Part shown: in pieces, positions 1 through 50,721 of the stretch
Position numbering within the stretch: the first letter of the stretch is position 1
Layout of the letters: every line of letters starts with the position of its first letter
Assembly (NCBI GenBank): GCA_017534535.1
Contig: JAFXVZ010000047.1
Coordinates: 1-50,721 of the forward strand
DNA: 50,721 nt
From: Bacteroidaceae bacterium
GTDB lineage: Bacteria; Bacteroidota; Bacteroidia; Bacteroidales; Bacteroidaceae
Direction of reading: 5' to 3'
The notes under the pieces: model-generated
Database searches by the model: none
The model's input: the letters and a program-made list of their open reading frames with translations, nothing else
What the model was told of the DNA's origin: nothing
Position numbers and translations under genes: made by a program

Positions 1-216
1 CTGATAACCCCAAAAAGGGGAATATCTGCTTCAATCGTCAGGATGCACCGTATTCAAATCAAATTGAAACTTGACGGTTCACATAAACTGTAATATGTAC
101 AAACCTTATCTTCAGACCAACCGGACATCAACCAAAAGGATGACGCCCGACGCTGCCTGTCCTCTGTCCATCAATCATTCATAGAACTCTCCAAATAAGC
201 TCCCCTCTCGGAAAGC
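1..216 (-). ncRNA. possible structured RNA at the left edge, runs to or past the window edge
   Basis: A near-consensus promoter just to the right points into this stretch, yet the reading frames after its expected start are all short (the longest from an ATG is about 24 codons). The 5' part of the transcript (AGAGGGGA, near 205) can pair with TCCCCTTT near the left edge, followed by GCTT with AAGC. This would give a closing stem around roughly 190-200 nt, the size and shape of a 6S-type RNA. No conserved core of RNase P, SRP or tmRNA was recognised. It could also be the leader of a gene outside the window. The RNA identity is inference. Confidence 0.3.
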
Positions 217-221
217 GGATG

Positions 222-253
222 CAAAGGTACACACTTTTTAAATTCCAACCAAA
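222..253 (-). promoter_or_regulatory. Bacteroidota-type promoter reading out of the left edge
   Basis: On the minus strand TTTG (250-253) is followed 20 bases later by TACCTTTG (222-229), an exact match to the -33/-7 pattern of the phylum. Transcription should begin near 216 and head to position 1. The promoter sits directly after the terminator of the upstream gene, so it starts a new transcription unit. Confidence 0.7.
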
Positions 254-254
254 T

Positions 255-293
255 AATTCCGGGTGTTTTTTCAATAAAAAAACACCCGGAATT
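255..293 (-). terminator. strong hairpin terminator after the EEP-family lipoprotein gene
   Basis: A perfect 17-bp stem, AATTCCGGGTGTTTTTT against its complement, with a loop of about five bases. The A/T part of the stem gives a U-run after the GC core when read on the minus strand. It lies 34 bases past the stop codon at 327 and overlaps no gene. Confidence 0.85.
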
Positions 294-326
294 ACAACAT
301 GCTGTTTTATAGCATTATACAAAACA

Positions 327-1232
327 TCATTTTTTAACCTCTACACTCACCATAACAGGGAAATGGTCAGAGGGAGTGCGTGCCACCCTGGTTTTATTAC
401 CCTCTGCATCGACAGTCTCACTATAATAGACATCGGTCAGTACACCATATTTATATATATGGAAGTCTTTTGTCAGGAAAATGTGATCAATTCTTTCATC
501 TGCGCTAGGACTTGCAGGGTTAAATGCATTATATGTGCCATTATTTATATATTTGAGGTCTGCTATGCGATAGGCGTCAGACATAATACCAGAGTTGTCA
601 ATCAAAGCGAAAGACTCGTTATGCTGATTGATATTAAAGTCGCCCGATAAGATAGCAGGCAATTTCTCAGGATTCTCTGTCACCTTCTTCAAAATCAGCT
701 TGGCACTTTCTGCCCTTGCTACCACACCGATGTGGTCCATGTGAAGATTATAGTAAATAAAAGTGAATCCACTGTCTTTCACACGGAACTTACCCCATGT
801 GCAAACACGAGGCAAAGCCGCATCCCATCCCACATTAGGCTTGTCTGTTTCCGTAGAGAGCCAGAAATCGCCATGATCGAGCATCTCAAACATATCAGTA
901 CGATAGAAAATAGCCGCAAATTCGCCTTCTTGCTTGCCATCAGAACGCCCTACACCGATATAGTCAAACCCTGGCAACCTGTCTTTCAAATCTTGCAACT
1001 GATTATATAATCCTTCTTGGGTGCCGAAAATGTCAAACCCGTGGAAACGAATCAATTGTGCCACATAATCTCGTCTTGTTGACCATCCATTTCCATTATC
1101 ATAATCACCTTGACCCTCGAAACGAATATTATAAGTAGCAAGTACAAACTTTGTAGAGCTTTCAGATTTACAACCTGTTAACACTGCAGTTACCATAGTT
1201 AAGATGCTCAAAGCTAGAAAAATCTTTCTCAT
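327..1232 (-). CDS. secreted endonuclease/exonuclease/phosphatase-family lipoprotein
   Basis: This 301-residue protein has a lipoprotein signal ending in LTGC (Cys21), so it should be anchored to a membrane and act outside the cytoplasm. The mature part is a complete DNase I-like (EEP) fold: TYN near residue 35, GTQE with Glu73, GDFN near 198 and a C-terminal SDHFP with His290, the usual metal and catalytic positions. The family hydrolyses phosphodiesters or phosphomonoesters (nucleases, sphingomyelinases, inositol phosphatases), and the substrate here cannot be told. It lies 11 bases downstream of the HMA-domain gene and probably shares its transcript, ending at the hairpin at 255-293. Confidence 0.85.
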   Translation of the reverse strand: MRKIFLALSILTMVTAVLTGCKSESSTKFVLATYNIRFEGQGDYDNGNGWSTRRDYVAQLIRFHGFDIFGTQEGLYNQLQDLKDRLPGFDYIGVGRSDGKQEGEFAAIFYRTDMFEMLDHGDFWLSTETDKPNVGWDAALPRVCTWGKFRVKDSGFTFIYYNLHMDHIGVVARAESAKLILKKVTENPEKLPAILSGDFNINQHNESFALIDNSGIMSDAYRIADLKYINNGTYNAFNPASPSADERIDHIFLTKDFHIYKYGVLTDVYYSETVDAEGNKTRVARTPSDHFPVMVSVEVKK

Positions 1233-1243
1233 AATAATACTAT

Positions 1244-1456
1244 TTAAATCTCACTTAATATATAATTACCAGCTTCCTCTGAAACGAACACTTGCAGTTC
1301 TTCCAAAGAGCGTTCTTTATCAGCAAACTCAATCTCAGCCTGTGGAGGATCCAGAGTCACCACAGCCTTCACTCCATCCATGCTATTCAATGCTTCTTCC
1401 ACATGTCTGCGACAATTCTTGCACATCATGCCTTCCACTTTGTACGTCTTTTTCAT
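1244..1456 (-). CDS. small heavy-metal-associated (HMA) domain protein
   Basis: About 70 residues that are one HMA/copper-chaperone-like domain. The metal-binding motif MMCKNC (CxxC) comes about ten residues from the start, followed by the usual helix RRHVEEALNSMDGVKAV. It probably binds a soft metal such as Cu(I) in the cytoplasm. An in-frame ATG six codons upstream (1474) exists, but a -7 box at 1477-1484 would place the transcript start near 1470, inside that extension, so the ATG at 1456 is chosen. It leads a two-gene unit with the EEP lipoprotein and is divergent from the gene at 1525. Confidence 0.8.
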   Translation of the reverse strand: MKKTYKVEGMMCKNCRRHVEEALNSMDGVKAVVTLDPPQAEIEFADKERSLEELQVFVSEEAGNYILSEI

Positions 1457-1473
1457 ATCTTTAAATGTTTTCA

Positions 1474-1504
1474 TTGCAAAGGTAATAAAAAAAAACTATC
1501 TTTG
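1474..1504. promoter_or_regulatory. overlapping divergent promoters
   Basis: Minus strand: TACCTTTG (1477-1484) serves the HMA gene, without a clear -33 box. Plus strand: TTG (1474-1476), a 20-base gap, then TATCTTTG (1497-1504) serves the gene starting at 1525. The plus -33 element lies immediately beside the minus -7 element, so the two polymerases would compete for the same DNA. Confidence 0.6.
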
Positions 1505-1524
1505 CACCTCAAATATGAAAAAAC

Positions 1525-1962
1525 ATGTGGATATTAGTCTTAAGTCTTATTGTTTTGGGCATTCTGGCCGCTTTGGCTGGCTTCATCAGAAACCGTTCGC
1601 TTCAAAAAATGATAGCAAAGGGTGAACTCGACAAAATGCCAGAAGTCAAAATGGTATTGGATTGTGGCGCTGATTCCTGTGAACTTGATGAAGGAGGAAG
1701 CTGCAATCTGGACTGTATGACACCTATTATAAAAAAAGACATCGATTACTACGATGATGAAGAGTTGGATGTCTATAAAGGCAAAGCATCTAACCAGTAC
1801 ACTGACGAAGAGGCAGAAGAATTCCGTAACGTGTTCTATACCATGCAAGAAGAAGATGTACCAGGTTGGGTGAAGAGTCTGCAACAAAGGGAACTCAACA
1901 TTCCTGACTGTATGAAAGACGAGGTCTTGATGGTACTAAGAGAAATAAGAACAAAGAAATAA
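1525..1962 (+). CDS. conserved Bacteroidales membrane-anchored protein of unknown function
   Basis: 145 residues with one N-terminal membrane segment (about residues 2-20, rich in I/L/V/A) followed by RNRSLQKM. A soluble acidic part then carries four cysteines in about 20 residues (CGADSC and CNLDC), which suggests a metal or disulfide site, and an acidic run near residues 70-80. I do not recognise a characterised family. It is nine bases upstream of tsaE, read in the same direction, and is likely co-transcribed from the promoter at 1474-1504. Confidence 0.7.
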   Translation: MWILVLSLIVLGILAALAGFIRNRSLQKMIAKGELDKMPEVKMVLDCGADSCELDEGGSCNLDCMTPIIKKDIDYYDDEELDVYKGKASNQYTDEEAEEFRNVFYTMQEEDVPGWVKSLQQRELNIPDCMKDEVLMVLREIRTKK

Positions 1963-1971
1963 CAACAAGAT

Positions 1972-2400
1972 ATGGAAACAATCAGGATTGATTCATTAGA
2001 GAAGATACATGAAGCTGCTCGCGAGTTTGTGGCTTCAATGGGTGACAACACCGTCTTTGCTTTTTATGGCAAGATGGGAGCTGGGAAGACAACATTCATC
2101 AAGGCTGTTTGCCAGGAGTTGGGTGTGACAGATAACATCACCTCTCCTACCTTTGCTATTGTCAACGAATATCGTTCTGACCTTGCTGGCGAGTTAATCT
2201 ACCACTTTGACTTCTACCGCATTAAGAAATTGGATGAAGTGTATGATATGGGTTATGAAGACTACTTTTATAGTGGTGCCATCTGTTTCATTGAATGGCC
2301 AGAGCTCATTGAAGACTTATTGCCAGGAAACACTATCAAGGTATCTATCGAAGAGGTAGAAAATGGTGCTCGCATGTTGACAATGGAAGATTTCTGCTAA
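1972..2400 (+). CDS. tsaE: tRNA threonylcarbamoyladenosine biosynthesis ATPase TsaE
   Basis: A 142-residue P-loop protein of normal TsaE length. Walker A is GKMGAGKT (residues 33-40), followed by the family's [10 protein letters not shown] and the HFDFYR segment. TsaE works with TsaB and TsaD to place the threonylcarbamoyl group on A37 of ANN-decoding tRNAs, using ATP to reset the complex in the cytoplasm. It lies between an unknown membrane protein and a small Imm17-like gene in one plus-strand unit. Confidence 0.92.
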
Positions 2401-2412
2401 ACACTCCAAGCT

Positions 2413-2628
2413 ATGGCTAAATATTTCATGATGATTATCTTTGCCGTTACGGGTTTGATATCTGCATTGGCTTCCATCTTCAATTGGGATTGGTTCTTTA
2501 CTGCTCAGAATGCCCAATATGCCGTCAAGCGATTTGGAAGACAACAATCTCGTCTTATCTATGGTCTTTTGGGTATGGCACTCGTAGCTATGTCCATATA
2601 TTTTTACCTAAGCACTACGGGCAAGTGA
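2413..2628 (+). CDS. small two-helix membrane protein, Imm17-like
   Basis: 71 residues with two predicted membrane helices: about 5-24 (IIFAVTGLISALASIF) and 50-66 (YGLLGMALVAMSIYFYL). The linker contains FGRQQSRLIYGLLG. Length and pattern resemble proteins annotated as immunity 17 family, a name from toxin-immunity predictions. No toxin gene is near, so a protective role is not supported here. It starts 12 bases after tsaE and is probably read with it. Confidence 0.7.
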   Translation: MAKYFMMIIFAVTGLISALASIFNWDWFFTAQNAQYAVKRFGRQQSRLIYGLLGMALVAMSIYFYLSTTGK

Positions 2629-2651
2629 CAACCAATCTTTATTCTCACATT

Positions 2652-2849
2652 CAATTGCTTCAAGCTGAAGACTTGATTAGTTGAAGTAATTGGGCCATTT
2701 ACTTGAAGCAATCGCTCTAATTCTCGAGGGAATTATGAAGCCCGCTCGGAGGGGATGAACGGTCAGGTCAGAGCTGAACACTTGCCAAGTCGAAGCTGAG
2801 CTCTTGTCAGAAGCTATCTCACACTGAGTTTATTAGAAGCATCGCACTT
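2652..2849. repeat. array of about nine degenerate 22-base tandem repeats
   Basis: Cut into 22-base units from 2652, a GAAG-like core returns at nearly the same place: 2683, 2705, 2792 and 2836, with variants elsewhere. Neighbouring units are most alike (2674-2695 with 2696-2717; 2762-2783 with 2784-2805). The unit at 2718 carries the AATTCTCGAGGGAATT dyad also seen near 29.95 kb. Units are too diverged for a CRISPR or a recent tandem duplication, and no coding frame fits the region. This accounts for most of the gap between 2628 and 2947. Confidence 0.5.
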
Positions 2850-2882
2850 GCTTGGGCATTATACCTTATTAAGCCAAGAAAA

Positions 2883-2920
2883 AACGGCAATTATCCTTAT
2901 TTTCAAGAAAAGTTGCCGTT
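2883..2920 (-). terminator. hairpin terminator for the dnaE-trxA-hypothetical unit
   Basis: AACGGCAA (2883-2890) pairs with TTGCCGTT (2913-2920) around a 22-base loop. On the minus strand the stem is followed by a run of T. It lies 27 bases past the stop at 2947. Confidence 0.6.
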
Positions 2921-2946
2921 ATGCATTGTAAGGGACAAAAAACTTA

Positions 2947-3270
2947 TTATCCCAGAGAATCTGCATATTCCATCTCTCCCTGTACCACAAAGAGAATGTC
3001 ATCATGCTCATATTCTCCGATTTCATCTTTCTTAGCCTCCTTGATGACATAGTCAACGATTTTATCCAAATCAATGTCCACAAATCCTTCATCATCAGGC
3101 TCGACATCAAGTATGCCACTATTGGCATAATACTCGTCAATCACATCAAGGAAATAATACAACTCATCATCTGAGAATTTTTCCTTCAACTCCTGTGGCA
3201 GATAACTTTTAATGAACTCTATGGTCTTCTCGTCATCCAGGTCATCAGCCAAAAACTCGTCATCAGCCAT
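2947..3270 (-). CDS. acidic conserved hypothetical protein
   Basis: 107 residues, strongly acidic, with no signal peptide and no membrane segment, so likely cytoplasmic. It starts MADDEFLADDLDDEK and includes FVDIDLDKIVDYVIKEAKKD. No family with a known activity is recognised. It begins three bases after the trxA stop codon, so the two are probably translated from one message, and a hairpin follows it. Confidence 0.7.
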   Translation of the reverse strand: MADDEFLADDLDDEKTIEFIKSYLPQELKEKFSDDELYYFLDVIDEYYANSGILDVEPDDEGFVDIDLDKIVDYVIKEAKKDEIGEYEHDDILFVVQGEMEYADSLG

Positions 3271-3273
3271 AAC

Positions 3274-3591
3274 TTACAGCAAAGATTCAATTTTCTGAAC
3301 AAAAACAGGCTTTGGCGCGGAGCCCACCTGCTTATCAACCAACTGACCGTCCTTAAAGAACAAAATGGTAGGAATGTTACGAATGCCGAACTCAGCAGTA
3401 AGGTCTTCGTTATCATCCACATTGCACTTGCCGATTACTACTTTGCCTTCGTATTCAGCGGCTAACTCATCAATCACGGGGCCTACCATGCGGCATGGTC
3501 CACACCAAGTAGCCCAAAAATCAATCACTACAGGCTTGCTGGTATCAGCCATCAGCTCTTTGTAGTTCGCATCTGTAATTTCTAATGCCAT
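3274..3591 (-). CDS. trxA: thioredoxin
   Basis: 105 residues, a full single-domain thioredoxin. The active site is WCGPC (Cys30 and Cys33), preceded by VIDFWAT, with the cis-proline region at NIPTILFF. It reduces cytoplasmic disulfides with thioredoxin reductase. There is no signal peptide. It sits 62 bases downstream of dnaE on the same strand. A poor -7-like sequence in that gap leaves open whether it has its own promoter. Confidence 0.93.
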   Translation of the reverse strand: MALEITDANYKELMADTSKPVVIDFWATWCGPCRMVGPVIDELAAEYEGKVVIGKCNVDDNEDLTAEFGIRNIPTILFFKDGQLVDKQVGSAPKPVFVQKIESLL

Positions 3592-3653
3592 CTCTATACA
3601 ATTTTAAAATTAATAAATGATATATTTCATATCTTGCAAACATCATGCCAACG

Positions 3654-6600
3654 TCAGTTGACGTGATAAGAAACATTCTCTATATTGTCCAGGAAAGATA
3701 TCAGCTCTCTGCCAACAGCCACTTTGACAGGGTGTGACACCATATCCACTGCCATCTTTGAATCTGTATCTTGAATCTTCATACAAAGATCAGCATTTCC
3801 TGGATGGAGACGACAAACCTCAGCCAAGCTTTCCACCAAAGATTCGTCAATTACTTTCAAAGGTAATGTGATGGTAAATTTCTGAATCACGTTGTCCTTT
3901 ACATCAGACAACAACTCCACCTTATTTATTTTAAGTTCCAAATTCTCAGGTTTCCACTTACTTGGTTCTAACTTCGCATGGATAAGTACCAACATTTTCT
4001 CCTGCACGAATCCCTGATAAACAGCCCAATCATTCCTCCAAAAAGGAATCTCTGCATTGCCAGTAAAGTCTTCAATTCTAACAATGCCGTATGGATCACC
4101 CTTCTTGCTGACACCCTTACGCAAGCCCACAACCATACCGCCAAAGGTCAGTTCCTCACGATCTTTCAGAGCTTTCAGGTCTTCCAACTCCTTCATGCCT
4201 GTATTGCAAACATGCTCTAAGATAATACGATACTCATCCAATGGATGTGCAGAAAGATAGATACCCACCAAATCACGTTCGCGATTCAGTCTTTCCAAAT
4301 CACTCCATGGCTCAGCCTCTGGAATTGGAGGTGTGGCAATCTCAACAGCATCATCTCCACCAAAAAGAGAATTCTTCATCTCATTCTGTTCCAGCTGATA
4401 AGTCTGTCCATAACGGACTAAAGTATCGAGGAACATCTCACCTTTAGCATTCAAACCAAAGAAACGCTCGCGTGCGATACCAAAGCTATCAAATCCACCA
4501 CACAAAGCCAAGCTCTCATATGCCTTACGATTAACAGCTGACATGTTAACACGTTGAGCAAAATCAAAGATATCCTTATACGGACCATTCTTCGTACGTT
4601 CATCGATAATCGCCTCAGCAGCAGCATTTCCCATACCTTTAACAGCAGCTAATCCGAAACGTATCTCGCCTTTCTTATTCACACCAAATTTTTGATAACT
4701 CTCATTCACATCAGGGCCTAATGTGGCAATGCCCATCGCCTTACACTCATCCATCAACTTGGTGATTTCCTTGATATCATCCTTCCTTCTACTCATGATA
4801 GCTGCCATGAACTCAGGAGGATAGTTCGCCTTGAGATATGCTGTCTGGAATGCCACCCAAGAATAGCAAGCAGCATGAGACTTGTTGAACGCATAAGAAG
4901 CAAACTTCTCCCAATCTGCCCAAATCTTCTCAAGCACCTTAGGATCATGTCCATTCTTCTGACCACCCTCAATGAATTTGGGCTTCATCTCGTCAACAAT
5001 CTTCTTTTTCTTCTTACCCATCGCCTTACGCAAGGCATCACTCTCACCACGGGTAAAGTTTGCCAACTGACGAGAAAGCAACATCACCTGTTCCTGATAA
5101 ACTGTAATGCCATAAGTATCCTTCAGGTATTTTTCCATACAAGGAAGGTCATAGGTAATCTTCTCCCTACCAGACTTGCGAGCAATGAAAGCAGGGATAT
5201 AGTCCATAGGCCCAGGACGATAGAGGGCATTCATGGCGATAAGATCCTCAAATACCGTGGGCTTCAGTTGCCTCAGGTAAGTCTGCATACCCTGCGACTC
5301 AAACTGGAATGTACCAATCGTCCTACCCTCTTGATACAGCTGATATGTCTTAGGGTCATCCATAGGGATATTATCCAAATCAATATCTATACCCCTTGTC
5401 AACTTGATATTAGCCACAGCTTCCTTCAACTCAGACAAAGTCTTCAAACCCAAAAAGTCCATCTTGATTAAACCTGTAGATTCAATCACATGACCATCAT
5501 ATTGCGTACAATTCGTCTTCGTATCCTTGAAATCAGGGTCATCAGCTGTAGACACAGGAACTACGTCACTGATAGGTAGCGAACTAATAATGAAACCACA
5601 AGCGTGAATTCCTGAACCTCTGACATTTCCCTCTAACATTTTGGCGTACTGGATGGTATGCCTCAGTTTGGGGTCAGATGATTTCTCCGCTTCCTGCAAT
5701 TCAGGGGTACACTTGATGGCATTAGGCAAATTCATTTTCATCCCATCAGGCAAACGATCTGGAATGGCTTTCACCAATTCATTCGCCACTTGCAAAGGCA
5801 CTTTCTCCACGCGAGCCACATCCTTCAAGGAGTTCTTAGTCGCCATTGTGGCATAAGTAATAATGTGGGCACAATTCTCATGTCCGTATTTGTCTTCCAC
5901 CCACTTCAAAACCTTGCCTCGACCATCATCATCGAAGTCTGTATCAATATCAGGTAAAGAAATACGGTCAGGATTCAAGAAACGCTCAAACAGCAAATCA
6001 TATTTCAAAGGGTCAATCTTTGTGATACCCAAACAATAAGCCACCACAGAACCAGCAGCAGAACCCCTACCTGGGCCGACCATCACTCCCAATTCATCAC
6101 GAGCAGAATTGATGAAGTCTTGCACAATCAGGAAGTAACCCGGGAAACCCATTGTCTTCATAATATGCAACTCAAACTTCACACGCTCTGCTACATCGTC
6201 AGGTAAGGGATCTCCATATAATCTTCTTGCGCCTTTATAAGCCAGTTCTGCCAAATAGTCGGCTTCAAACTTAATACGATACAGTTTCTCATAACCACCC
6301 AGCTTGGCAATTTTCTTCTTCCCAGCATCTTCAGGCAACTGGTTCTGACCATTCTCATCGCTGGTAAACTCGTCATATAGTTGCTGCTCTGTAAACTTTC
6401 TGCGCCATTCTTCTTCTGTTCCAAATGACTCAGGAATGGGAAAGAAAGGCATGATGGGGTCATGGTCAAGGCTATACACCTCTACCTTATCAAGAATCTC
6501 TAATGTGTTTGACAATGCTTCAGGCACATCAGCAAACACTTCATTCATTTCCTCACGCGTCTTGAACCACTCTTGCTTTGAGTATAGCATACGTGATGGG

Positions 6601-7364
6601 TCATCTAAGTCCTTCTGGGTAGCCAAACAAAGCAAATGATCATGAGCCTCGGCATTATCTTGGTCCACGAAATGGCTATCATTTGTACAAACCAACTTGA
6701 TGCCATATTCTTTCGCCAACTCAATAATTACTTTATTCGCTTTCTGTTGTAAAGGGAAAGTTTCTCTGTTTGCTCTAAACGATGGGTCTGGATTTTTCAC
6801 CTCATGACGTTGTAACTCCAAGTAATAATCATCACCAAACAGGTTATAGTACCACTCTATAGCCTCTCTTGCTCCCTCAACATCTCCTTTCAGAATCTTT
6901 GCAGGCACCTCACCTGCCAGACAAGCAGAACACACAATCAAGTCTTCGTGATATTGCTCCAAATCAAACCTGTCAGTACGAGGACGATTGTAAAAGCCAT
7001 CCACCCAGGCATTCGACACCAGTTTAATGAGATTCTTGTATCCTCGCTCATTCTTAGCCAAAACTATCAAGTGATATCCACCTCGATCATCCTTATCCTT
7101 TACCTCTTTACGACCATGTCGAGTTACATACATCTCACAACCGAAGATAGGCTTGAATGGTTCCAATCCCTCCTTCCTGCGCTTTCCGTTCACTTCCAGG
7201 CAATAGTCATGAAACTCTTTGATACCAAACATCACACCATGATCGGTAATAGCCATGCCTTTCATGCCATCAGCAATGGCTTTATCCACCAGCTTTTTGA
7301 TGCTCGCCTGTCCATCAAGCAAAGAATAATACGTATGTACATGTAAGTGAACAAAATCTATCAT
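3654..7364 (-). CDS. dnaE: DNA polymerase III subunit alpha
   Basis: About 1236 residues. The N-terminal PHP domain starts FVHLHVHTYYSLLDG. The polymerase core contains GPGRGSAAGS and the catalytic PDIDTDFDDD. The finger and tandem helix-hairpin-helix region follows (YRPGPMDYIPAFI), then a C-terminal OB-fold near residues 1030-1130. This is the replicative polymerase. The start is set at the ATG that gives MIDFVHLH, which fits relatives; an ATG three codons upstream (7373) is also possible. A promoter lies just upstream and is divergent from psd. Confidence 0.95.
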   Translation of the reverse strand: MIDFVHLHVHTYYSLLDGQASIKKLVDKAIADGMKGMAITDHGVMFGIKEFHDYCLEVNGKRRKEGLEPFKPIFGCEMYVTRHGRKEVKDKDDRGGYHLIVLAKNERGYKNLIKLVSNAWVDGFYNRPRTDRFDLEQYHEDLIVCSACLAGEVPAKILKGDVEGAREAIEWYYNLFGDDYYLELQRHEVKNPDPSFRANRETFPLQQKANKVIIELAKEYGIKLVCTNDSHFVDQDNAEAHDHLLCLATQKDLDDPSRMLYSKQEWFKTREEMNEVFADVPEALSNTLEILDKVEVYSLDHDPIMPFFPIPESFGTEEEWRRKFTEQQLYDEFTSDENGQNQLPEDAGKKKIAKLGGYEKLYRIKFEADYLAELAYKGARRLYGDPLPDDVAERVKFELHIMKTMGFPGYFLIVQDFINSARDELGVMVGPGRGSAAGSVVAYCLGITKIDPLKYDLLFERFLNPDRISLPDIDTDFDDDGRGKVLKWVEDKYGHENCAHIITYATMATKNSLKDVARVEKVPLQVANELVKAIPDRLPDGMKMNLPNAIKCTPELQEAEKSSDPKLRHTIQYAKMLEGNVRGSGIHACGFIISSLPISDVVPVSTADDPDFKDTKTNCTQYDGHVIESTGLIKMDFLGLKTLSELKEAVANIKLTRGIDIDLDNIPMDDPKTYQLYQEGRTIGTFQFESQGMQTYLRQLKPTVFEDLIAMNALYRPGPMDYIPAFIARKSGREKITYDLPCMEKYLKDTYGITVYQEQVMLLSRQLANFTRGESDALRKAMGKKKKKIVDEMKPKFIEGGQKNGHDPKVLEKIWADWEKFASYAFNKSHAACYSWVAFQTAYLKANYPPEFMAAIMSRRKDDIKEITKLMDECKAMGIATLGPDVNESYQKFGVNKKGEIRFGLAAVKGMGNAAAEAIIDERTKNGPYKDIFDFAQRVNMSAVNRKAYESLALCGGFDSFGIARERFFGLNAKGEMFLDTLVRYGQTYQLEQNEMKNSLFGGDDAVEIATPPIPEAEPWSDLERLNRERDLVGIYLSAHPLDEYRIILEHVCNTGMKELEDLKALKDREELTFGGMVVGLRKGVSKKGDPYGIVRIEDFTGNAEIPFWRNDWAVYQGFVQEKMLVLIHAKLEPSKWKPENLELKINKVELLSDVKDNVIQKFTITLPLKVIDESLVESLAEVCRLHPGNADLCMKIQDTDSKMAVDMVSHPVKVAVGRELISFLDNIENVSYHVN

Positions 7365-7395
7365 ACAACTCAAAACAATTAGTGATTTCAGTTTT

Positions 7396-7427
7396 CAAAT
7401 GTACAACGCTTCTCGCTATTCCCCAAA
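7396..7427 (-). promoter_or_regulatory. promoter of dnaE
   Basis: Minus strand: TTTG (7424-7427), 20 bases, then TACATTTG (7396-7403). The expected transcript start near 7389 gives a leader of about 16-25 bases. Confidence 0.65.
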
Positions 7428-7472
7428 AAAAATGAAGAAAAGTTATCAACAGCTTGATTTCTGCCCAAAATA

Positions 7473-7504
7473 TTTGCTTAGTCTTTAAAATAAGCTTAAT
7501 TTTG
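7473..7504 (+). promoter_or_regulatory. promoter of the psd-pssA operon
   Basis: TTTG (7473-7476), 20 bases, then TAATTTTG (7497-7504), an exact fit to the phylum pattern. The leader to the psd ATG would be about 50 bases. Confidence 0.65.
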
Positions 7505-7561
7505 CAGTTGGTTTTGATTTAACCTTTTAAAATAAGATGCCGAAAGCTATTTTGACAAGTA

Positions 7562-8239
7562 ATGAAAAGGCTTAAGAAGATACATATACACCGTGAAGGT
7601 ACACACACTCTGATTGGTGGCTTTCTTGGATTATTGTTGCTGAATGTAGCACTGTTTTATGGATTTGAAACAAAAATCCCGTTTTATATCGTCTTTGGCG
7701 TAAGCGTCATCGTATATGCCATTGTAGTGAATTTTTTCCGTTGCCCTATCCGATTGTTTGGCAATGATACGACAAAAACCGTTGTAGCGCCTGCTGATGG
7801 CAAAGTGGTGGTAGTGGAAGAGGTAGAAGAGAACGAGTACTTCCATGACAAACGCATTCAGGTATCTATCTTCATGAGTCTTACGAATGTACATGCCAAC
7901 TGGTATCCTGTGGATGGTACAGTGAAGTTAGTTGGTCACCAGAACGGCAAGTTTATGAAGGCATGGCTTCCCAAAGCCAGTCTGGATAATGAGCGCTCCA
8001 CTATTGTCATTGAAACCCCAGAAGGAGTGGAGATTTTAGTACGCCAGATAGCTGGTGCGATGGCAAGACGTATCGTTACCTATGCTATTCCTGGTGACGC
8101 ATGCTATATCGACGAGCACTTGGGCTTCATTAAGTTTGGTTCTCGTGTGGATGTATTTCTCCCACTTGGCACTGATGTCAAGGTAGCATTAGGTCAATCA
8201 ACCACAGGCAATCAAACTATCATCGCCAACTTAGCATAA
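7562..8239 (+). CDS. psd: phosphatidylserine decarboxylase, short form
   Basis: 225 residues, the length of the compact Psd form. Two membrane segments lie near residues 17-60, followed by [10 protein letters not shown] and [11 protein letters not shown]. The self-cleavage site is FGS with Ser194, which would become the pyruvoyl cofactor of the small C-terminal subunit. It converts phosphatidylserine to phosphatidylethanolamine at the inner membrane. It is followed after 12 bases by pssA, which makes its substrate, so the operon encodes the last two steps of PE synthesis. Confidence 0.93.
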
Positions 8240-8251
8240 ACATTCGACATC

Positions 8252-8968
8252 ATGGCAAACAAGTTTACTAAACATATTCCCAATACCATAACCTGTCTTA
8301 ATCTTTTCTCAGGTTGCATTTGTTGCGTGATGGCCATTTGGCATATGTACGAATTTGCTTTGTTGTGTATTATCTTTAGTGCCATCTTCGATTTTTTCGA
8401 CGGTTTGACAGCAAGGGCCTTGGATGCTCACTCCATTATTGGTAAAGATATCGACTCATTAGCCGATGACATCAGCTTCGGTTTGGCACCTGCCATGATG
8501 GTATTTGCTTTCCTGAAATACGACTATCTCCCCGATGCTGTTGGCTTTATGGAACTGTTTCCTTTTATCGCCTTTTTAATAGCTGTATTCTCTGCACTTC
8601 GTCTAGCAAAGTTCAATAACGATAGCAGACAGACAACTTCTTTTTATGGATTACCCGTTCCTGCGAATGCTTTGTTTTGGGGTGCCTCTGTAACGGGGCT
8701 ATCCAACTGGATGCTGAACCTTCCTCTGTTGATTATCATCTTTGCCATCTTGGTTTTTTGCTGGTTACTAGTTAGCGAATTGCCTATGTTTTCTCTAAAA
8801 TTCAAGAACCTCACATGGGCAGACAATAAATTGAGATTTGTGTTTTTGGCTATCAGTGTTGCCCTGCTTTTTTTCGGAATCCCTGGTATCGCCCTCATCA
8901 TTCTCTGGTACATCACCTTATCTGCTGGCATTTGGATGTTTGACATGCTAAATCCTAAAGTAGAATGA
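8252..8968 (+). CDS. pssA: CDP-diacylglycerol-serine O-phosphatidyltransferase
   Basis: 238 residues with about seven or eight membrane helices. The full CDP-alcohol phosphatidyltransferase motif, D-G-x2-A-R-x8-G-x3-D-x3-D, runs from Asp50 to Asp72. It joins serine to CDP-diacylglycerol, giving phosphatidylserine for Psd. It overlaps the next gene by four bases (ATGA), which suggests coupled translation. Confidence 0.93.
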   Translation: MANKFTKHIPNTITCLNLFSGCICCVMAIWHMYEFALLCIIFSAIFDFFDGLTARALDAHSIIGKDIDSLADDISFGLAPAMMVFAFLKYDYLPDAVGFMELFPFIAFLIAVFSALRLAKFNNDSRQTTSFYGLPVPANALFWGASVTGLSNWMLNLPLLIIIFAILVFCWLLVSELPMFSLKFKNLTWADNKLRFVFLAISVALLFFGIPGIALIILWYITLSAGIWMFDMLNPKVE

Positions 8969-9177
8969 TTAAGTTTATCCTCCTCAGCATATTGTTTACC
9001 ATCATCCTGCGTAAGCTTGGCTCACTCTATCTTTATCTAAGACGCGTTTTTGGAGGCGAGAAACATGAGATTAGTCGTACAGACGATGATGTACGTCGTG
9101 CCCCTCATCCCCAACGTCGCAAGAAAGTATTTCAGGATAACGAAGGAGAATATGTAGATTACGAAGAGATTAATTAA
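8965..9177 (+). CDS. DUF4834-family small membrane protein
   Basis: 70 residues: one N-terminal membrane helix (about 2-24), then a charged tail with RRAPHPQRRKK and an acidic end, EYVDYEEIN. It matches my memory of the DUF4834 family, whose function is unknown. It is translationally coupled to pssA by an ATGA overlap. Its 3' end overlaps the convergent tadA gene by eight bases. Confidence 0.75.
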   Translation: MIKFILLSILFTIILRKLGSLYLYLRRVFGGEKHEISRTDDDVRRAPHPQRRKKVFQDNEGEYVDYEEIN

Positions 9178-9613
9178 ACTTACTCCGCTTTGAGGCGAAG
9201 AACGTTTTCATCAGTTCCCCACAAGCATCTGCCATCACGCCACTCACAACAATAGTTTTGGGATGCAACGCTTTTGGCGCAAACTGGGTGTAACCTCGCT
9301 TTTCATCAGAAGCTCCATATACTAACCTACCAAACTGAGCCCATCCAATAGCACCAGCACACATCACACAAGGTTCTACCGTTACATAGAGTGTACACTC
9401 ATTTAAATATTTGCCACCCAACAAGGAAGCAGCAGATGTAATCGCCTGCATTTCAGCATGAGCTGTTACATCCGTCAGGGTTTCCGTCAAATTATGTGCT
9501 CTTGCAATAATACGATCTTTACACACTACCACAGCACCCACAGGCACCTCGCCTGCATCATATGCCACTTGCGCCTCTTGAAGTGCCAACTTCATATAAT
9601 GATTATCGTCCAT
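9170..9613 (-). CDS. tadA: tRNA adenosine(34) deaminase
   Basis: 147 residues in the chosen frame, a complete cytidine/deoxycytidylate deaminase-like fold. Zinc and catalytic residues are HAE (His52, Glu54) and PCVMC (Cys82, Cys85). The enzyme makes inosine at the wobble base of tRNA-Arg(ACG). A frame extending 26 codons upstream overlaps birA and looks unrelated, so the ATG at 9613, one base after the birA stop, is preferred. It is the last gene of the M20-yraN-birA-tadA unit. Confidence 0.9.
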   Translation of the reverse strand: MDDNHYMKLALQEAQVAYDAGEVPVGAVVVCKDRIIARAHNLTETLTDVTAHAEMQAITSAASLLGGKYLNECTLYVTVEPCVMCAGAIGWAQFGRLVYGASDEKRGYTQFAPKALHPKTIVVSGVMADACGELMKTFFASKRSKFN

Positions 9614-9614
9614 A

Positions 9615-10373
9615 TCAGATGATGTATTGTACCTCCTTAAACAAATAACTACGCAACAACCTTTCTTTATCTTCCAAAAAAAGCCTGCCATCTAGCCCCA
9701 CTTTCACCAATTTTGCCATAAACTCACCTTGTGCATCCTTATATCGATAATACCCCTCTTTACGATATAGATGCTGGAAATACAGATCAGACAATTCTAT
9801 AACGACCTGCTCACCACCTCCCAATAATTGGAGATAGAGTTTCCTAATTTCAGACAACACTTGTTGTAACAGCTCCTCCCGATTCACCTCTCTTCCAACA
9901 ATCTGACACAGTGATATTGGGTTAGGAGCGTCACTGAGAAAATAATCTTGGTTTATATTGATGCCTACACCACATACACACCTCCCCAAATTCATCCCTT
10001 GCAAATAAACTTCAATCAATATGCCACAGATTTTCTTATCAAGATAGTATATGTCATTAGGCCATTTCACACTAAAACCATCTGCTTGATAGCTTTGTAA
10101 CACCTGAACGATGCCCAATGATACCACCTGTGAAATGACAAATTGACGCTTAGCAGGCAACGATTCCGGATACAACACAAAGCTGAAGGTAAGATTCTTT
10201 CCTGCCTCCGACTCCCAACTATTGCCTCGCTGCCCTTTACCTGCCGACTGAAACTCTGCCCTCACAGTGGTAAATAACCCCAACTGATCATGCTGCTCTT
10301 CACAAAGCGAAGAGAGATAACGGCTCGTTGAGTCGGTCTGTTCAAGAACTATGATGGGGAAATCAAAATCCAT
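9615..10373 (-). CDS. birA: biotin-[acetyl-CoA-carboxylase] ligase
   Basis: 252 residues, the monofunctional type with no N-terminal helix-turn-helix. Biotin ligase motifs are QTDSTSRYL, AGKGQRGNSWES (biotinoyl-AMP loop), VKWPNDIYY and GILIE, with GVGININ later. It attaches biotin to carboxyl carrier proteins in the cytoplasm; without a DNA-binding domain it should not act as a repressor. It follows yraN after 21 bases and is adjacent to tadA. Confidence 0.92.
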   Translation of the reverse strand: MDFDFPIIVLEQTDSTSRYLSSLCEEQHDQLGLFTTVRAEFQSAGKGQRGNSWESEAGKNLTFSFVLYPESLPAKRQFVISQVVSLGIVQVLQSYQADGFSVKWPNDIYYLDKKICGILIEVYLQGMNLGRCVCGVGININQDYFLSDAPNPISLCQIVGREVNREELLQQVLSEIRKLYLQLLGGGEQVVIELSDLYFQHLYRKEGYYRYKDAQGEFMAKLVKVGLDGRLFLEDKERLLRSYLFKEVQYII

Positions 10374-10394
10374 ACACCTTATTTATTTTAAACA

Positions 10395-10760
10395 CTAACT
10401 CTGCATTGGGTTGAAGGCATACTCAACATGTTCAATATCAAAAAAACCATCTGAGCCCACCAGTGTGATAATATCAAAATACACAGGGTCGTCAATATTA
10501 AAGTATTTAATATAAGCATCGGTAGCCCGCATAAGCCTTTTGCGTTTCTGACGATCTACACTCTCAATCGGACTCTTGAAATTATCCCTAGTGCGAGTCT
10601 TCACTTCTATCACCCTCACCTCGCCATCTTTATAAGCCACAATATCGAGTTCCCAATGCTTGAAACGCCAGTTTCTATGACGTATCACAAAGCCTTTGCT
10701 CTCCAAATACCTCACAGCAGCCTCCTCACCTGCCTTGCCCAACTCGTTATGCGCTGCCAT
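10395..10760 (-). CDS. YraN-family (UPF0102) nuclease-like protein
   Basis: 121 residues of the YraN family: HNELGKAGEEAAVRYL at the start, then WRFKHWELDIVAYKDGEVRVIEVKTR. This is the D-x(n)-E-V-K arrangement of PD-(D/E)xK nuclease folds (Asp in ELDIVA, then Glu and Lys in EVKTR). Its cellular role is not settled. The gene lies between the M20 peptidase (13 bases upstream) and birA, all on the minus strand. Confidence 0.88.
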   Translation of the reverse strand: MAAHNELGKAGEEAAVRYLESKGFVIRHRNWRFKHWELDIVAYKDGEVRVIEVKTRTRDNFKSPIESVDRQKRKRLMRATDAYIKYFNIDDPVYFDIITLVGSDGFFDIEHVEYAFNPMQS

Positions 10761-10773
10761 TTTACTTCAAAAT

Positions 10774-11847
10774 TTATATCTCAATACCATCCAGCAATTG
10801 CAGATAAAGATGGATAGCTTCCTCAATCTCCTGTACAAAAACGAACTCATCAGCTGTATGACTCCTACTGCTTTTGCCTGGTCCCATCTTCATGCTAGGG
10901 AAAGGCATCAATGCCTGATCACTCAGGGTTGGTGATCCAAAAGACTTGCGGCCCAAAGCTGTAGCTCGTTGCACCAAAGGGTGATCTGTTGGCGTAAGGG
11001 AAGAGTTCAGACGGAAAGAGCGAGCTTTTGGCTCACCACTAATATGTGCCTTTATTTCAGCAAACAGTTGTTCGTTGCTATAGCACTCATTACTCCGCAC
11101 ATCTACAGTAAAAGTACACAAATCTGGCACTACATTGTGTTGCGTACCAGCATGAATTACCGTCACATTCATCTTCACGGGCCCCAACATCTTTGAGACC
11201 TTAGGGAACTGATAATCACGAAACCAGCGGATGTCATCTAGCACCTTGTAGATGGCATTTTCGCCCTCATCTCTGGCTGCATGTCCTGATTTGCCGTGCG
11301 CTTCAACGTCAATCACCATCAGTCCTTTTTCCGCGATGGCAGGATGCATCTCAGTAGGTTCCCCCACAATGGCGAAGTTCACAGGTGGCAAGTCGGAAAG
11401 CACACTCTCTATACCTCCCTTACCAGAAACCTCCTCTTCACAAGAAGCCAAAAATAGTAAGTTGTAAGGCTGACTCTCCTGACATAGGGTGAGGAACACC
11501 TGCAGTAAACTCACCAAGCTTGCCCCTGCATCGTTACTCCCCAAGCCATACAATTTACCATTACTCTCCAAATGGGGAGTAAAGGGATCCTTCAGCCACC
11601 CACTCACTGGCTTCACCGTGTCTATATGCGAGTTCAACAAGAGGGTCAATTTCTGCAAATCGAATCCAGGACTCATACACCAAACATTGTTTCCCTTACG
11701 ACTAGTTTCCATGCCTAGTGCCTCAATGTACTGTTGCAAACAATCAGCGGCAAGTTGCTCATCGCGACTCACCGATGGGATGCTAATAAGCTGCTTTAAC
11801 AGCCCAATTGCCTCTTCAGACAGTCTTTTTACATCGTAATTCATCAT
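10774..11847 (-). CDS. M20-family metallopeptidase, ArgE/DapE-like deacylase
   Basis: 357 residues. Di-metal motifs of the family: LLNSHIDTVKP (His, Asp), LYGLGSNDAGAS (Asp), ASCEEEVSG (Glu-Glu), IVGEPTEM, and a C-terminal SRSHTADEF with a metal His. Family members deacylate acetylornithine, succinylornithine or succinyl-diaminopimelate, or act as di/tripeptidases. In Bacteroidota this form is commonly taken as the arginine-pathway deacylase, but no other arg gene is here. A TAAGTTTG -7 box lies at 11867-11874 on the minus strand. It leads the yraN-birA-tadA unit. Confidence 0.85.
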   Translation of the reverse strand: MMNYDVKRLSEEAIGLLKQLISIPSVSRDEQLAADCLQQYIEALGMETSRKGNNVWCMSPGFDLQKLTLLLNSHIDTVKPVSGWLKDPFTPHLESNGKLYGLGSNDAGASLVSLLQVFLTLCQESQPYNLLFLASCEEEVSGKGGIESVLSDLPPVNFAIVGEPTEMHPAIAEKGLMVIDVEAHGKSGHAARDEGENAIYKVLDDIRWFRDYQFPKVSKMLGPVKMNVTVIHAGTQHNVVPDLCTFTVDVRSNECYSNEQLFAEIKAHISGEPKARSFRLNSSLTPTDHPLVQRATALGRKSFGSPTLSDQALMPFPSMKMGPGKSSRSHTADEFVFVQEIEEAIHLYLQLLDGIEI

Positions 11848-11910
11848 TTTTACCAGAATTATTATGCAAACTTAAGAAAATAATTTAAATTTACGCAATA
11901 AAAACCTCAA

Positions 11911-11926
11911 GGTTTCACGTGAAACC
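11911..11926. promoter_or_regulatory. parS-like centromere site
   Basis: GGTTTCACGTGAAACC is a perfect 16-base palindrome. Its inner 14 bases, GTTTCACGTGAAAC, equal the conserved core of the chromosomal parS site bound by ParB. It lies between the divergent M20 and acyl-CoA ligase genes, two bases before the -7 box of the ligase gene. parS sites cluster near the replication origin, so the window is probably origin-proximal. Confidence 0.85.
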
Positions 11927-11928
11927 GC

Positions 11929-11936
11929 TATCTTTG
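11929..11936 (+). promoter_or_regulatory. -7 element of the acyl-CoA ligase gene
   Basis: TATCTTTG, 24 bases before the ATG at 11960. No good -33 TTTG is found 19-21 bases upstream; that spacer is occupied by the parS palindrome. Confidence 0.5.
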
Positions 11937-11959
11937 CAAGAAAATTAGAATAGTTTGCT

Positions 11960-13774
11960 ATGCCAATGAAACATTTGTCTGCATTAGTTGACCTCCAAGT
12001 CGAGAAATTAGGAGCCGACTTTGCAGTTTTGAAGTATCGAGATGATAACGGCGAATGGCTGACCATAACATGGGGGCAGTTCCAAAGCCAAATACGCCAA
12101 GCTGCCAATGCTATGGCAGTTTTAGGTATGGAAGAAGAAGAGAATGTGGGCATCTTTTCACAAAACAAACCTGAAAGTTTTGTGATAGATTTCGCCAACA
12201 TGTACAATCGTGCTGTATCCGTACCGTTATACGCCACCTCATCACCTTCCCAAGCTCAGTATATTGTGACTGACGCTGAGATTAAGCTGTTGTTTGTGGG
12301 TGAGCAATATCAGTATGACACCATCATGTCTGTATTGTCACAATGTCATACCCTAAAGAAGATTGTGATTTACGACCATAAGGTAAGCAAGCACCCACAA
12401 GATAAGATATCCATCTACTTCGATGAGTTCCTACGTTTGGGTGAGGGTTTGCCTAAGAACGACCTTGTGGAAGCACGCAAGGCCAAGGGTAAGCCAGAGG
12501 ATATGCTGGGTCTGCTTTATACCAGTGGTACTACAGGTGAACCTAAGGGTGTAATGTTATTGCATGCCAGTATGATAGACCAGTTCCGCAATCATCACGA
12601 TCGCTTGGGTGACCAAATGAAACCAGGCGATGTAAGCATGAACTTCCTGCCACTTACCCATGTGTTTGAGCGTGGATGGAGCTATGTTTGCTTATATGAA
12701 GGAATTACCATTGCGGTCAACTTGCGTCCACAAGATATTCAACAAGCCATCAAGGAGGTGCATCCAAGCCACATGTGCAGCGTGCCCCGTTTCTGGGAAA
12801 AAGTGTATATAGGTGTTCAGCAGAAGATTGCTAATGAAAAGGGATTAAAGAAAACACTGATGGAAAATGCAATCAAGGTAGGCAAGAAATACAATGTGGA
12901 TTGCTTAAATAAAGGCATCAAACCATCCAAGTGGCTATCCTTGCAGTATAAGTTTTATGAGAAGACTGTTATCTCTACTTTGAAGAGGGTACTGGGCTTG
13001 GAGAATGCCAAGTTCTTCCCTACTGCAGGTGCAGCTGTAAGCAATGAGGTGTGCGAGTTCGTACATGCTGTAGGCATAAACATGATCGTAGGTTATGGCC
13101 TCACAGAGTCATTTGCCACCGTATGCTGCTACCCATTGGAACACTATACACCAGGGTCTGTGGGATTAATCATCCCAAGCTTGAAGGTGAAGATTGACCC
13201 TGAAACAGAAGAAATTCTTTTGAAAGGTCCTACCATCATGAAGGGTTATTACAAGAAAGAAGAAGCCAATGCAAAGGCATTTACTGATGATGGCTTTTTC
13301 CGCACTGGCGATACTGGCTGGTTGGAAGGTCGCACCCTGTTTCTGAAGGAGCGCATCAAAGATCTGATGAAGACATCTAACGGTAAATATATTAGCCCAC
13401 AGGCACTGGAAGCCAAGTTGGGCATCGACCGATTCATTGAGCAGGTGGCTATTGTTGCCGATGGCAGGAAATTTGTCTCGGCACTTATTGTGCCATCTTA
13501 CGAGGCACTGAAAGATTTTGCCACTCAGAAGGGAATCTCTTACCAGTCGATGGAGGAGTTGCTGCAACACAAGCGAGTACTGGATTTGTTCCAAAACCGC
13601 ATTGACACCCTACAGCAGGAGTTTGCTCACTATGAGCAGATCAAGCGTTTTACCCTGTTGGCAACACCTTTCAGTATGGAACATGGCGAACTGACTAACA
13701 CCTTAAAGTTGCGTCGCAATGTGGTGGCACAGAATTATAAGGCGTTGATTGACAAAATGTACGAAGAGAGCTAA
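11960..13774 (+). CDS. long-chain acyl-CoA ligase (AMP-forming)
   Basis: 604 residues of the ANL adenylating superfamily. The P-loop is LLYTSGTTGEPKGVML (about residue 190), followed by FLPLTHVFERGW, the A5-like VGYGLTES and the A7-A8 RTGDTGWLEGRTLFLKERIKDLMKTSNGK region, where I quote only the landmarks. The size and long C-terminal part fit bacterial FadD/FAA-type synthetases that charge long-chain fatty acids with CoA at the membrane. The start could also be the third codon (11966). The stop is two bases before prfB, so both may be read together. Confidence 0.9.
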   Translation: MPMKHLSALVDLQVEKLGADFAVLKYRDDNGEWLTITWGQFQSQIRQAANAMAVLGMEEEENVGIFSQNKPESFVIDFANMYNRAVSVPLYATSSPSQAQYIVTDAEIKLLFVGEQYQYDTIMSVLSQCHTLKKIVIYDHKVSKHPQDKISIYFDEFLRLGEGLPKNDLVEARKAKGKPEDMLGLLYTSGTTGEPKGVMLLHASMIDQFRNHHDRLGDQMKPGDVSMNFLPLTHVFERGWSYVCLYEGITIAVNLRPQDIQQAIKEVHPSHMCSVPRFWEKVYIGVQQKIANEKGLKKTLMENAIKVGKKYNVDCLNKGIKPSKWLSLQYKFYEKTVISTLKRVLGLENAKFFPTAGAAVSNEVCEFVHAVGINMIVGYGLTESFATVCCYPLEHYTPGSVGLIIPSLKVKIDPETEEILLKGPTIMKGYYKKEEANAKAFTDDGFFRTGDTGWLEGRTLFLKERIKDLMKTSNGKYISPQALEAKLGIDRFIEQVAIVADGRKFVSALIVPSYEALKDFATQKGISYQSMEELLQHKRVLDLFQNRIDTLQQEFAHYEQIKRFTLLATPFSMEHGELTNTLKLRRNVVAQNYKALIDKMYEES

Positions 13775-13776
13775 TT

Positions 13777-14889
13777 ATGATAACAAGTGATCAATTAAAA
13801 GAGATAAAAGAAAGATGTAGCGCCTTGAACCGCTACCTGGACATCGAGGGCAAACAGATGCAGTATGAAGAAGAACAGCTGCGTACTCACGACCCCGACT
13901 TCTGGAGTGACCAGAAAGCTGCCGAGGCTCAAATGAAGAAGGTGAAGGAACTGGAGAAGTGGCTGAATGGTTATAAAGAAGTGGCTACCCTCACCGAGGA
14001 ACTCCAGTTAGCTTTTGACTTTTTCAAGGACGAACTGGTGACAGAGGAAGAAGTGGATACCTCTTATCGCAAGGCATTGGATGCTATAGAGGCATTGGAG
14101 CTGAAGAATATGTTGCGCGATGAAGCCGACAACATGGATTGTGTGCTGAAGATCAACTCTGGTGCTGGTGGCACGGAGAGCCAGGATTGGGCAAGCATGT
14201 TGATGCGTATGTATCTTCGCTATGCTGAGACACATGGATACAAGACCACCATTTCGAACCTGCAAGAAGGTGATGAGGCTGGCATCAAGACATGCACCAT
14301 CGAAATCTTAGGCGACTATGCCTACGGATACCTTAAGGGTGAAAACGGTGTGCATCGCCTAGTGCGTGTATCGCCTTACAATGCACAAGGAAAGCGAATG
14401 ACATCGTTCGCTTCTGTATTTGCCTCTCCATTGGTGGACGATACTATCGAAGTAAAGGTGGATATGGCATGTGTTTCTTGGGATACTTTCCGAAGTAGCG
14501 GCGCTGGCGGTCAGAATGTGAACAAAGTGGAATCTGGAGTTCGCCTTCGTTACCAATACAAAGACCCTTACACGGGTGAAGAGGAAGAGATCCTGATTGA
14601 GAATACTGAAACGCGTGACCAGCCCAAAAATCGCGAAAATGCTATGCAGCACCTAAAGTCTATCCTCTATGACAAGGAGTTGCAGCACCGTAATGAGGAG
14701 AAGGCTAAGGTGGAAGCTGGCAAGAAGAAGATTGAGTGGGGCTCTCAGATTCGCAGTTATGTGTTTGATGATCGCCGTGTGAAAGACCACCGCACCAATT
14801 ACCAGACATCCGATGTGAATGGCGTGATGGATGGTAAGATTGACGGGTTCATCAAGGCGTATCTGATGGAATTTTCATCAAAAGAGTAG
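13777..14889 (+). CDS. prfB: peptide chain release factor 2
   Basis: 370 residues, full length. The GGQ motif is at residues 244-246 in SSGAGGQNVNKVES. Codon recognition motif in the position of the RF2 SPF is SPY (199-201). It releases peptides at UGA and UAA. Many prfB genes carry a UGA-dependent +1 frameshift around codon 25. Here the matching place reads CTG GAC (Leu21-Asp22) in one open frame, so that autoregulation is absent. It begins two bases after the acyl-CoA ligase stop. Confidence 0.94.
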   Translation: MITSDQLKEIKERCSALNRYLDIEGKQMQYEEEQLRTHDPDFWSDQKAAEAQMKKVKELEKWLNGYKEVATLTEELQLAFDFFKDELVTEEEVDTSYRKALDAIEALELKNMLRDEADNMDCVLKINSGAGGTESQDWASMLMRMYLRYAETHGYKTTISNLQEGDEAGIKTCTIEILGDYAYGYLKGENGVHRLVRVSPYNAQGKRMTSFASVFASPLVDDTIEVKVDMACVSWDTFRSSGAGGQNVNKVESGVRLRYQYKDPYTGEEEEILIENTETRDQPKNRENAMQHLKSILYDKELQHRNEEKAKVEAGKKKIEWGSQIRSYVFDDRRVKDHRTNYQTSDVNGVMDGKIDGFIKAYLMEFSSKE

Positions 14890-14916
14890 ATAACTAATAA
14901 ACTAAAACATAATACT

Positions 14917-15060
14917 ATGGCAAAAACTGTTAGAAATCAAAAAAGGCAAGCTCGTGAGAAGCTGCAGGAGAAACAAGGTAAGCAGATGTTGTTTGGCTTC
15001 GCCATCATCGCCATCGTACTGGTGGTACTGATGTTCATCTACTACTCTAACCAGGTATAA
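14917..15060 (+). CDS. 47-residue single-helix membrane peptide
   Basis: A short open frame with ATG at 14917 and TAA at 15058-15060. The N-terminal half is basic and charged (KTVRNQKRQAREKLQEKQ), the second half a membrane helix (FGFAIIAIVLVVLMFIYY, about residues 26-43). It lies 27 bases after prfB and three bases before the CYTH gene on the same strand, so it is well placed for co-translation. No family is recognised; the layout suggests a cytoplasmic-side anchor or small regulator at the inner membrane. Confidence 0.65.
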   Translation: MAKTVRNQKRQAREKLQEKQGKQMLFGFAIIAIVLVVLMFIYYSNQV

Positions 15061-15063
15061 TCC

Positions 15064-15540
15064 ATGCCTCAGGAGATAGAGCGCAAGTTCCTGGTAACTG
15101 ACGACAGTTACAAGAGCTTCGCCACATCAAGCAGTCATATCGTGCAAGGCTACATAGCCAGTGGGAAAGGCAGCACAGTACGTGTTCGCATTCGTGACGA
15201 CAAGGGCTACCTCACTATAAAGGGGGCATCTGATGCCGCTGGTCTAAGTCGTTATGAATGGGAACGCGAGATTGATGTGGCTGATGCCCACGACTTGATG
15301 AAGCTCTGCGAACCTGGCGTTATCGACAAGGTGAGATATTTGGTGCCCTCAGGACATCACATTTTTGAGGTGGATGAATTCTTTGGCGATAACCAAGGAT
15401 TGGTGATTGCCGAGGTAGAATTGGCGTCGGAAGACGAACCTTACATCAAACCCACTTTCATTGGCGAAGAGGTGACAGGTAACCGTAGATATTATAACTC
15501 ACATTTGAGAGTATATCCATATTGTGTTTGGAAGACATGA
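15064..15540 (+). CDS. CYTH-domain protein (triphosphate tunnel fold)
   Basis: 158 residues covering one CYTH domain. The signature ExExK appears as EIERKFLV at residues 4-11; alternating charged strands follow (VRVRIRDDKGYLTIKG, YEWEREID, EVDEFFGDN, VIAEVELASEDE). Such proteins hydrolyse inorganic triphosphate or thiamine triphosphate, and some are class IV adenylate cyclases. The short bacterial form like this is usually a triphosphatase. The stop codon overlaps the ATG of the next gene. Confidence 0.85.
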   Translation: MPQEIERKFLVTDDSYKSFATSSSHIVQGYIASGKGSTVRVRIRDDKGYLTIKGASDAAGLSRYEWEREIDVADAHDLMKLCEPGVIDKVRYLVPSGHHIFEVDEFFGDNQGLVIAEVELASEDEPYIKPTFIGEEVTGNRRYYNSHLRVYPYCVWKT

Positions 15541-16841
15541 ATAGTGTTCAATGGACAGAGTACATCCCACAAGAGATGATTAACTTCTTGTTAGTCACGC
15601 TATTTTCTTTGCTGATAGGACTATCGCTTCATAGGCTCAACCTGAACAAAGACAGCGAGAGAATCCTATTTGGCACCGATCGTACATTTACGTTCATTGG
15701 AATCTTGGGCTATTTGCTCTACATCCTCGAGCCAGACACCTACACTCTCTATATCTTTGGAGGTGCCCTACTGGGCATCCTACTAGCCATCCATTATTAC
15801 GTCAAGCAGTCGCAGTATCATCTGTTTGGTGTGACCACCATTGTCATCGCCCTCATCACCTACTCATTGCCTCCCATCGTGGTAACCCAACCCTCGTGGT
15901 TTTATGTGATGGTGGTGGTGCTGGTGTTGCTTTTCATCGAGATGAAACACAATTTTGCCGAACTGGCACAGCGTATGAAAAACGACGAAATGGTAACGCT
16001 GGCGAAATTCCTAGCCATCAGTGGAATCATCCTGCCTATCCTACCCGATGAGAACCTATTGCCTGGCATCAACCTCACTCCTTACACCGTATGGCTCGCC
16101 ACCGTGGTAGTAAGTGGCATCTCTTACCTCTCTTATTTATTGAAGAGGTATGTGTTCCGTGAGTCGGGCACTTTGGTTAGTGGTATCATAGGTGGCCTCT
16201 ACAGCAGTACTGCCACCATCAGCGTACTGGCTCGCAAGGGCAAACAGACCACAGGTGCAGAAGCAGAGGAGTGTGTAGCAGCTATGTTGATGGCTGTCAG
16301 CATGATGTTCCTTCGTTTCCTGGTATTGATAGGCATCTTCAGCAAAGAAACGCTGTTCATCATCTGGCCATATATGCTGGTAATGTCAGTTGTGGCTTTT
16401 GTGGTAGGCATACGCATTCACCTAAAGAACCGACAGCTGTTAGCCGCTGCAATGAAGTTTGAAGACGATACAGACAGCAGTAACCCCTTGGAGTTCAAGG
16501 TGGCGTTGATATTTGCCGTGCTCTTCGTTGTGTTTACCCTCGTGACACACTATACCTTGGTCTATGCAGGTAATAGTGGTTTACATGTACTCTCTTTCAT
16601 TGCCGGACTAAGTGACATCACACCATTTATCCTGAACTTGTTAGAGAGCACAGGCAGCATCGCGGTAGCTGTAGTGGCAGCTTGTAGCATGCAGGCTATC
16701 GTCAGCAACATCTGTGTGAATATGTGCTACGCACTCTTTTTCTCAGGTGGCAACCAGACCATGAAACCCCTTATTCTCCGTAGCTTCGGCATCGTCATTG
16801 CCGCCAACATCCTCATGCTGGCTCTGCATTATTTCTTATAA
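15537..16841 (+). CDS. MgtC-like N-domain and DUF4010 membrane protein
   Basis: 434 residues, hydrophobic throughout, with about 12 membrane helices. The N-terminal part resembles MgtC/SapB (LLIGLSLHRLN, then GTDRTFTFIGILGYLLYIL). The C-terminal half fits DUF4010 (SGIIGGLYSSTATISVLARKG). Function is unknown; relatives are linked to magnesium or stress adaptation without a shown transport activity. The ATG at 15537 overlaps the CYTH stop (ATGA) and is preferred over a frame starting five codons earlier. Confidence 0.8.
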   Translation: MNSVQWTEYIPQEMINFLLVTLFSLLIGLSLHRLNLNKDSERILFGTDRTFTFIGILGYLLYILEPDTYTLYIFGGALLGILLAIHYYVKQSQYHLFGVTTIVIALITYSLPPIVVTQPSWFYVMVVVLVLLFIEMKHNFAELAQRMKNDEMVTLAKFLAISGIILPILPDENLLPGINLTPYTVWLATVVVSGISYLSYLLKRYVFRESGTLVSGIIGGLYSSTATISVLARKGKQTTGAEAEECVAAMLMAVSMMFLRFLVLIGIFSKETLFIIWPYMLVMSVVAFVVGIRIHLKNRQLLAAAMKFEDDTDSSNPLEFKVALIFAVLFVVFTLVTHYTLVYAGNSGLHVLSFIAGLSDITPFILNLLESTGSIAVAVVAACSMQAIVSNICVNMCYALFFSGGNQTMKPLILRSFGIVIAANILMLALHYFL

Positions 16842-16881
16842 AACAATCTATCTTATCAAGTCCTATTTATTTGCATTCTTT

Positions 16882-17013
16882 GTCGGAATGCCTTCCAATG
16901 CTCGTCGCAGTATTTCCTATCACCTGTCGCAGTATCCCCTATCACTCGTTGAAATATCTCCTTTACCCCCATAACAGATATTCCGATGACCCATAGCAGA
17001 TATTGAAGCACCC
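16882..17013. repeat. six degenerate 22-base tandem repeats
   Basis: Six successive 22-base units begin at 16882, 16904, 16926, 16948, 16970 and 16992. Most start GTCG/GTTG or ATAR and end in a C-rich ACCCC-like tail. Units two and three agree at about 19 of 22 positions; the rest drift. A seventh weaker unit may precede them at 16860. The array fills most of the gap between the MgtC-like gene and luxS. Nothing else is seen from 17014 to 17095 except A-rich sequence. Confidence 0.55.
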
Positions 17014-17095
17014 CATCACAAAGTCTAAGACGAGTGATGGCAATGATAAAAAGCTAGGGAAAAAAGAAGTTGGAGCAGATGATTCCTGAAAAAGA

Positions 17096-17126
17096 TTGGA
17101 TAAAACTGAAACATTGAGTATATTTG
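17096..17126 (+). promoter_or_regulatory. promoter of luxS
   Basis: TTG (17096-17098), 20 bases, then TATATTTG (17119-17126), followed by a leader of about 17-20 bases to the ATG at 17151. Confidence 0.6.
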
Positions 17127-17150
17127 CAGAAGAATTAAACAAGGATAGTT

Positions 17151-17645
17151 ATGGAAGTAATACAAAGTTTTACCATCGACCATACCCATTTGAAGCCGGG
17201 GATATATGTGTCGAGAGTGGATAAAGGCTTCACGACATTCGACCTGCGCATTACCGAACCCAATAAGGAACCGGCAATAGCGCCATCAGCTATACATAGC
17301 CTTGAACATCTAATGGCAACATGGTTCCGCAACTCCAAAGTGAAGGAGGATGTGGTGTATGTGGGTCCTATGGGATGCCTCACAGGAATGTATATCATTA
17401 TGACGGGCAGTTATACTGTAGAGGATATGCGACAGCTCACCATCGAGTGCCTTCAATGGATATTAACGCAAGAGGAGGTACCTGCCACCACTCCTGAGAC
17501 TTGTGGCAATTGCTTACTACACGACTTGCCCATGTGTCATTGGGAGAGCCGTCGATATCTGGATCGCCTGCAGCATGATTTCCACTCGAAATATACAAAG
17601 CTTGAGGTGGTGCTGAGTGATGGCAAGCTGTTTGCAGACGCTTAA
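17151..17645 (+). CDS. luxS: S-ribosylhomocysteine lyase
   Basis: 164 residues, full LuxS length. Metal ligands are HSLEH (His49, His53, with catalytic Glu52) and Cys118 in CGNCLLHDL. The catalytic cysteine is Cys76 in MGCLTG. The enzyme splits S-ribosylhomocysteine into homocysteine and DPD, the AI-2 precursor, in the activated methyl cycle. No methyl-cycle partner gene (pfs, metE) is adjacent. It has its own promoter and is followed after 24 bases by a metallo-beta-lactamase-fold gene on the same strand. Confidence 0.95.
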   Translation: MEVIQSFTIDHTHLKPGIYVSRVDKGFTTFDLRITEPNKEPAIAPSAIHSLEHLMATWFRNSKVKEDVVYVGPMGCLTGMYIIMTGSYTVEDMRQLTIECLQWILTQEEVPATTPETCGNCLLHDLPMCHWESRRYLDRLQHDFHSKYTKLEVVLSDGKLFADA

Positions 17646-17669
17646 GACAGTAAAAAATGAACATTGACT

Positions 17670-18656
17670 ATGAAAAAGATATTGGTTATATTGCTGGTAT
17701 CCATTCCATTACTCCTCCAAGCTCAAGAAACACAGTTCTGGGGTAATGCGGAAAGGTATCTACAAAGGCAGGGGAGTCATTTTCTGCAACAGATTGACAA
17801 GACATTGGATGCCAACAAGCCTGATACCAACAACTCTTTAGTCCGCAGACAGGCACTCTATAATATGGATGCCATCCTGCACAACACCTTCTACGACAAG
17901 AGTGATGAGCTGAAAGCGTTTATGGCCAGCCGTATAGGTAAGGTAATTGCCGACTTGAAAGCTCCCCAAGGTGAGGGGATGAAGATTTATAAACTCTATA
18001 ACGACGGTTTTATAGCACGTACTAGAGGCGCTACTATTGCATTTGACATCATTAGTGGCTTAGGCCTTATCAGCGATGAACAGATAGAGCAATTGGTAAG
18101 TCAATGCGATATGCTTTGCATCACACATAATCACCCAGACCATACTGATCCAAAGGTGGTTAATCTGTTTTTAAATCAAGGGAAGAAAGTATTTGGCACG
18201 AAAGAAATTCTGCCAGATGTGCAAGGGATTACCCATCTCTACGAAGGCACAGGAGGAGAGATTACACATAGACAAGAAGGAAATGTGAGTCTTTACATTG
18301 TGCATGGGCATCAGGATGAGTTGCAGAATAACCTATATGTGGTGACCTTGCCTGGCAACTATACCGTTTGCCAGACAGGCGATCAGTATTTAGAGGAAGA
18401 TATGCCTTGGATCAAGACCTTGCAAGCCCGATTGCCGGAAGTGGATGCCATGCTTGTGATATGCTGGAGTATGCACTTGCAGGACTTCGTAGATGGCTTT
18501 GCCCCCAAGGTGGTGCTCAGCGGACACGAGAATGAGATTCTGTATCATGGCATCGACCACCGTGAGGCTTATTGGCTCAGCTATGAGAAGTTCGACAAAA
18601 TCGCCCAACCCCATTGTTTGATGACATGGGGAGAGTGGACCACTATTCTACACTAA
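17670..18656 (+). CDS. exported metallo-beta-lactamase-fold hydrolase
   Basis: About 328 residues with a signal peptide (MKKILVILLVSIPLLLQAQ). The fold's metal motif appears as THNHPDHTD near residue 155; further histidines occur in VHGHQDE and VLSGHENE. The substrate is unknown. An upstream TTG in frame gives two more residues, but the ATG at 17670 fits the signal peptide better. It follows luxS after 24 bases. Its 3' end overlaps the convergent Sde182-like gene by 14 bases, with no room for a separate terminator. Confidence 0.8.
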   Translation: MKKILVILLVSIPLLLQAQETQFWGNAERYLQRQGSHFLQQIDKTLDANKPDTNNSLVRRQALYNMDAILHNTFYDKSDELKAFMASRIGKVIADLKAPQGEGMKIYKLYNDGFIARTRGATIAFDIISGLGLISDEQIEQLVSQCDMLCITHNHPDHTDPKVVNLFLNQGKKVFGTKEILPDVQGITHLYEGTGGEITHRQEGNVSLYIVHGHQDELQNNLYVVTLPGNYTVCQTGDQYLEEDMPWIKTLQARLPEVDAMLVICWSMHLQDFVDGFAPKVVLSGHENEILYHGIDHREAYWLSYEKFDKIAQPHCLMTWGEWTTILH

Positions 18657-20154
18657 CAATCAGTCTGTGATAATGCGTCAAGGCTGGAGTGCCGTGATCG
18701 GTAGCCTCCAAAATCAAATGGATGGTCTGACTGGGTTGTGCATCAGCAGGAATAGTGAATGAAGTCGCAGCTGCAGATGCATTTGCCACTATAGCATCAC
18801 CTGTATAGCTACCCACCTTGAATGTCCACCACTTGATATCAAACTCATCATTATCGGGGTCAGACACTTTAGCCTTTATCTGCAGTGTCTCACCTGGCTT
18901 ACCTGTCAGTGCCAAAGGCGCATTGATAACTGGATGATGGTTTGCATCTTCAAACTTAGGTGTCACACTCCAGTGCATACGCTCTGCAAAATCGTTCTGT
19001 GCAGCAGGCACAAAATCCGGCATCAACGGATCAGCAGCTCCTAAAGCGAAAGTGGAAATCTGTCCCTCGGTGGCAGGCTGCTTACGTCCACCCCAACCTC
19101 CGTAGGTATCATCCTGGAAAGCCCGCAAGCCATTACCCAAAAGATTCAGATAAGTAAAGGTATCACCCTCAGCCAAGAACACACCCTTCGGCTGTGGAGG
19201 CATCCACACCACATAACCCATCTTTCGCAGCTCATCAGCAGTGTAGCCACTCAAACCGAAGTAATCCATAATATCGCCCTTTACCATCTGCTTGCCATCA
19301 CCCCAAAGGCGGTACATACCACCCAATGGCCCACGACTACTAATGTTTTCAGCCAGCCATTCGGCAGAATAATACACCTTATCTGCTTCAGAAACACGAT
19401 TTTGTGCCCCGTATGCCAAAGGCACCGTACCTCCACGGATATTCAGTACACCAATCTCAGACCAGTTAGGCTTAATGTATTTAGCAAAGGTATCATCCTG
19501 ATCACCACTCATACAGAGATACACCTTCTTCTGAATCTTGTCTTTCAGAGCAACCCAATCGGCAGAACCCTCATTCTCATCTTGAATGGATTTCAGTGCA
19601 CGGGCAATGGTACTGCATCCACCCCAGGCCGTGATATACAGCTTGCCAGGTACATCGTCGAGAATCTTTTCCTTAATCAGATCGCTACCAGGAGAATCTT
19701 TCGAGATATCACCATCAAACTCGATATTGCCAAAGCGAATAATGGAACGCATATAATCAGGGGTAGGATAGTCAGCATGCAATCTCAGATTGGGATAGCA
19801 GACCTCGTAGGCATCCACCACATCGTCGATGAATCGCTCTTTAGGATCCCAACGCCATGATTCCATCGGACCATAGTTCAAGCCATTGCGGGTGTATTCC
19901 CTACCATCCACAAACCATTTGGTACCTTTACCATCACCTTTCCAATGAAACTGACTACTGGCATAAATCAAACCCTCTAATTGCAAATCTGGAGCATAGA
20001 GTACCAGACGAATCAGTGAGTTCAAATCGTCCAACTCTGGGTCACAAGTAATAATCACACGTGGTTTTTCCACCTGCTCATTCGCAGTGGAATCATTGCA
20101 GGCAGTCAAAGCTAAAGCAATGCTGCAAGCCCCAAAAAAGAAAAGTTTTCTCAT
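18643..20154 (-). CDS. Sde182-like (DUF1593) nucleoside-hydrolase-fold lipoprotein
   Basis: 503 residues with a lipoprotein signal, MRKLFFFGACSIALALTAC. Residues of about 30-330 fit the nucleoside hydrolase-like DUF1593 domain (RVIITCDPELDDLNSLIRLV and AWGGCSTIARAL), with the Asp pair typical of calcium-binding hydrolase folds. The C-terminal part, from about PVINAPLAL, is a beta-sandwich ending ALTHYHRLIVSVE. Relatives include the carbohydrate-binding Sde182, so a role in polysaccharide use is plausible. A frame 21 codons longer exists, but the ATG at 20154 gives the signal. It is one base from the upstream gene's stop. Confidence 0.85.
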   Translation of the reverse strand: MRKLFFFGACSIALALTACNDSTANEQVEKPRVIITCDPELDDLNSLIRLVLYAPDLQLEGLIYASSQFHWKGDGKGTKWFVDGREYTRNGLNYGPMESWRWDPKERFIDDVVDAYEVCYPNLRLHADYPTPDYMRSIIRFGNIEFDGDISKDSPGSDLIKEKILDDVPGKLYITAWGGCSTIARALKSIQDENEGSADWVALKDKIQKKVYLCMSGDQDDTFAKYIKPNWSEIGVLNIRGGTVPLAYGAQNRVSEADKVYYSAEWLAENISSRGPLGGMYRLWGDGKQMVKGDIMDYFGLSGYTADELRKMGYVVWMPPQPKGVFLAEGDTFTYLNLLGNGLRAFQDDTYGGWGGRKQPATEGQISTFALGAADPLMPDFVPAAQNDFAERMHWSVTPKFEDANHHPVINAPLALTGKPGETLQIKAKVSDPDNDEFDIKWWTFKVGSYTGDAIVANASAAATSFTIPADAQPSQTIHLILEATDHGTPALTHYHRLIVSVE

Positions 20155-20155
20155 A

Positions 20156-20491
20156 TTATTGTTTCTTTTCCTCCTGCGGAATACGATAAGCGGTATAAAG
20201 CTCAAGGATGGCAGCAATCAAAAGACACACAATCCATTCGTTACCATGCGAATATAACATTAGCACACCTGTTAGCACTAAGAACAGAGCGCCAAAAGTC
20301 TGCTGACGATAGAGCCTCCTCAACGTCACACTTTCCACTGTAGGCTGTGAAAAAACCTGCGCAATAGCAGCTGTAACCGAACCGATGATGAACATATATG
20401 GAGCATATTCCCAATGGGTAATATAAACAGCAGCACTGATCAAGGCAAACACCATACCGCACATAAATAATATGTTGAGCTCTTTTTTCAT
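20156..20491 (-). CDS. small polytopic membrane protein of unknown function
   Basis: 111 residues with about four membrane helices (near 5-24, 29-46, 64-80 and 84-101) and a short basic/acidic tail, PQEEKKQ. No family is recognised. It overlaps the upstream ftsB-like gene by four bases (ATGA) and is one base from the downstream lipoprotein gene, so the three are almost certainly one message. Confidence 0.72.
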   Translation of the reverse strand: MKKELNILFMCGMVFALISAAVYITHWEYAPYMFIIGSVTAAIAQVFSQPTVESVTLRRLYRQQTFGALFLVLTGVLMLYSHGNEWIVCLLIAAILELYTAYRIPQEEKKQ

Positions 20492-20793
20492 TCCTGATCC
20501 TCCGCAAAAACAAAGATGTCCTCATTAGGTTTCTTCATAAAATACTTCTCACGAGCAATGTGTTCAATAGAGTTGGAATCAGCATTCAGCTCATTCAGCT
20601 TACGCGTACTCTCCCTATATTCCTCGCGATACTTCTCAATCTCACTGCGGATGGCAGCCTCTTCTTTCTGCAATTCCATGCGATAGAGGATGCTATTTTC
20701 ATCCACGAAACCCACGAGCACAATAAATATCAGCACCGTTATCAGGTACTTGTGCCTCCCCAAAAATTTCCAGAATGATGACAGTTTGTCCAT
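20488..20793 (-). CDS. FtsB/DivIC-like septum formation protein
   Basis: 101 residues: a short cytoplasmic start, one membrane helix (about 13-30, YLITVLIFIVLVGFVDE), then a coiled coil (ELQKEEAAIRSEIEKYREEY) and the family's HIAREKYFMKKPNED motif. FtsB binds FtsL and FtsQ in the divisome. A TAATTTTG -7 box lies on the minus strand at 20821-20828. It heads a three-gene unit with a membrane protein and the Sde182-like lipoprotein. Confidence 0.87.
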   Translation of the reverse strand: MDKLSSFWKFLGRHKYLITVLIFIVLVGFVDENSILYRMELQKEEAAIRSEIEKYREEYRESTRKLNELNADSNSIEHIAREKYFMKKPNEDIFVFAEDQE

Positions 20794-20865
20794 GACCTCC
20801 CTATTTCACTTTGATTGCTGCAAAATTAAACATAAATATCGAAAAACGGAAACATATTTGAATAA

Positions 20866-20897
20866 TTTGCATAATAGATGAAGATTGATTATTTTTG
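20866..20897 (+). promoter_or_regulatory. promoter of dnaX
   Basis: TTTG (20866-20869), 20 bases, TATTTTTG (20890-20897). The start codon is at 20922. Confidence 0.65.
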
Positions 20898-20921
20898 CAG
20901 CATAAATAGCATCAGACTAAC

Positions 20922-22724
20922 ATGGAAGACTACATAGTATCTGCGAGAAAATACAGGCCATCGACCTTTGAGTCGGTTATCGGGCAGAATGCCCTGACCA
21001 CTACGTTGAAGAACGCCATTTCCACTGGTAAACTGGCACAGGCTTATCTATTTTGTGGACCTAGAGGCGTTGGCAAGACCACTTGTGCCCGCATTTTTGC
21101 CAAAACAATCAATTGCCAGAACCCTACTTCGGAAGGTGAACCTTGTAACGAGTGTGAGAGCTGCCGTGCTTTCAATGAACAGCGTTCTTTCAACATCCAC
21201 GAACTGGATGCTGCTTCAAACAATTCTGTGGATGACATCCGTCAACTGGTGGAGCAAGTGAGGATTCCTCCTCAAATTGGCAAGTATAAGGTGTATATCA
21301 TCGATGAGGTTCACATGCTCTCTACTGCGGCCTTCAATGCCTTCCTCAAAACATTGGAAGAACCGCCTCGCCATGCTATCTTCATTCTCGCCACTACCGA
21401 GAAGCAGAAGATTATACCTACCATCCTCTCCAGATGCCAGATATACGACTTCAACCGCATCAGCGTGGAAGACATCATTAACCATCTCGCATCTGTAGCA
21501 CAACGTGAGGGCATCAGCTACGAGCCAGAAGCTTTGAACGTGATTGCCCAGAAAGCCGATGGTGGTATGCGAGACGCTTTGTCTATCTTCGACCAGGTAG
21601 TAAGCTTCAGTCAAGGTAACATCACCTACCAAAGCGTGATAGAGAACCTAAACGTGCTGGACTATGAGTATTTCTTCCGCCTTACCGACTACCTGCTACA
21701 AGGTAATGTTACCCAAAGTCTGCTGTTGCTGAACGATGTATTGAACAAGGGCTTTGATGCCAGCAACTTCATCAATGGTTTAGGTAGCCATTTCCGTGAT
21801 TTGTTGGTTAGCAAGGATGCCGCTACGGTAAACCTTTTGGAAGTGGGTGCCAACATTCGTGAACGATACAAAACACAGGCGCAGCGTACCCCCATACCAT
21901 TCATTTATAAGGCAATGAAACTTTGTTGCGATTGCGGACTGAATTACCGCAATGCTCGCAACAAACGATTCTTGATAGAGTGTACACTGATTCAATTGGC
22001 CCAGCTAACTATGCCTGACGAAGATACTGCCTCTGGGGGGCTTGGCCCTAAGCCAGCGTTAAAACCCATATTCAACCAGCCTTCTTCAGCTACCACACCT
22101 GTCCAGCCAATAGCTGTGCAACAGCATGCCACAAAGCCTGTAGTGGCTCAGCAGGCTGCAAAACCTATGCCTCCACAACAGACTGCTCCATTGCAGCCTC
22201 AACCGGCATCAAATCCTCAGTTCCAACAGCAGGCTCAGCCTATCAGGAAAACATCAGGCATCTCGTCCATTAGTCAGTTGGGCGTTTCCATCAGGAAGCA
22301 ACAACCAGAAGCAGTGTCCTCCATAGATGAAGTGGAGTTAGCTCCCCATCAACAGGAGAACATCCCCCTCACCCAAGTGGGTGTAGAGCAAAGCTGGAAT
22401 CGTTTTGCCGACCAACTGCCCCATGAACAAATTGCCTTGAAGAACCGTATGCCGAAGATGAGGGTAACTTTGATAGACCAAACTCAGGTAGAGATTTGTG
22501 TAGAGAATGAGCTTACTGCCAAGCAGCTGAATGAAATGCTTATTGACATCCGCCGATTTATGCAAAAGGACCTTCATAACTATTTGTTGGAACCCCATGT
22601 GATAGTGAAGGAGTTGGAGTTGTCCGTACGTTCCTTGAGTAGATATGAGCAGTACCAAAAGATGGTGGAGAAGAATCCCTGGCTACAAGAACTGCAAAGA
22701 ACCTTCGGCCTGGAACTGGATTAA
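20922..22724 (+). CDS. dnaX: DNA polymerase III subunit gamma/tau
   Basis: 600 residues. AAA+ clamp-loader ATPase with Walker A GPRGVGKT (46-53), a four-cysteine zinc module (INCQNP...CNECESC), Walker B IIDEVHM and the SRC sensor motif ILSRCQIYDF. A proline/glutamine-rich linker follows at about residues 370-450, then a tau-type C-terminal domain. It loads beta clamps and links polymerase to helicase. I did not find an obvious A-run frameshift site that would make a gamma form. It is monocistronic, with its own promoter. Confidence 0.93.
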   Translation: MEDYIVSARKYRPSTFESVIGQNALTTTLKNAISTGKLAQAYLFCGPRGVGKTTCARIFAKTINCQNPTSEGEPCNECESCRAFNEQRSFNIHELDAASNNSVDDIRQLVEQVRIPPQIGKYKVYIIDEVHMLSTAAFNAFLKTLEEPPRHAIFILATTEKQKIIPTILSRCQIYDFNRISVEDIINHLASVAQREGISYEPEALNVIAQKADGGMRDALSIFDQVVSFSQGNITYQSVIENLNVLDYEYFFRLTDYLLQGNVTQSLLLLNDVLNKGFDASNFINGLGSHFRDLLVSKDAATVNLLEVGANIRERYKTQAQRTPIPFIYKAMKLCCDCGLNYRNARNKRFLIECTLIQLAQLTMPDEDTASGGLGPKPALKPIFNQPSSATTPVQPIAVQQHATKPVVAQQAAKPMPPQQTAPLQPQPASNPQFQQQAQPIRKTSGISSISQLGVSIRKQQPEAVSSIDEVELAPHQQENIPLTQVGVEQSWNRFADQLPHEQIALKNRMPKMRVTLIDQTQVEICVENELTAKQLNEMLIDIRRFMQKDLHNYLLEPHVIVKELELSVRSLSRYEQYQKMVEKNPWLQELQRTFGLELD

Positions 22725-22741
22725 TTTAGAACAGGTATAAA

Positions 22742-22763
22742 TAACCCCAATTTGCTGGGGTTA
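22742..22763. other. hairpin after dnaX
   Basis: TAACCCC pairs with GGGGTTA around an eight-base loop, 18 bases past the dnaX stop. There is no T-run on either side, so it may stabilise the 3' end rather than terminate. A TATCTTTG -7 element follows at 22790-22797, probably for the ferredoxin gene. Confidence 0.4.
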
Positions 22764-22884
22764 CAGCACCAACATATTGAGAAAAGAACTATCTTTGTTC
22801 TTCGATAGTGCAGTACTTGGCACTTCAGTATATTTATAAAAGTGGTAATAGAACTAAGTAATAACATTTTAAATTTGAAAGACT

Positions 22885-23058
22885 ATGGCTCATGTAATTT
22901 CTGATGATTGCGTAATGTGCGGAACCTGTGAGGGCGAGTGCCCAGTAGGTGCAATTTCCGCAGGTGATAGCAAGTATGTTATCAGCGCTGACGAATGTAT
23001 TGATTGCGGTACTTGTGCAGCTGCTTGTCCAAGTGAGGCAATTCATCCTGAAGAGTAA
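22885..23058 (+). CDS. 2[4Fe-4S] ferredoxin
   Basis: 57 residues encoded by ATG 22885 to TAA 23056-23058. Two classical cluster motifs, CVMCGTCEGECP and CIDCGTCAAACP, each CxxCxxCxxxCP, in a clostridial-type arrangement. It carries low-potential electrons for enzymes such as pyruvate:ferredoxin oxidoreductase; no partner is adjacent. A TATCTTTG -7 box lies about 90 bases upstream. Two short hairpins (23065-23081 and 23091-23103) and a strong terminator follow, so it is monocistronic. Confidence 0.92.
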   Translation: MAHVISDDCVMCGTCEGECPVGAISAGDSKYVISADECIDCGTCAAACPSEAIHPEE

Positions 23059-23064
23059 TCTTCA

Positions 23065-23083
23065 AAATCGCAAAGCGATTTTT
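23065..23083 (+). terminator. short hairpin with T-run after the ferredoxin gene
   Basis: AAATCGC-AAA-GCGATTT followed by T bases, seven bases past the stop codon. A second small hairpin, TGAGC-AAA-GCTCA, follows at 23091-23103. Confidence 0.5.
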
Positions 23084-23120
23084 GATAATTTGAGCAAAGC
23101 TCAGATTTGACAATTGAGAT

Positions 23121-23155
23121 AAAGAAAAAGGGAGAAGTCTTTCTCCCTTTTCTTT
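23121..23155. terminator. bidirectional terminator between ferredoxin and aminotransferase
   Basis: A/G-rich left arm and T/C-rich right arm (GGGAGAA with TTCTCCC and flanking A and T runs) form a stem of about 15 bp with a three- or four-base loop. The T-rich arm serves the plus strand and the complementary A-run serves the minus-strand gene ending at 23161. Confidence 0.8.
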
Positions 23156-23160
23156 ATTGT

Positions 23161-24354
23161 TTATTTCAAAGCGCCCAGTGCTTCTTTTATTCTTCTAATC
23201 GCTTCAACAATATTCTCATCACTCGTTGCATAACTCATGCGGAAACAATCGGGATCACCAAAGGCTGCACCACTCACACAAGCCACATGACCAACCTCCA
23301 AGAGATACATCGCCAAATCATCAGCATTGTTAATCTTACGATCACCAAAACTCTTGCCAAAGAAGCTGCTACACCTCGGGAACAGATAGAAAGCGCCTTG
23401 AGGCACATTCACCTCCAAGCCAGGAATCTCCTTGCAAAGCTTCACAATCAAATCACGGCGACGCTCGAAAGCCAAACGCATCTCCTCAACGCAAGCCTGA
23501 TCGCCACGATAAGCAGCTTCAGCAGCTTTCTGTGACACAGAGCAAGGGCCAGAAGTATATTGCCCCTGCAGCTTGTTCATACCCTTGATAATCCACTCAG
23601 GTGCAGCGGCGAAACCAATACGCCAGCCAGTCATCGCGTATGCCTTCGATACACCGTTGATAATCACCACCCTATCCTTGACATCGGCAAACTGTGCGAT
23701 ACTCTCGTGGTGACCAACGTAATTGATGTGTTCATAGATCTCATCGGCAATCACATATACCTGTGGATGCTTCTTCAGCACCTCAGCCAACTTCTGAAGT
23801 TCCTCCTTGCCATACACCGAACCTGTAGGATTCGAAGGTGAGCAAAGAATCAAAGCCTTGGTCTTAGGAGTGATGGCAGCCTCCAATTGAGCAGGGGTAA
23901 TCTTGAAATCTTGCTCAATGCTGGCACGAATAATCACAGGCGTACCCTCAGCCAACTTCACCATCTCCGTATAGCTCACCCAATAAGGGGCAGGCACAAT
24001 CACCTCGTCACCCTTATTCACCAACGTCAACACTGCGTTGCAAACACACTGCTTTGCACCATTAGAGCAGGTAATCTGTCCTGAAGCATAGTCAAGACCA
24101 TTCTCATTCTTCAGTTTAGCCACAATCGCTTCTCGCAGGAAAGGATACCCAGCCACTGGAGAGTAGCGAGAATAGTTGTCATCGATAGCCTGCTTTGCCG
24201 CCTCCTTGATGTGGTCAGGCGTATTGAAGTCAGGTTCTCCTACACTAAGGTTGATAATGTCAATACCTTGTGCCTTGAGCTCAGAACTTTTCTGAGACAT
24301 AGCCAGCGTTGCCGATGCAGACAAGCTGTTCAATCGATCTGATAATGTATTCAT
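23161..24354 (-). CDS. PLP-dependent aminotransferase, class I (aspartate aminotransferase-like)
   Basis: 397 residues. The PLP lysine is in SKAYAMTGWRIGF; other landmarks are SVGEPDFNTP (substrate loop), CSPSNPTGSVY, IADEIYEH and the C-terminal FRMSYATS arginine that binds the substrate carboxylate. Subgroup I-gamma aspartate/prephenate aminotransferases look like this. It links glutamate/2-oxoglutarate with oxaloacetate/aspartate or an aromatic precursor; specificity cannot be assigned by eye. It is followed by a shared terminator and preceded by the repeat at 24365-24420. Confidence 0.88.
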   Translation of the reverse strand: MNTLSDRLNSLSASATLAMSQKSSELKAQGIDIINLSVGEPDFNTPDHIKEAAKQAIDDNYSRYSPVAGYPFLREAIVAKLKNENGLDYASGQITCSNGAKQCVCNAVLTLVNKGDEVIVPAPYWVSYTEMVKLAEGTPVIIRASIEQDFKITPAQLEAAITPKTKALILCSPSNPTGSVYGKEELQKLAEVLKKHPQVYVIADEIYEHINYVGHHESIAQFADVKDRVVIINGVSKAYAMTGWRIGFAAAPEWIIKGMNKLQGQYTSGPCSVSQKAAEAAYRGDQACVEEMRLAFERRRDLIVKLCKEIPGLEVNVPQGAFYLFPRCSSFFGKSFGDRKINNADDLAMYLLEVGHVACVSGAAFGDPDCFRMSYATSDENIVEAIRRIKEALGALK

Positions 24355-24364
24355 ATTTATTAAT

Positions 24365-24420
24365 TTTCAATTGTCAATTGTCAATGGTCAATGGTCAATG
24401 GTCAACGGTCAATGGTCAAA
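24365..24420. repeat. short tandem repeat, seven-base GTCAATG units
   Basis: The 61 bases between the aminotransferase start and the ribBA stop consist almost wholly of TTGTCAA and GGTCAAT-type heptamers, about seven copies with small changes. The last unit supplies the TCA that is the TGA stop of ribBA (24416-24418). Such repeats change copy number by slippage; a change here could alter the distance between the two genes. Confidence 0.75.
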
Positions 24421-25624
24421 AGTGCAAATTATGCCCCATTCTGTCAGCCTTTGTCCTCAAATACCTTTCATTAAAGGGGTTGGGGGCAATCTCAATAGGC
24501 ACATTCTCAACAATCTCCAAGCCATAAGCCTCAAGGCCCACACGCTTCACTGGATTATTCGTCATCAGTCGCATCTTATGCACGTTCAAGTCACGCAAAA
24601 TCTGCGCCCCCACACCATAATCACGTTCATCTGCCAAGTGACCCAGGCAAATATTCGCATCGATAGTATCCAAACCTTCTTCTTGGAGCTTATATGCACG
24701 GATTTTATCCATTAGTCCGATGCCCCTACCCTCCTGATTCAGATATAGCACCACACCCTTGCCAGCCTCTTCAATCATCTGCATCGCCTTGTGCAGCTGC
24801 TCGCCACAATCACAACGCTTTGAAGCGAAGATGTCACCCGTCATACAAGAAGAATGTACCCTTACCAGCACAGGCTCATCAGCCTCCCACTCACCCTTGA
24901 ACAAAGCTACATGCTCCAAGCCATTCGACTTCTGACGGAACGGTATCAACTTAAAATCACCATAAGCAGTAGGCATGCTTACCTCAACGCCACGCTCCAC
25001 CATTGTCTCCTCTTTGAGGCGATAAGCAATCAAATCCTGAATGGATATCAACTTCAGTCCATACTCATCCGAAAATTTCCGAAGTTCCGGCAAGCGAGCC
25101 ATCGTACCGTCATCATTCATAATTTCCATCAGTGCACCTGCGGGATAGAGCCCAGCCAATCGAGCCAAGTCGATGGTAGCTTCGGTATGTCCCGCGCGTT
25201 TCAACACGCCCTTATCCTGTGCATACAGCGGATTGATATGTCCTGGACGCCCAAAGTCGTCAGGTTTTGCATTCGGGTCAGTCAATGCCTTGATGGTAGC
25301 CGCACGATCTGCAGCCGACACACCAGTTGTGCAACCCTCCAGCTTATCAATAGTCACCGTAAACGGTGTACCCAGCATAGATGTATTATTCATCACTTGG
25401 TGAGGTAGATTCAACTCCTCGCATCTGGACATGGTAATCGGGGCACATAGAACACCACGTGCATGCTTGAGCATGAAGTTCACCTTCTCGGGTGTTATCT
25501 TTTCAGCAGCGATAATTAGGTCGCCCTCATTCTCGCGGTCCTCATCATCCACAACCACCACAAAGTTGCCAGCTTTGATTTCCTGCAGAGCCTCCTCAAT
25601 AGTGTCCAGTCTAACTTTTTCCAT
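24416..25624 (-). CDS. ribBA: bifunctional DHBP synthase / GTP cyclohydrolase II
   Basis: 402 residues. The N-terminal half is DHBP synthase ([28 protein letters not shown]). The C-terminal half is GTP cyclohydrolase II with the zinc site [17 protein letters not shown] and GRGIGL. They make the two riboflavin precursors. There is no FMN riboswitch upstream: only nine bases separate it from the LptF/G gene, so it is probably transcribed from that gene's promoter. Its stop codon lies in the heptamer repeat. Confidence 0.94.
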
Positions 25625-25633
25625 ATATTTCAG

Positions 25634-27538
25634 TTATTCGGTTAATATTTTATTCTTAATTATGTAAATCACCTCATTGTTCGTCTCCACAATTTTATCC
25701 AAATCCTTGGCAAGTCTAAGTCTAAATGCCCAACTGCGGAAATAGAAAATCAAGCCAATGGGCAGCAATATTCCACATACCAAGTTCAACCATTTGTTCG
25801 TAAACGGACGCAGATGCGCATGTACCGATACGATGGGATAATTGTTCAGTGCCTGCAACAAGTAGTTGTTGCGAGAGTTCGCCATATCCGTAATCATCAC
25901 CTCCATCAAGCTGTCAATGAAATCCATCTTCTCATCCAACTGTTCACCCTTCCAGAATTTAATATAGTTAGCAGGGCGTTTTAGGTTATGTTTCTGACCA
26001 TAGGCGATGCAACGTGCCGACAAATCCTCCAACGCTGCTGGCAGCGTCTTGTAGTCTGGATCCAGAATCACCACATCCTTGCGGGTGATGTTTCTAACGG
26101 CACGAATACCCAGCAATCGTTTAAATAATTCCTTATACGTATCAATATTAAGCGCTACAGAATCCGTATTGGATTTATAAGTAAGATATGCCCCTAAAGG
26201 AGCCAGCACCGCCGTACTGAGCCACATGCCTTCCCACGCCAGCCAGTTGCCATCGCGAGCCAACTTGTAACCCGTATTGTTCACAATATAGTAGAAAATG
26301 AATATGAGCACCGATATCACCACTGGCATACCCAAGCCACCCTTGCGGATGATACCACCCAAAGGAGCTCCGATAAAGAAGAAAACCAGGCACGCCAATG
26401 AAAGGGTAATCTTTTCATGCCATGCAGTCATGTGACGCCTCAAACTTGTTTGCGTCTGACTAATATTCAATGTCTTGAAAGACCAATCGGATTGCAGGTT
26501 ATTAGCACTTGCCAACATCGAATTGAGTTGTCGTTGCCTCTCGTTAGGGGTCATTGCATTCATTATGCTGTCCAAGTCGAACTCAGCCAAGTTGGCCTCT
26601 TTCACCTTGATGGAATCCTGTTGCTTGGTCTCAAAATGGATCTTGTAGTTAGTCTTGGCTGTGGCTTGGAACTGAGCCCCACCCAAGCTGTCCACCAGCA
26701 CTGCCATTGAGTCGATACTGGCTTGTAGCATAGCCATATCCTTACTATTCGACTGGCTCGTCATAAAGTCCTCGTCTATCATATTGAAGTTGGCGTTAAA
26801 CTCTATCAACGCATGTTTCTCGCTGAAAGCCTCACGCCTATACGGGACATTCTGCTGTTTCATGTTCTGCGACTGCAGGTTCTCAAACTGCTCGCCGCTA
26901 TAGAGGTGCAGAAAGAGGTAATGCTTATCTTCCGACATCTCCAGCTTACCTGAGTCAGCCCGAATGATCTGCGCATTGTCAAAACCGTTGGCAAAGTTGT
27001 AAATCATTACATTATAGAGCATACCCGTTTCTCTGTCCTTGTGGTCAACATACAGATTATAGCCCTCAATCTGGTCATAGAATGCCTTTTCGGGAATATC
27101 CAGCTCTGGCGATTTCTGCCTCATAGATATCAGCAGTGTCCAAAGCTTCGTCTGTGCCTTAGGTCCAATCACATTCTGGAAATAAAAAGACAGGCCACAC
27201 ACCAGCACCAGCATCACAATCAGTGGACGCATGATTTGCATCAGCGAGATACCCGCTGCCTTCATAGCAATCAACTCGAATCGTTCTCCGAAGTTTCCAA
27301 ACGTGATGAGCGAAGCCAGCAGAACCGCCAAAGGTAGCGAGGCAGGTACCAGCGTCAGCGAGGCATAGAAGAAGAACTGCGCCAGCACGTCAACCGTCAG
27401 ACCCTTGCCCACCATATCGTCCACATACCTCCACAGGAACTGCATCATAAAGATGAAGAGGCAAATGAAGAAGGTACCGGCAAAAAGCAGGCTGAAACTC
27501 TTCAATATAAATATGTCTAATTTCTTCAAACCTGGCAT
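25634..27538 (-). CDS. LptF/LptG-family permease (YjgP/YjgQ)
   Basis: 634 residues, with three N-terminal and three C-terminal membrane helices around a large periplasmic domain. It begins LKKLDIFILKSFSLLFAGTFF, typical of the family's first helix, and LKKL motifs recur. It is an inner-membrane part of the LPS export machine, extracting lipid A-linked LPS with LptB. It is longer than E. coli LptF (about 366), as common in Bacteroidota, with an extra domain of about 200 residues near 430-580. TACCTTTG at 27568-27575 (minus) is a likely -7 box. Confidence 0.87.
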   Translation of the reverse strand: MPGLKKLDIFILKSFSLLFAGTFFICLFIFMMQFLWRYVDDMVGKGLTVDVLAQFFFYASLTLVPASLPLAVLLASLITFGNFGERFELIAMKAAGISLMQIMRPLIVMLVLVCGLSFYFQNVIGPKAQTKLWTLLISMRQKSPELDIPEKAFYDQIEGYNLYVDHKDRETGMLYNVMIYNFANGFDNAQIIRADSGKLEMSEDKHYLFLHLYSGEQFENLQSQNMKQQNVPYRREAFSEKHALIEFNANFNMIDEDFMTSQSNSKDMAMLQASIDSMAVLVDSLGGAQFQATAKTNYKIHFETKQQDSIKVKEANLAEFDLDSIMNAMTPNERQRQLNSMLASANNLQSDWSFKTLNISQTQTSLRRHMTAWHEKITLSLACLVFFFIGAPLGGIIRKGGLGMPVVISVLIFIFYYIVNNTGYKLARDGNWLAWEGMWLSTAVLAPLGAYLTYKSNTDSVALNIDTYKELFKRLLGIRAVRNITRKDVVILDPDYKTLPAALEDLSARCIAYGQKHNLKRPANYIKFWKGEQLDEKMDFIDSLMEVMITDMANSRNNYLLQALNNYPIVSVHAHLRPFTNKWLNLVCGILLPIGLIFYFRSWAFRLRLAKDLDKIVETNNEVIYIIKNKILTE

Positions 27539-27627
27539 AAAAACAGCGATAAACCGTTGTCAAGGCACAAAGGTAGTACAAAAAACGGAGGTAGATGAAT
27601 TTTTTATTCAAAAAATAACGAGAAAGT

Positions 27628-27658
27628 TTTGTCTCTTTCAAAAAAAGCTATACCTTTG
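27628..27658 (+). promoter_or_regulatory. promoter of the tRNA-Met gene
   Basis: TTTG (27628-27631), 19 bases, TACCTTTG (27651-27658), 31 bases before the tRNA. Confidence 0.7.
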
Positions 27659-27689
27659 CACCCGCAATTGCACAATAAGACGATTTGTT

Positions 27690-27763
27690 GGCGGGATAGC
27701 TCAGCTGGTTAGAGCGCATGATTCATAATCATGAGGTCGCCGGTTCAATCCCGGCTCCCGCTA
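27690..27763 (+). tRNA. tRNA-Met (CAT), elongator type
   Basis: All arms fold: acceptor GGCGGGA with TCCCGCT (one G-T pair), D-arm GCTC...GAGC, anticodon stem CATGA/TCATG with loop TTCATAA giving CAT, T-arm GCCGG/CCGGC with TTCAATC. The CCA end is not encoded. The anticodon stem lacks the three G-C pairs of an initiator. A tRNA-Ile with modified C34 is an unexcluded alternative. Confidence 0.93.
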
Positions 27764-27768
27764 CAAAA

Positions 27769-27802
27769 AAGCACCTACGGTTTCATCGCAGGTGTTTTTT
27801 TT
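27769..27802. terminator. terminator after tRNA-Met, also usable by the S66 peptidase gene
   Basis: CACCT (27772-27776) pairs with AGGTG (27790-27794), flanked by A-runs on the left and eight T on the right, so the extended stem works on both strands. The minus-strand gene ends at 27822. Confidence 0.75.
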
Positions 27803-27821
27803 GTATTTGTAACATTTAAAC

Positions 27822-28934
27822 TTACTCACTTTTCCCAGCCAGTATCAACCTCGAAGCAAGTGGCGTTGCATTAACGGCAATTCCTTCCGTCCGAACCACC
27901 TGAGGTTCACCATCGATATCAAACTGGAGAGTTGCGCCATCAGAACGGACATCAATCGTCACAGGAGCCCCCATCACTAACGGAAGGTTCACATCATCGT
28001 GTCCAGCAGGGAAACCACAAAGCACAGGAATGTGATACGCCTCCAAATATAGATGCAGCATTTGCTCCACACTCTCATAGCTAAACTCATGGCCACAATC
28101 CGTAAACTCGCCCAATATCACGCCCTTGCACCTATCTAGTACTCCATTCATGGCAAGGATGTTAAACTGACGGTCGATGTTGTGCATTGATTCCTCCACC
28201 TCTTCTATAAACAGAATCAAATCCCTCCCCAGCGTAGCATCTGCCTGGCTACCCAAGTTCGGGACAAACGTACATATATTGCCACCCACCAGCACTCCGC
28301 TGGCCTTGCCTGTGATATTCTCCTTGTGTGCAGGCAACTCATAACGAGGCACCTTCCCTAATAGCAGGTCACGCATCAGCGTGCTTGTAGCATCCGTACC
28401 ATCCTTAGCCAGGAATGAACTCATGGTACCGTGCACACTCATCACCCCAGCTCGGTTTAGCAGTCCGTGAATCGTACAAATATCGCTGAATCCCACCAGC
28501 CACTTCGGTTGTGCACTCCACTCGCTCAGTTCCATCTTGTCTATCAGCTGAATGGTACCATACCCTCCTCGGTTACAGATAATCGCCTTGATAGAGGCAT
28601 CATTCAGCGCCCACCGCAGATCACTAACACGCTCCGCTATCGTACCCGCATACTTGCCAGCATCCTCCTTGCCCACATTAGGTCCAATCACAGGCTCCAC
28701 CCCCCAAGAACGCAGTATTTCCGCAGTCTTAGTTACATTCTCCATGGGTGTGAAATACGATGGCGATATCAGCGCCACCTTGTCGCCAGGCTTCAGAAAC
28801 CCGGGCTGGACACAGTTCAACTCCTCCACGTCGCTATCAGGTTGAGGTGCTGGCACAGGCACTGGATCATTGTCTTTGTCACACGAAGACAGCGCACCGC
28901 ACAGCATCAAAAGCACGGAGGCTATATATTTCAT
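27822..28934 (-). CDS. S66-family LD-carboxypeptidase-like lipoprotein
   Basis: About 370 residues with a lipoprotein signal ending LSSC and a proline-rich spacer. S66 landmarks: KVALISPSYFT near the start, NRGGYGTIQLID, the Glu-bearing EEVEESMHNIDRQF and the His-bearing FPAGHDDVNLPL. The family trims tetrapeptides in murein recycling; some members (MccF) protect against microcin. At the nucleophile motif the sequence reads GGYGT, with no serine at the place I would expect, so activity is uncertain. The start could be the ATG at 28949 (five residues more). It lies 47-62 bases after the double-glycine peptide gene on the same strand. Confidence 0.82.
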   Translation of the reverse strand: MKYIASVLLMLCGALSSCDKDNDPVPVPAPQPDSDVEELNCVQPGFLKPGDKVALISPSYFTPMENVTKTAEILRSWGVEPVIGPNVGKEDAGKYAGTIAERVSDLRWALNDASIKAIICNRGGYGTIQLIDKMELSEWSAQPKWLVGFSDICTIHGLLNRAGVMSVHGTMSSFLAKDGTDATSTLMRDLLLGKVPRYELPAHKENITGKASGVLVGGNICTFVPNLGSQADATLGRDLILFIEEVEESMHNIDRQFNILAMNGVLDRCKGVILGEFTDCGHEFSYESVEQMLHLYLEAYHIPVLCGFPAGHDDVNLPLVMGAPVTIDVRSDGATLQFDIDGEPQVVRTEGIAVNATPLASRLILAGKSE

Positions 28935-28996
28935 CTTTCGTCTTATCATTTTCGGTTTAGACCAACTCTAATCTGACAACATGGCGATTACTCACC

Positions 28997-29254
28997 CTAA
29001 TTAATTAAAACATAAGAACAATAGAGTTTGCAGAATTGGGAATATTGAGGACACTCTTGATCCTTTGGGCAAACATAATTTTCATTACAATCACCAGTCT
29101 TTCCGCCTGTCACTATATCAAGTTCTTCGTCAGACAGTTCCTCACGCATCACTACCTGATTATCGCGATTCTCTCCCGTGATGGTTACTTTCCTAATATC
29201 TTCATCTATCAGGATATTCAAAATCTTTTTTTTCTTCTTATCAGTCATATTCAT
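28997..29254 (-). CDS. small double-glycine-leader peptide, five-cysteine core
   Basis: 85 residues. A basic start (MNMTDKKKKK) leads to an acidic leader end, ELSDEELDIVTGG (residues 39-51), the classic site cut by double-glycine ABC-transporter peptidases. The core of 34 residues (52-85) carries Cys56, 62, 68, 75 and 79. A near-consensus promoter (29276-29307) fixes the start, because an ATG 29 codons upstream lies before it. No transporter or modifying enzyme is in the window. This resembles a bacteriocin- or signal-like precursor; some such leaders also occur on Bacteroidota peptides of unknown role. The product and activity are inferred. Confidence 0.65.
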   Translation of the reverse strand: MNMTDKKKKKILNILIDEDIRKVTITGENRDNQVVMREELSDEELDIVTGGKTGDCNENYVCPKDQECPQYSQFCKLYCSYVLIN

Positions 29255-29275
29255 ACGGTGTTTATAATTGCAATG

Positions 29276-29307
29276 CAAAGATACAAAATAAAATGCCGAT
29301 TTCCAAA
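29276..29307 (-). promoter_or_regulatory. promoter of the double-glycine peptide gene
   Basis: Minus strand: TTTG (29304-29307), 20 bases, TATCTTTG (29276-29283), both elements exact. A transcript start near 29269 leaves a leader of about 15-20 bases. Confidence 0.75.
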
Positions 29308-29416
29308 TTTTAAGCCCAAAAAGCGGATTATTGAATATCAACCCAAAAGCAGAGCCACAGAAAGGCCTATTATGCCTGCGAAGGTGTACAAAGCATGTAG
29401 TTCTTCCACTTGGAAA

Positions 29417-29482
29417 TTAAAGGAAGTAACAAGCCCGACTAAAGGAACTAATTACTTTAATTAAAGGAACTAATCTCGTAAG
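29417..29482. repeat. three 22-base repeats, YTAAAGGAASTAAY core
   Basis: Units start at 29417, 29439 and 29461; each begins with TTAAAGGAA or CTAAAGGAA, followed by GTAAC or CTAAT. The shared core GAAGTAAC/GAACTAAT resembles GAAGTAAT and GAAGCAAT in the array at 2652-2849. One or two weaker units may precede from 29373. Confidence 0.5.
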
Positions 29483-29755
29483 TCCATCAAGATACACAAC
29501 ATCCGAACTCCAAACTCCAAATTTCATTTTCTCATATTCCATCCTCTGCCTCTATTATTACTTTATCTAATATTAAACTTTCGAAAGTGAATGATTATTC
29601 ATCAACTATGCTATCCATCACCATGTCGGCATTGATCTTAGTTGTGTGGATGTTGGAATGCTCCAATTATTTATGCAAAAATAGTGAAAATTACCTACAT
29701 AACTACATAAATCTACATAAGTTATTGTAAATTAACATTCTGCAATAACAGCTAC

Positions 29756-29828
29756 CTACACTAAAACTACACTATAACTACACTCTACCTACACTACACC
29801 TACACTACACCTACACTACACCTACATA
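29756..29828 (+). repeat. seven heptamers CTACACT/CTACAT at exact 11-base spacing
   Basis: CTACACT starts at 29756, 29767, 29778, 29789, 29800 and 29811, with CTACAT at 29822, each 11 bases apart, close to one helical turn. Looser copies of CTACAT sit at 29695, 29703 and 29713. A protein bound to each would lie on one face of the DNA. Confidence 0.8.
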
Positions 29829-29929
29829 TATAGGCATAAACCTGATTGCATCCAGTATTGATGCAGTATGTAAACCGCTGTTCATCCTCAACCAAAGCGA
29901 TGTTTCCCAATTTGTTACAAGGTTTGAAG

Positions 29930-29979
29930 CTATAAGTAACTTTAAAAATTCTCGAGAGAATTTAATCGTTTACTTATAG
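29930..29979. repeat. central 50-base dyad (AAATTCTC-GA-GAGAATTT inside CTATAAGTAA arms)
   Basis: AAATTCTC (29946-29953) and GAGAATTT (29956-29963) flank GA; six bases on each side lie before the second arms CTATAAGTAA and TTACTTATAG. Both pairs share one midpoint, 29954.5. It could form a cruciform or hairpin of two stem segments. Confidence 0.75.
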
Positions 29980-30008
29980 TAAAAGATCTGCGATAACGTA
30001 GCTGATGA

Positions 30009-30030
30009 CAAAATTCTCGAGAGAATTTTG
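30009..30030. repeat. second copy of the palindrome, CAAAATTCTC-GA-GAGAATTTTG
   Basis: A perfect 10-bp inverted repeat with a two-base GA spacer, 22 bases in all, 55 bases from the central copy. A small hairpin AAGTCGA-AAA-TCGGCTT follows at 30042-30058. Confidence 0.75.
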
Positions 30031-30108
30031 CAGTATTCTTTAAGTCGAAAATCGGCTTGATATAAGTATCATACTCGTGAGGACGAAGCAAGTAACGCTT
30101 GTAGTAAC

Positions 30109-30148
30109 TATGTAGTTTCAGTGTAGTTATAGTGTAGTTATAGTGTAG
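30109..30148 (-). repeat. four heptamers AGTGTAG at 11-base spacing, opposite in orientation
   Basis: Copies start at 30109 (variant ATGTAG at 30110), 30120, 30131 and 30142. This is the reverse complement of the left array (CTACACT). Another copy is at 30207, next to an ATGTAG at 30216. The arrays therefore face each other across the central dyad. Confidence 0.8.
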
Positions 30149-30438
30149 TTTGTATGTTTAATGGCAAGGTGATATTATATTGAAAATATGATATTTACAG
30201 AAAAACAGTGTAGTTATGTAGGTAGTTTTTGAAATTTTATATTGATTTATTTATTATCGCAATTCATTTCCTGTGAGTTGAGCAAACTTCGAAGCCTTTT
30301 TTTATTCCTATTTCGTCGAACTTACGTTATTATTAATATTAGATAGAATTCAATGCCTTACATTTCACTAATCAATTATTCTCCAAATTCAAAACACCAA
30401 ATGAAGTTTGGATTTTGGAGTTCGGCGTGGTTTGGTTA

Positions 30439-30479
30439 AAAACAAAAAAGAGGACACTTCAAAAACAGAAGTGCCCTCT
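30439..30479 (-). terminator. terminator after the DUF1080 gene
   Basis: AGAGGACACTTC (30449-30460) pairs with GAAGTGCCCTCT (30468-30479), one wobble pair; on the minus strand a T-rich run follows (30439-30448). It is 20 bases past the stop at 30500. Confidence 0.8.
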
Positions 30480-30499
30480 CTAAACAATTTAGCTTTTCA

Positions 30500-31243
30500 C
30501 TACGGAAGCTCCTTGATTTTAATGTTCTTGTAGAACACTTCGTGACCATGATCCTGCAAGAGAATGGGGGCATCGATAAAGTTGCCGAAATTGGGCCAGT
30601 TCTTATACTTGCTGTAGGCTACGAGGGCATTCCACATCTGATTATTGCGCTCATACTCCAGCAATTTAGTGCCGTTAAGCCAATGCTCAACATGGTTCCC
30701 CTGCACGATGACAACGGCTGTATTGAATTCATCTTTGTTAAAAGGCTTGTCATCAGACACAGGGATAAGGTCATAAAGGGCACCGAGTTTACGATTGCCT
30801 TTTACCCCTAATTTAGCATCGGGATGCAAGTCATCATCCAGAATCTGGAACTCACAGCCAATGGCAGAACCTGCACCTTGATTAAGGTCTGTATTAACAA
30901 AATACTTGATACCGCTATTGGCACCAGGAGTGATCTTAAAATCCACCTTGAGGATGAAATTACGGAAGGTACGGGTAGTGACTATATCGCCACCATTAGC
31001 AGATTCTTGTCCATCGCCAGGCAGTACACGTAGGATGCCGTTGCTGATGTCCCAACCACCCTTGGGGAAGGTCTGGGCTTTGGCACTACACCAACCATTA
31101 CTGGTTTTACCATCGAAGAGGAGTATCCAGCCATCACGGACTTCTTCTTTAGTCAATTGGTTGTCACCTGGCTCAGCCTTTACCTGAGCTTGAAGGGTCA
31201 AAGCTCCACAAAGAGCTATGGCAAAAAAGATTATTTTTTTCAT
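30500..31243 (-). CDS. secreted DUF1080-domain protein (3-keto-disaccharide hydrolase family)
   Basis: 247 residues with a signal peptide ([20 protein letters not shown]). The domain starts with [14 protein letters not shown] and includes [14 protein letters not shown], the typical concanavalin-like DUF1080 pattern. Family members hydrolyse 3-keto-glucosides or bind carbohydrates in the periplasm. It lies 17 bases after the Gfo/Idh/MocA gene, and paired oxidoreductase plus DUF1080 genes are a known theme in sugar oxidation followed by bond cleavage. Here the pathway link is inferred from adjacency. Confidence 0.88.
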
Positions 31244-31260
31244 ATATTATTCATTCTTCA

Positions 31261-32676
31261 TTACAAGTTATAGAAATACTCCCAACCCTTGCGAGGCAAT
31301 GAGCCAGCCAGCATAGCGTTAGCAAACTGGTTGTTGGTGAACTGCTTCAGGCGGGTGTCGAAATAAAGATCGGCATTCAAACGCTGGGCAATGACACCCA
31401 AACAGAATACCTGACTAAGCACGCCATTAATCTCGAACGGTGAACGTGTCTTTTCCTCACCACGGATAGCACGGAGGAAGTTGACATAGTGGTTCGATGG
31501 GCTCTGCGGCACAGGTGGTAACATTCCTTCCATCTCTTTGGCACGCTTCTCAGGGATGATGGAGAGAGTGCTACCATGACTGCCTCCCTTGAAGATAAGG
31601 TCTTTGGTGTAGATAATCTTGCCTGGATTGAGGTCGCTGTCACGATACTCCCCTTGATTAGTAGCAGGGATATTAGCCGCTAACTCAGACTTGCCGAAGC
31701 CTTCAGGAAGTGGTGGCAGGTTGTCAAGTCCGTCGTACCAAGTAACATCCACAGGAGGCATATTTCCACGGGCTGCAAAGCGGAAAAGAATAGTGGATGA
31801 ATAAGGATAGAAATAATCGTTGTGACCCTTTGCACGTACCATCTTAATCTGATAAGGCAGGCCGAGGTCGAGGAACTCATGCACGGTATCGAGAATGTGT
31901 GCTCCCCAATCGCCGAGGGCACCCATACCGAAGTCGTACCAGCAGCGCCAGTTGCCTTGATGGAATTTCTCATTATAATCATGATAAGGCACAGCGCAGA
32001 GCCAGGTGTCCCAATCCATCGTCTTAGGCATAGGATCAGCAGCTGGGAAACGGTCGATGTTGCTATCCCACTGGTGCCAGCGGCGAACATTGTTCATGTG
32101 TCCAACAACAGCGGTGACATCCTTGATGATGCCAGCCTCTTGCCAAGCCTTAAACTGGAAATAATTGCCTTCAGAGTGGCCTTGATTACCCACCTGAGTC
32201 ACCAATTGCGGATTCTTGCGGGCCAACTGCATCATCAGTTCAGCCTCGATGAAGGTGCGACTCATGGGTTTCTCCACATAGACGTGCTTGCCCTCAGAGA
32301 GCGCCAGCATAGCGATGGGGAAGTGTGAGTGGTCAGGGGTGGCGATGCAGACAGCCTCGAACTCGTTGCCAGCTTTTTCAAACAGTTCGCGGAAGTCTTT
32401 GAAACGTTTGGCATTTGGGTACATATTCATCACCTTCTCGGTCTGCTTGTTGCCCATATCCACATCGCAGAGGGCTACCACCTCCACCATTCCTGTCTTA
32501 GCGAACTCGTCGATGTCCTGCTCGCCTCGGTTACCAATACCGATATAAGCTATTTTTACTTTATCGAACTTGGGTTGGTGGGTGTTGTTGTTTTTAGCCA
32601 GCAATTCAGCTCCGTTAAAGGCCAGTCCGGCAGAAAACAGGGATGCTGTTTTTAGGAAATCTCGTCTTGTTGCCAT
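31261..32676 (-). CDS. exported Gfo/Idh/MocA-family oxidoreductase
   Basis: 471 residues with a twin-arginine-type signal, TRRDFLKTASLFSAGLAF, so it is exported folded, with cofactor. Rossmann start KIAYIGIGNRGEQD, then the EKP motif at YVEKPMSRT, where Lys is catalytic. The family oxidises or reduces sugars with NAD(P); some exported ones make 3-keto sugars. Its size and Tat signal fit Bacteroidota proteins found beside DUF1080 genes. The next gene follows after 17 bases. An upstream gene on the same strand is absent. Confidence 0.88.
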   Translation of the reverse strand: MATRRDFLKTASLFSAGLAFNGAELLAKNNNTHQPKFDKVKIAYIGIGNRGEQDIDEFAKTGMVEVVALCDVDMGNKQTEKVMNMYPNAKRFKDFRELFEKAGNEFEAVCIATPDHSHFPIAMLALSEGKHVYVEKPMSRTFIEAELMMQLARKNPQLVTQVGNQGHSEGNYFQFKAWQEAGIIKDVTAVVGHMNNVRRWHQWDSNIDRFPAADPMPKTMDWDTWLCAVPYHDYNEKFHQGNWRCWYDFGMGALGDWGAHILDTVHEFLDLGLPYQIKMVRAKGHNDYFYPYSSTILFRFAARGNMPPVDVTWYDGLDNLPPLPEGFGKSELAANIPATNQGEYRDSDLNPGKIIYTKDLIFKGGSHGSTLSIIPEKRAKEMEGMLPPVPQSPSNHYVNFLRAIRGEEKTRSPFEINGVLSQVFCLGVIAQRLNADLYFDTRLKQFTNNQFANAMLAGSLPRKGWEYFYNL

Positions 32677-32768
32677 ATTTTTTGATTTAAGGTTATTATT
32701 TCTCTGCGAATATACAGATAATTATTATAAAACAAAAGAAAATGGCAGAATATGTTTATTTCTATGCC

Positions 32769-34238
32769 TTAAAACTGGAAATAGATGAAGGGCTGGATCT
32801 CGGCACTCTTCATCTGGATAACCAGATATATTACAATGACCATGAGGAGGGCTTTTCCTACGAGGGGAAGCCAGGTAACGAATCGTACGCACTGACGCTC
32901 CCAACTATCAGGCACGAAATGCAAGGCATAGCCCAAGAGCATGAGGGCAAAGACAAGGGTATAACCTGAAATGAGCTGTGGAAAAACCTGGGGAGAGAAA
33001 TGGCCTCCTATCTGCGTTATCATGTCGATACTGGTAGAGAAATCTACGTTACGGAAGAATATCCAGCAGAAACACACGAAGTGGAAGGTTATCAGCACAG
33101 CAAAGAATCGCTTCCAGCCGTGACTCTCATCGGTCTTTTTCCTGCCCAGCAGACTGCGATAGGCTTTATGGAACGCCAACGCCACACCGTGCATCATACC
33201 CCAACAGATGAAATTCCAGTTGGCTCCATGCCACAAACCACCCAAAAACATGGTGATAATGAGGTTGATATATTGGCGAATCTTTCCCTTGCGGTTACCA
33301 CCTAAAGAGATATAGAGGTAATCTCTCAACCAAGAAGACAAAGAGATGTGCCATCGACGCCAGAACTCTGTGACAGAAGCTGACTTATATGGTGAATTGA
33401 AGTTGATGTTGAAGTGGAAACCCAAAAGCAGGGCAATACCTATCGCCATATCGCTATAGCCCGAGAAATCGCAGTAAATCTGCAAAGTATATCCATAAAC
33501 CGCCATCAGGTTTTCCACACCTGAATAAAGCAGCGGATTATCGAACACACGATCTACGAAATTCACGCTGATATAGTCGGATATCACGGTTTTCTTCAAC
33601 AAGCCCGCCATAATGAGAAAGAGAGCACGCCCCAGCATCTCATCACTCACCAACAGAGGTTTTCTTATCTGGGGAATGAAATCTTTCGCTCTGACAATGG
33701 GGCCTGCTACCAGTTGTGGAAAAAAGCTCACATAGAAGGCATAGTCTAATAGGTTGTTAAGAGGTTTGATTTCATGGCGATAAACGTCAATGGTGTAGCT
33801 CAAAGACTGGAATGTAAAGAAGGATATGCCCACAGGCAGGAAAATGTCCAATGGCTCAAAATGACCTCCTGAAAAAGAGGCTAACATTTGTCCGAAGAAA
33901 TTGGTGTACTTGAAATAGCAAAGCAGTCCCAAGTCAATGAACAGGCTGAGGGTGACAAGCCACTTCCGCCCCGCTTTGTTCTCGGTCTTATCCATCCATT
34001 GGGCAATGAGGTAGTCGCTGACAGTGACTATTGCCAATAGGAAGAAGTAGGTACCACTGCTCTTGTAATAGAAATAGTAAGAAAAAAGCAGCACGAACAG
34101 CAGACGGGCTGTGGTACGTTTCTGCAGCAGCATGTATATACAGAAGAATCCTGCGAAAAGCCACAAGAACAAACCACTGCTAAAGAGCATGGGCTCAACG
34201 GGATTGTAGGTCAGTATGTCTCTAACGATATCCCACAT
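32769..34238 (-). CDS. MBOAT-family O-acyltransferase (AlgI/DltB-like)
   Basis: 489 residues, about 11-12 membrane helices. The MBOAT signature is complete: FWRRWHISLSSWLRDYLY and a catalytic histidine in FLGGLWHGANWNF (about residue 335). Such proteins move acetyl or similar groups across the membrane to polysaccharides or teichoic acids. It overlaps the upstream SGNH gene by 17 bases when started at the ATG 34238; a TTG seven codons earlier is less likely. The pairing with SGNH hydrolases suggests O-acylation of a surface glycan. Confidence 0.88.
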   Translation of the reverse strand: MWDIVRDILTYNPVEPMLFSSGLFLWLFAGFFCIYMLLQKRTTARLLFVLLFSYYFYYKSSGTYFFLLAIVTVSDYLIAQWMDKTENKAGRKWLVTLSLFIDLGLLCYFKYTNFFGQMLASFSGGHFEPLDIFLPVGISFFTFQSLSYTIDVYRHEIKPLNNLLDYAFYVSFFPQLVAGPIVRAKDFIPQIRKPLLVSDEMLGRALFLIMAGLLKKTVISDYISVNFVDRVFDNPLLYSGVENLMAVYGYTLQIYCDFSGYSDMAIGIALLLGFHFNINFNSPYKSASVTEFWRRWHISLSSWLRDYLYISLGGNRKGKIRQYINLIITMFLGGLWHGANWNFICWGMMHGVALAFHKAYRSLLGRKKTDESHGWKRFFAVLITFHFVCFCWIFFRNVDFSTSIDMITQIGGHFSPQVFPQLISGYTLVFALMLLGYALHFVPDSWERQCVRFVTWLPLVGKALLMVIVIYLVIQMKSAEIQPFIYFQF

Positions 34239-35106
34239 AGTCGTTGTAAGCTTTGACAATAGCTTGGTAGAGTAGCATTCCCTGCAGAGTGTAACCCTCT
34301 ACTGTAAAATGTACACCGTCAGGGCGTATCATCTTGGCATTTCGCCAATTGAGGCTTGCCCTGCGAGCTCCACCTACGATGGTGTACATATCCCACACCG
34401 CCAATCCAGTGTCTCGGGCAAAGCGGTGGATTGTCTGTACGGCAACTGCATTACGGGGATTAGGCGAGTTACTCCATCGTCCCTGGAAAGCACCGGGAGG
34501 AGTGGTCATCAAAATAGGCACACCTGGCATAGCGGTACGGAGCATACGAATAAAGGTATCCATCTGCTGATAATGACGTATGGGATTATAGCCACGGTTA
34601 TGGCTCTCGTTGGTACCAAAGGACAATATCAGCAAGTCTGGACGTTCTGCCCTGATTTCGTCTATATTCTCAGGGGTAGAGAAGGTTTCACAGGTGGCAC
34701 CGTTGATACCCATATCGGTATAGGTAAGTCGTCCCACTGCCAGTTGTAACGAATCGCCTGCGGTACGAGGCAGGATATGACCTCGGATGTGGCTATCACC
34801 TACATGAAGTACACGCAGAATGGCATTAGACTTCTTGCGCTTCACCTGTTTTATTTTCTCCCAAAAAGGTCCTAAGATAAATAGGGTATCGACAATCTGA
34901 TTCTCTTGAGTCTGCCGAAAAGTGCTGGGCATAAGGACTACTGGCACACGAAGAGTGTCTTGAATCTCTCCATAGCGAGCCAATGAGTCGATGATTCCAA
35001 TACCTTTATCGAACGATGCAGCCACAGGCAGGGCATCTTGGCCCCGAAGCAGGACACACTGAAACAAGAGGACGAGCAACAAAAAGGGCTTAACGGTTGT
35101 CCTCAT
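34222..35106 (-). CDS. secreted SGNH/GDSL-family hydrolase or acyltransferase
   Basis: 294 residues from the chosen ATG, giving a signal-like start (MRTTVKPFLLLVLLFQCVLLRGQ). SGNH blocks: HVGDSHIRG (Ser), SFGTNESHN (Asn) and PDGVHFTVEG (Asp, His). This may be the acyl-transferring partner of the MBOAT protein, like AlgJ/AlgX in alginate acetylation. It overlaps both neighbours: 17 bases with the upstream SGNH gene and 17 with the MBOAT gene. A longer frame (start 35190) lies deep in the upstream gene and is not preferred. Confidence 0.83.
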   Translation of the reverse strand: MRTTVKPFLLLVLLFQCVLLRGQDALPVAASFDKGIGIIDSLARYGEIQDTLRVPVVLMPSTFRQTQENQIVDTLFILGPFWEKIKQVKRKKSNAILRVLHVGDSHIRGHILPRTAGDSLQLAVGRLTYTDMGINGATCETFSTPENIDEIRAERPDLLILSFGTNESHNRGYNPIRHYQQMDTFIRMLRTAMPGVPILMTTPPGAFQGRWSNSPNPRNAVAVQTIHRFARDTGLAVWDMYTIVGGARRASLNWRNAKMIRPDGVHFTVEGYTLQGMLLYQAIVKAYNDYVGYR

Positions 35107-36463
35107 AAGCACGCCTCCTGTCGTATTGCTCCTTGCCATAAACCAACGCATCGAACAACAAACCAGCAAGATATCTCCCACCACGTACATTGATATGTGT
35201 GTAATCGTAGTTCGCCATTGAAGGCTTGGAATCTACCAGTTTCTTCATACTCTCATTGCCTCCCATAGCTTCAAACATGTTCCAGAACGCCACACCTTCT
35301 TCAGCGGCGAGGTTCTGCTGATAACGGATGAGGTTGCGGATACCAGGCATGGTGCGTACCTCACCTTCGGAATTTCTATAGTCACGATCAGCCACGCTGA
35401 CAATGAGGATAGCAGCACCTGGATAGTATTCTTTGAGGTGCTGGATGGTAGTTCTCATGCCATTGATATAGTTATCATAGTTACTGCCGCGCTGAGTAGC
35501 TACGTTAAGTCCATATTGAAGAATGACGAGGTCATAGGGACGCAACTCGTAGAAACGGCGCATCATCTTAGCAGGGATGGTACGTACATTCAAACCAGAA
35601 GCGCCTCGCATGGAAAAGTTGTCGAGAGCAATGCCTGTGTTACCATCCATAGCAACACCATAAAACAAGGCAGTACTATCAGCTTCCACCACGGAAAAAG
35701 TTACATTACCTATCTTGCCCTCAACCTCAGCCACCTGAAGCTGATCCCCTTTGAATTGTTTATGGAGAACTCCTTTACCATTGACTGCAGCAGATATTGT
35801 TGTTGCCTCTTGGGGGATGAAAAAAAAGCTGGCACGAGAGAAAGTGTCAAGATGCTGATAATACTTGTCTTGTCCACGGAATCGAATGCTAGCATCAGGT
35901 CCGGCTATGAAGTAGTGATTGGAAACATCTTGCCGTGAACGATTAAACACAGAATCCATGATGGAATGACGAGTAAAGCCTTTAGCACTCTGACGTACAC
36001 TAACACGGAATCCTGATGAAATGGTGGTGATAGGAGTGTAGCCAATACCACAGCCTCCATATTTCTTCTGAAGCATCTCACGCAAATCGGCAGTAAGGAT
36101 ATCGCCTTCCACGAAAGAGTCACCATAATATGCCACACGTACCAATCGATTTCCCCTTTCAAGCTCATCGAGGGCTTGGTAGAAAGGACGCATGCCTCGT
36201 TGGGCATCATCGCTATAGTCTTCGATGCAGGTCATGCCCGTGTGGCAAGTATCAACAAAAGCAGGCTTGGGAGGTGGAGGAGGCAACTCTGTCTCTATTT
36301 CGAGGCTGTCAACAACCTCGGCCTTGGGGTATAAATCGGAAAGGATATCCACATGACGAAGAGGATGTCCGAATACTGTGAATGAGGGGAGTAGCCCCAT
36401 AAGCAGAAGGGCTCCCAGCACCATAACAATGAAGATGCCTATATGATTGAGTCGATTTCTCAC
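35090..36463 (-). CDS. larger membrane-anchored SGNH/GDSL-family protein
   Basis: 457 residues from a GTG start. An N-terminal membrane helix (about 8-30) is followed by a proline-rich stalk (LPPPPPKPAF), then an SGNH domain with YYGDSFVEG (Ser), QYGLNVAT (Asn) and YTHINVRGG (His). It sits in the outer face of the inner membrane. If the GTG is not used, an ATG 13 codons later (36424) is left, which would shorten the helix. It is 27 bases downstream of the small secreted protein and precedes the second SGNH gene. Confidence 0.8.
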   Translation of the reverse strand: MRNRLNHIGIFIVMVLGALLLMGLLPSFTVFGHPLRHVDILSDLYPKAEVVDSLEIETELPPPPPKPAFVDTCHTGMTCIEDYSDDAQRGMRPFYQALDELERGNRLVRVAYYGDSFVEGDILTADLREMLQKKYGGCGIGYTPITTISSGFRVSVRQSAKGFTRHSIMDSVFNRSRQDVSNHYFIAGPDASIRFRGQDKYYQHLDTFSRASFFFIPQEATTISAAVNGKGVLHKQFKGDQLQVAEVEGKIGNVTFSVVEADSTALFYGVAMDGNTGIALDNFSMRGASGLNVRTIPAKMMRRFYELRPYDLVILQYGLNVATQRGSNYDNYINGMRTTIQHLKEYYPGAAILIVSVADRDYRNSEGEVRTMPGIRNLIRYQQNLAAEEGVAFWNMFEAMGGNESMKKLVDSKPSMANYDYTHINVRGGRYLAGLLFDALVYGKEQYDRRRAYEDNR

Positions 36464-36490
36464 TATTTACCCTTTCTGGGTTGATAAGGT

Positions 36491-37114
36491 TTATTTTAGC
36501 TTCTCCAAATATTTGCCAATCACATCCGCCCCTTCGCTTTCTTCTTGTCCAAAAGCTTCAAGTAAGTCAGGCTGATTAGCCAGCAGCTCTGTCATCTTCT
36601 CTTTACCTACAAAGTCTGCTATGCCTGTCAGAGGGTCGATGACGTAATAAACCCTGACATTAACAAGACCGCTGGCGTTGATGGCATCACCCACAGAACC
36701 TCCCAATTTGGAACCCTCCTTTGGTAGAAGGGTACTGGAGGCTATTTGACCTAAAGGCTGCGCTTGGAAATAAACGTTACCTTGTACCTGCTGAGCCAAA
36801 GCATACCAGTTGCCAAAGCGGTATTTTTTGTACTTCATGTGCTTAAGGTTAACATACAAAGTGTCGTTGAGGCGAACTGCATATGTACGCTTCTTGAGGT
36901 ACTCGGTCAGTTCTTTGTTGCCCTGAGAGTAGATTTCGTAATCGGCTCCTGGTGACATGTAAATCTGATTAATACTGCGTTTAGATTTGTTGAGAGTGGT
37001 AACCACATCCCCCTGGTCGCTTATCAGGTCCTGATAGCTAGCAAACATCTTGTCCTGGGCAATTGCAGAAAGTGCCCAAAACAATACTAAGAATAAATAT
37101 GTTAACCTTTTCAT
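36491..37114 (-). CDS. secreted protein of unknown function
   Basis: 207 residues with a signal peptide (MKRLTYLFLVLFWALSAIAQ). The mature part has many lysines and tyrosines (NLKHMKYKKYRFGNWYAL), a hydrophobic glycine-rich stretch near 140-150 (GSVGDAINASGLVNVRVYYVID) and an acidic end, where I quote only landmarks. I do not recognise its family. It heads the SGNH-SGNH-MBOAT unit and may be a periplasmic component of the same system. Confidence 0.7.
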   Translation of the reverse strand: MKRLTYLFLVLFWALSAIAQDKMFASYQDLISDQGDVVTTLNKSKRSINQIYMSPGADYEIYSQGNKELTEYLKKRTYAVRLNDTLYVNLKHMKYKKYRFGNWYALAQQVQGNVYFQAQPLGQIASSTLLPKEGSKLGGSVGDAINASGLVNVRVYYVIDPLTGIADFVGKEKMTELLANQPDLLEAFGQEESEGADVIGKYLEKLK

Positions 37115-37186
37115 AATCGCAATTGCTAATTCGGTGGTAAAATTAATTGATTATCTTCATTCACGCAAGTTTGTTAACAAAAAAGT

Positions 37187-37220
37187 CAAAAAAAAGTCGC
37201 CTTAATCACTAAGGCGACTT
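37187..37220 (-). terminator. strong terminator after rplQ
   Basis: AAGTCGCCTTA (37194-37204) and TAAGGCGACTT (37210-37220) form a perfect 11-bp stem with a five-base loop; on the minus strand it is followed by a run of T. It lies 25 bases past the rplQ stop and ends the ribosomal operon. Confidence 0.92.
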
Positions 37221-37244
37221 CCATTATAGTTAGAGATAGTTGGT

Positions 37245-37742
37245 TTATTCAGCTTGTTTTTCATCAGCAGTTGCAACTTCTTCCGCCTTTGGAGCCTCTA
37301 CCACCTCAACAGCATCGGTAGCAGCTTTCTTTGAACGACGACGAGTGCGGGTTGTCTTCTTAACCGTCTCCTTAGCCATGTTCTCATCATAGTCAACGAG
37401 CTCAATGAAACACATTGCAGCGTTGTCACCCAAACGATGGCCTGTTTTGATAATGCGAGTATATCCTCCCGGACGATCTGCTATCTTGACAGAGATTTCC
37501 TTGAACAACTCGGTTACAGCATACTTATCTTGAAGATAACTAAACACAACTCGGCGTGAGTTGGTAGTATCATTCTTAGATTTGGTCAACAAAGGCTCGA
37601 CAAATTTCTTCAATGCCTTAGCCTTCTCAACGGTCGTAGTGATTCTTTTGTGCTTAATCAAAGAAACAGCCATGTTTGACAGCATAGCAGCTCTGTGAGA
37701 AGCAGTACGACCTAAATGGTTAAATTTTCTATTATGTCTCAT
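37245..37742 (-). CDS. rplQ: 50S ribosomal protein bL17
   Basis: 165 residues. The N-terminal 120 are standard bL17 ([21 protein letters not shown], then [17 protein letters not shown]). The last 40 or so add a basic patch ([10 protein letters not shown]) and an acidic tail. The tail makes it longer than the usual 120-130 residues, as often seen in Bacteroidota. It is the last gene of the cluster, five bases after rpoA. Confidence 0.96.
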
Positions 37743-37747
37743 TTTTA

Positions 37748-38740
37748 TTAATCTTTTTCTAATTTATACTTAGAAATATCCATTCCAAACGACAGATTCA
37801 GACTCGCGAGCAAATCATCAAGCTCGGTGAGCGATTTCTTTCCGAAGTTTCTGAACTTCAGCAGGTCGGTCTTGTTGTATTGAACCAGGTCGCCAAGGGT
37901 CTCTACATCAGCTGCCTTTAAGCAATTGAGTGCACGTACAGAAAGATCCATGTCAACAAGCTTAGTCTTCAACAACTGACGCATGTGCAAAACTTCTTCA
38001 TCAAACTCCTCGTTACTATCAGAATCAGAAGGCTCCAATGTAATCTTCTCGTCAGAGAACAACATAAAGTGATAGATGAGGATTTTAGCTGCTTCTTTCA
38101 AAGCATCCTTCGGTTGTATGGAACCATCAGTCTCAATCTCAAGTGTTAACTTGTCGAAGTCAGTCTTCTGCTCTACGCGGAAGGGCTCGACAGTGTACTT
38201 GACATTACGGATAGGGGTGTAAATCGAATCGATAGCAATCACATTAACATCGTTGCAGTAAACTTGATTTTCCTCAGCGGGAACATAGCCACGGCCCTTG
38301 TTAATGGTCAGCTCTATGTGCATCGTTGCCTTAGCATCTAAATGACAAATAACTAATTCGGGATTTAACACTTCAAATCCAGACAAATACTTGCCGATGT
38401 CACCTGCCTTAAACACAGTAGAATTTTCAACTGAAATGATTACCTTCTCAGTTTCATAATCTTCAATTACTTGCTTGAATCTCACCTGCTTCAAGTTCAG
38501 GATGATGTTGGTCACATCTTCCCTGACACCAGGAACGCTAGCGAATTCATGCTCTACTCCGTCAATCTTGACGGTAGTAATAGCAAAGCCCTCTAATGAA
38601 GAAAGCAGGATACGGCGCAGGGCATTGCCAATGGTGATGCCAAAACCTGGCTCCAAAGGACGGAATTCAAACTTACCGCGCTTGGAGTCTGCTTCTAACA
38701 TTAAAACTTTCTCAGGTTTTTGAAATGTTAATATCGACAT
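37748..38740 (-). CDS. rpoA: DNA-directed RNA polymerase subunit alpha
   Basis: 330 residues. The N-terminal domain starts [15 protein letters not shown] and includes [20 protein letters not shown], the dimer motif. A linker rich in acidic residues ([12 protein letters not shown]) leads to the C-terminal domain with [16 protein letters not shown] and [19 protein letters not shown]. It starts polymerase assembly and contacts upstream promoter DNA. It lies between rpsD and rplQ. Confidence 0.97.
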
Positions 38741-38752
38741 GAAATTAATTAT

Positions 38753-39355
38753 TTATTTAGAATACAACTCAACGATCAACTGCTCCTTGATGTTCTCTGG
38801 AATATCAGCTCTCTCAGGAACATGCAGCATCTTGCCTGTCTTAGAAGCTTCGTCCCACTCGAACCAAGGATACTTACTGTGGTTGAAACCAGCCAGAGAG
38901 TCGGCAATCACCTCAAGTGACTTAGAGCGTTCGCGTACACCAACCAGCTGACCAGGCTTAACCTGATATGAAGGAATACCTACAACCTCACCGTCTACAA
39001 CGATATGCTTGTGGTTCACCAACTGACGTGCGGCGTCACGAGTCTTACCGATACCGAGACGATATACCACGTTGTCTAGTCTGCATTCCAACATCTGCAA
39101 AAGAATCTCACCAGTGATACCCTTCTTCTTTGCAGCTTTCTCAAACATGTTACGGAACTGTTTCTCCAACACACCATAAGTGTATTTAGCTTTCTGCTTC
39201 TCTCGCAGCTGAATACCATATTCAGAGGTCTTCTTACGTGATGCGCCATGCTGTCCAGGAGGGTTAGTTCTCTTTGCAAGAACTTTATCAGGGCCGTAAA
39301 TAGGCTCTCCAAACTTACGAGCGATTCTTGATTTTGGTCCAGTATATCTAGCCAT
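38753..39355 (-). CDS. rpsD: 30S ribosomal protein uS4
   Basis: 200 residues with the S4 RNA-binding domain ([20 protein letters not shown]). It is a primary 16S binder that starts 30S assembly. Many cells use it for translational control of the alpha operon, and it sits here just before rpoA. No zinc-binding cysteine cluster is present at the N-terminus. Confidence 0.97.
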
Positions 39356-39386
39356 TTTATCTCAATTTAAATTCAAACTCAATTAA

Positions 39387-39776
39387 TTAAACTCTACGTC
39401 TCTTAGGAGGACGGCAACCATTATGTGGCAATGGTGTAACGTCGATAATCTCAGTAACCTCGATACCTGCACCATGGATGGTACGGATAGCAGATTCACG
39501 TCCATTACCTGGACCCTTTACATATGCCTTTACCTTTCTCAGACCGAGGTCATAAGCAACCTTAGCACAATCCTGAGCAGCCATCTGTGCTGCGTAAGGA
39601 GTATTCTTCTTAGAGCCTCTGAATCCCATCTTACCGGCAGAAGACCATGAAATAACCTGACCTTCGCTGTTTGCCAGAGAGACGATAATGTTGTTAAATG
39701 ATGAATGAACATGCAACTGACCCATTGCATCAACTTTCACAACCTTCTTTTTTGCTACAACTTGTTTCTTTGCCAT
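39387..39776 (-). CDS. rpsK: 30S ribosomal protein uS11
   Basis: 129 residues with [16 protein letters not shown] and the C-terminal [11 protein letters not shown] tail that reaches the mRNA path. Standard length. It lies 31 bases upstream of rpsD. Confidence 0.97.
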
Positions 39777-39786
39777 ATCAAATTAA

Positions 39787-40167
39787 TTATTTAGTAGCCT
39801 TTTTCTTGTTAGCAACTGTCTTCTTTCTACCCTTACGTGTACGAGCATTGTTTTTTGTGCTCTGGCCACGAACAGGAAGACCCAAACGGTGACGAACACC
39901 ACGATAGCAACCGATATCCATCAGACGCTTGATGTTCATTTGTACTTCTGAACGAAGGTCACCCTCCACCTTATAACTTGCAGCTATCACTTCTCGAATC
40001 TTAGCTGCCTGATCATCAGTCCAGTCTTTCACCTTCAGGGCTTTGTCAACACCTGCAGTTTCCAAGATCTTCGCTGAACTACTGCGACCTATTCCAAAAA
40101 TATAGGTCAACGCAATCTCACCTCGCTTATTCTGAGGCAAATCTACACCAACTATTCTTATAGCCAT
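39787..40167 (-). CDS. rpsM: 30S ribosomal protein uS13
   Basis: 126 residues: [20 protein letters not shown] at the start and the helix-two-turn-helix; the [20 protein letters not shown] tail touches the P-site tRNA. It is ten bases upstream of rpsK, in the usual order after rpmJ. Confidence 0.97.
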
Positions 40168-40200
40168 ATACTTAATTATTTCTTTGCAAAAATAATACTA

Positions 40201-40317
40201 TTATCCTTGACGCTGTTTATACTTAGGATTCTTCTTATTAATTACATATAGAACGCCACGACGACGCACAATCTTGCAATCTGGCGTACGCTTCTTTAAG
40301 GATACTCTAACTTTCAT
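40201..40317 (-). CDS. rpmJ: 50S ribosomal protein bL36, zinc-free form
   Basis: 38 residues, [20 protein letters not shown] followed by [18 protein letters not shown]. Only one cysteine remains of the four zinc ligands in the classical type, so this is a zinc-independent (C-) version. Position between infA and rpsM is standard. A short gap of 33 bases lies before rpsM. Confidence 0.95.
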
Positions 40318-40323
40318 ATCTAT

Positions 40324-40542
40324 TTATTTATATCTAAATGAAATTCTACCTTTTGACAAATCATAAGGAGACATCTCAACCCTCACCTTATCGCCTGGCA
40401 GAATCTTAATGTAATGCATACGCATCTTGCCAGAGATATGGGCGGTTATCTCATGCCCATTAGTCAATTCTACACGAAACATCGCATTCGACAATGCCTC
40501 GATTATTACTCCATCCTGTTCTATCGCTGACTGTTTTGCCAT
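40324..40542 (-). CDS. infA: translation initiation factor IF-1
   Basis: 72 residues, one OB-fold: [20 protein letters not shown] and [20 protein letters not shown], where the second reads [16 protein letters not shown] in place. It blocks the A site in initiation. It follows secY by only 12 bases, without the map gene that often lies between them. Confidence 0.97.
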
Positions 40543-40554
40543 ATAATCACAGAA

Positions 40555-41898
40555 TTAATAAGCTGCAATGCCAGCGCTACGACCCTTGATACGTCCAGAT
40601 TTCAACAAACCATCATAATGCCTCATCAGCAAGTGGCTCTCAATCTGTTGGAGCGTATCAAGAACAACACCTACAGTAATCAGCAATGAGGTACCACCGA
40701 AGAAGTGAGCAAACTCATTCTGAACACCGAACAGACCAGCAAAAGCAGGCATGATAGCGATAAAGGTCAGAAAGAGGGCACCTGGCAAGGTGATGCGTGA
40801 CATAATCTCATCGATATAATCAGCGGTCTTCTTACCCGGCTTAACACCTGGAATGAAGCCATTGTTTCTCTTCATGTCCTCAGCCATCTGCGTCGGGTTG
40901 ATCGTGATAGCAGTATAGAAGTAAGTGAACAGAATATTCAAGACTGCAAAGATAAAGTTGTACCAGAAACTGCCAGAGTCAGTAAGCGCACGCAGGAAGC
41001 TACTTGAATTGTTCAGGTCAGTGAAACCAATCAGAGAAATTGGAATAAACATAATGGCCTGAGCAAAGATGATAGGCATCACGTTAGCAGCATTCACCTT
41101 CAGAGGAATATACTGGCGTGCACCACCTACCTGCTTGTTGCCCACAACCTTCTTAGCATACTGTACAGGAACTTTTCTTACACCCTGAACTAACAGGATT
41201 GCCAAAGCAATCACAATCAGCAAGATGACAATCTCAATCAAGAACATAACCAATCCACCGGTCTTGTCAGTAATACGAGATACAACCTCCTGGAAGAAAG
41301 CCTGTGGTAAGCGAGCGATGATACCAATCAAAATGATGAAAGAGATACCATTACCCACACCCTTGTCAGTGATTCTTTCACCCAGCCAAAGGATGAACAT
41401 ACTACCAGCAGCCAAGATGATGGTTGAAGTAAACATAAACAGAGTCCAATCTAATGAAGCATTTAAGGAAGGACCTGCCTGATATTTCAAGTTGAGCAAG
41501 TAAGAAGGACCCTGAATCAGCAGAATAAAGATAGTCAAGTATCTTGTGTACTGATTCATCTTTCTTCTTCCACTCTCACCCTCGCGCTGCAGTTTCTGAA
41601 AGTAAGGCACTGCTATACCAAGCAGCTGAATTACGATAGAAGCTGAAATGTAGGGCATGATACCCAATGCAAAGATAGATGCATTGGAGAACGCTCCACC
41701 AGAAAACATGTTCAACAAGGCTAAAAGGCCCTCACTTGTTTGTTCACGCAACTGTGATAGCATTGCAGGGTTGATTCCTGGCAATACCACATAAGAACCG
41801 AAACGGTATATTGCCACAAACAATACGGTGATAAGGATCCTTTGCCTCAGATCCTCAATCTTCCATATATTCTTTAATGTTTCAATAGCTTTTCTCAT
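40555..41898 (-). CDS. secY: protein translocase subunit SecY
   Basis: 447 residues with ten membrane helices. It begins with RQRILITVLFVAIYRFGSYV and has the plug region GGAFSNASIFALGIMPYISA and cytosolic loops with GGARQYIPLKVN. It forms the protein-conducting channel in the inner membrane with SecE and SecG. It is four bases from the rplO stop, in the standard spc order. Confidence 0.97.
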   Translation of the reverse strand: MRKAIETLKNIWKIEDLRQRILITVLFVAIYRFGSYVVLPGINPAMLSQLREQTSEGLLALLNMFSGGAFSNASIFALGIMPYISASIVIQLLGIAVPYFQKLQREGESGRRKMNQYTRYLTIFILLIQGPSYLLNLKYQAGPSLNASLDWTLFMFTSTIILAAGSMFILWLGERITDKGVGNGISFIILIGIIARLPQAFFQEVVSRITDKTGGLVMFLIEIVILLIVIALAILLVQGVRKVPVQYAKKVVGNKQVGGARQYIPLKVNAANVMPIIFAQAIMFIPISLIGFTDLNNSSSFLRALTDSGSFWYNFIFAVLNILFTYFYTAITINPTQMAEDMKRNNGFIPGVKPGKKTADYIDEIMSRITLPGALFLTFIAIMPAFAGLFGVQNEFAHFFGGTSLLITVGVVLDTLQQIESHLLMRHYDGLLKSGRIKGRSAGIAAY

Positions 41899-41902
41899 TG
41901 AA

Positions 41903-42349
41903 TCAGAGTTTTACTACCTTACCACCGGCAGCTTCAATAGCAGCCTCAGCAGTTTTTGAGAAAGCATGAGCTGCTACCTCAACCTTAGCGGTCAGGGTTC
42001 CTTTACCTAATACTTTTACCAACTGCTTTGAAGAAATAAATCCTGCGTTCACCAATGCATTGATGTCAACAGTCTGTAAGTTCTTCGCTTCAGCAAGTGC
42101 TTGGATGGTATCCAGGTTGATAGCTTTATATTCTACACGGTTGATGTTCTTAAAGCCAAATTTAGGCACACGGCGCTGAAGAGGCATCTGACCGCCTTCA
42201 AATCCGATTTTCTTCTTATATCCTGATCTTGACTTTGCACCCTTGGTACCTCTTGTTGAAGTGCCACCCAAACCTGATCCTGGGCCACGACCGATTCTCT
42301 TTCTTGAAGAGGTAGATCCTGCAGCAGGTTTCAAATTACTTAAATCCAT
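41903..42349 (-). CDS. rplO: 50S ribosomal protein uL15
   Basis: 148 residues from the ATG giving MDLSNLKPAAGS. GRGPGSGLGGTSTRGTKGAK is the glycine- and arginine-rich extension that lies in 23S RNA. A frame 14 codons longer is unlikely, as it includes no family sequence. It is next to secY. Confidence 0.96.
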   Translation of the reverse strand: MDLSNLKPAAGSTSSRKRIGRGPGSGLGGTSTRGTKGAKSRSGYKKKIGFEGGQMPLQRRVPKFGFKNINRVEYKAINLDTIQALAEAKNLQTVDINALVNAGFISSKQLVKVLGKGTLTAKVEVAAHAFSKTAEAAIEAAGGKVVKL

Positions 42350-42380
42350 ATTGTAATTCTTTTTATATTCTACAACTACA

Positions 42381-42557
42381 TTACTTAACAATGGTAACCA
42401 AGTGCTTAACTTTCTCTACCATGCCACGGATAGAAGGGTTATCCTCGTGCTCAACAGTATGATTCAGCTTGCGCAAACCCAGTGAATCCAGAATTCTCTT
42501 TTGATTCTTAGGAGCACCAATTCTACTCTTAATCTGTTTAATCTTAATTGTTGACAT
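42381..42557 (-). CDS. rpmD: 50S ribosomal protein uL30
   Basis: 58 residues: MSTIKIKQIKSRIGAPKNQK, then LDSLGLRKLNHTVEHEDNP. A normal short uL30. An AGGAGG Shine-Dalgarno sequence (42563-42568), rare in this phylum, lies five bases before the ATG and touches the rpsE stop codon. Confidence 0.95.
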   Translation of the reverse strand: MSTIKIKQIKSRIGAPKNQKRILDSLGLRKLNHTVEHEDNPSIRGMVEKVKHLVTIVK

Positions 42558-42568
42558 TTTCCCCTCCT

Positions 42569-43087
42569 TTATCCTTTAAATACTTTTTCCATACTTACGC
42601 CTCTGTTCTGAGCAACCATGCGAGCATCACGCATTTCGCTCAGAGCCTTAATGGTTGCCTTAACCAAATTGTGAGGGTTAGATGAGCCCTTTGACTTAGC
42701 CAACACGTCGGTAATACCTACGCTCTCCAAAACGGCACGCATAGCTCCACCAGCCACAACTCCAGTACCCTGAGAAGCTGGTTTAATGAACACCTCAGCT
42801 CCACCAAACTTAGCCACTTGCTCGTGAGGAACAGTTCCCTTGTATACAGGAACCTTTACCAAGTTTTTCTTAGCAGCCTCAACGCCTTTTGCAATGGCAG
42901 TGGTTACTTCACTAGCCTTACCCAGACCATAACCGATGACACCATCTTCATTACCAACCACAACGATGGCAGCGAAAGTGAAGGTTCTACCACCCTTAGT
43001 TACCTTGGTTACACGATTAATAGCAACCAATCTATCTTTCAGCTCTGTATCGCTTGATACTTTTACTTTATTAGTCAATTCTGCCAT
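42569..43087 (-). CDS. rpsE: 30S ribosomal protein uS5
   Basis: 172 residues with the dsRNA-binding-like N-domain ([18 protein letters not shown]) and the C-domain motif [16 protein letters not shown]. It takes part in translational accuracy and helicase activity at the mRNA entry. It lies five bases after rplR. Confidence 0.97.
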
Positions 43088-43092
43088 AATGA

Positions 43093-43437
43093 TTAAAATT
43101 TAAGTCCACCGTTACGTGCAGCATCAGCCACTTCTTTAACTCTACCATGATATAAGTAACCATTACGGTCGAAAACAACAGTCGTAATGCCAGCTTCCTG
43201 AGCCTTCTTAGCGATCAAGTCACCAACCTTGGCAGCCTGTTCCTTCTTAGGCATCTTCTCTGTCATTCCCAGTGAAGATGCAGCAGCCAGTGTCTTGCCT
43301 GTGAGGTCATCAATCAGCTGTACATAGATCTGCTTATTGCTTCTGAATACGGACATACGTGGTCTTTCTGCAGTGCCAGAGACCTTATTGCGTACTCTAT
43401 ATTTGATCTTAATTCGTCTTTCTATTTTTGCTGTCAT
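43093..43437 (-). CDS. rplR: 50S ribosomal protein uL18
   Basis: 114 residues: [20 protein letters not shown] at the start, then [20 protein letters not shown] and the end [20 protein letters not shown]. It carries 5S rRNA into the large subunit. It lies between rplF and rpsE. Confidence 0.97.
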
Positions 43438-43456
43438 GATATATACAATTTAAATG

Positions 43457-44026
43457 TTACTTCGCACCAGCAGCCTTACCAGACTTTCTGCGAATGATTT
43501 CACCAACAAACTTAATGCCCTTTCCTTTGTAAGGCTCAGGCTTACGGAAAGAACGAATCTTAGCGCAAATCTGACCAAGGAGCTGCTTATCGCATGACTC
43601 TAACAGAATCAGCGGGTTCTTGTTTCTCTCTGACTTAGTCTCAACCTTCACCTCAGGTGGTAACTGAATGAAGATAGGGTGAGTATAGCCTAAAGACAAC
43701 TCGATAACGTTACCCTGATTAGAAACACGGTAACCTACGCCTACAAGCTCCATTTCCTTCTTATATCCCTCAGATACGCCAACCACCATATTATTAACCA
43801 ATGCACGGTACAGACCATGATATGCATGACGCTGCTTTGGATCGTACTGCATGGTCTCCTCGTTCTCAACGAATGAGATATGGCCATCTTCGATGGTAAC
43901 TTTGATAGCAGGATTAACATACTGGCTCAACTCGCCCTTAGGACCCTTTACGGTCACTACATCATCCTTGAAGTTTACAGTAACTCCAGCAGGAATGCTA
44001 ATGGGTAATTTTCCTATTCTTGACAT
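43457..44026 (-). CDS. rplF: 50S ribosomal protein uL6
   Basis: 189 residues starting MSRIGKLPISIPAGV, with the C-terminal PEPYKGKGIKFVGEIIRRKS. The frame could extend ten codons upstream, but the ATG at 44026 fits all relatives, and an AGGAGG (44034-44039) lies seven bases before it. It is 14 bases after the rpsH stop. Confidence 0.97.
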   Translation of the reverse strand: MSRIGKLPISIPAGVTVNFKDDVVTVKGPKGELSQYVNPAIKVTIEDGHISFVENEETMQYDPKQRHAYHGLYRALVNNMVVGVSEGYKKEMELVGVGYRVSNQGNVIELSLGYTHPIFIQLPPEVKVETKSERNKNPLILLESCDKQLLGQICAKIRSFRKPEPYKGKGIKFVGEIIRRKSGKAAGAK

Positions 44027-44040
44027 GCTAAATCCTCCTA

Positions 44041-44436
44041 TTAATAAACGTAACACAATACTTCGCCACCAATCTTAAGCTCGGCAGCTTCTTTGTCTGT
44101 CATCACACCCTTAGATGTTGAAAGAATAGCAATACCCAAGCCATTGATAACTCTTGGCATTTCCTTGTAACCAGTGTACTTACGCAAACCAGGAGAAGAC
44201 ACACGTATGAGCTTCTTGATTGCGTTCACCTTATTCACTGGGTCATACTTCAGAGCCACCTTAATGGTGCCCTGAGGACCATCTTCTACAAACTTGTAAT
44301 TAAGAATGTAGCCTTTGTCAAAAAGAATCTTAGTGATTTCTTTTTTCAAATTTGAGGCAGGAACCTCCACTACTCTATGCTTAGCTTGAATAGCGTTTCT
44401 CAACCTCGTCAAATAATCTGCTATTGGATCAGTCAT
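44041..44436 (-). CDS. rpsH: 30S ribosomal protein uS8
   Basis: 131 residues: MTDPIADYLTRLRNAIQAKH at the start and LGIAILSTSKGVMTDKEA at the end. It binds central 16S rRNA, and in some bacteria represses the spc operon. It lies between rpsN and rplF. Confidence 0.97.
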   Translation of the reverse strand: MTDPIADYLTRLRNAIQAKHRVVEVPASNLKKEITKILFDKGYILNYKFVEDGPQGTIKVALKYDPVNKVNAIKKLIRVSSPGLRKYTGYKEMPRVINGLGIAILSTSKGVMTDKEAAELKIGGEVLCYVY

Positions 44437-44490
44437 ATAATAAATAATTAAATTAATCAGGACTACCCTGACAATATTTAAACATTACTT

Positions 44491-44790
44491 TTACCAGCTT
44501 GCTTTGTGTACTCCAGGTATCAAACCGTTAGATGCCATCTCGCGGAAAGCAATTCTTGAAATTCCGAACTGACGAAGATAACCTTTAGGACGACCACTCA
44601 TCTTACAACGGTTGTGCAATCTGATAGGATTAGCGTTCTTAGGAAGATCTTGTAGTTTCTGAGCTGCCTCATAAGCTTCGGTAGGATCACCTTTTCTTAC
44701 GATTTCTTTCAGTGCTGCTCTCTTAGCGGCATACTTAGCTACCAGCTTTGCACGCTTTACCTCGCGTGCTTTCATTGATTCCTTTGCCAT
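44491..44790 (-). CDS. rpsN: 30S ribosomal protein uS14
   Basis: 99 residues, the long zinc-free form: no CxxC pairs, with [20 protein letters not shown] near the end. It lies six bases after rplE and 54 bases before rpsH. Confidence 0.97.
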
Positions 44791-44796
44791 AATTTA

Positions 44797-45354
44797 TCAA
44801 TCTTTTTTAGCGTTTTTAAATGGTAAGCCAAATTCCTTCAACAAAGCATAACCTTCCTCGTCAGTTTTAGCAGTGGTTACGAACGTAATGTTCATACCCT
44901 TGATACTCTGAACACTATCGATATTAATCTCTGGGAAGATAATTTGCTCCTGGATACCCAGTGAATAGTTACCACGACCATCCAGCTTGCTTTCAATACC
45001 CTTAAAGTCACGGATACGAGGTAAAGCCACACGAATCAACTTCTCCAGGAACTCATACATACGCTCACGACGCAGTGTCACCATCACGCCAATAGGCATC
45101 TTCTTACGCAACTTGAAGTTAGCGATATCCTTCTTAGAAAGGGTTGCCACAGCCTTCTGGCCAGTAATAGTGGTCAGCTCATTGATAGCGTCATCGATAA
45201 TCTTCTTGTCAGCCACAGCATTACCTAAACCTTGGTTCACCACAATCTTCTTCAATACAGGTATCTGCATGGTAGAAGTGTACTGGAACTTTGCTTTCAA
45301 AGCAGGAGCGATACGCTCAGCATATTCCTTCTTTAAACTTGCAGTATTACTCAT
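44797..45354 (-). CDS. rplE: 50S ribosomal protein uL5
   Basis: 185 residues beginning [20 protein letters not shown] and including [16 protein letters not shown]. It binds 5S rRNA and the tRNA elbow. The ATG at 45354 overlaps the rplX stop (TGATG). A GTG directly before it is a worse choice. AGGAG lies eight bases upstream, within the rplX codons. Confidence 0.96.
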
Positions 45355-45674
45355 CACTTAATCTCCTCTCCTGATTTTTTAGCGTAACGAACTAATTTAC
45401 CATTATCACCCAATCTTCTACCGATGCGAGTAGGCTTGCCGGTCTTAGGATCAAGAGGATTCAAATTTGAAATATGAATAGGAGCCTCTTTCTTTACAAA
45501 ACCACCCTGTGGGTTCTTTGCGTTAGGCTTAGTGCTCTTCTGAACCATGTTGACACCTTCAACGATGGCACGGTTCTCTTTTACAAGAACCTTCAACACG
45601 CGACCAGTCTTGCCCTTGTCTTCACCGGCATTCACGTAAACCTGGTCGTTCTTTTTAATATGCAATTTACTCAT
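45354..45674 (-). CDS. rplX: 50S ribosomal protein uL24
   Basis: 106 residues with the KOW motif [20 protein letters not shown] and the C-terminal [12 protein letters not shown]. It starts 50S assembly near the exit tunnel. The stop overlaps the rplE start. Confidence 0.97.
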
Positions 45675-45694
45675 TAGTTTAAAACTTTAAAAAA

Positions 45695-46060
45695 TTAAAG
45701 TACTTCAGGAGCTAGTGAGACTACTTTCATGTTAGTAGCACGAAGCTCGCGGGCAACAGGGCCAAAGATACGGCTACCGCGAAGTTCGCCTGCATTATTC
45801 AACAACACACAAGCATTATCGTCGAAACGGATGTAAGAACCGTCAGCACGACGGATTTCCTTCTTCGTACGTACGATCAAAGCTTTTGACACTGCACCTT
45901 TTTTAATATCACTTGAAGGGATAACATTCTGAACGGCTACAACGATGATGTCGCCAACAGAAGCATAGCGGCGACCAGTGCTACCCAAAACACGGATGCA
46001 CAAAGCCTCGCGAGCTCCACTGTTATCGCATACAGTAAGTTTGGTCTCTACTTGTATCAT
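45695..46060 (-). CDS. rplN: 50S ribosomal protein uL14
   Basis: 121 residues: [20 protein letters not shown] and a C-terminal [14 protein letters not shown]. It lies on the subunit interface near uL19. Two bases separate it from rpsQ. Confidence 0.97.
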
Positions 46061-46062
46061 AA

Positions 46063-46320
46063 TTACTTAGCTCTTTCAGTTATTTCTACTAATCTCCATC
46101 TCTTCAGCTTGCTCAGCGGGCGAGTTTCCATGATACGAACGGTATCACCGATATTGCACTCATTCTTCTCATCATGAGCATAGTACTTCTTCGTCTTGCT
46201 GACGAACTTGCCATACAAGGGGTGCTTCACTTTGAACTTAGAAGCCACAGTGATAGTCTTATCCATCTTATTGCTCAGGACAACCCCTGTTCTCACTTTT
46301 CTTAAATTTCTTGCTTCCAT
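46063..46320 (-). CDS. rpsQ: 30S ribosomal protein uS17
   Basis: 85 residues starting [14 protein letters not shown], with [15 protein letters not shown] four-codon extension upstream would begin at 46332, next to the rpmC stop, but the ATG at 46320 matches the usual family start. It binds 16S rRNA early in assembly. Confidence 0.95.
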
Positions 46321-46332
46321 CAAGGCCATCAA

Positions 46333-46527
46333 TTAATTGTTAAGTTCTCTTTCACGCAGAATGGTCATCATGCGTGCAATAGTCTTGCGTAATTTCTTGA
46401 TCTGAGAAGGATCTTCCAAGGGAGAAATCGCATGATTCAACATCATCTGATGCAGGTTAACCTTTTCAGTCTCCACTCTTTCCTTCAGGTCAGCGGTAGT
46501 TAATTCTCTAATTTCTGCTATCTTCAT
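46333..46527 (-). CDS. rpmC: 50S ribosomal protein uL29
   Basis: 64 residues: MKIAEIRELTTADLKERVET, a helical hairpin at the tunnel exit. It starts five bases after the rplP stop. Confidence 0.97.
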   Translation of the reverse strand: MKIAEIRELTTADLKERVETEKVNLHQMMLNHAISPLEDPSQIKKLRKTIARMMTILRERELNN

Positions 46528-46532
46528 ATCTT

Positions 46533-46970
46533 TTACGCATTTTGATTCTGATAATCGTAATCACGCCTTACGACAAACTTAGTCGTGATAGGCAGTTTCT
46601 GAGCAGCCAAGCGTAAAGCTTCCTTAGCTACGTCAAAAGGAACGCCCTCGGCCTCAATGATAATTCTACCAGGAGTAACAGGTGCAACCCATCCTGCAGG
46701 ATCACCCTTACCTTTACCCATACGCACGTCAGCAGGCTTGCGAGTAATAGGTTTATCCGGGAAGATGCGAATCCAAATCTGTCCTTGACGCTGCATATAT
46801 CTTGTTACTGCAATACGAGCAGCTTCAATCTGCTGGGCGGTAATCCATTTACGCTCCAGCGCCTTTATACCGAATGAACCGAAAGCCAGTGTAGTACCAC
46901 GGTGAGCATCACCCTTGCGGCCACGACCATCTTGCGGTCTTCTGTATTTTACTCTTTTAGGTTGTAACAT
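46533..46970 (-). CDS. rplP: 50S ribosomal protein uL16
   Basis: 145 residues: [20 protein letters not shown] at the start and [20 protein letters not shown] in the loop near the A-site tRNA. It lies between rpsC and rpmC. Confidence 0.97.
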
Positions 46971-46988
46971 AACTTCTAAATTTCAAAA

Positions 46989-47714
46989 TTAGCGGTTATT
47001 CTTTTTTCTTTTGAAGTTTCTTCCGCCGCCAGCATTGTTGCCACGACCGGATTCCTTTGGCTGGGTGAAGTTTGGCGCCAAGTCACGTTTGCCATAAACC
47101 TCGCCTCTGCAAATCCACACCTTTACCCCCTGAATACCAACCTTAGTCAGTGCTTCAGCCAGACAATAGTCGATGTCTGCACGGAAAGTGTGCAAAGGAG
47201 TTCTACCTTCCTTATACATCTCAGAGCGTGCCATCTCAGCACCGTTCAAACGACCTGAGATCTGAATTTTGATACCCTCGGCGCCCATACGCATAGTATT
47301 AGCGATAGCCATCTTGATAGCACGACGGTATGCAATCTTACCTTCAACCTGACGAGCCACATTGTTAGCCACAATAACTGCGTCCAATTCAGGACGGCGC
47401 ACCTCGAAGATATTGATCTGAATCTCCTTATCGGTGATCTTCTTCAACTCCTCCTTCAGCTTGTCAACTTCCTGACCACCCTTACCAATAATAATACCTG
47501 GACGTGAAGTGCAAACAGTGATTGTAACAAGTTTCAGTGTACGTTCGATAACGATGCGTGATACGCTTGCCTTTGCCAGACGTGCGTTCAGATACTTACG
47601 GATCTTGCTATCTTCCAACAGACGGTCACCGTAGTTCTTGCCACCGTACCAATTAGAATCCCATCCACGGATGATTCCCAAACGATTACTTATCGGATTA
47701 ACTTTCTGTCCCAT
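46989..47714 (-). CDS. rpsC: 30S ribosomal protein uS3
   Basis: 241 residues with the KH domain ([14 protein letters not shown]) and the C-domain [17 protein letters not shown]. It sits at the mRNA entry. The C-terminal end has a glycine/asparagine- and lysine-rich tail ([17 protein letters not shown]), slightly longer than usual. Confidence 0.97.
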
Positions 47715-47719
47715 AAACC

Positions 47720-48130
47720 TTAATTTTGATCATCGTTATTACTCTTAGAACCTACGAACAGCGTTACGTGGTTAGAACGCTTGCGGATTCTATATCCTCT
47801 TCCCTGTGGTGCTGGTCTCATGCGCTTGAGAGTCATACCACCATCAACAAAAATCTTGGTCACGAACAGTTCTCCGCTTTCAGCCTTGCGCTCGTTCTTC
47901 TGCTCCCAGTTAGCAATGGCAGAACGCAGCAGTTTCTCAACCTTAGCTGCGGGTGCCTTTGAAGAGAACTTCAGCACGCCGAGTGCTCTGTTCACCTCCA
48001 TACCACGAATCATGTCGGCCACAAGGCGCATCTTGCGTGGTGAAGTAGGAACAGTTTGCAACTTGGCAAAATACATAGTCTTAAGGGCTTCTTTTCTTTT
48101 TTCAGCCGATATTTTCTTTCTTGCTCCCAT
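47720..48130 (-). CDS. rplV: 50S ribosomal protein uL22
   Basis: 136 residues with [20 protein letters not shown] and the hairpin loop [20 protein letters not shown] that lines the exit tunnel. It lies five bases before rpsC. Confidence 0.97.
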
Positions 48131-48167
48131 TATATAATATTACTTTTTTATCTATGATAACCTGTCT

Positions 48168-48434
48168 TTATTTTCTGTTACCTGAGTGACCCTTGAAGGT
48201 GCGTGTTGGAGAGAACTCGCCCAGCTTATGGCCTACCATGTTTTCAGTAATGTAAACAGGAATAAATTTATTTCCGTTATGTACCGCGATGGTGTGACCA
48301 ACGAAGTCAGGAGAAATCATTGATGCACGAGCCCATGTCTTGACTACATCCTTCTTGCCACTTTCATTCATGGCCAGGACTTTCTTTTCAAGCTTCACGT
48401 TGATATACGGACCTTTCTTTAATGAACGACTCAT
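48168..48434 (-). CDS. rpsS: 30S ribosomal protein uS19
   Basis: 88 residues: [20 protein letters not shown] and the C-terminal [14 protein letters not shown]. It lies at the head of the 30S with uS13, between rplB and rplV. Confidence 0.97.
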
Positions 48435-48454
48435 AATTTATTCTTTTAATCAGA

Positions 48455-49279
48455 TTACTTCTTTCTTCTCTCAATAATATACTTAGACGACTGCTTCTTA
48501 GGTGCACGAGTCTTGAGACCCTTAGAGTACAAGCCCTTGCGAGATCTTGGATGACCACCAGAAGCACGACCTTCACCACCACCCATTGGGTGATCAACTG
48601 GGTTCATTACGACACCACGGTTGTGAGGACGACGTCCTAACCAACGAGAGCGACCGGCTTTACCTGAACTCTCCAGTCCGTGATCTGAATTACCTACGCT
48701 ACCGATAGTAGCCTTACATGCGCTCAGAATCTTGCGCAACTCGCCTGAAGGCAACTTAATCACACAGTAATCGCCCTCGCGAGAGGTGAGCTGTGCGAAG
48801 TTACCTGCTGAGCGAACCAGCGCTGCACCCTGACCAGGACGCAACTCAATATTATGAATCACTGTACCAACAGGTATGTTCTGCAGTGGAAGAGCGTTAC
48901 CTACTTCAGGAGCCACATCGGGACCTGACATCAGAGTTGTGCCCACCTGCAGACCATCAGGAGCAATAATATAGCGTTTTTCACCATCTGCATAGAACAA
49001 CAGTGCGATACGAGCTGAACGGTTAGGATCATACTCAATAGTCTTCACCACTGCTGGAATGCCATCTTTATTACGCTTGAAGTCAACGTTACGAATTACC
49101 TTGGTATGACCGCCACCAATATAACGCATGGTCATCTCACCGGTATTGTTACGACCACCTGACTTCTTAACACCAAACACAAGAGATTTCTCTGGTACCC
49201 GTGCAGTAATTTCTTCGAAAGTACCAATAATTTTATGTCTTTGACCCGGTGTTGTGGGTTTAAATTTACGTACTGCCAT
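48455..49279 (-). CDS. rplB: 50S ribosomal protein uL2
   Basis: 274 residues: [20 protein letters not shown], and the C-terminal [20 protein letters not shown] near the peptidyl transferase centre. It is one of the most conserved proteins in the cluster, with standard length. Confidence 0.97.
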
Positions 49280-49284
49280 CTTAA

Positions 49285-49578
49285 TTAAATATTGCTATAA
49301 AAATCTATAGTATCACCTTCTCTCAGGGTTACCACAGCCTTCTTATAGGCATTGGTACGACCTGTCAACAAGCCACTACGGGTATAACGTCTCTTGCTTT
49401 TACCCTGATATCTCATTGTATTCACATCAACAACTTTTACATTGTAGAGTGCCTCAACTTCTTTCTTAATCGCCAATTTATCAGCATCTGGACGTACAAT
49501 GAAACCGAAACGATTTGGCATCTTTTCGGTCATCGCCGTCATCTTCTCTGTCACCAATGGTTTAATAATAACTGCCAT
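49285..49578 (-). CDS. rplW: 50S ribosomal protein uL23
   Basis: 97 residues: [20 protein letters not shown]. It docks trigger factor and SRP at the tunnel exit. An AGGAGG (49587-49592) lies eight bases before the ATG, inside the last codons of rplD (KEA), so it may be coding chance or a real Shine-Dalgarno. Confidence 0.96.
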
Positions 49579-49581
49579 TAT

Positions 49582-50220
49582 TTACGCCTCCTTTTTATCT
49601 AACATATCGTCGATTGCTGAAAGTGCTTTTTCGGTAAACACAACTACTCCGGCGTCCAATACACGGTAGGTATTTACGCCTGAAACAGTCTGTACCTTGG
49701 CACGCTGCAAGTTACGAGCCGACAAATATACGTTTTTATTAGCTTCTGGTAATACTAAGAGTAGCTTTTTGTCAGAAACTTTAAGGTTATTTAACAAAGC
49801 TACAAACTCCTTAGTCTTTGGAGCCTCGAAAGTAAAGTCCTCAACCACCATAATGCCACTGTTCTGTGCCTTGTATGCGAGGGCAGACTTACGAGCCAAC
49901 TGCTTTACCTTCTTATTCAACTTGAAAGAGTAATCTCTTGGCTTTGGACCGAACACGCGACCACCACCAACCAATACTGGTGAGTTGATATCACCGTGGC
50001 GAGCACCGCCACCACCTTTCTGACGACCTAATTTACGAGTAGAGCCACTAACTTCACTTCTTTCCTTAGACTTTGCAGTACCCTGGCGCTGGTTAGCCAA
50101 AAACTGCTTTACGTCAAGGTAGATTGCATGGTCATTGGGCTCGATTCCGAAGATAGATTCGTTTAACGCAACCTTTCTTCCGGTGTCTTCACCTTTAATA
50201 TTGTAAACGCTAACTTCCAT
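49582..50220 (-). CDS. rplD: 50S ribosomal protein uL4
   Basis: 212 residues with the tunnel loop region [20 protein letters not shown]; the start is [16 protein letters not shown]. In E. coli the homologue represses the S10 operon. Its ATG overlaps the rplC stop by one base (TAATG). Confidence 0.96.
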
Positions 50221-50721
50221 TATTTCTCAATTAAAACGATTGAATTTTTGCAACCTGGAACGGAGCCCTTAACCAAGAGCAGATTGTGTTCCGCGATTAC
50301 CTTTAAAATTTGCAAGTTCTGAACCGTTACACGGTTGCCACCCATCTGACCACCCATGCGCATACCTTTGAACACCTTTGCAGGGTAAGAGCAAGCACCG
50401 ATTGAACCTGGCTTGCGGAGACGGTTGTGCTGACCATGAGTCTGCTGGCCTACGCCACCGAAATGATGTCTTTTAACCACACCCTGGAAACCTTTACCCT
50501 TTGAGGTACCGATTACATCAACGAAATCAACATCATTGAACAGCTCTACGTTTACAGTTTCACCCAAATTTAACTGGGTATCAAAATTCTTGAACTCAGC
50601 CAAGTGTCTCTTTGGTGTTACACCAGCCTTCTTGAAGTGACCCATCATCTGCTTGGTGGTGTTCTTCTCCTTCTTCTCCTGGAAGCCGAGCTGAACAGCC
50701 TCATAGCCGTCGGTCTCAACA
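50220..50721 (-). CDS. rplC: 50S ribosomal protein uL3, N-terminus cut by the window edge
   Basis: 166 residues are visible, from within the sequence [20 protein letters not shown] to the stop at 50220. GASKG-type and [16 protein letters not shown] motifs are present (the methylated glutamine region). The gene start lies to the right of the window, and rpsJ is expected beyond. The ATG at 50648 is internal and not the real start. Confidence 0.95.

Follow-up and report, generated by a model that had tools for sequence, protein, structure and literature searches.

Iterons of 11 bp gathered in two clusters are a feature of iteron plasmid origins and of centromeres, such as parC of R1, and the transpososome of phage Mu includes an HU-bent gap and an internal enhancer. 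The origin of phage-inducible chromosomal islands (PICI) consists of two iteron sets that are separated by a gap and lie beside the gene (PMC6092414). BrickBuilt, a MITE of Porphyromonas gingivalis, is an intergenic element with 19 copies in one strain, both complete and truncated, with 12-bp IS5-type ends and 23-nt repeats running in one direction (PMC4596501). The BT4734-like proteins have been classed as archaeo-eukaryotic primases with the motif hhhDhD/E, and VirE (PF05272) is given in the same source as a predicted helicase of mobile elements (PMC5862659). The window considered here, meaning the whole stretch of 50,721 nucleotides that was analysed, contains a gene-less copy of an element family dispersed in rumen and gut relatives of Prevotella. 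It is regarded, with a probability of about 0.6, as a solo copy of a mobile, origin-like element whose complete form is a two-gene VapE-HU locus; we infer both the origin function and the mobility. The complete form is best read as pairing a VapE/BT4734-type primase-helicase, devoid of the aspartates of primase motif I, with an HU-HIG DNA-binding protein.

A preliminary description of the window reported nested inverted repeats between 29503 and 30425, treated as independent pairs with nearly one centre, and every pair that it named was found in its place: 29503-29529/30399-30425 (25 of 27 bases, 93%), 29692-29707/30209-30224 (16 bases, exact), 29765-29784/30120-30139 (20 bases, exact, with an alternative 21-bp register at 29764-29784/30131-30151), 29930-29939/29970-29979 (10 bases) and 29946-29953/29956-29963 (8 bases). 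One further exact pair of 13 bases, 29564-29576/30333-30345, can be added to that list. The exact inverted pairs of at least 8 bp centred in 29952-29964 number 12 and sum to 141 arm bases, a value reached by none of 500 dinucleotide-preserving shuffles (mean 18.6, maximum 46), and with 7-bp seeds again none of 500 shuffles attained the observed symmetry. The concentric repeats are thus confirmed as real and beyond chance, and the possibility, raised with the original claim, that shuffled sequence would yield similar concentric pairs did not materialise; nor do relatives carry random filler between the arms, since they display the same organised architecture. The common centre holds, but independence does not, because several pairs are registers of inverted 11-bp iteron arrays; these arrays, the outer iteron pairs and the central palindrome pair make up the bulk of the symmetry signal. 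The proposed bounds were also too wide, the conserved body extending from about 29692 to 30226. The features of the window copy are the following:

29503..29529, + strand: outermost inverted arm, probably outside the element; it has no other two-sided copy and lies outside the shared stretch
29572..30311, no strand: stretch found also, at 88%, in the second copy, G000:C31:45646-46351; it extends beyond the conserved body
29590..29665, - strand: short frame LEHSNIHTTKINADMVMDSIVDE after an outward promoter-like TATTTTTGC, read from the sequence; it also adjoins the C31 copy
29692..30226, no strand: conserved body, from outer iterons to outer iterons; it matches G006:C9 at 79% over 29692-30234 and G000:C31 at 88%
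29692..29707, + strand: left outer iteron pair, within CCTACATAACTACA, the exact inverse of 30209-30224; the outer iterons recur in the family
29708..29751, no strand: gap that separates the outer from the inner iterons on the left, with an A+T content of 77%, from the split-arm analysis
29752..29828, + strand: left inner iteron array of 11-bp period, ACTACACTATA-like (repeat families D1 and D4)
29946..29963, no strand: palindrome P1, AAATTCTCGAGAGAATTT, from the repeat listing and the family cores
29969..29984, no strand: inner imperfect palindrome A (TTTACTTATAGTAAAA), read from the sequence and the listed cores
30011..30028, no strand: palindrome P2, starting 65 bp after the start of P1, a spacing constant within 1 bp in 120/120 cores
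30100..30151, - strand: right inner iteron array, inverse of the left (repeat families D3 and D5, pairs I1-I4)
30152..30208, no strand: right gap, 75% A+T, from the split-arm analysis
30209..30226, - strand: right outer iteron pair, with an exact inverted match to the left outer pair
30399..30425, - strand: partner of the outermost arm, probably outside the element on the same basis

The window copy therefore has both arms and the core, with neither VapE nor HU adjoining, and the partner palindrome B, expected at about 29990-30007, is degenerate in it. The outermost 27-bp pair was rejected as the ends of the element: it is absent from the second copy and falls outside the shared 29572-30311, and a genome search gave only three hits with 2 mismatches and no other two-sided copy, for which reasons it probably does not belong to the element.

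At the left side, the frame at 29590..29665 resembles what we take to be the C terminus of a tyrosine recombinase, and the junction formed by this frame and the promoter-like box probably predates the duplication, since the C31 copy has the same junction. The absence of a gene holds for the element itself, with a small ORF nearby at 29003-29239 (- strand), which has the look of a double-glycine leader (ELDIVTGGK) and a Cys-rich tail and whose Pfam lantibiotic match (E 0.035) is below the cut-off. Just left of the element, at 29415-29484, there is a local repeat AATTAAAGGAAGTAA / AATTAAAGGAACTAA with a palindrome. In the window, the distance from a hydrolase gene to a tRNA gene is 2.7 kb and includes the element, the small ORF and an LD-carboxypeptidase gene; at the same place in G006 and G026, the tRNA gene follows the hydrolase gene after 148 and 381 bp, respectively, and the element is absent between them. 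A search of 27500-32500 with Rfam returned above the cut-off only a tRNA at 27690, around which three weaker matches cluster outside the element, and nothing in the element itself; the phage and plasmid collections gave no DNA match to it. Elsewhere in the window, 3654-7373 (- strand) matches DNA polymerase families, and 37245-50648 (- strand) is a long same-strand run of small genes, six of which had no PHROGs match at 1e-4.

The second copy lies on another contig of the same genome, which also holds a left-arm fragment in C33, followed by a gene that is presumably a transposase, and three core-only relatives (C31:131226, C31:226721 and C6:49131). Within the genus, paired palindromes were found in 6 of 158 genomes, at 15 places, all 83 bp long. 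A scan of a genome collection comprising, by its description, 84,980 species gave at least 119 matching stretches; the names among the 80 matches listed are Prevotella, Xylanibacter and Prevotellaceae, together with MAGs labelled Bacteroidaceae, Bacteroidales or uncultured bacterium, and include P. ruminicola KHT3, X. ruminicola Ga6B6 and Prevotella sp. ne3005. One contig in IMG/VR matches, in which tblastn detected neither VapE nor HU, and a search of the open-licence literature found no paper describing the family. The check on copy number suggested in the preliminary description is thereby answered with a second copy in the same genome and more in relatives, and its proposal of a symmetric site for replication, partition or recombination, or of a non-autonomous mobile element, pointed in the right direction: the site is repeated, dispersed and gene-less, and those of its relatives that contain genes code for a helicase of replication type and an HU-like protein. 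The interpretation is thus supported in part; its bounds were too wide, and the split structure of the iteron arms, the constant 65-bp spacing of the palindromes and the partner genes were beyond what that description could show.

The general plan of the site is outer iterons, gap, inner iterons, core, inner iterons, gap and outer iterons. The core has two invariant palindromes AAATTCTCnnGAGAATTT, whose distance of 65 bp varies by no more than 1 bp over all 120 cores and which enclose two weaker, imperfect ones; in a search permitting spacers of 36-66, the spacer was 51, 50 or 52 in 105, 11 and 4 of the 120 cores, respectively. In the clearest core, the four palindrome centres are about 21.5 bp apart, or two helix turns, a reading of that one core. 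Two loci from two genomes, L099 (G028:C32) and L102 (G008:C133), belong to another VapE-HU family with its own palindrome pair AAAACAACTTGTTTT 66 bp apart, which suggests that the paired-palindrome plan extends beyond the AAATTCTC family. Single or paired palindromes adjoined by runs of TTAGTTTAAGCAAG-like units, like multiplied A/B boxes, occur in L027 (G028:C28) and L007 (G000:C31), and in L022 (G006:C44:6435-7070) the core is flipped relative to the arms in comparison with the window copy.

The two arms that flank the core are inverted and composed of mostly 11-bp iterons, which vary between elements (AACTACAC, GCCTACAT, AAACACTAC, TTCGACAT, AGGGTGAC and GGGTGCCA). Among the 97 of 120 elements that entered the comparison, which needed 400 bp on each side, 59 have arms that are inverted matches of each other; the control in the same orientation gave 5, and exchanging partners between elements gave 14 on average and 21 at most. 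Successive iterons, at spacings up to 25 bp, are 11 bp apart in 165 of 274 cases and 8 bp apart in 41. The arrays are split in 72 of 76 arms, with 1-3 outer iterons (2 in 46 arms) and 3-6 inner ones in 66; these arms come from 38 elements, out of 48 that had at least three matched iterons on each side, after the exclusion of L125, L145, L147, L154, L195, L207, L223, L226, L228 and L232. The gap measures 47-49 bp in 38 of the 72 split arms, 58-60 in 10, 35-39 in 12 and 45-46 in 8, and the impression of steps of about 11 bp is an after-the-fact reading. An A+T-rich gap as an origin mark was considered and found unsupported, the A+T content being 0.68 in the gap vs 0.69 outside. Core words are similar inside some genomes though the iterons differ; in ne3005, two gene-bearing (master) loci differ in their iterons but resemble each other in core words, and a solo, the hybrid L237 (G184:C6), combines both kinds of arm on one core, with TTCGACAT iterons on the left and GCCTACAT iterons on the right. 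From these few genomes, the iterons seem to go with the master, and the core words seem to be common within a genome.

The genes for the BT4734/VapE primase-helicase, the HU-HIG protein, or both, lie within 700 bp of 34 of the 120 cores, when about one is expected by chance from the density of 66 VapE-like hits in about 26 Mb. One or both are inside the fetched stretch in 36 of the 120 loci, and neither is within 700 bp of the other 86 cores, some of whose loci end near the core. Clustering of neighbour genes within 5 kb of the masters, a procedure distinct from a search with transposase or integrase models, revealed no third gene family as frequent and no recurring transposase, recombinase or integrase family. 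In G100 and G008, the element is located between a gene for a BT4734-like_N and VapE-like protein (ORFs of 741 and 722 aa) and the HU-HIG gene. Two layouts can be distinguished: type I, with the order HU, arm, core, arm and VapE, where the second arm is clearly placed between core and VapE in 7 of 8 loci, and type II, with the order arm, core, VapE, arm and HU, where the second arm clearly follows VapE in 5 of 6 loci and L291 keeps one iteron. The genes of type I loci stand outside the arms and those of type II loci partly between them, an arrangement that suits neither a simple transposon nor one fixed operon; the idea of a transposon that encloses its genes holds only in part, for type II. 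The proposal that every VapE locus bears such a site found no support in a test with the AAATTCTC palindrome. The core counts of seven whole genomes, of which four were picked because their locus had a master, are 4, 5, 8, 30, 13, 4 and 1, with 1-2 master loci in each genome; in one master (G183:C30), the VapE gene is in two pieces. No matching master was detected in the window's genome, whose assembly is 89% complete and in which 6 of 7 BT4734 matches were examined, none beside palindromes or iterons.

The VapE protein is homologous to the island-type primase-helicases, and PriRep1 is its closest solved relative. A profile of 16 master VapE proteins has one confident solved match, 7pds ('similar to D. 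nodosus vapE', E 1.4e-14), which presumably derives from a staphylococcal pathogenicity island, and a single VapE protein reaches 9.2e-9 against it with phmmer. For a predicted VapE model of middling quality (pLDDT 72, pTM 0.41), chains of 7pds, 'PriRep1 with dsDNA', occupy the first six places among the PDB hits (E 1.4e-8 to 2.3e-7), the best with low TM scores of 0.31/0.45, and the next matches are the primase-polymerases of African swine fever virus and NrS-1. All 20 master VapE proteins read are without the D-x-D of primase motif I; of a further 27 BT4734 proteins, drawn from eight genomes, 20 have it and 7 do not, so that its loss belongs to a wider VapE branch and is unsupported as a mark of masters only. 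VapE proteins with neither D-x-D nor an adjoining AAATTCTC element are found at L067, L068, L069, L073, L075, L077 and L081.

The solo copies are best documented in RUG414, where 28 of the 30 cores were read, the remaining two being at contig starts. The 27 non-masters read are alike through arm and core and have mostly different surroundings, a few with common flanking sequence; by a tolerant pattern test, exactly one complete arm is present in 23 of the 27, both in 3 and neither in 1, and in the one-armed solos the other side is cut at varying points. Four of these solos (L277, L281, L284 and L286) contain a 20-24-nt piece of the VapE start, followed by about 33 nt of the coding end and downstream sequence; in another four (L272, L280, L294 and L297), the VapE 5' piece is accompanied by no more than about 10 coding nt from the 3' end, a weaker remnant, and L279 and L287 have an end piece alone. 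The longest of these remnant matches has an E of 2e-16, and the short ones are singly weak and recur at the same positions. Since pieces of both VapE ends are kept at recurring positions, some RUG414 solos look like internal deletions of the VapE-bearing form. At one orthologous place, the priA/HD-hydrolase gap, G006 has the element and a length of about 740 bp; G000 and G008 lack it there, and their gaps measure about 203 and 234 bp, respectively. Such an absence, here as at the window's own place, is compatible with gain and with loss. Target-site duplications and an exact empty site were looked for in the flanks of copies whose exact ends are uncertain, and none was recognised.

How such a site might work can be outlined from its architecture. 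The VapE helicase would bind its own iterons on both arms, the HU protein may bend the gaps and so bring outer and inner iterons into one complex, and the palindromic core could tie the arms together or control firing. Helicase loading would then start DNA synthesis locally, in the manner of the PICI origins with their two iteron sets, and copies of the origin region might enter new places with or without the genes; the window copy would depend for its function on a matching VapE-HU pair acting in trans. A more specific proposal, tentative and itself improbable to a degree, is a new class of bacterial mobile element free of transposase and integrase: a VapE with a dead primase motif, together with HU, would fire the double-armed origin to excess, and host recombination would return the surplus DNA to the chromosome as scattered one-armed, gene-less copies.

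The long inverted arms, the internal-deletion derivatives, the many diverged RUG414 copies in mostly different surroundings and the presence or absence at species level could also be explained by a MITE-like transposon, in which the arms are ends held in a transpososome, HU bends the gap, the core is an internal enhancer, and VapE or an unseen transposase moves the element, with no origin involved. This explanation appears rather unlikely when set against the neighbour clustering, in which no transposase or recombinase family recurs near masters, the lack of a visible target duplication, the type I genes outside the arms, and the 23 of 27 RUG414 solos with one complete arm and a variably cut other side. 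The one-armed copies that are the rule in RUG414 weigh against a host-beneficial site, that is, dispersed nucleoprotein anchors read by VapE-HU for chromosome organisation, replication control or bidirectional regulation, as do the range of 1 to 30 copies among related genomes and the places not common to relatives. Such a role, less probable again, would agree with the extreme conservation of spacing, the core words alike within some genomes despite differing iterons, and the occurrence of some copies at corresponding places in different species (the master of G100 and G008; the solos G100:C10 and G028:C22, whose right-hand neighbour gene is the same). It would also agree with the position of the paired core, inside an ORF of at least 100 aa in none of 13 neighbourhoods and between convergent genes in 5 of them; in the wide set, 13 of 120 cores are inside a mechanical ORF of that length, 1 of them in an ORF of 150 aa.

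An array of RNA or terminator hairpins, in which the palindromes terminate transcription in both directions and the arms pair into a long RNA stem, would account for the complementary arms and for palindromes able to form A/T-flanked hairpins. It is very improbable, given that no Rfam family exceeds the cut-off in the element, that the 11-bp iteron phase indicates DNA helix geometry, and that the iterons form direct repeats, for which a stem has no use.

With this element family, the recurrent BT4734/VapE and HU-HIG gene pair of the Prevotella group acquires a likely DNA partner and a job open to testing, and a recognition code comes to light in which iterons change between elements and geometry is constant. 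If the site is an origin, the seven counted genomes carry 1 to 30 potential extra origins each, and if it moves without a recombinase, its mode of spread is new.

Compared with known systems, the site may be described as built like a double-armed replication origin. Its likeness to the PICIs (SaPI and Gram-negative) lies in the VapE-kind primase-helicase of the masters, closest to PriRep1 of 7pds and missing from the window copy itself, and in arms that also comprise two iteron sets and a gap (72/76 arms). The differences are that here two split arrays face each other around a palindromic core, the HU-HIG gene is the partner, without a third recurrent gene family, the master VapE proteins have an altered primase motif I, gene-less copies are scattered over the chromosome, and the gap shows no special richness in A+T. 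We do not class the element as a PICI, because no integrase family recurs near masters, as judged by clustering and not by a model, and because no gap stood out as an A+T-rich region. As in a MITE, it is multicopy and gene-less and apparently derived by internal deletion from a gene-bearing form (30 cores in one genome; 4 of 27 solos clear and four weaker); terminal repeats shared with a transposase-bearing element are lacking, the recurring partners being VapE and HU-HIG, and it is not filed as a classical MITE because no transposase partner was found. With BrickBuilt, the element has in common the intergenic position, the multiple gene-less copies, complete or truncated, and the internal short tandem repeats, and it differs in its mostly 11-bp iterons in two inverted arms, its palindromes spaced by 65 bp, and the VapE-HU partners in place of a transposase. 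Iteron plasmid origins and centromeres share with it the 11-bp iterons in two clusters, from which the element is distinguished by inverted split arms, chromosomal dispersal and a helicase partner.
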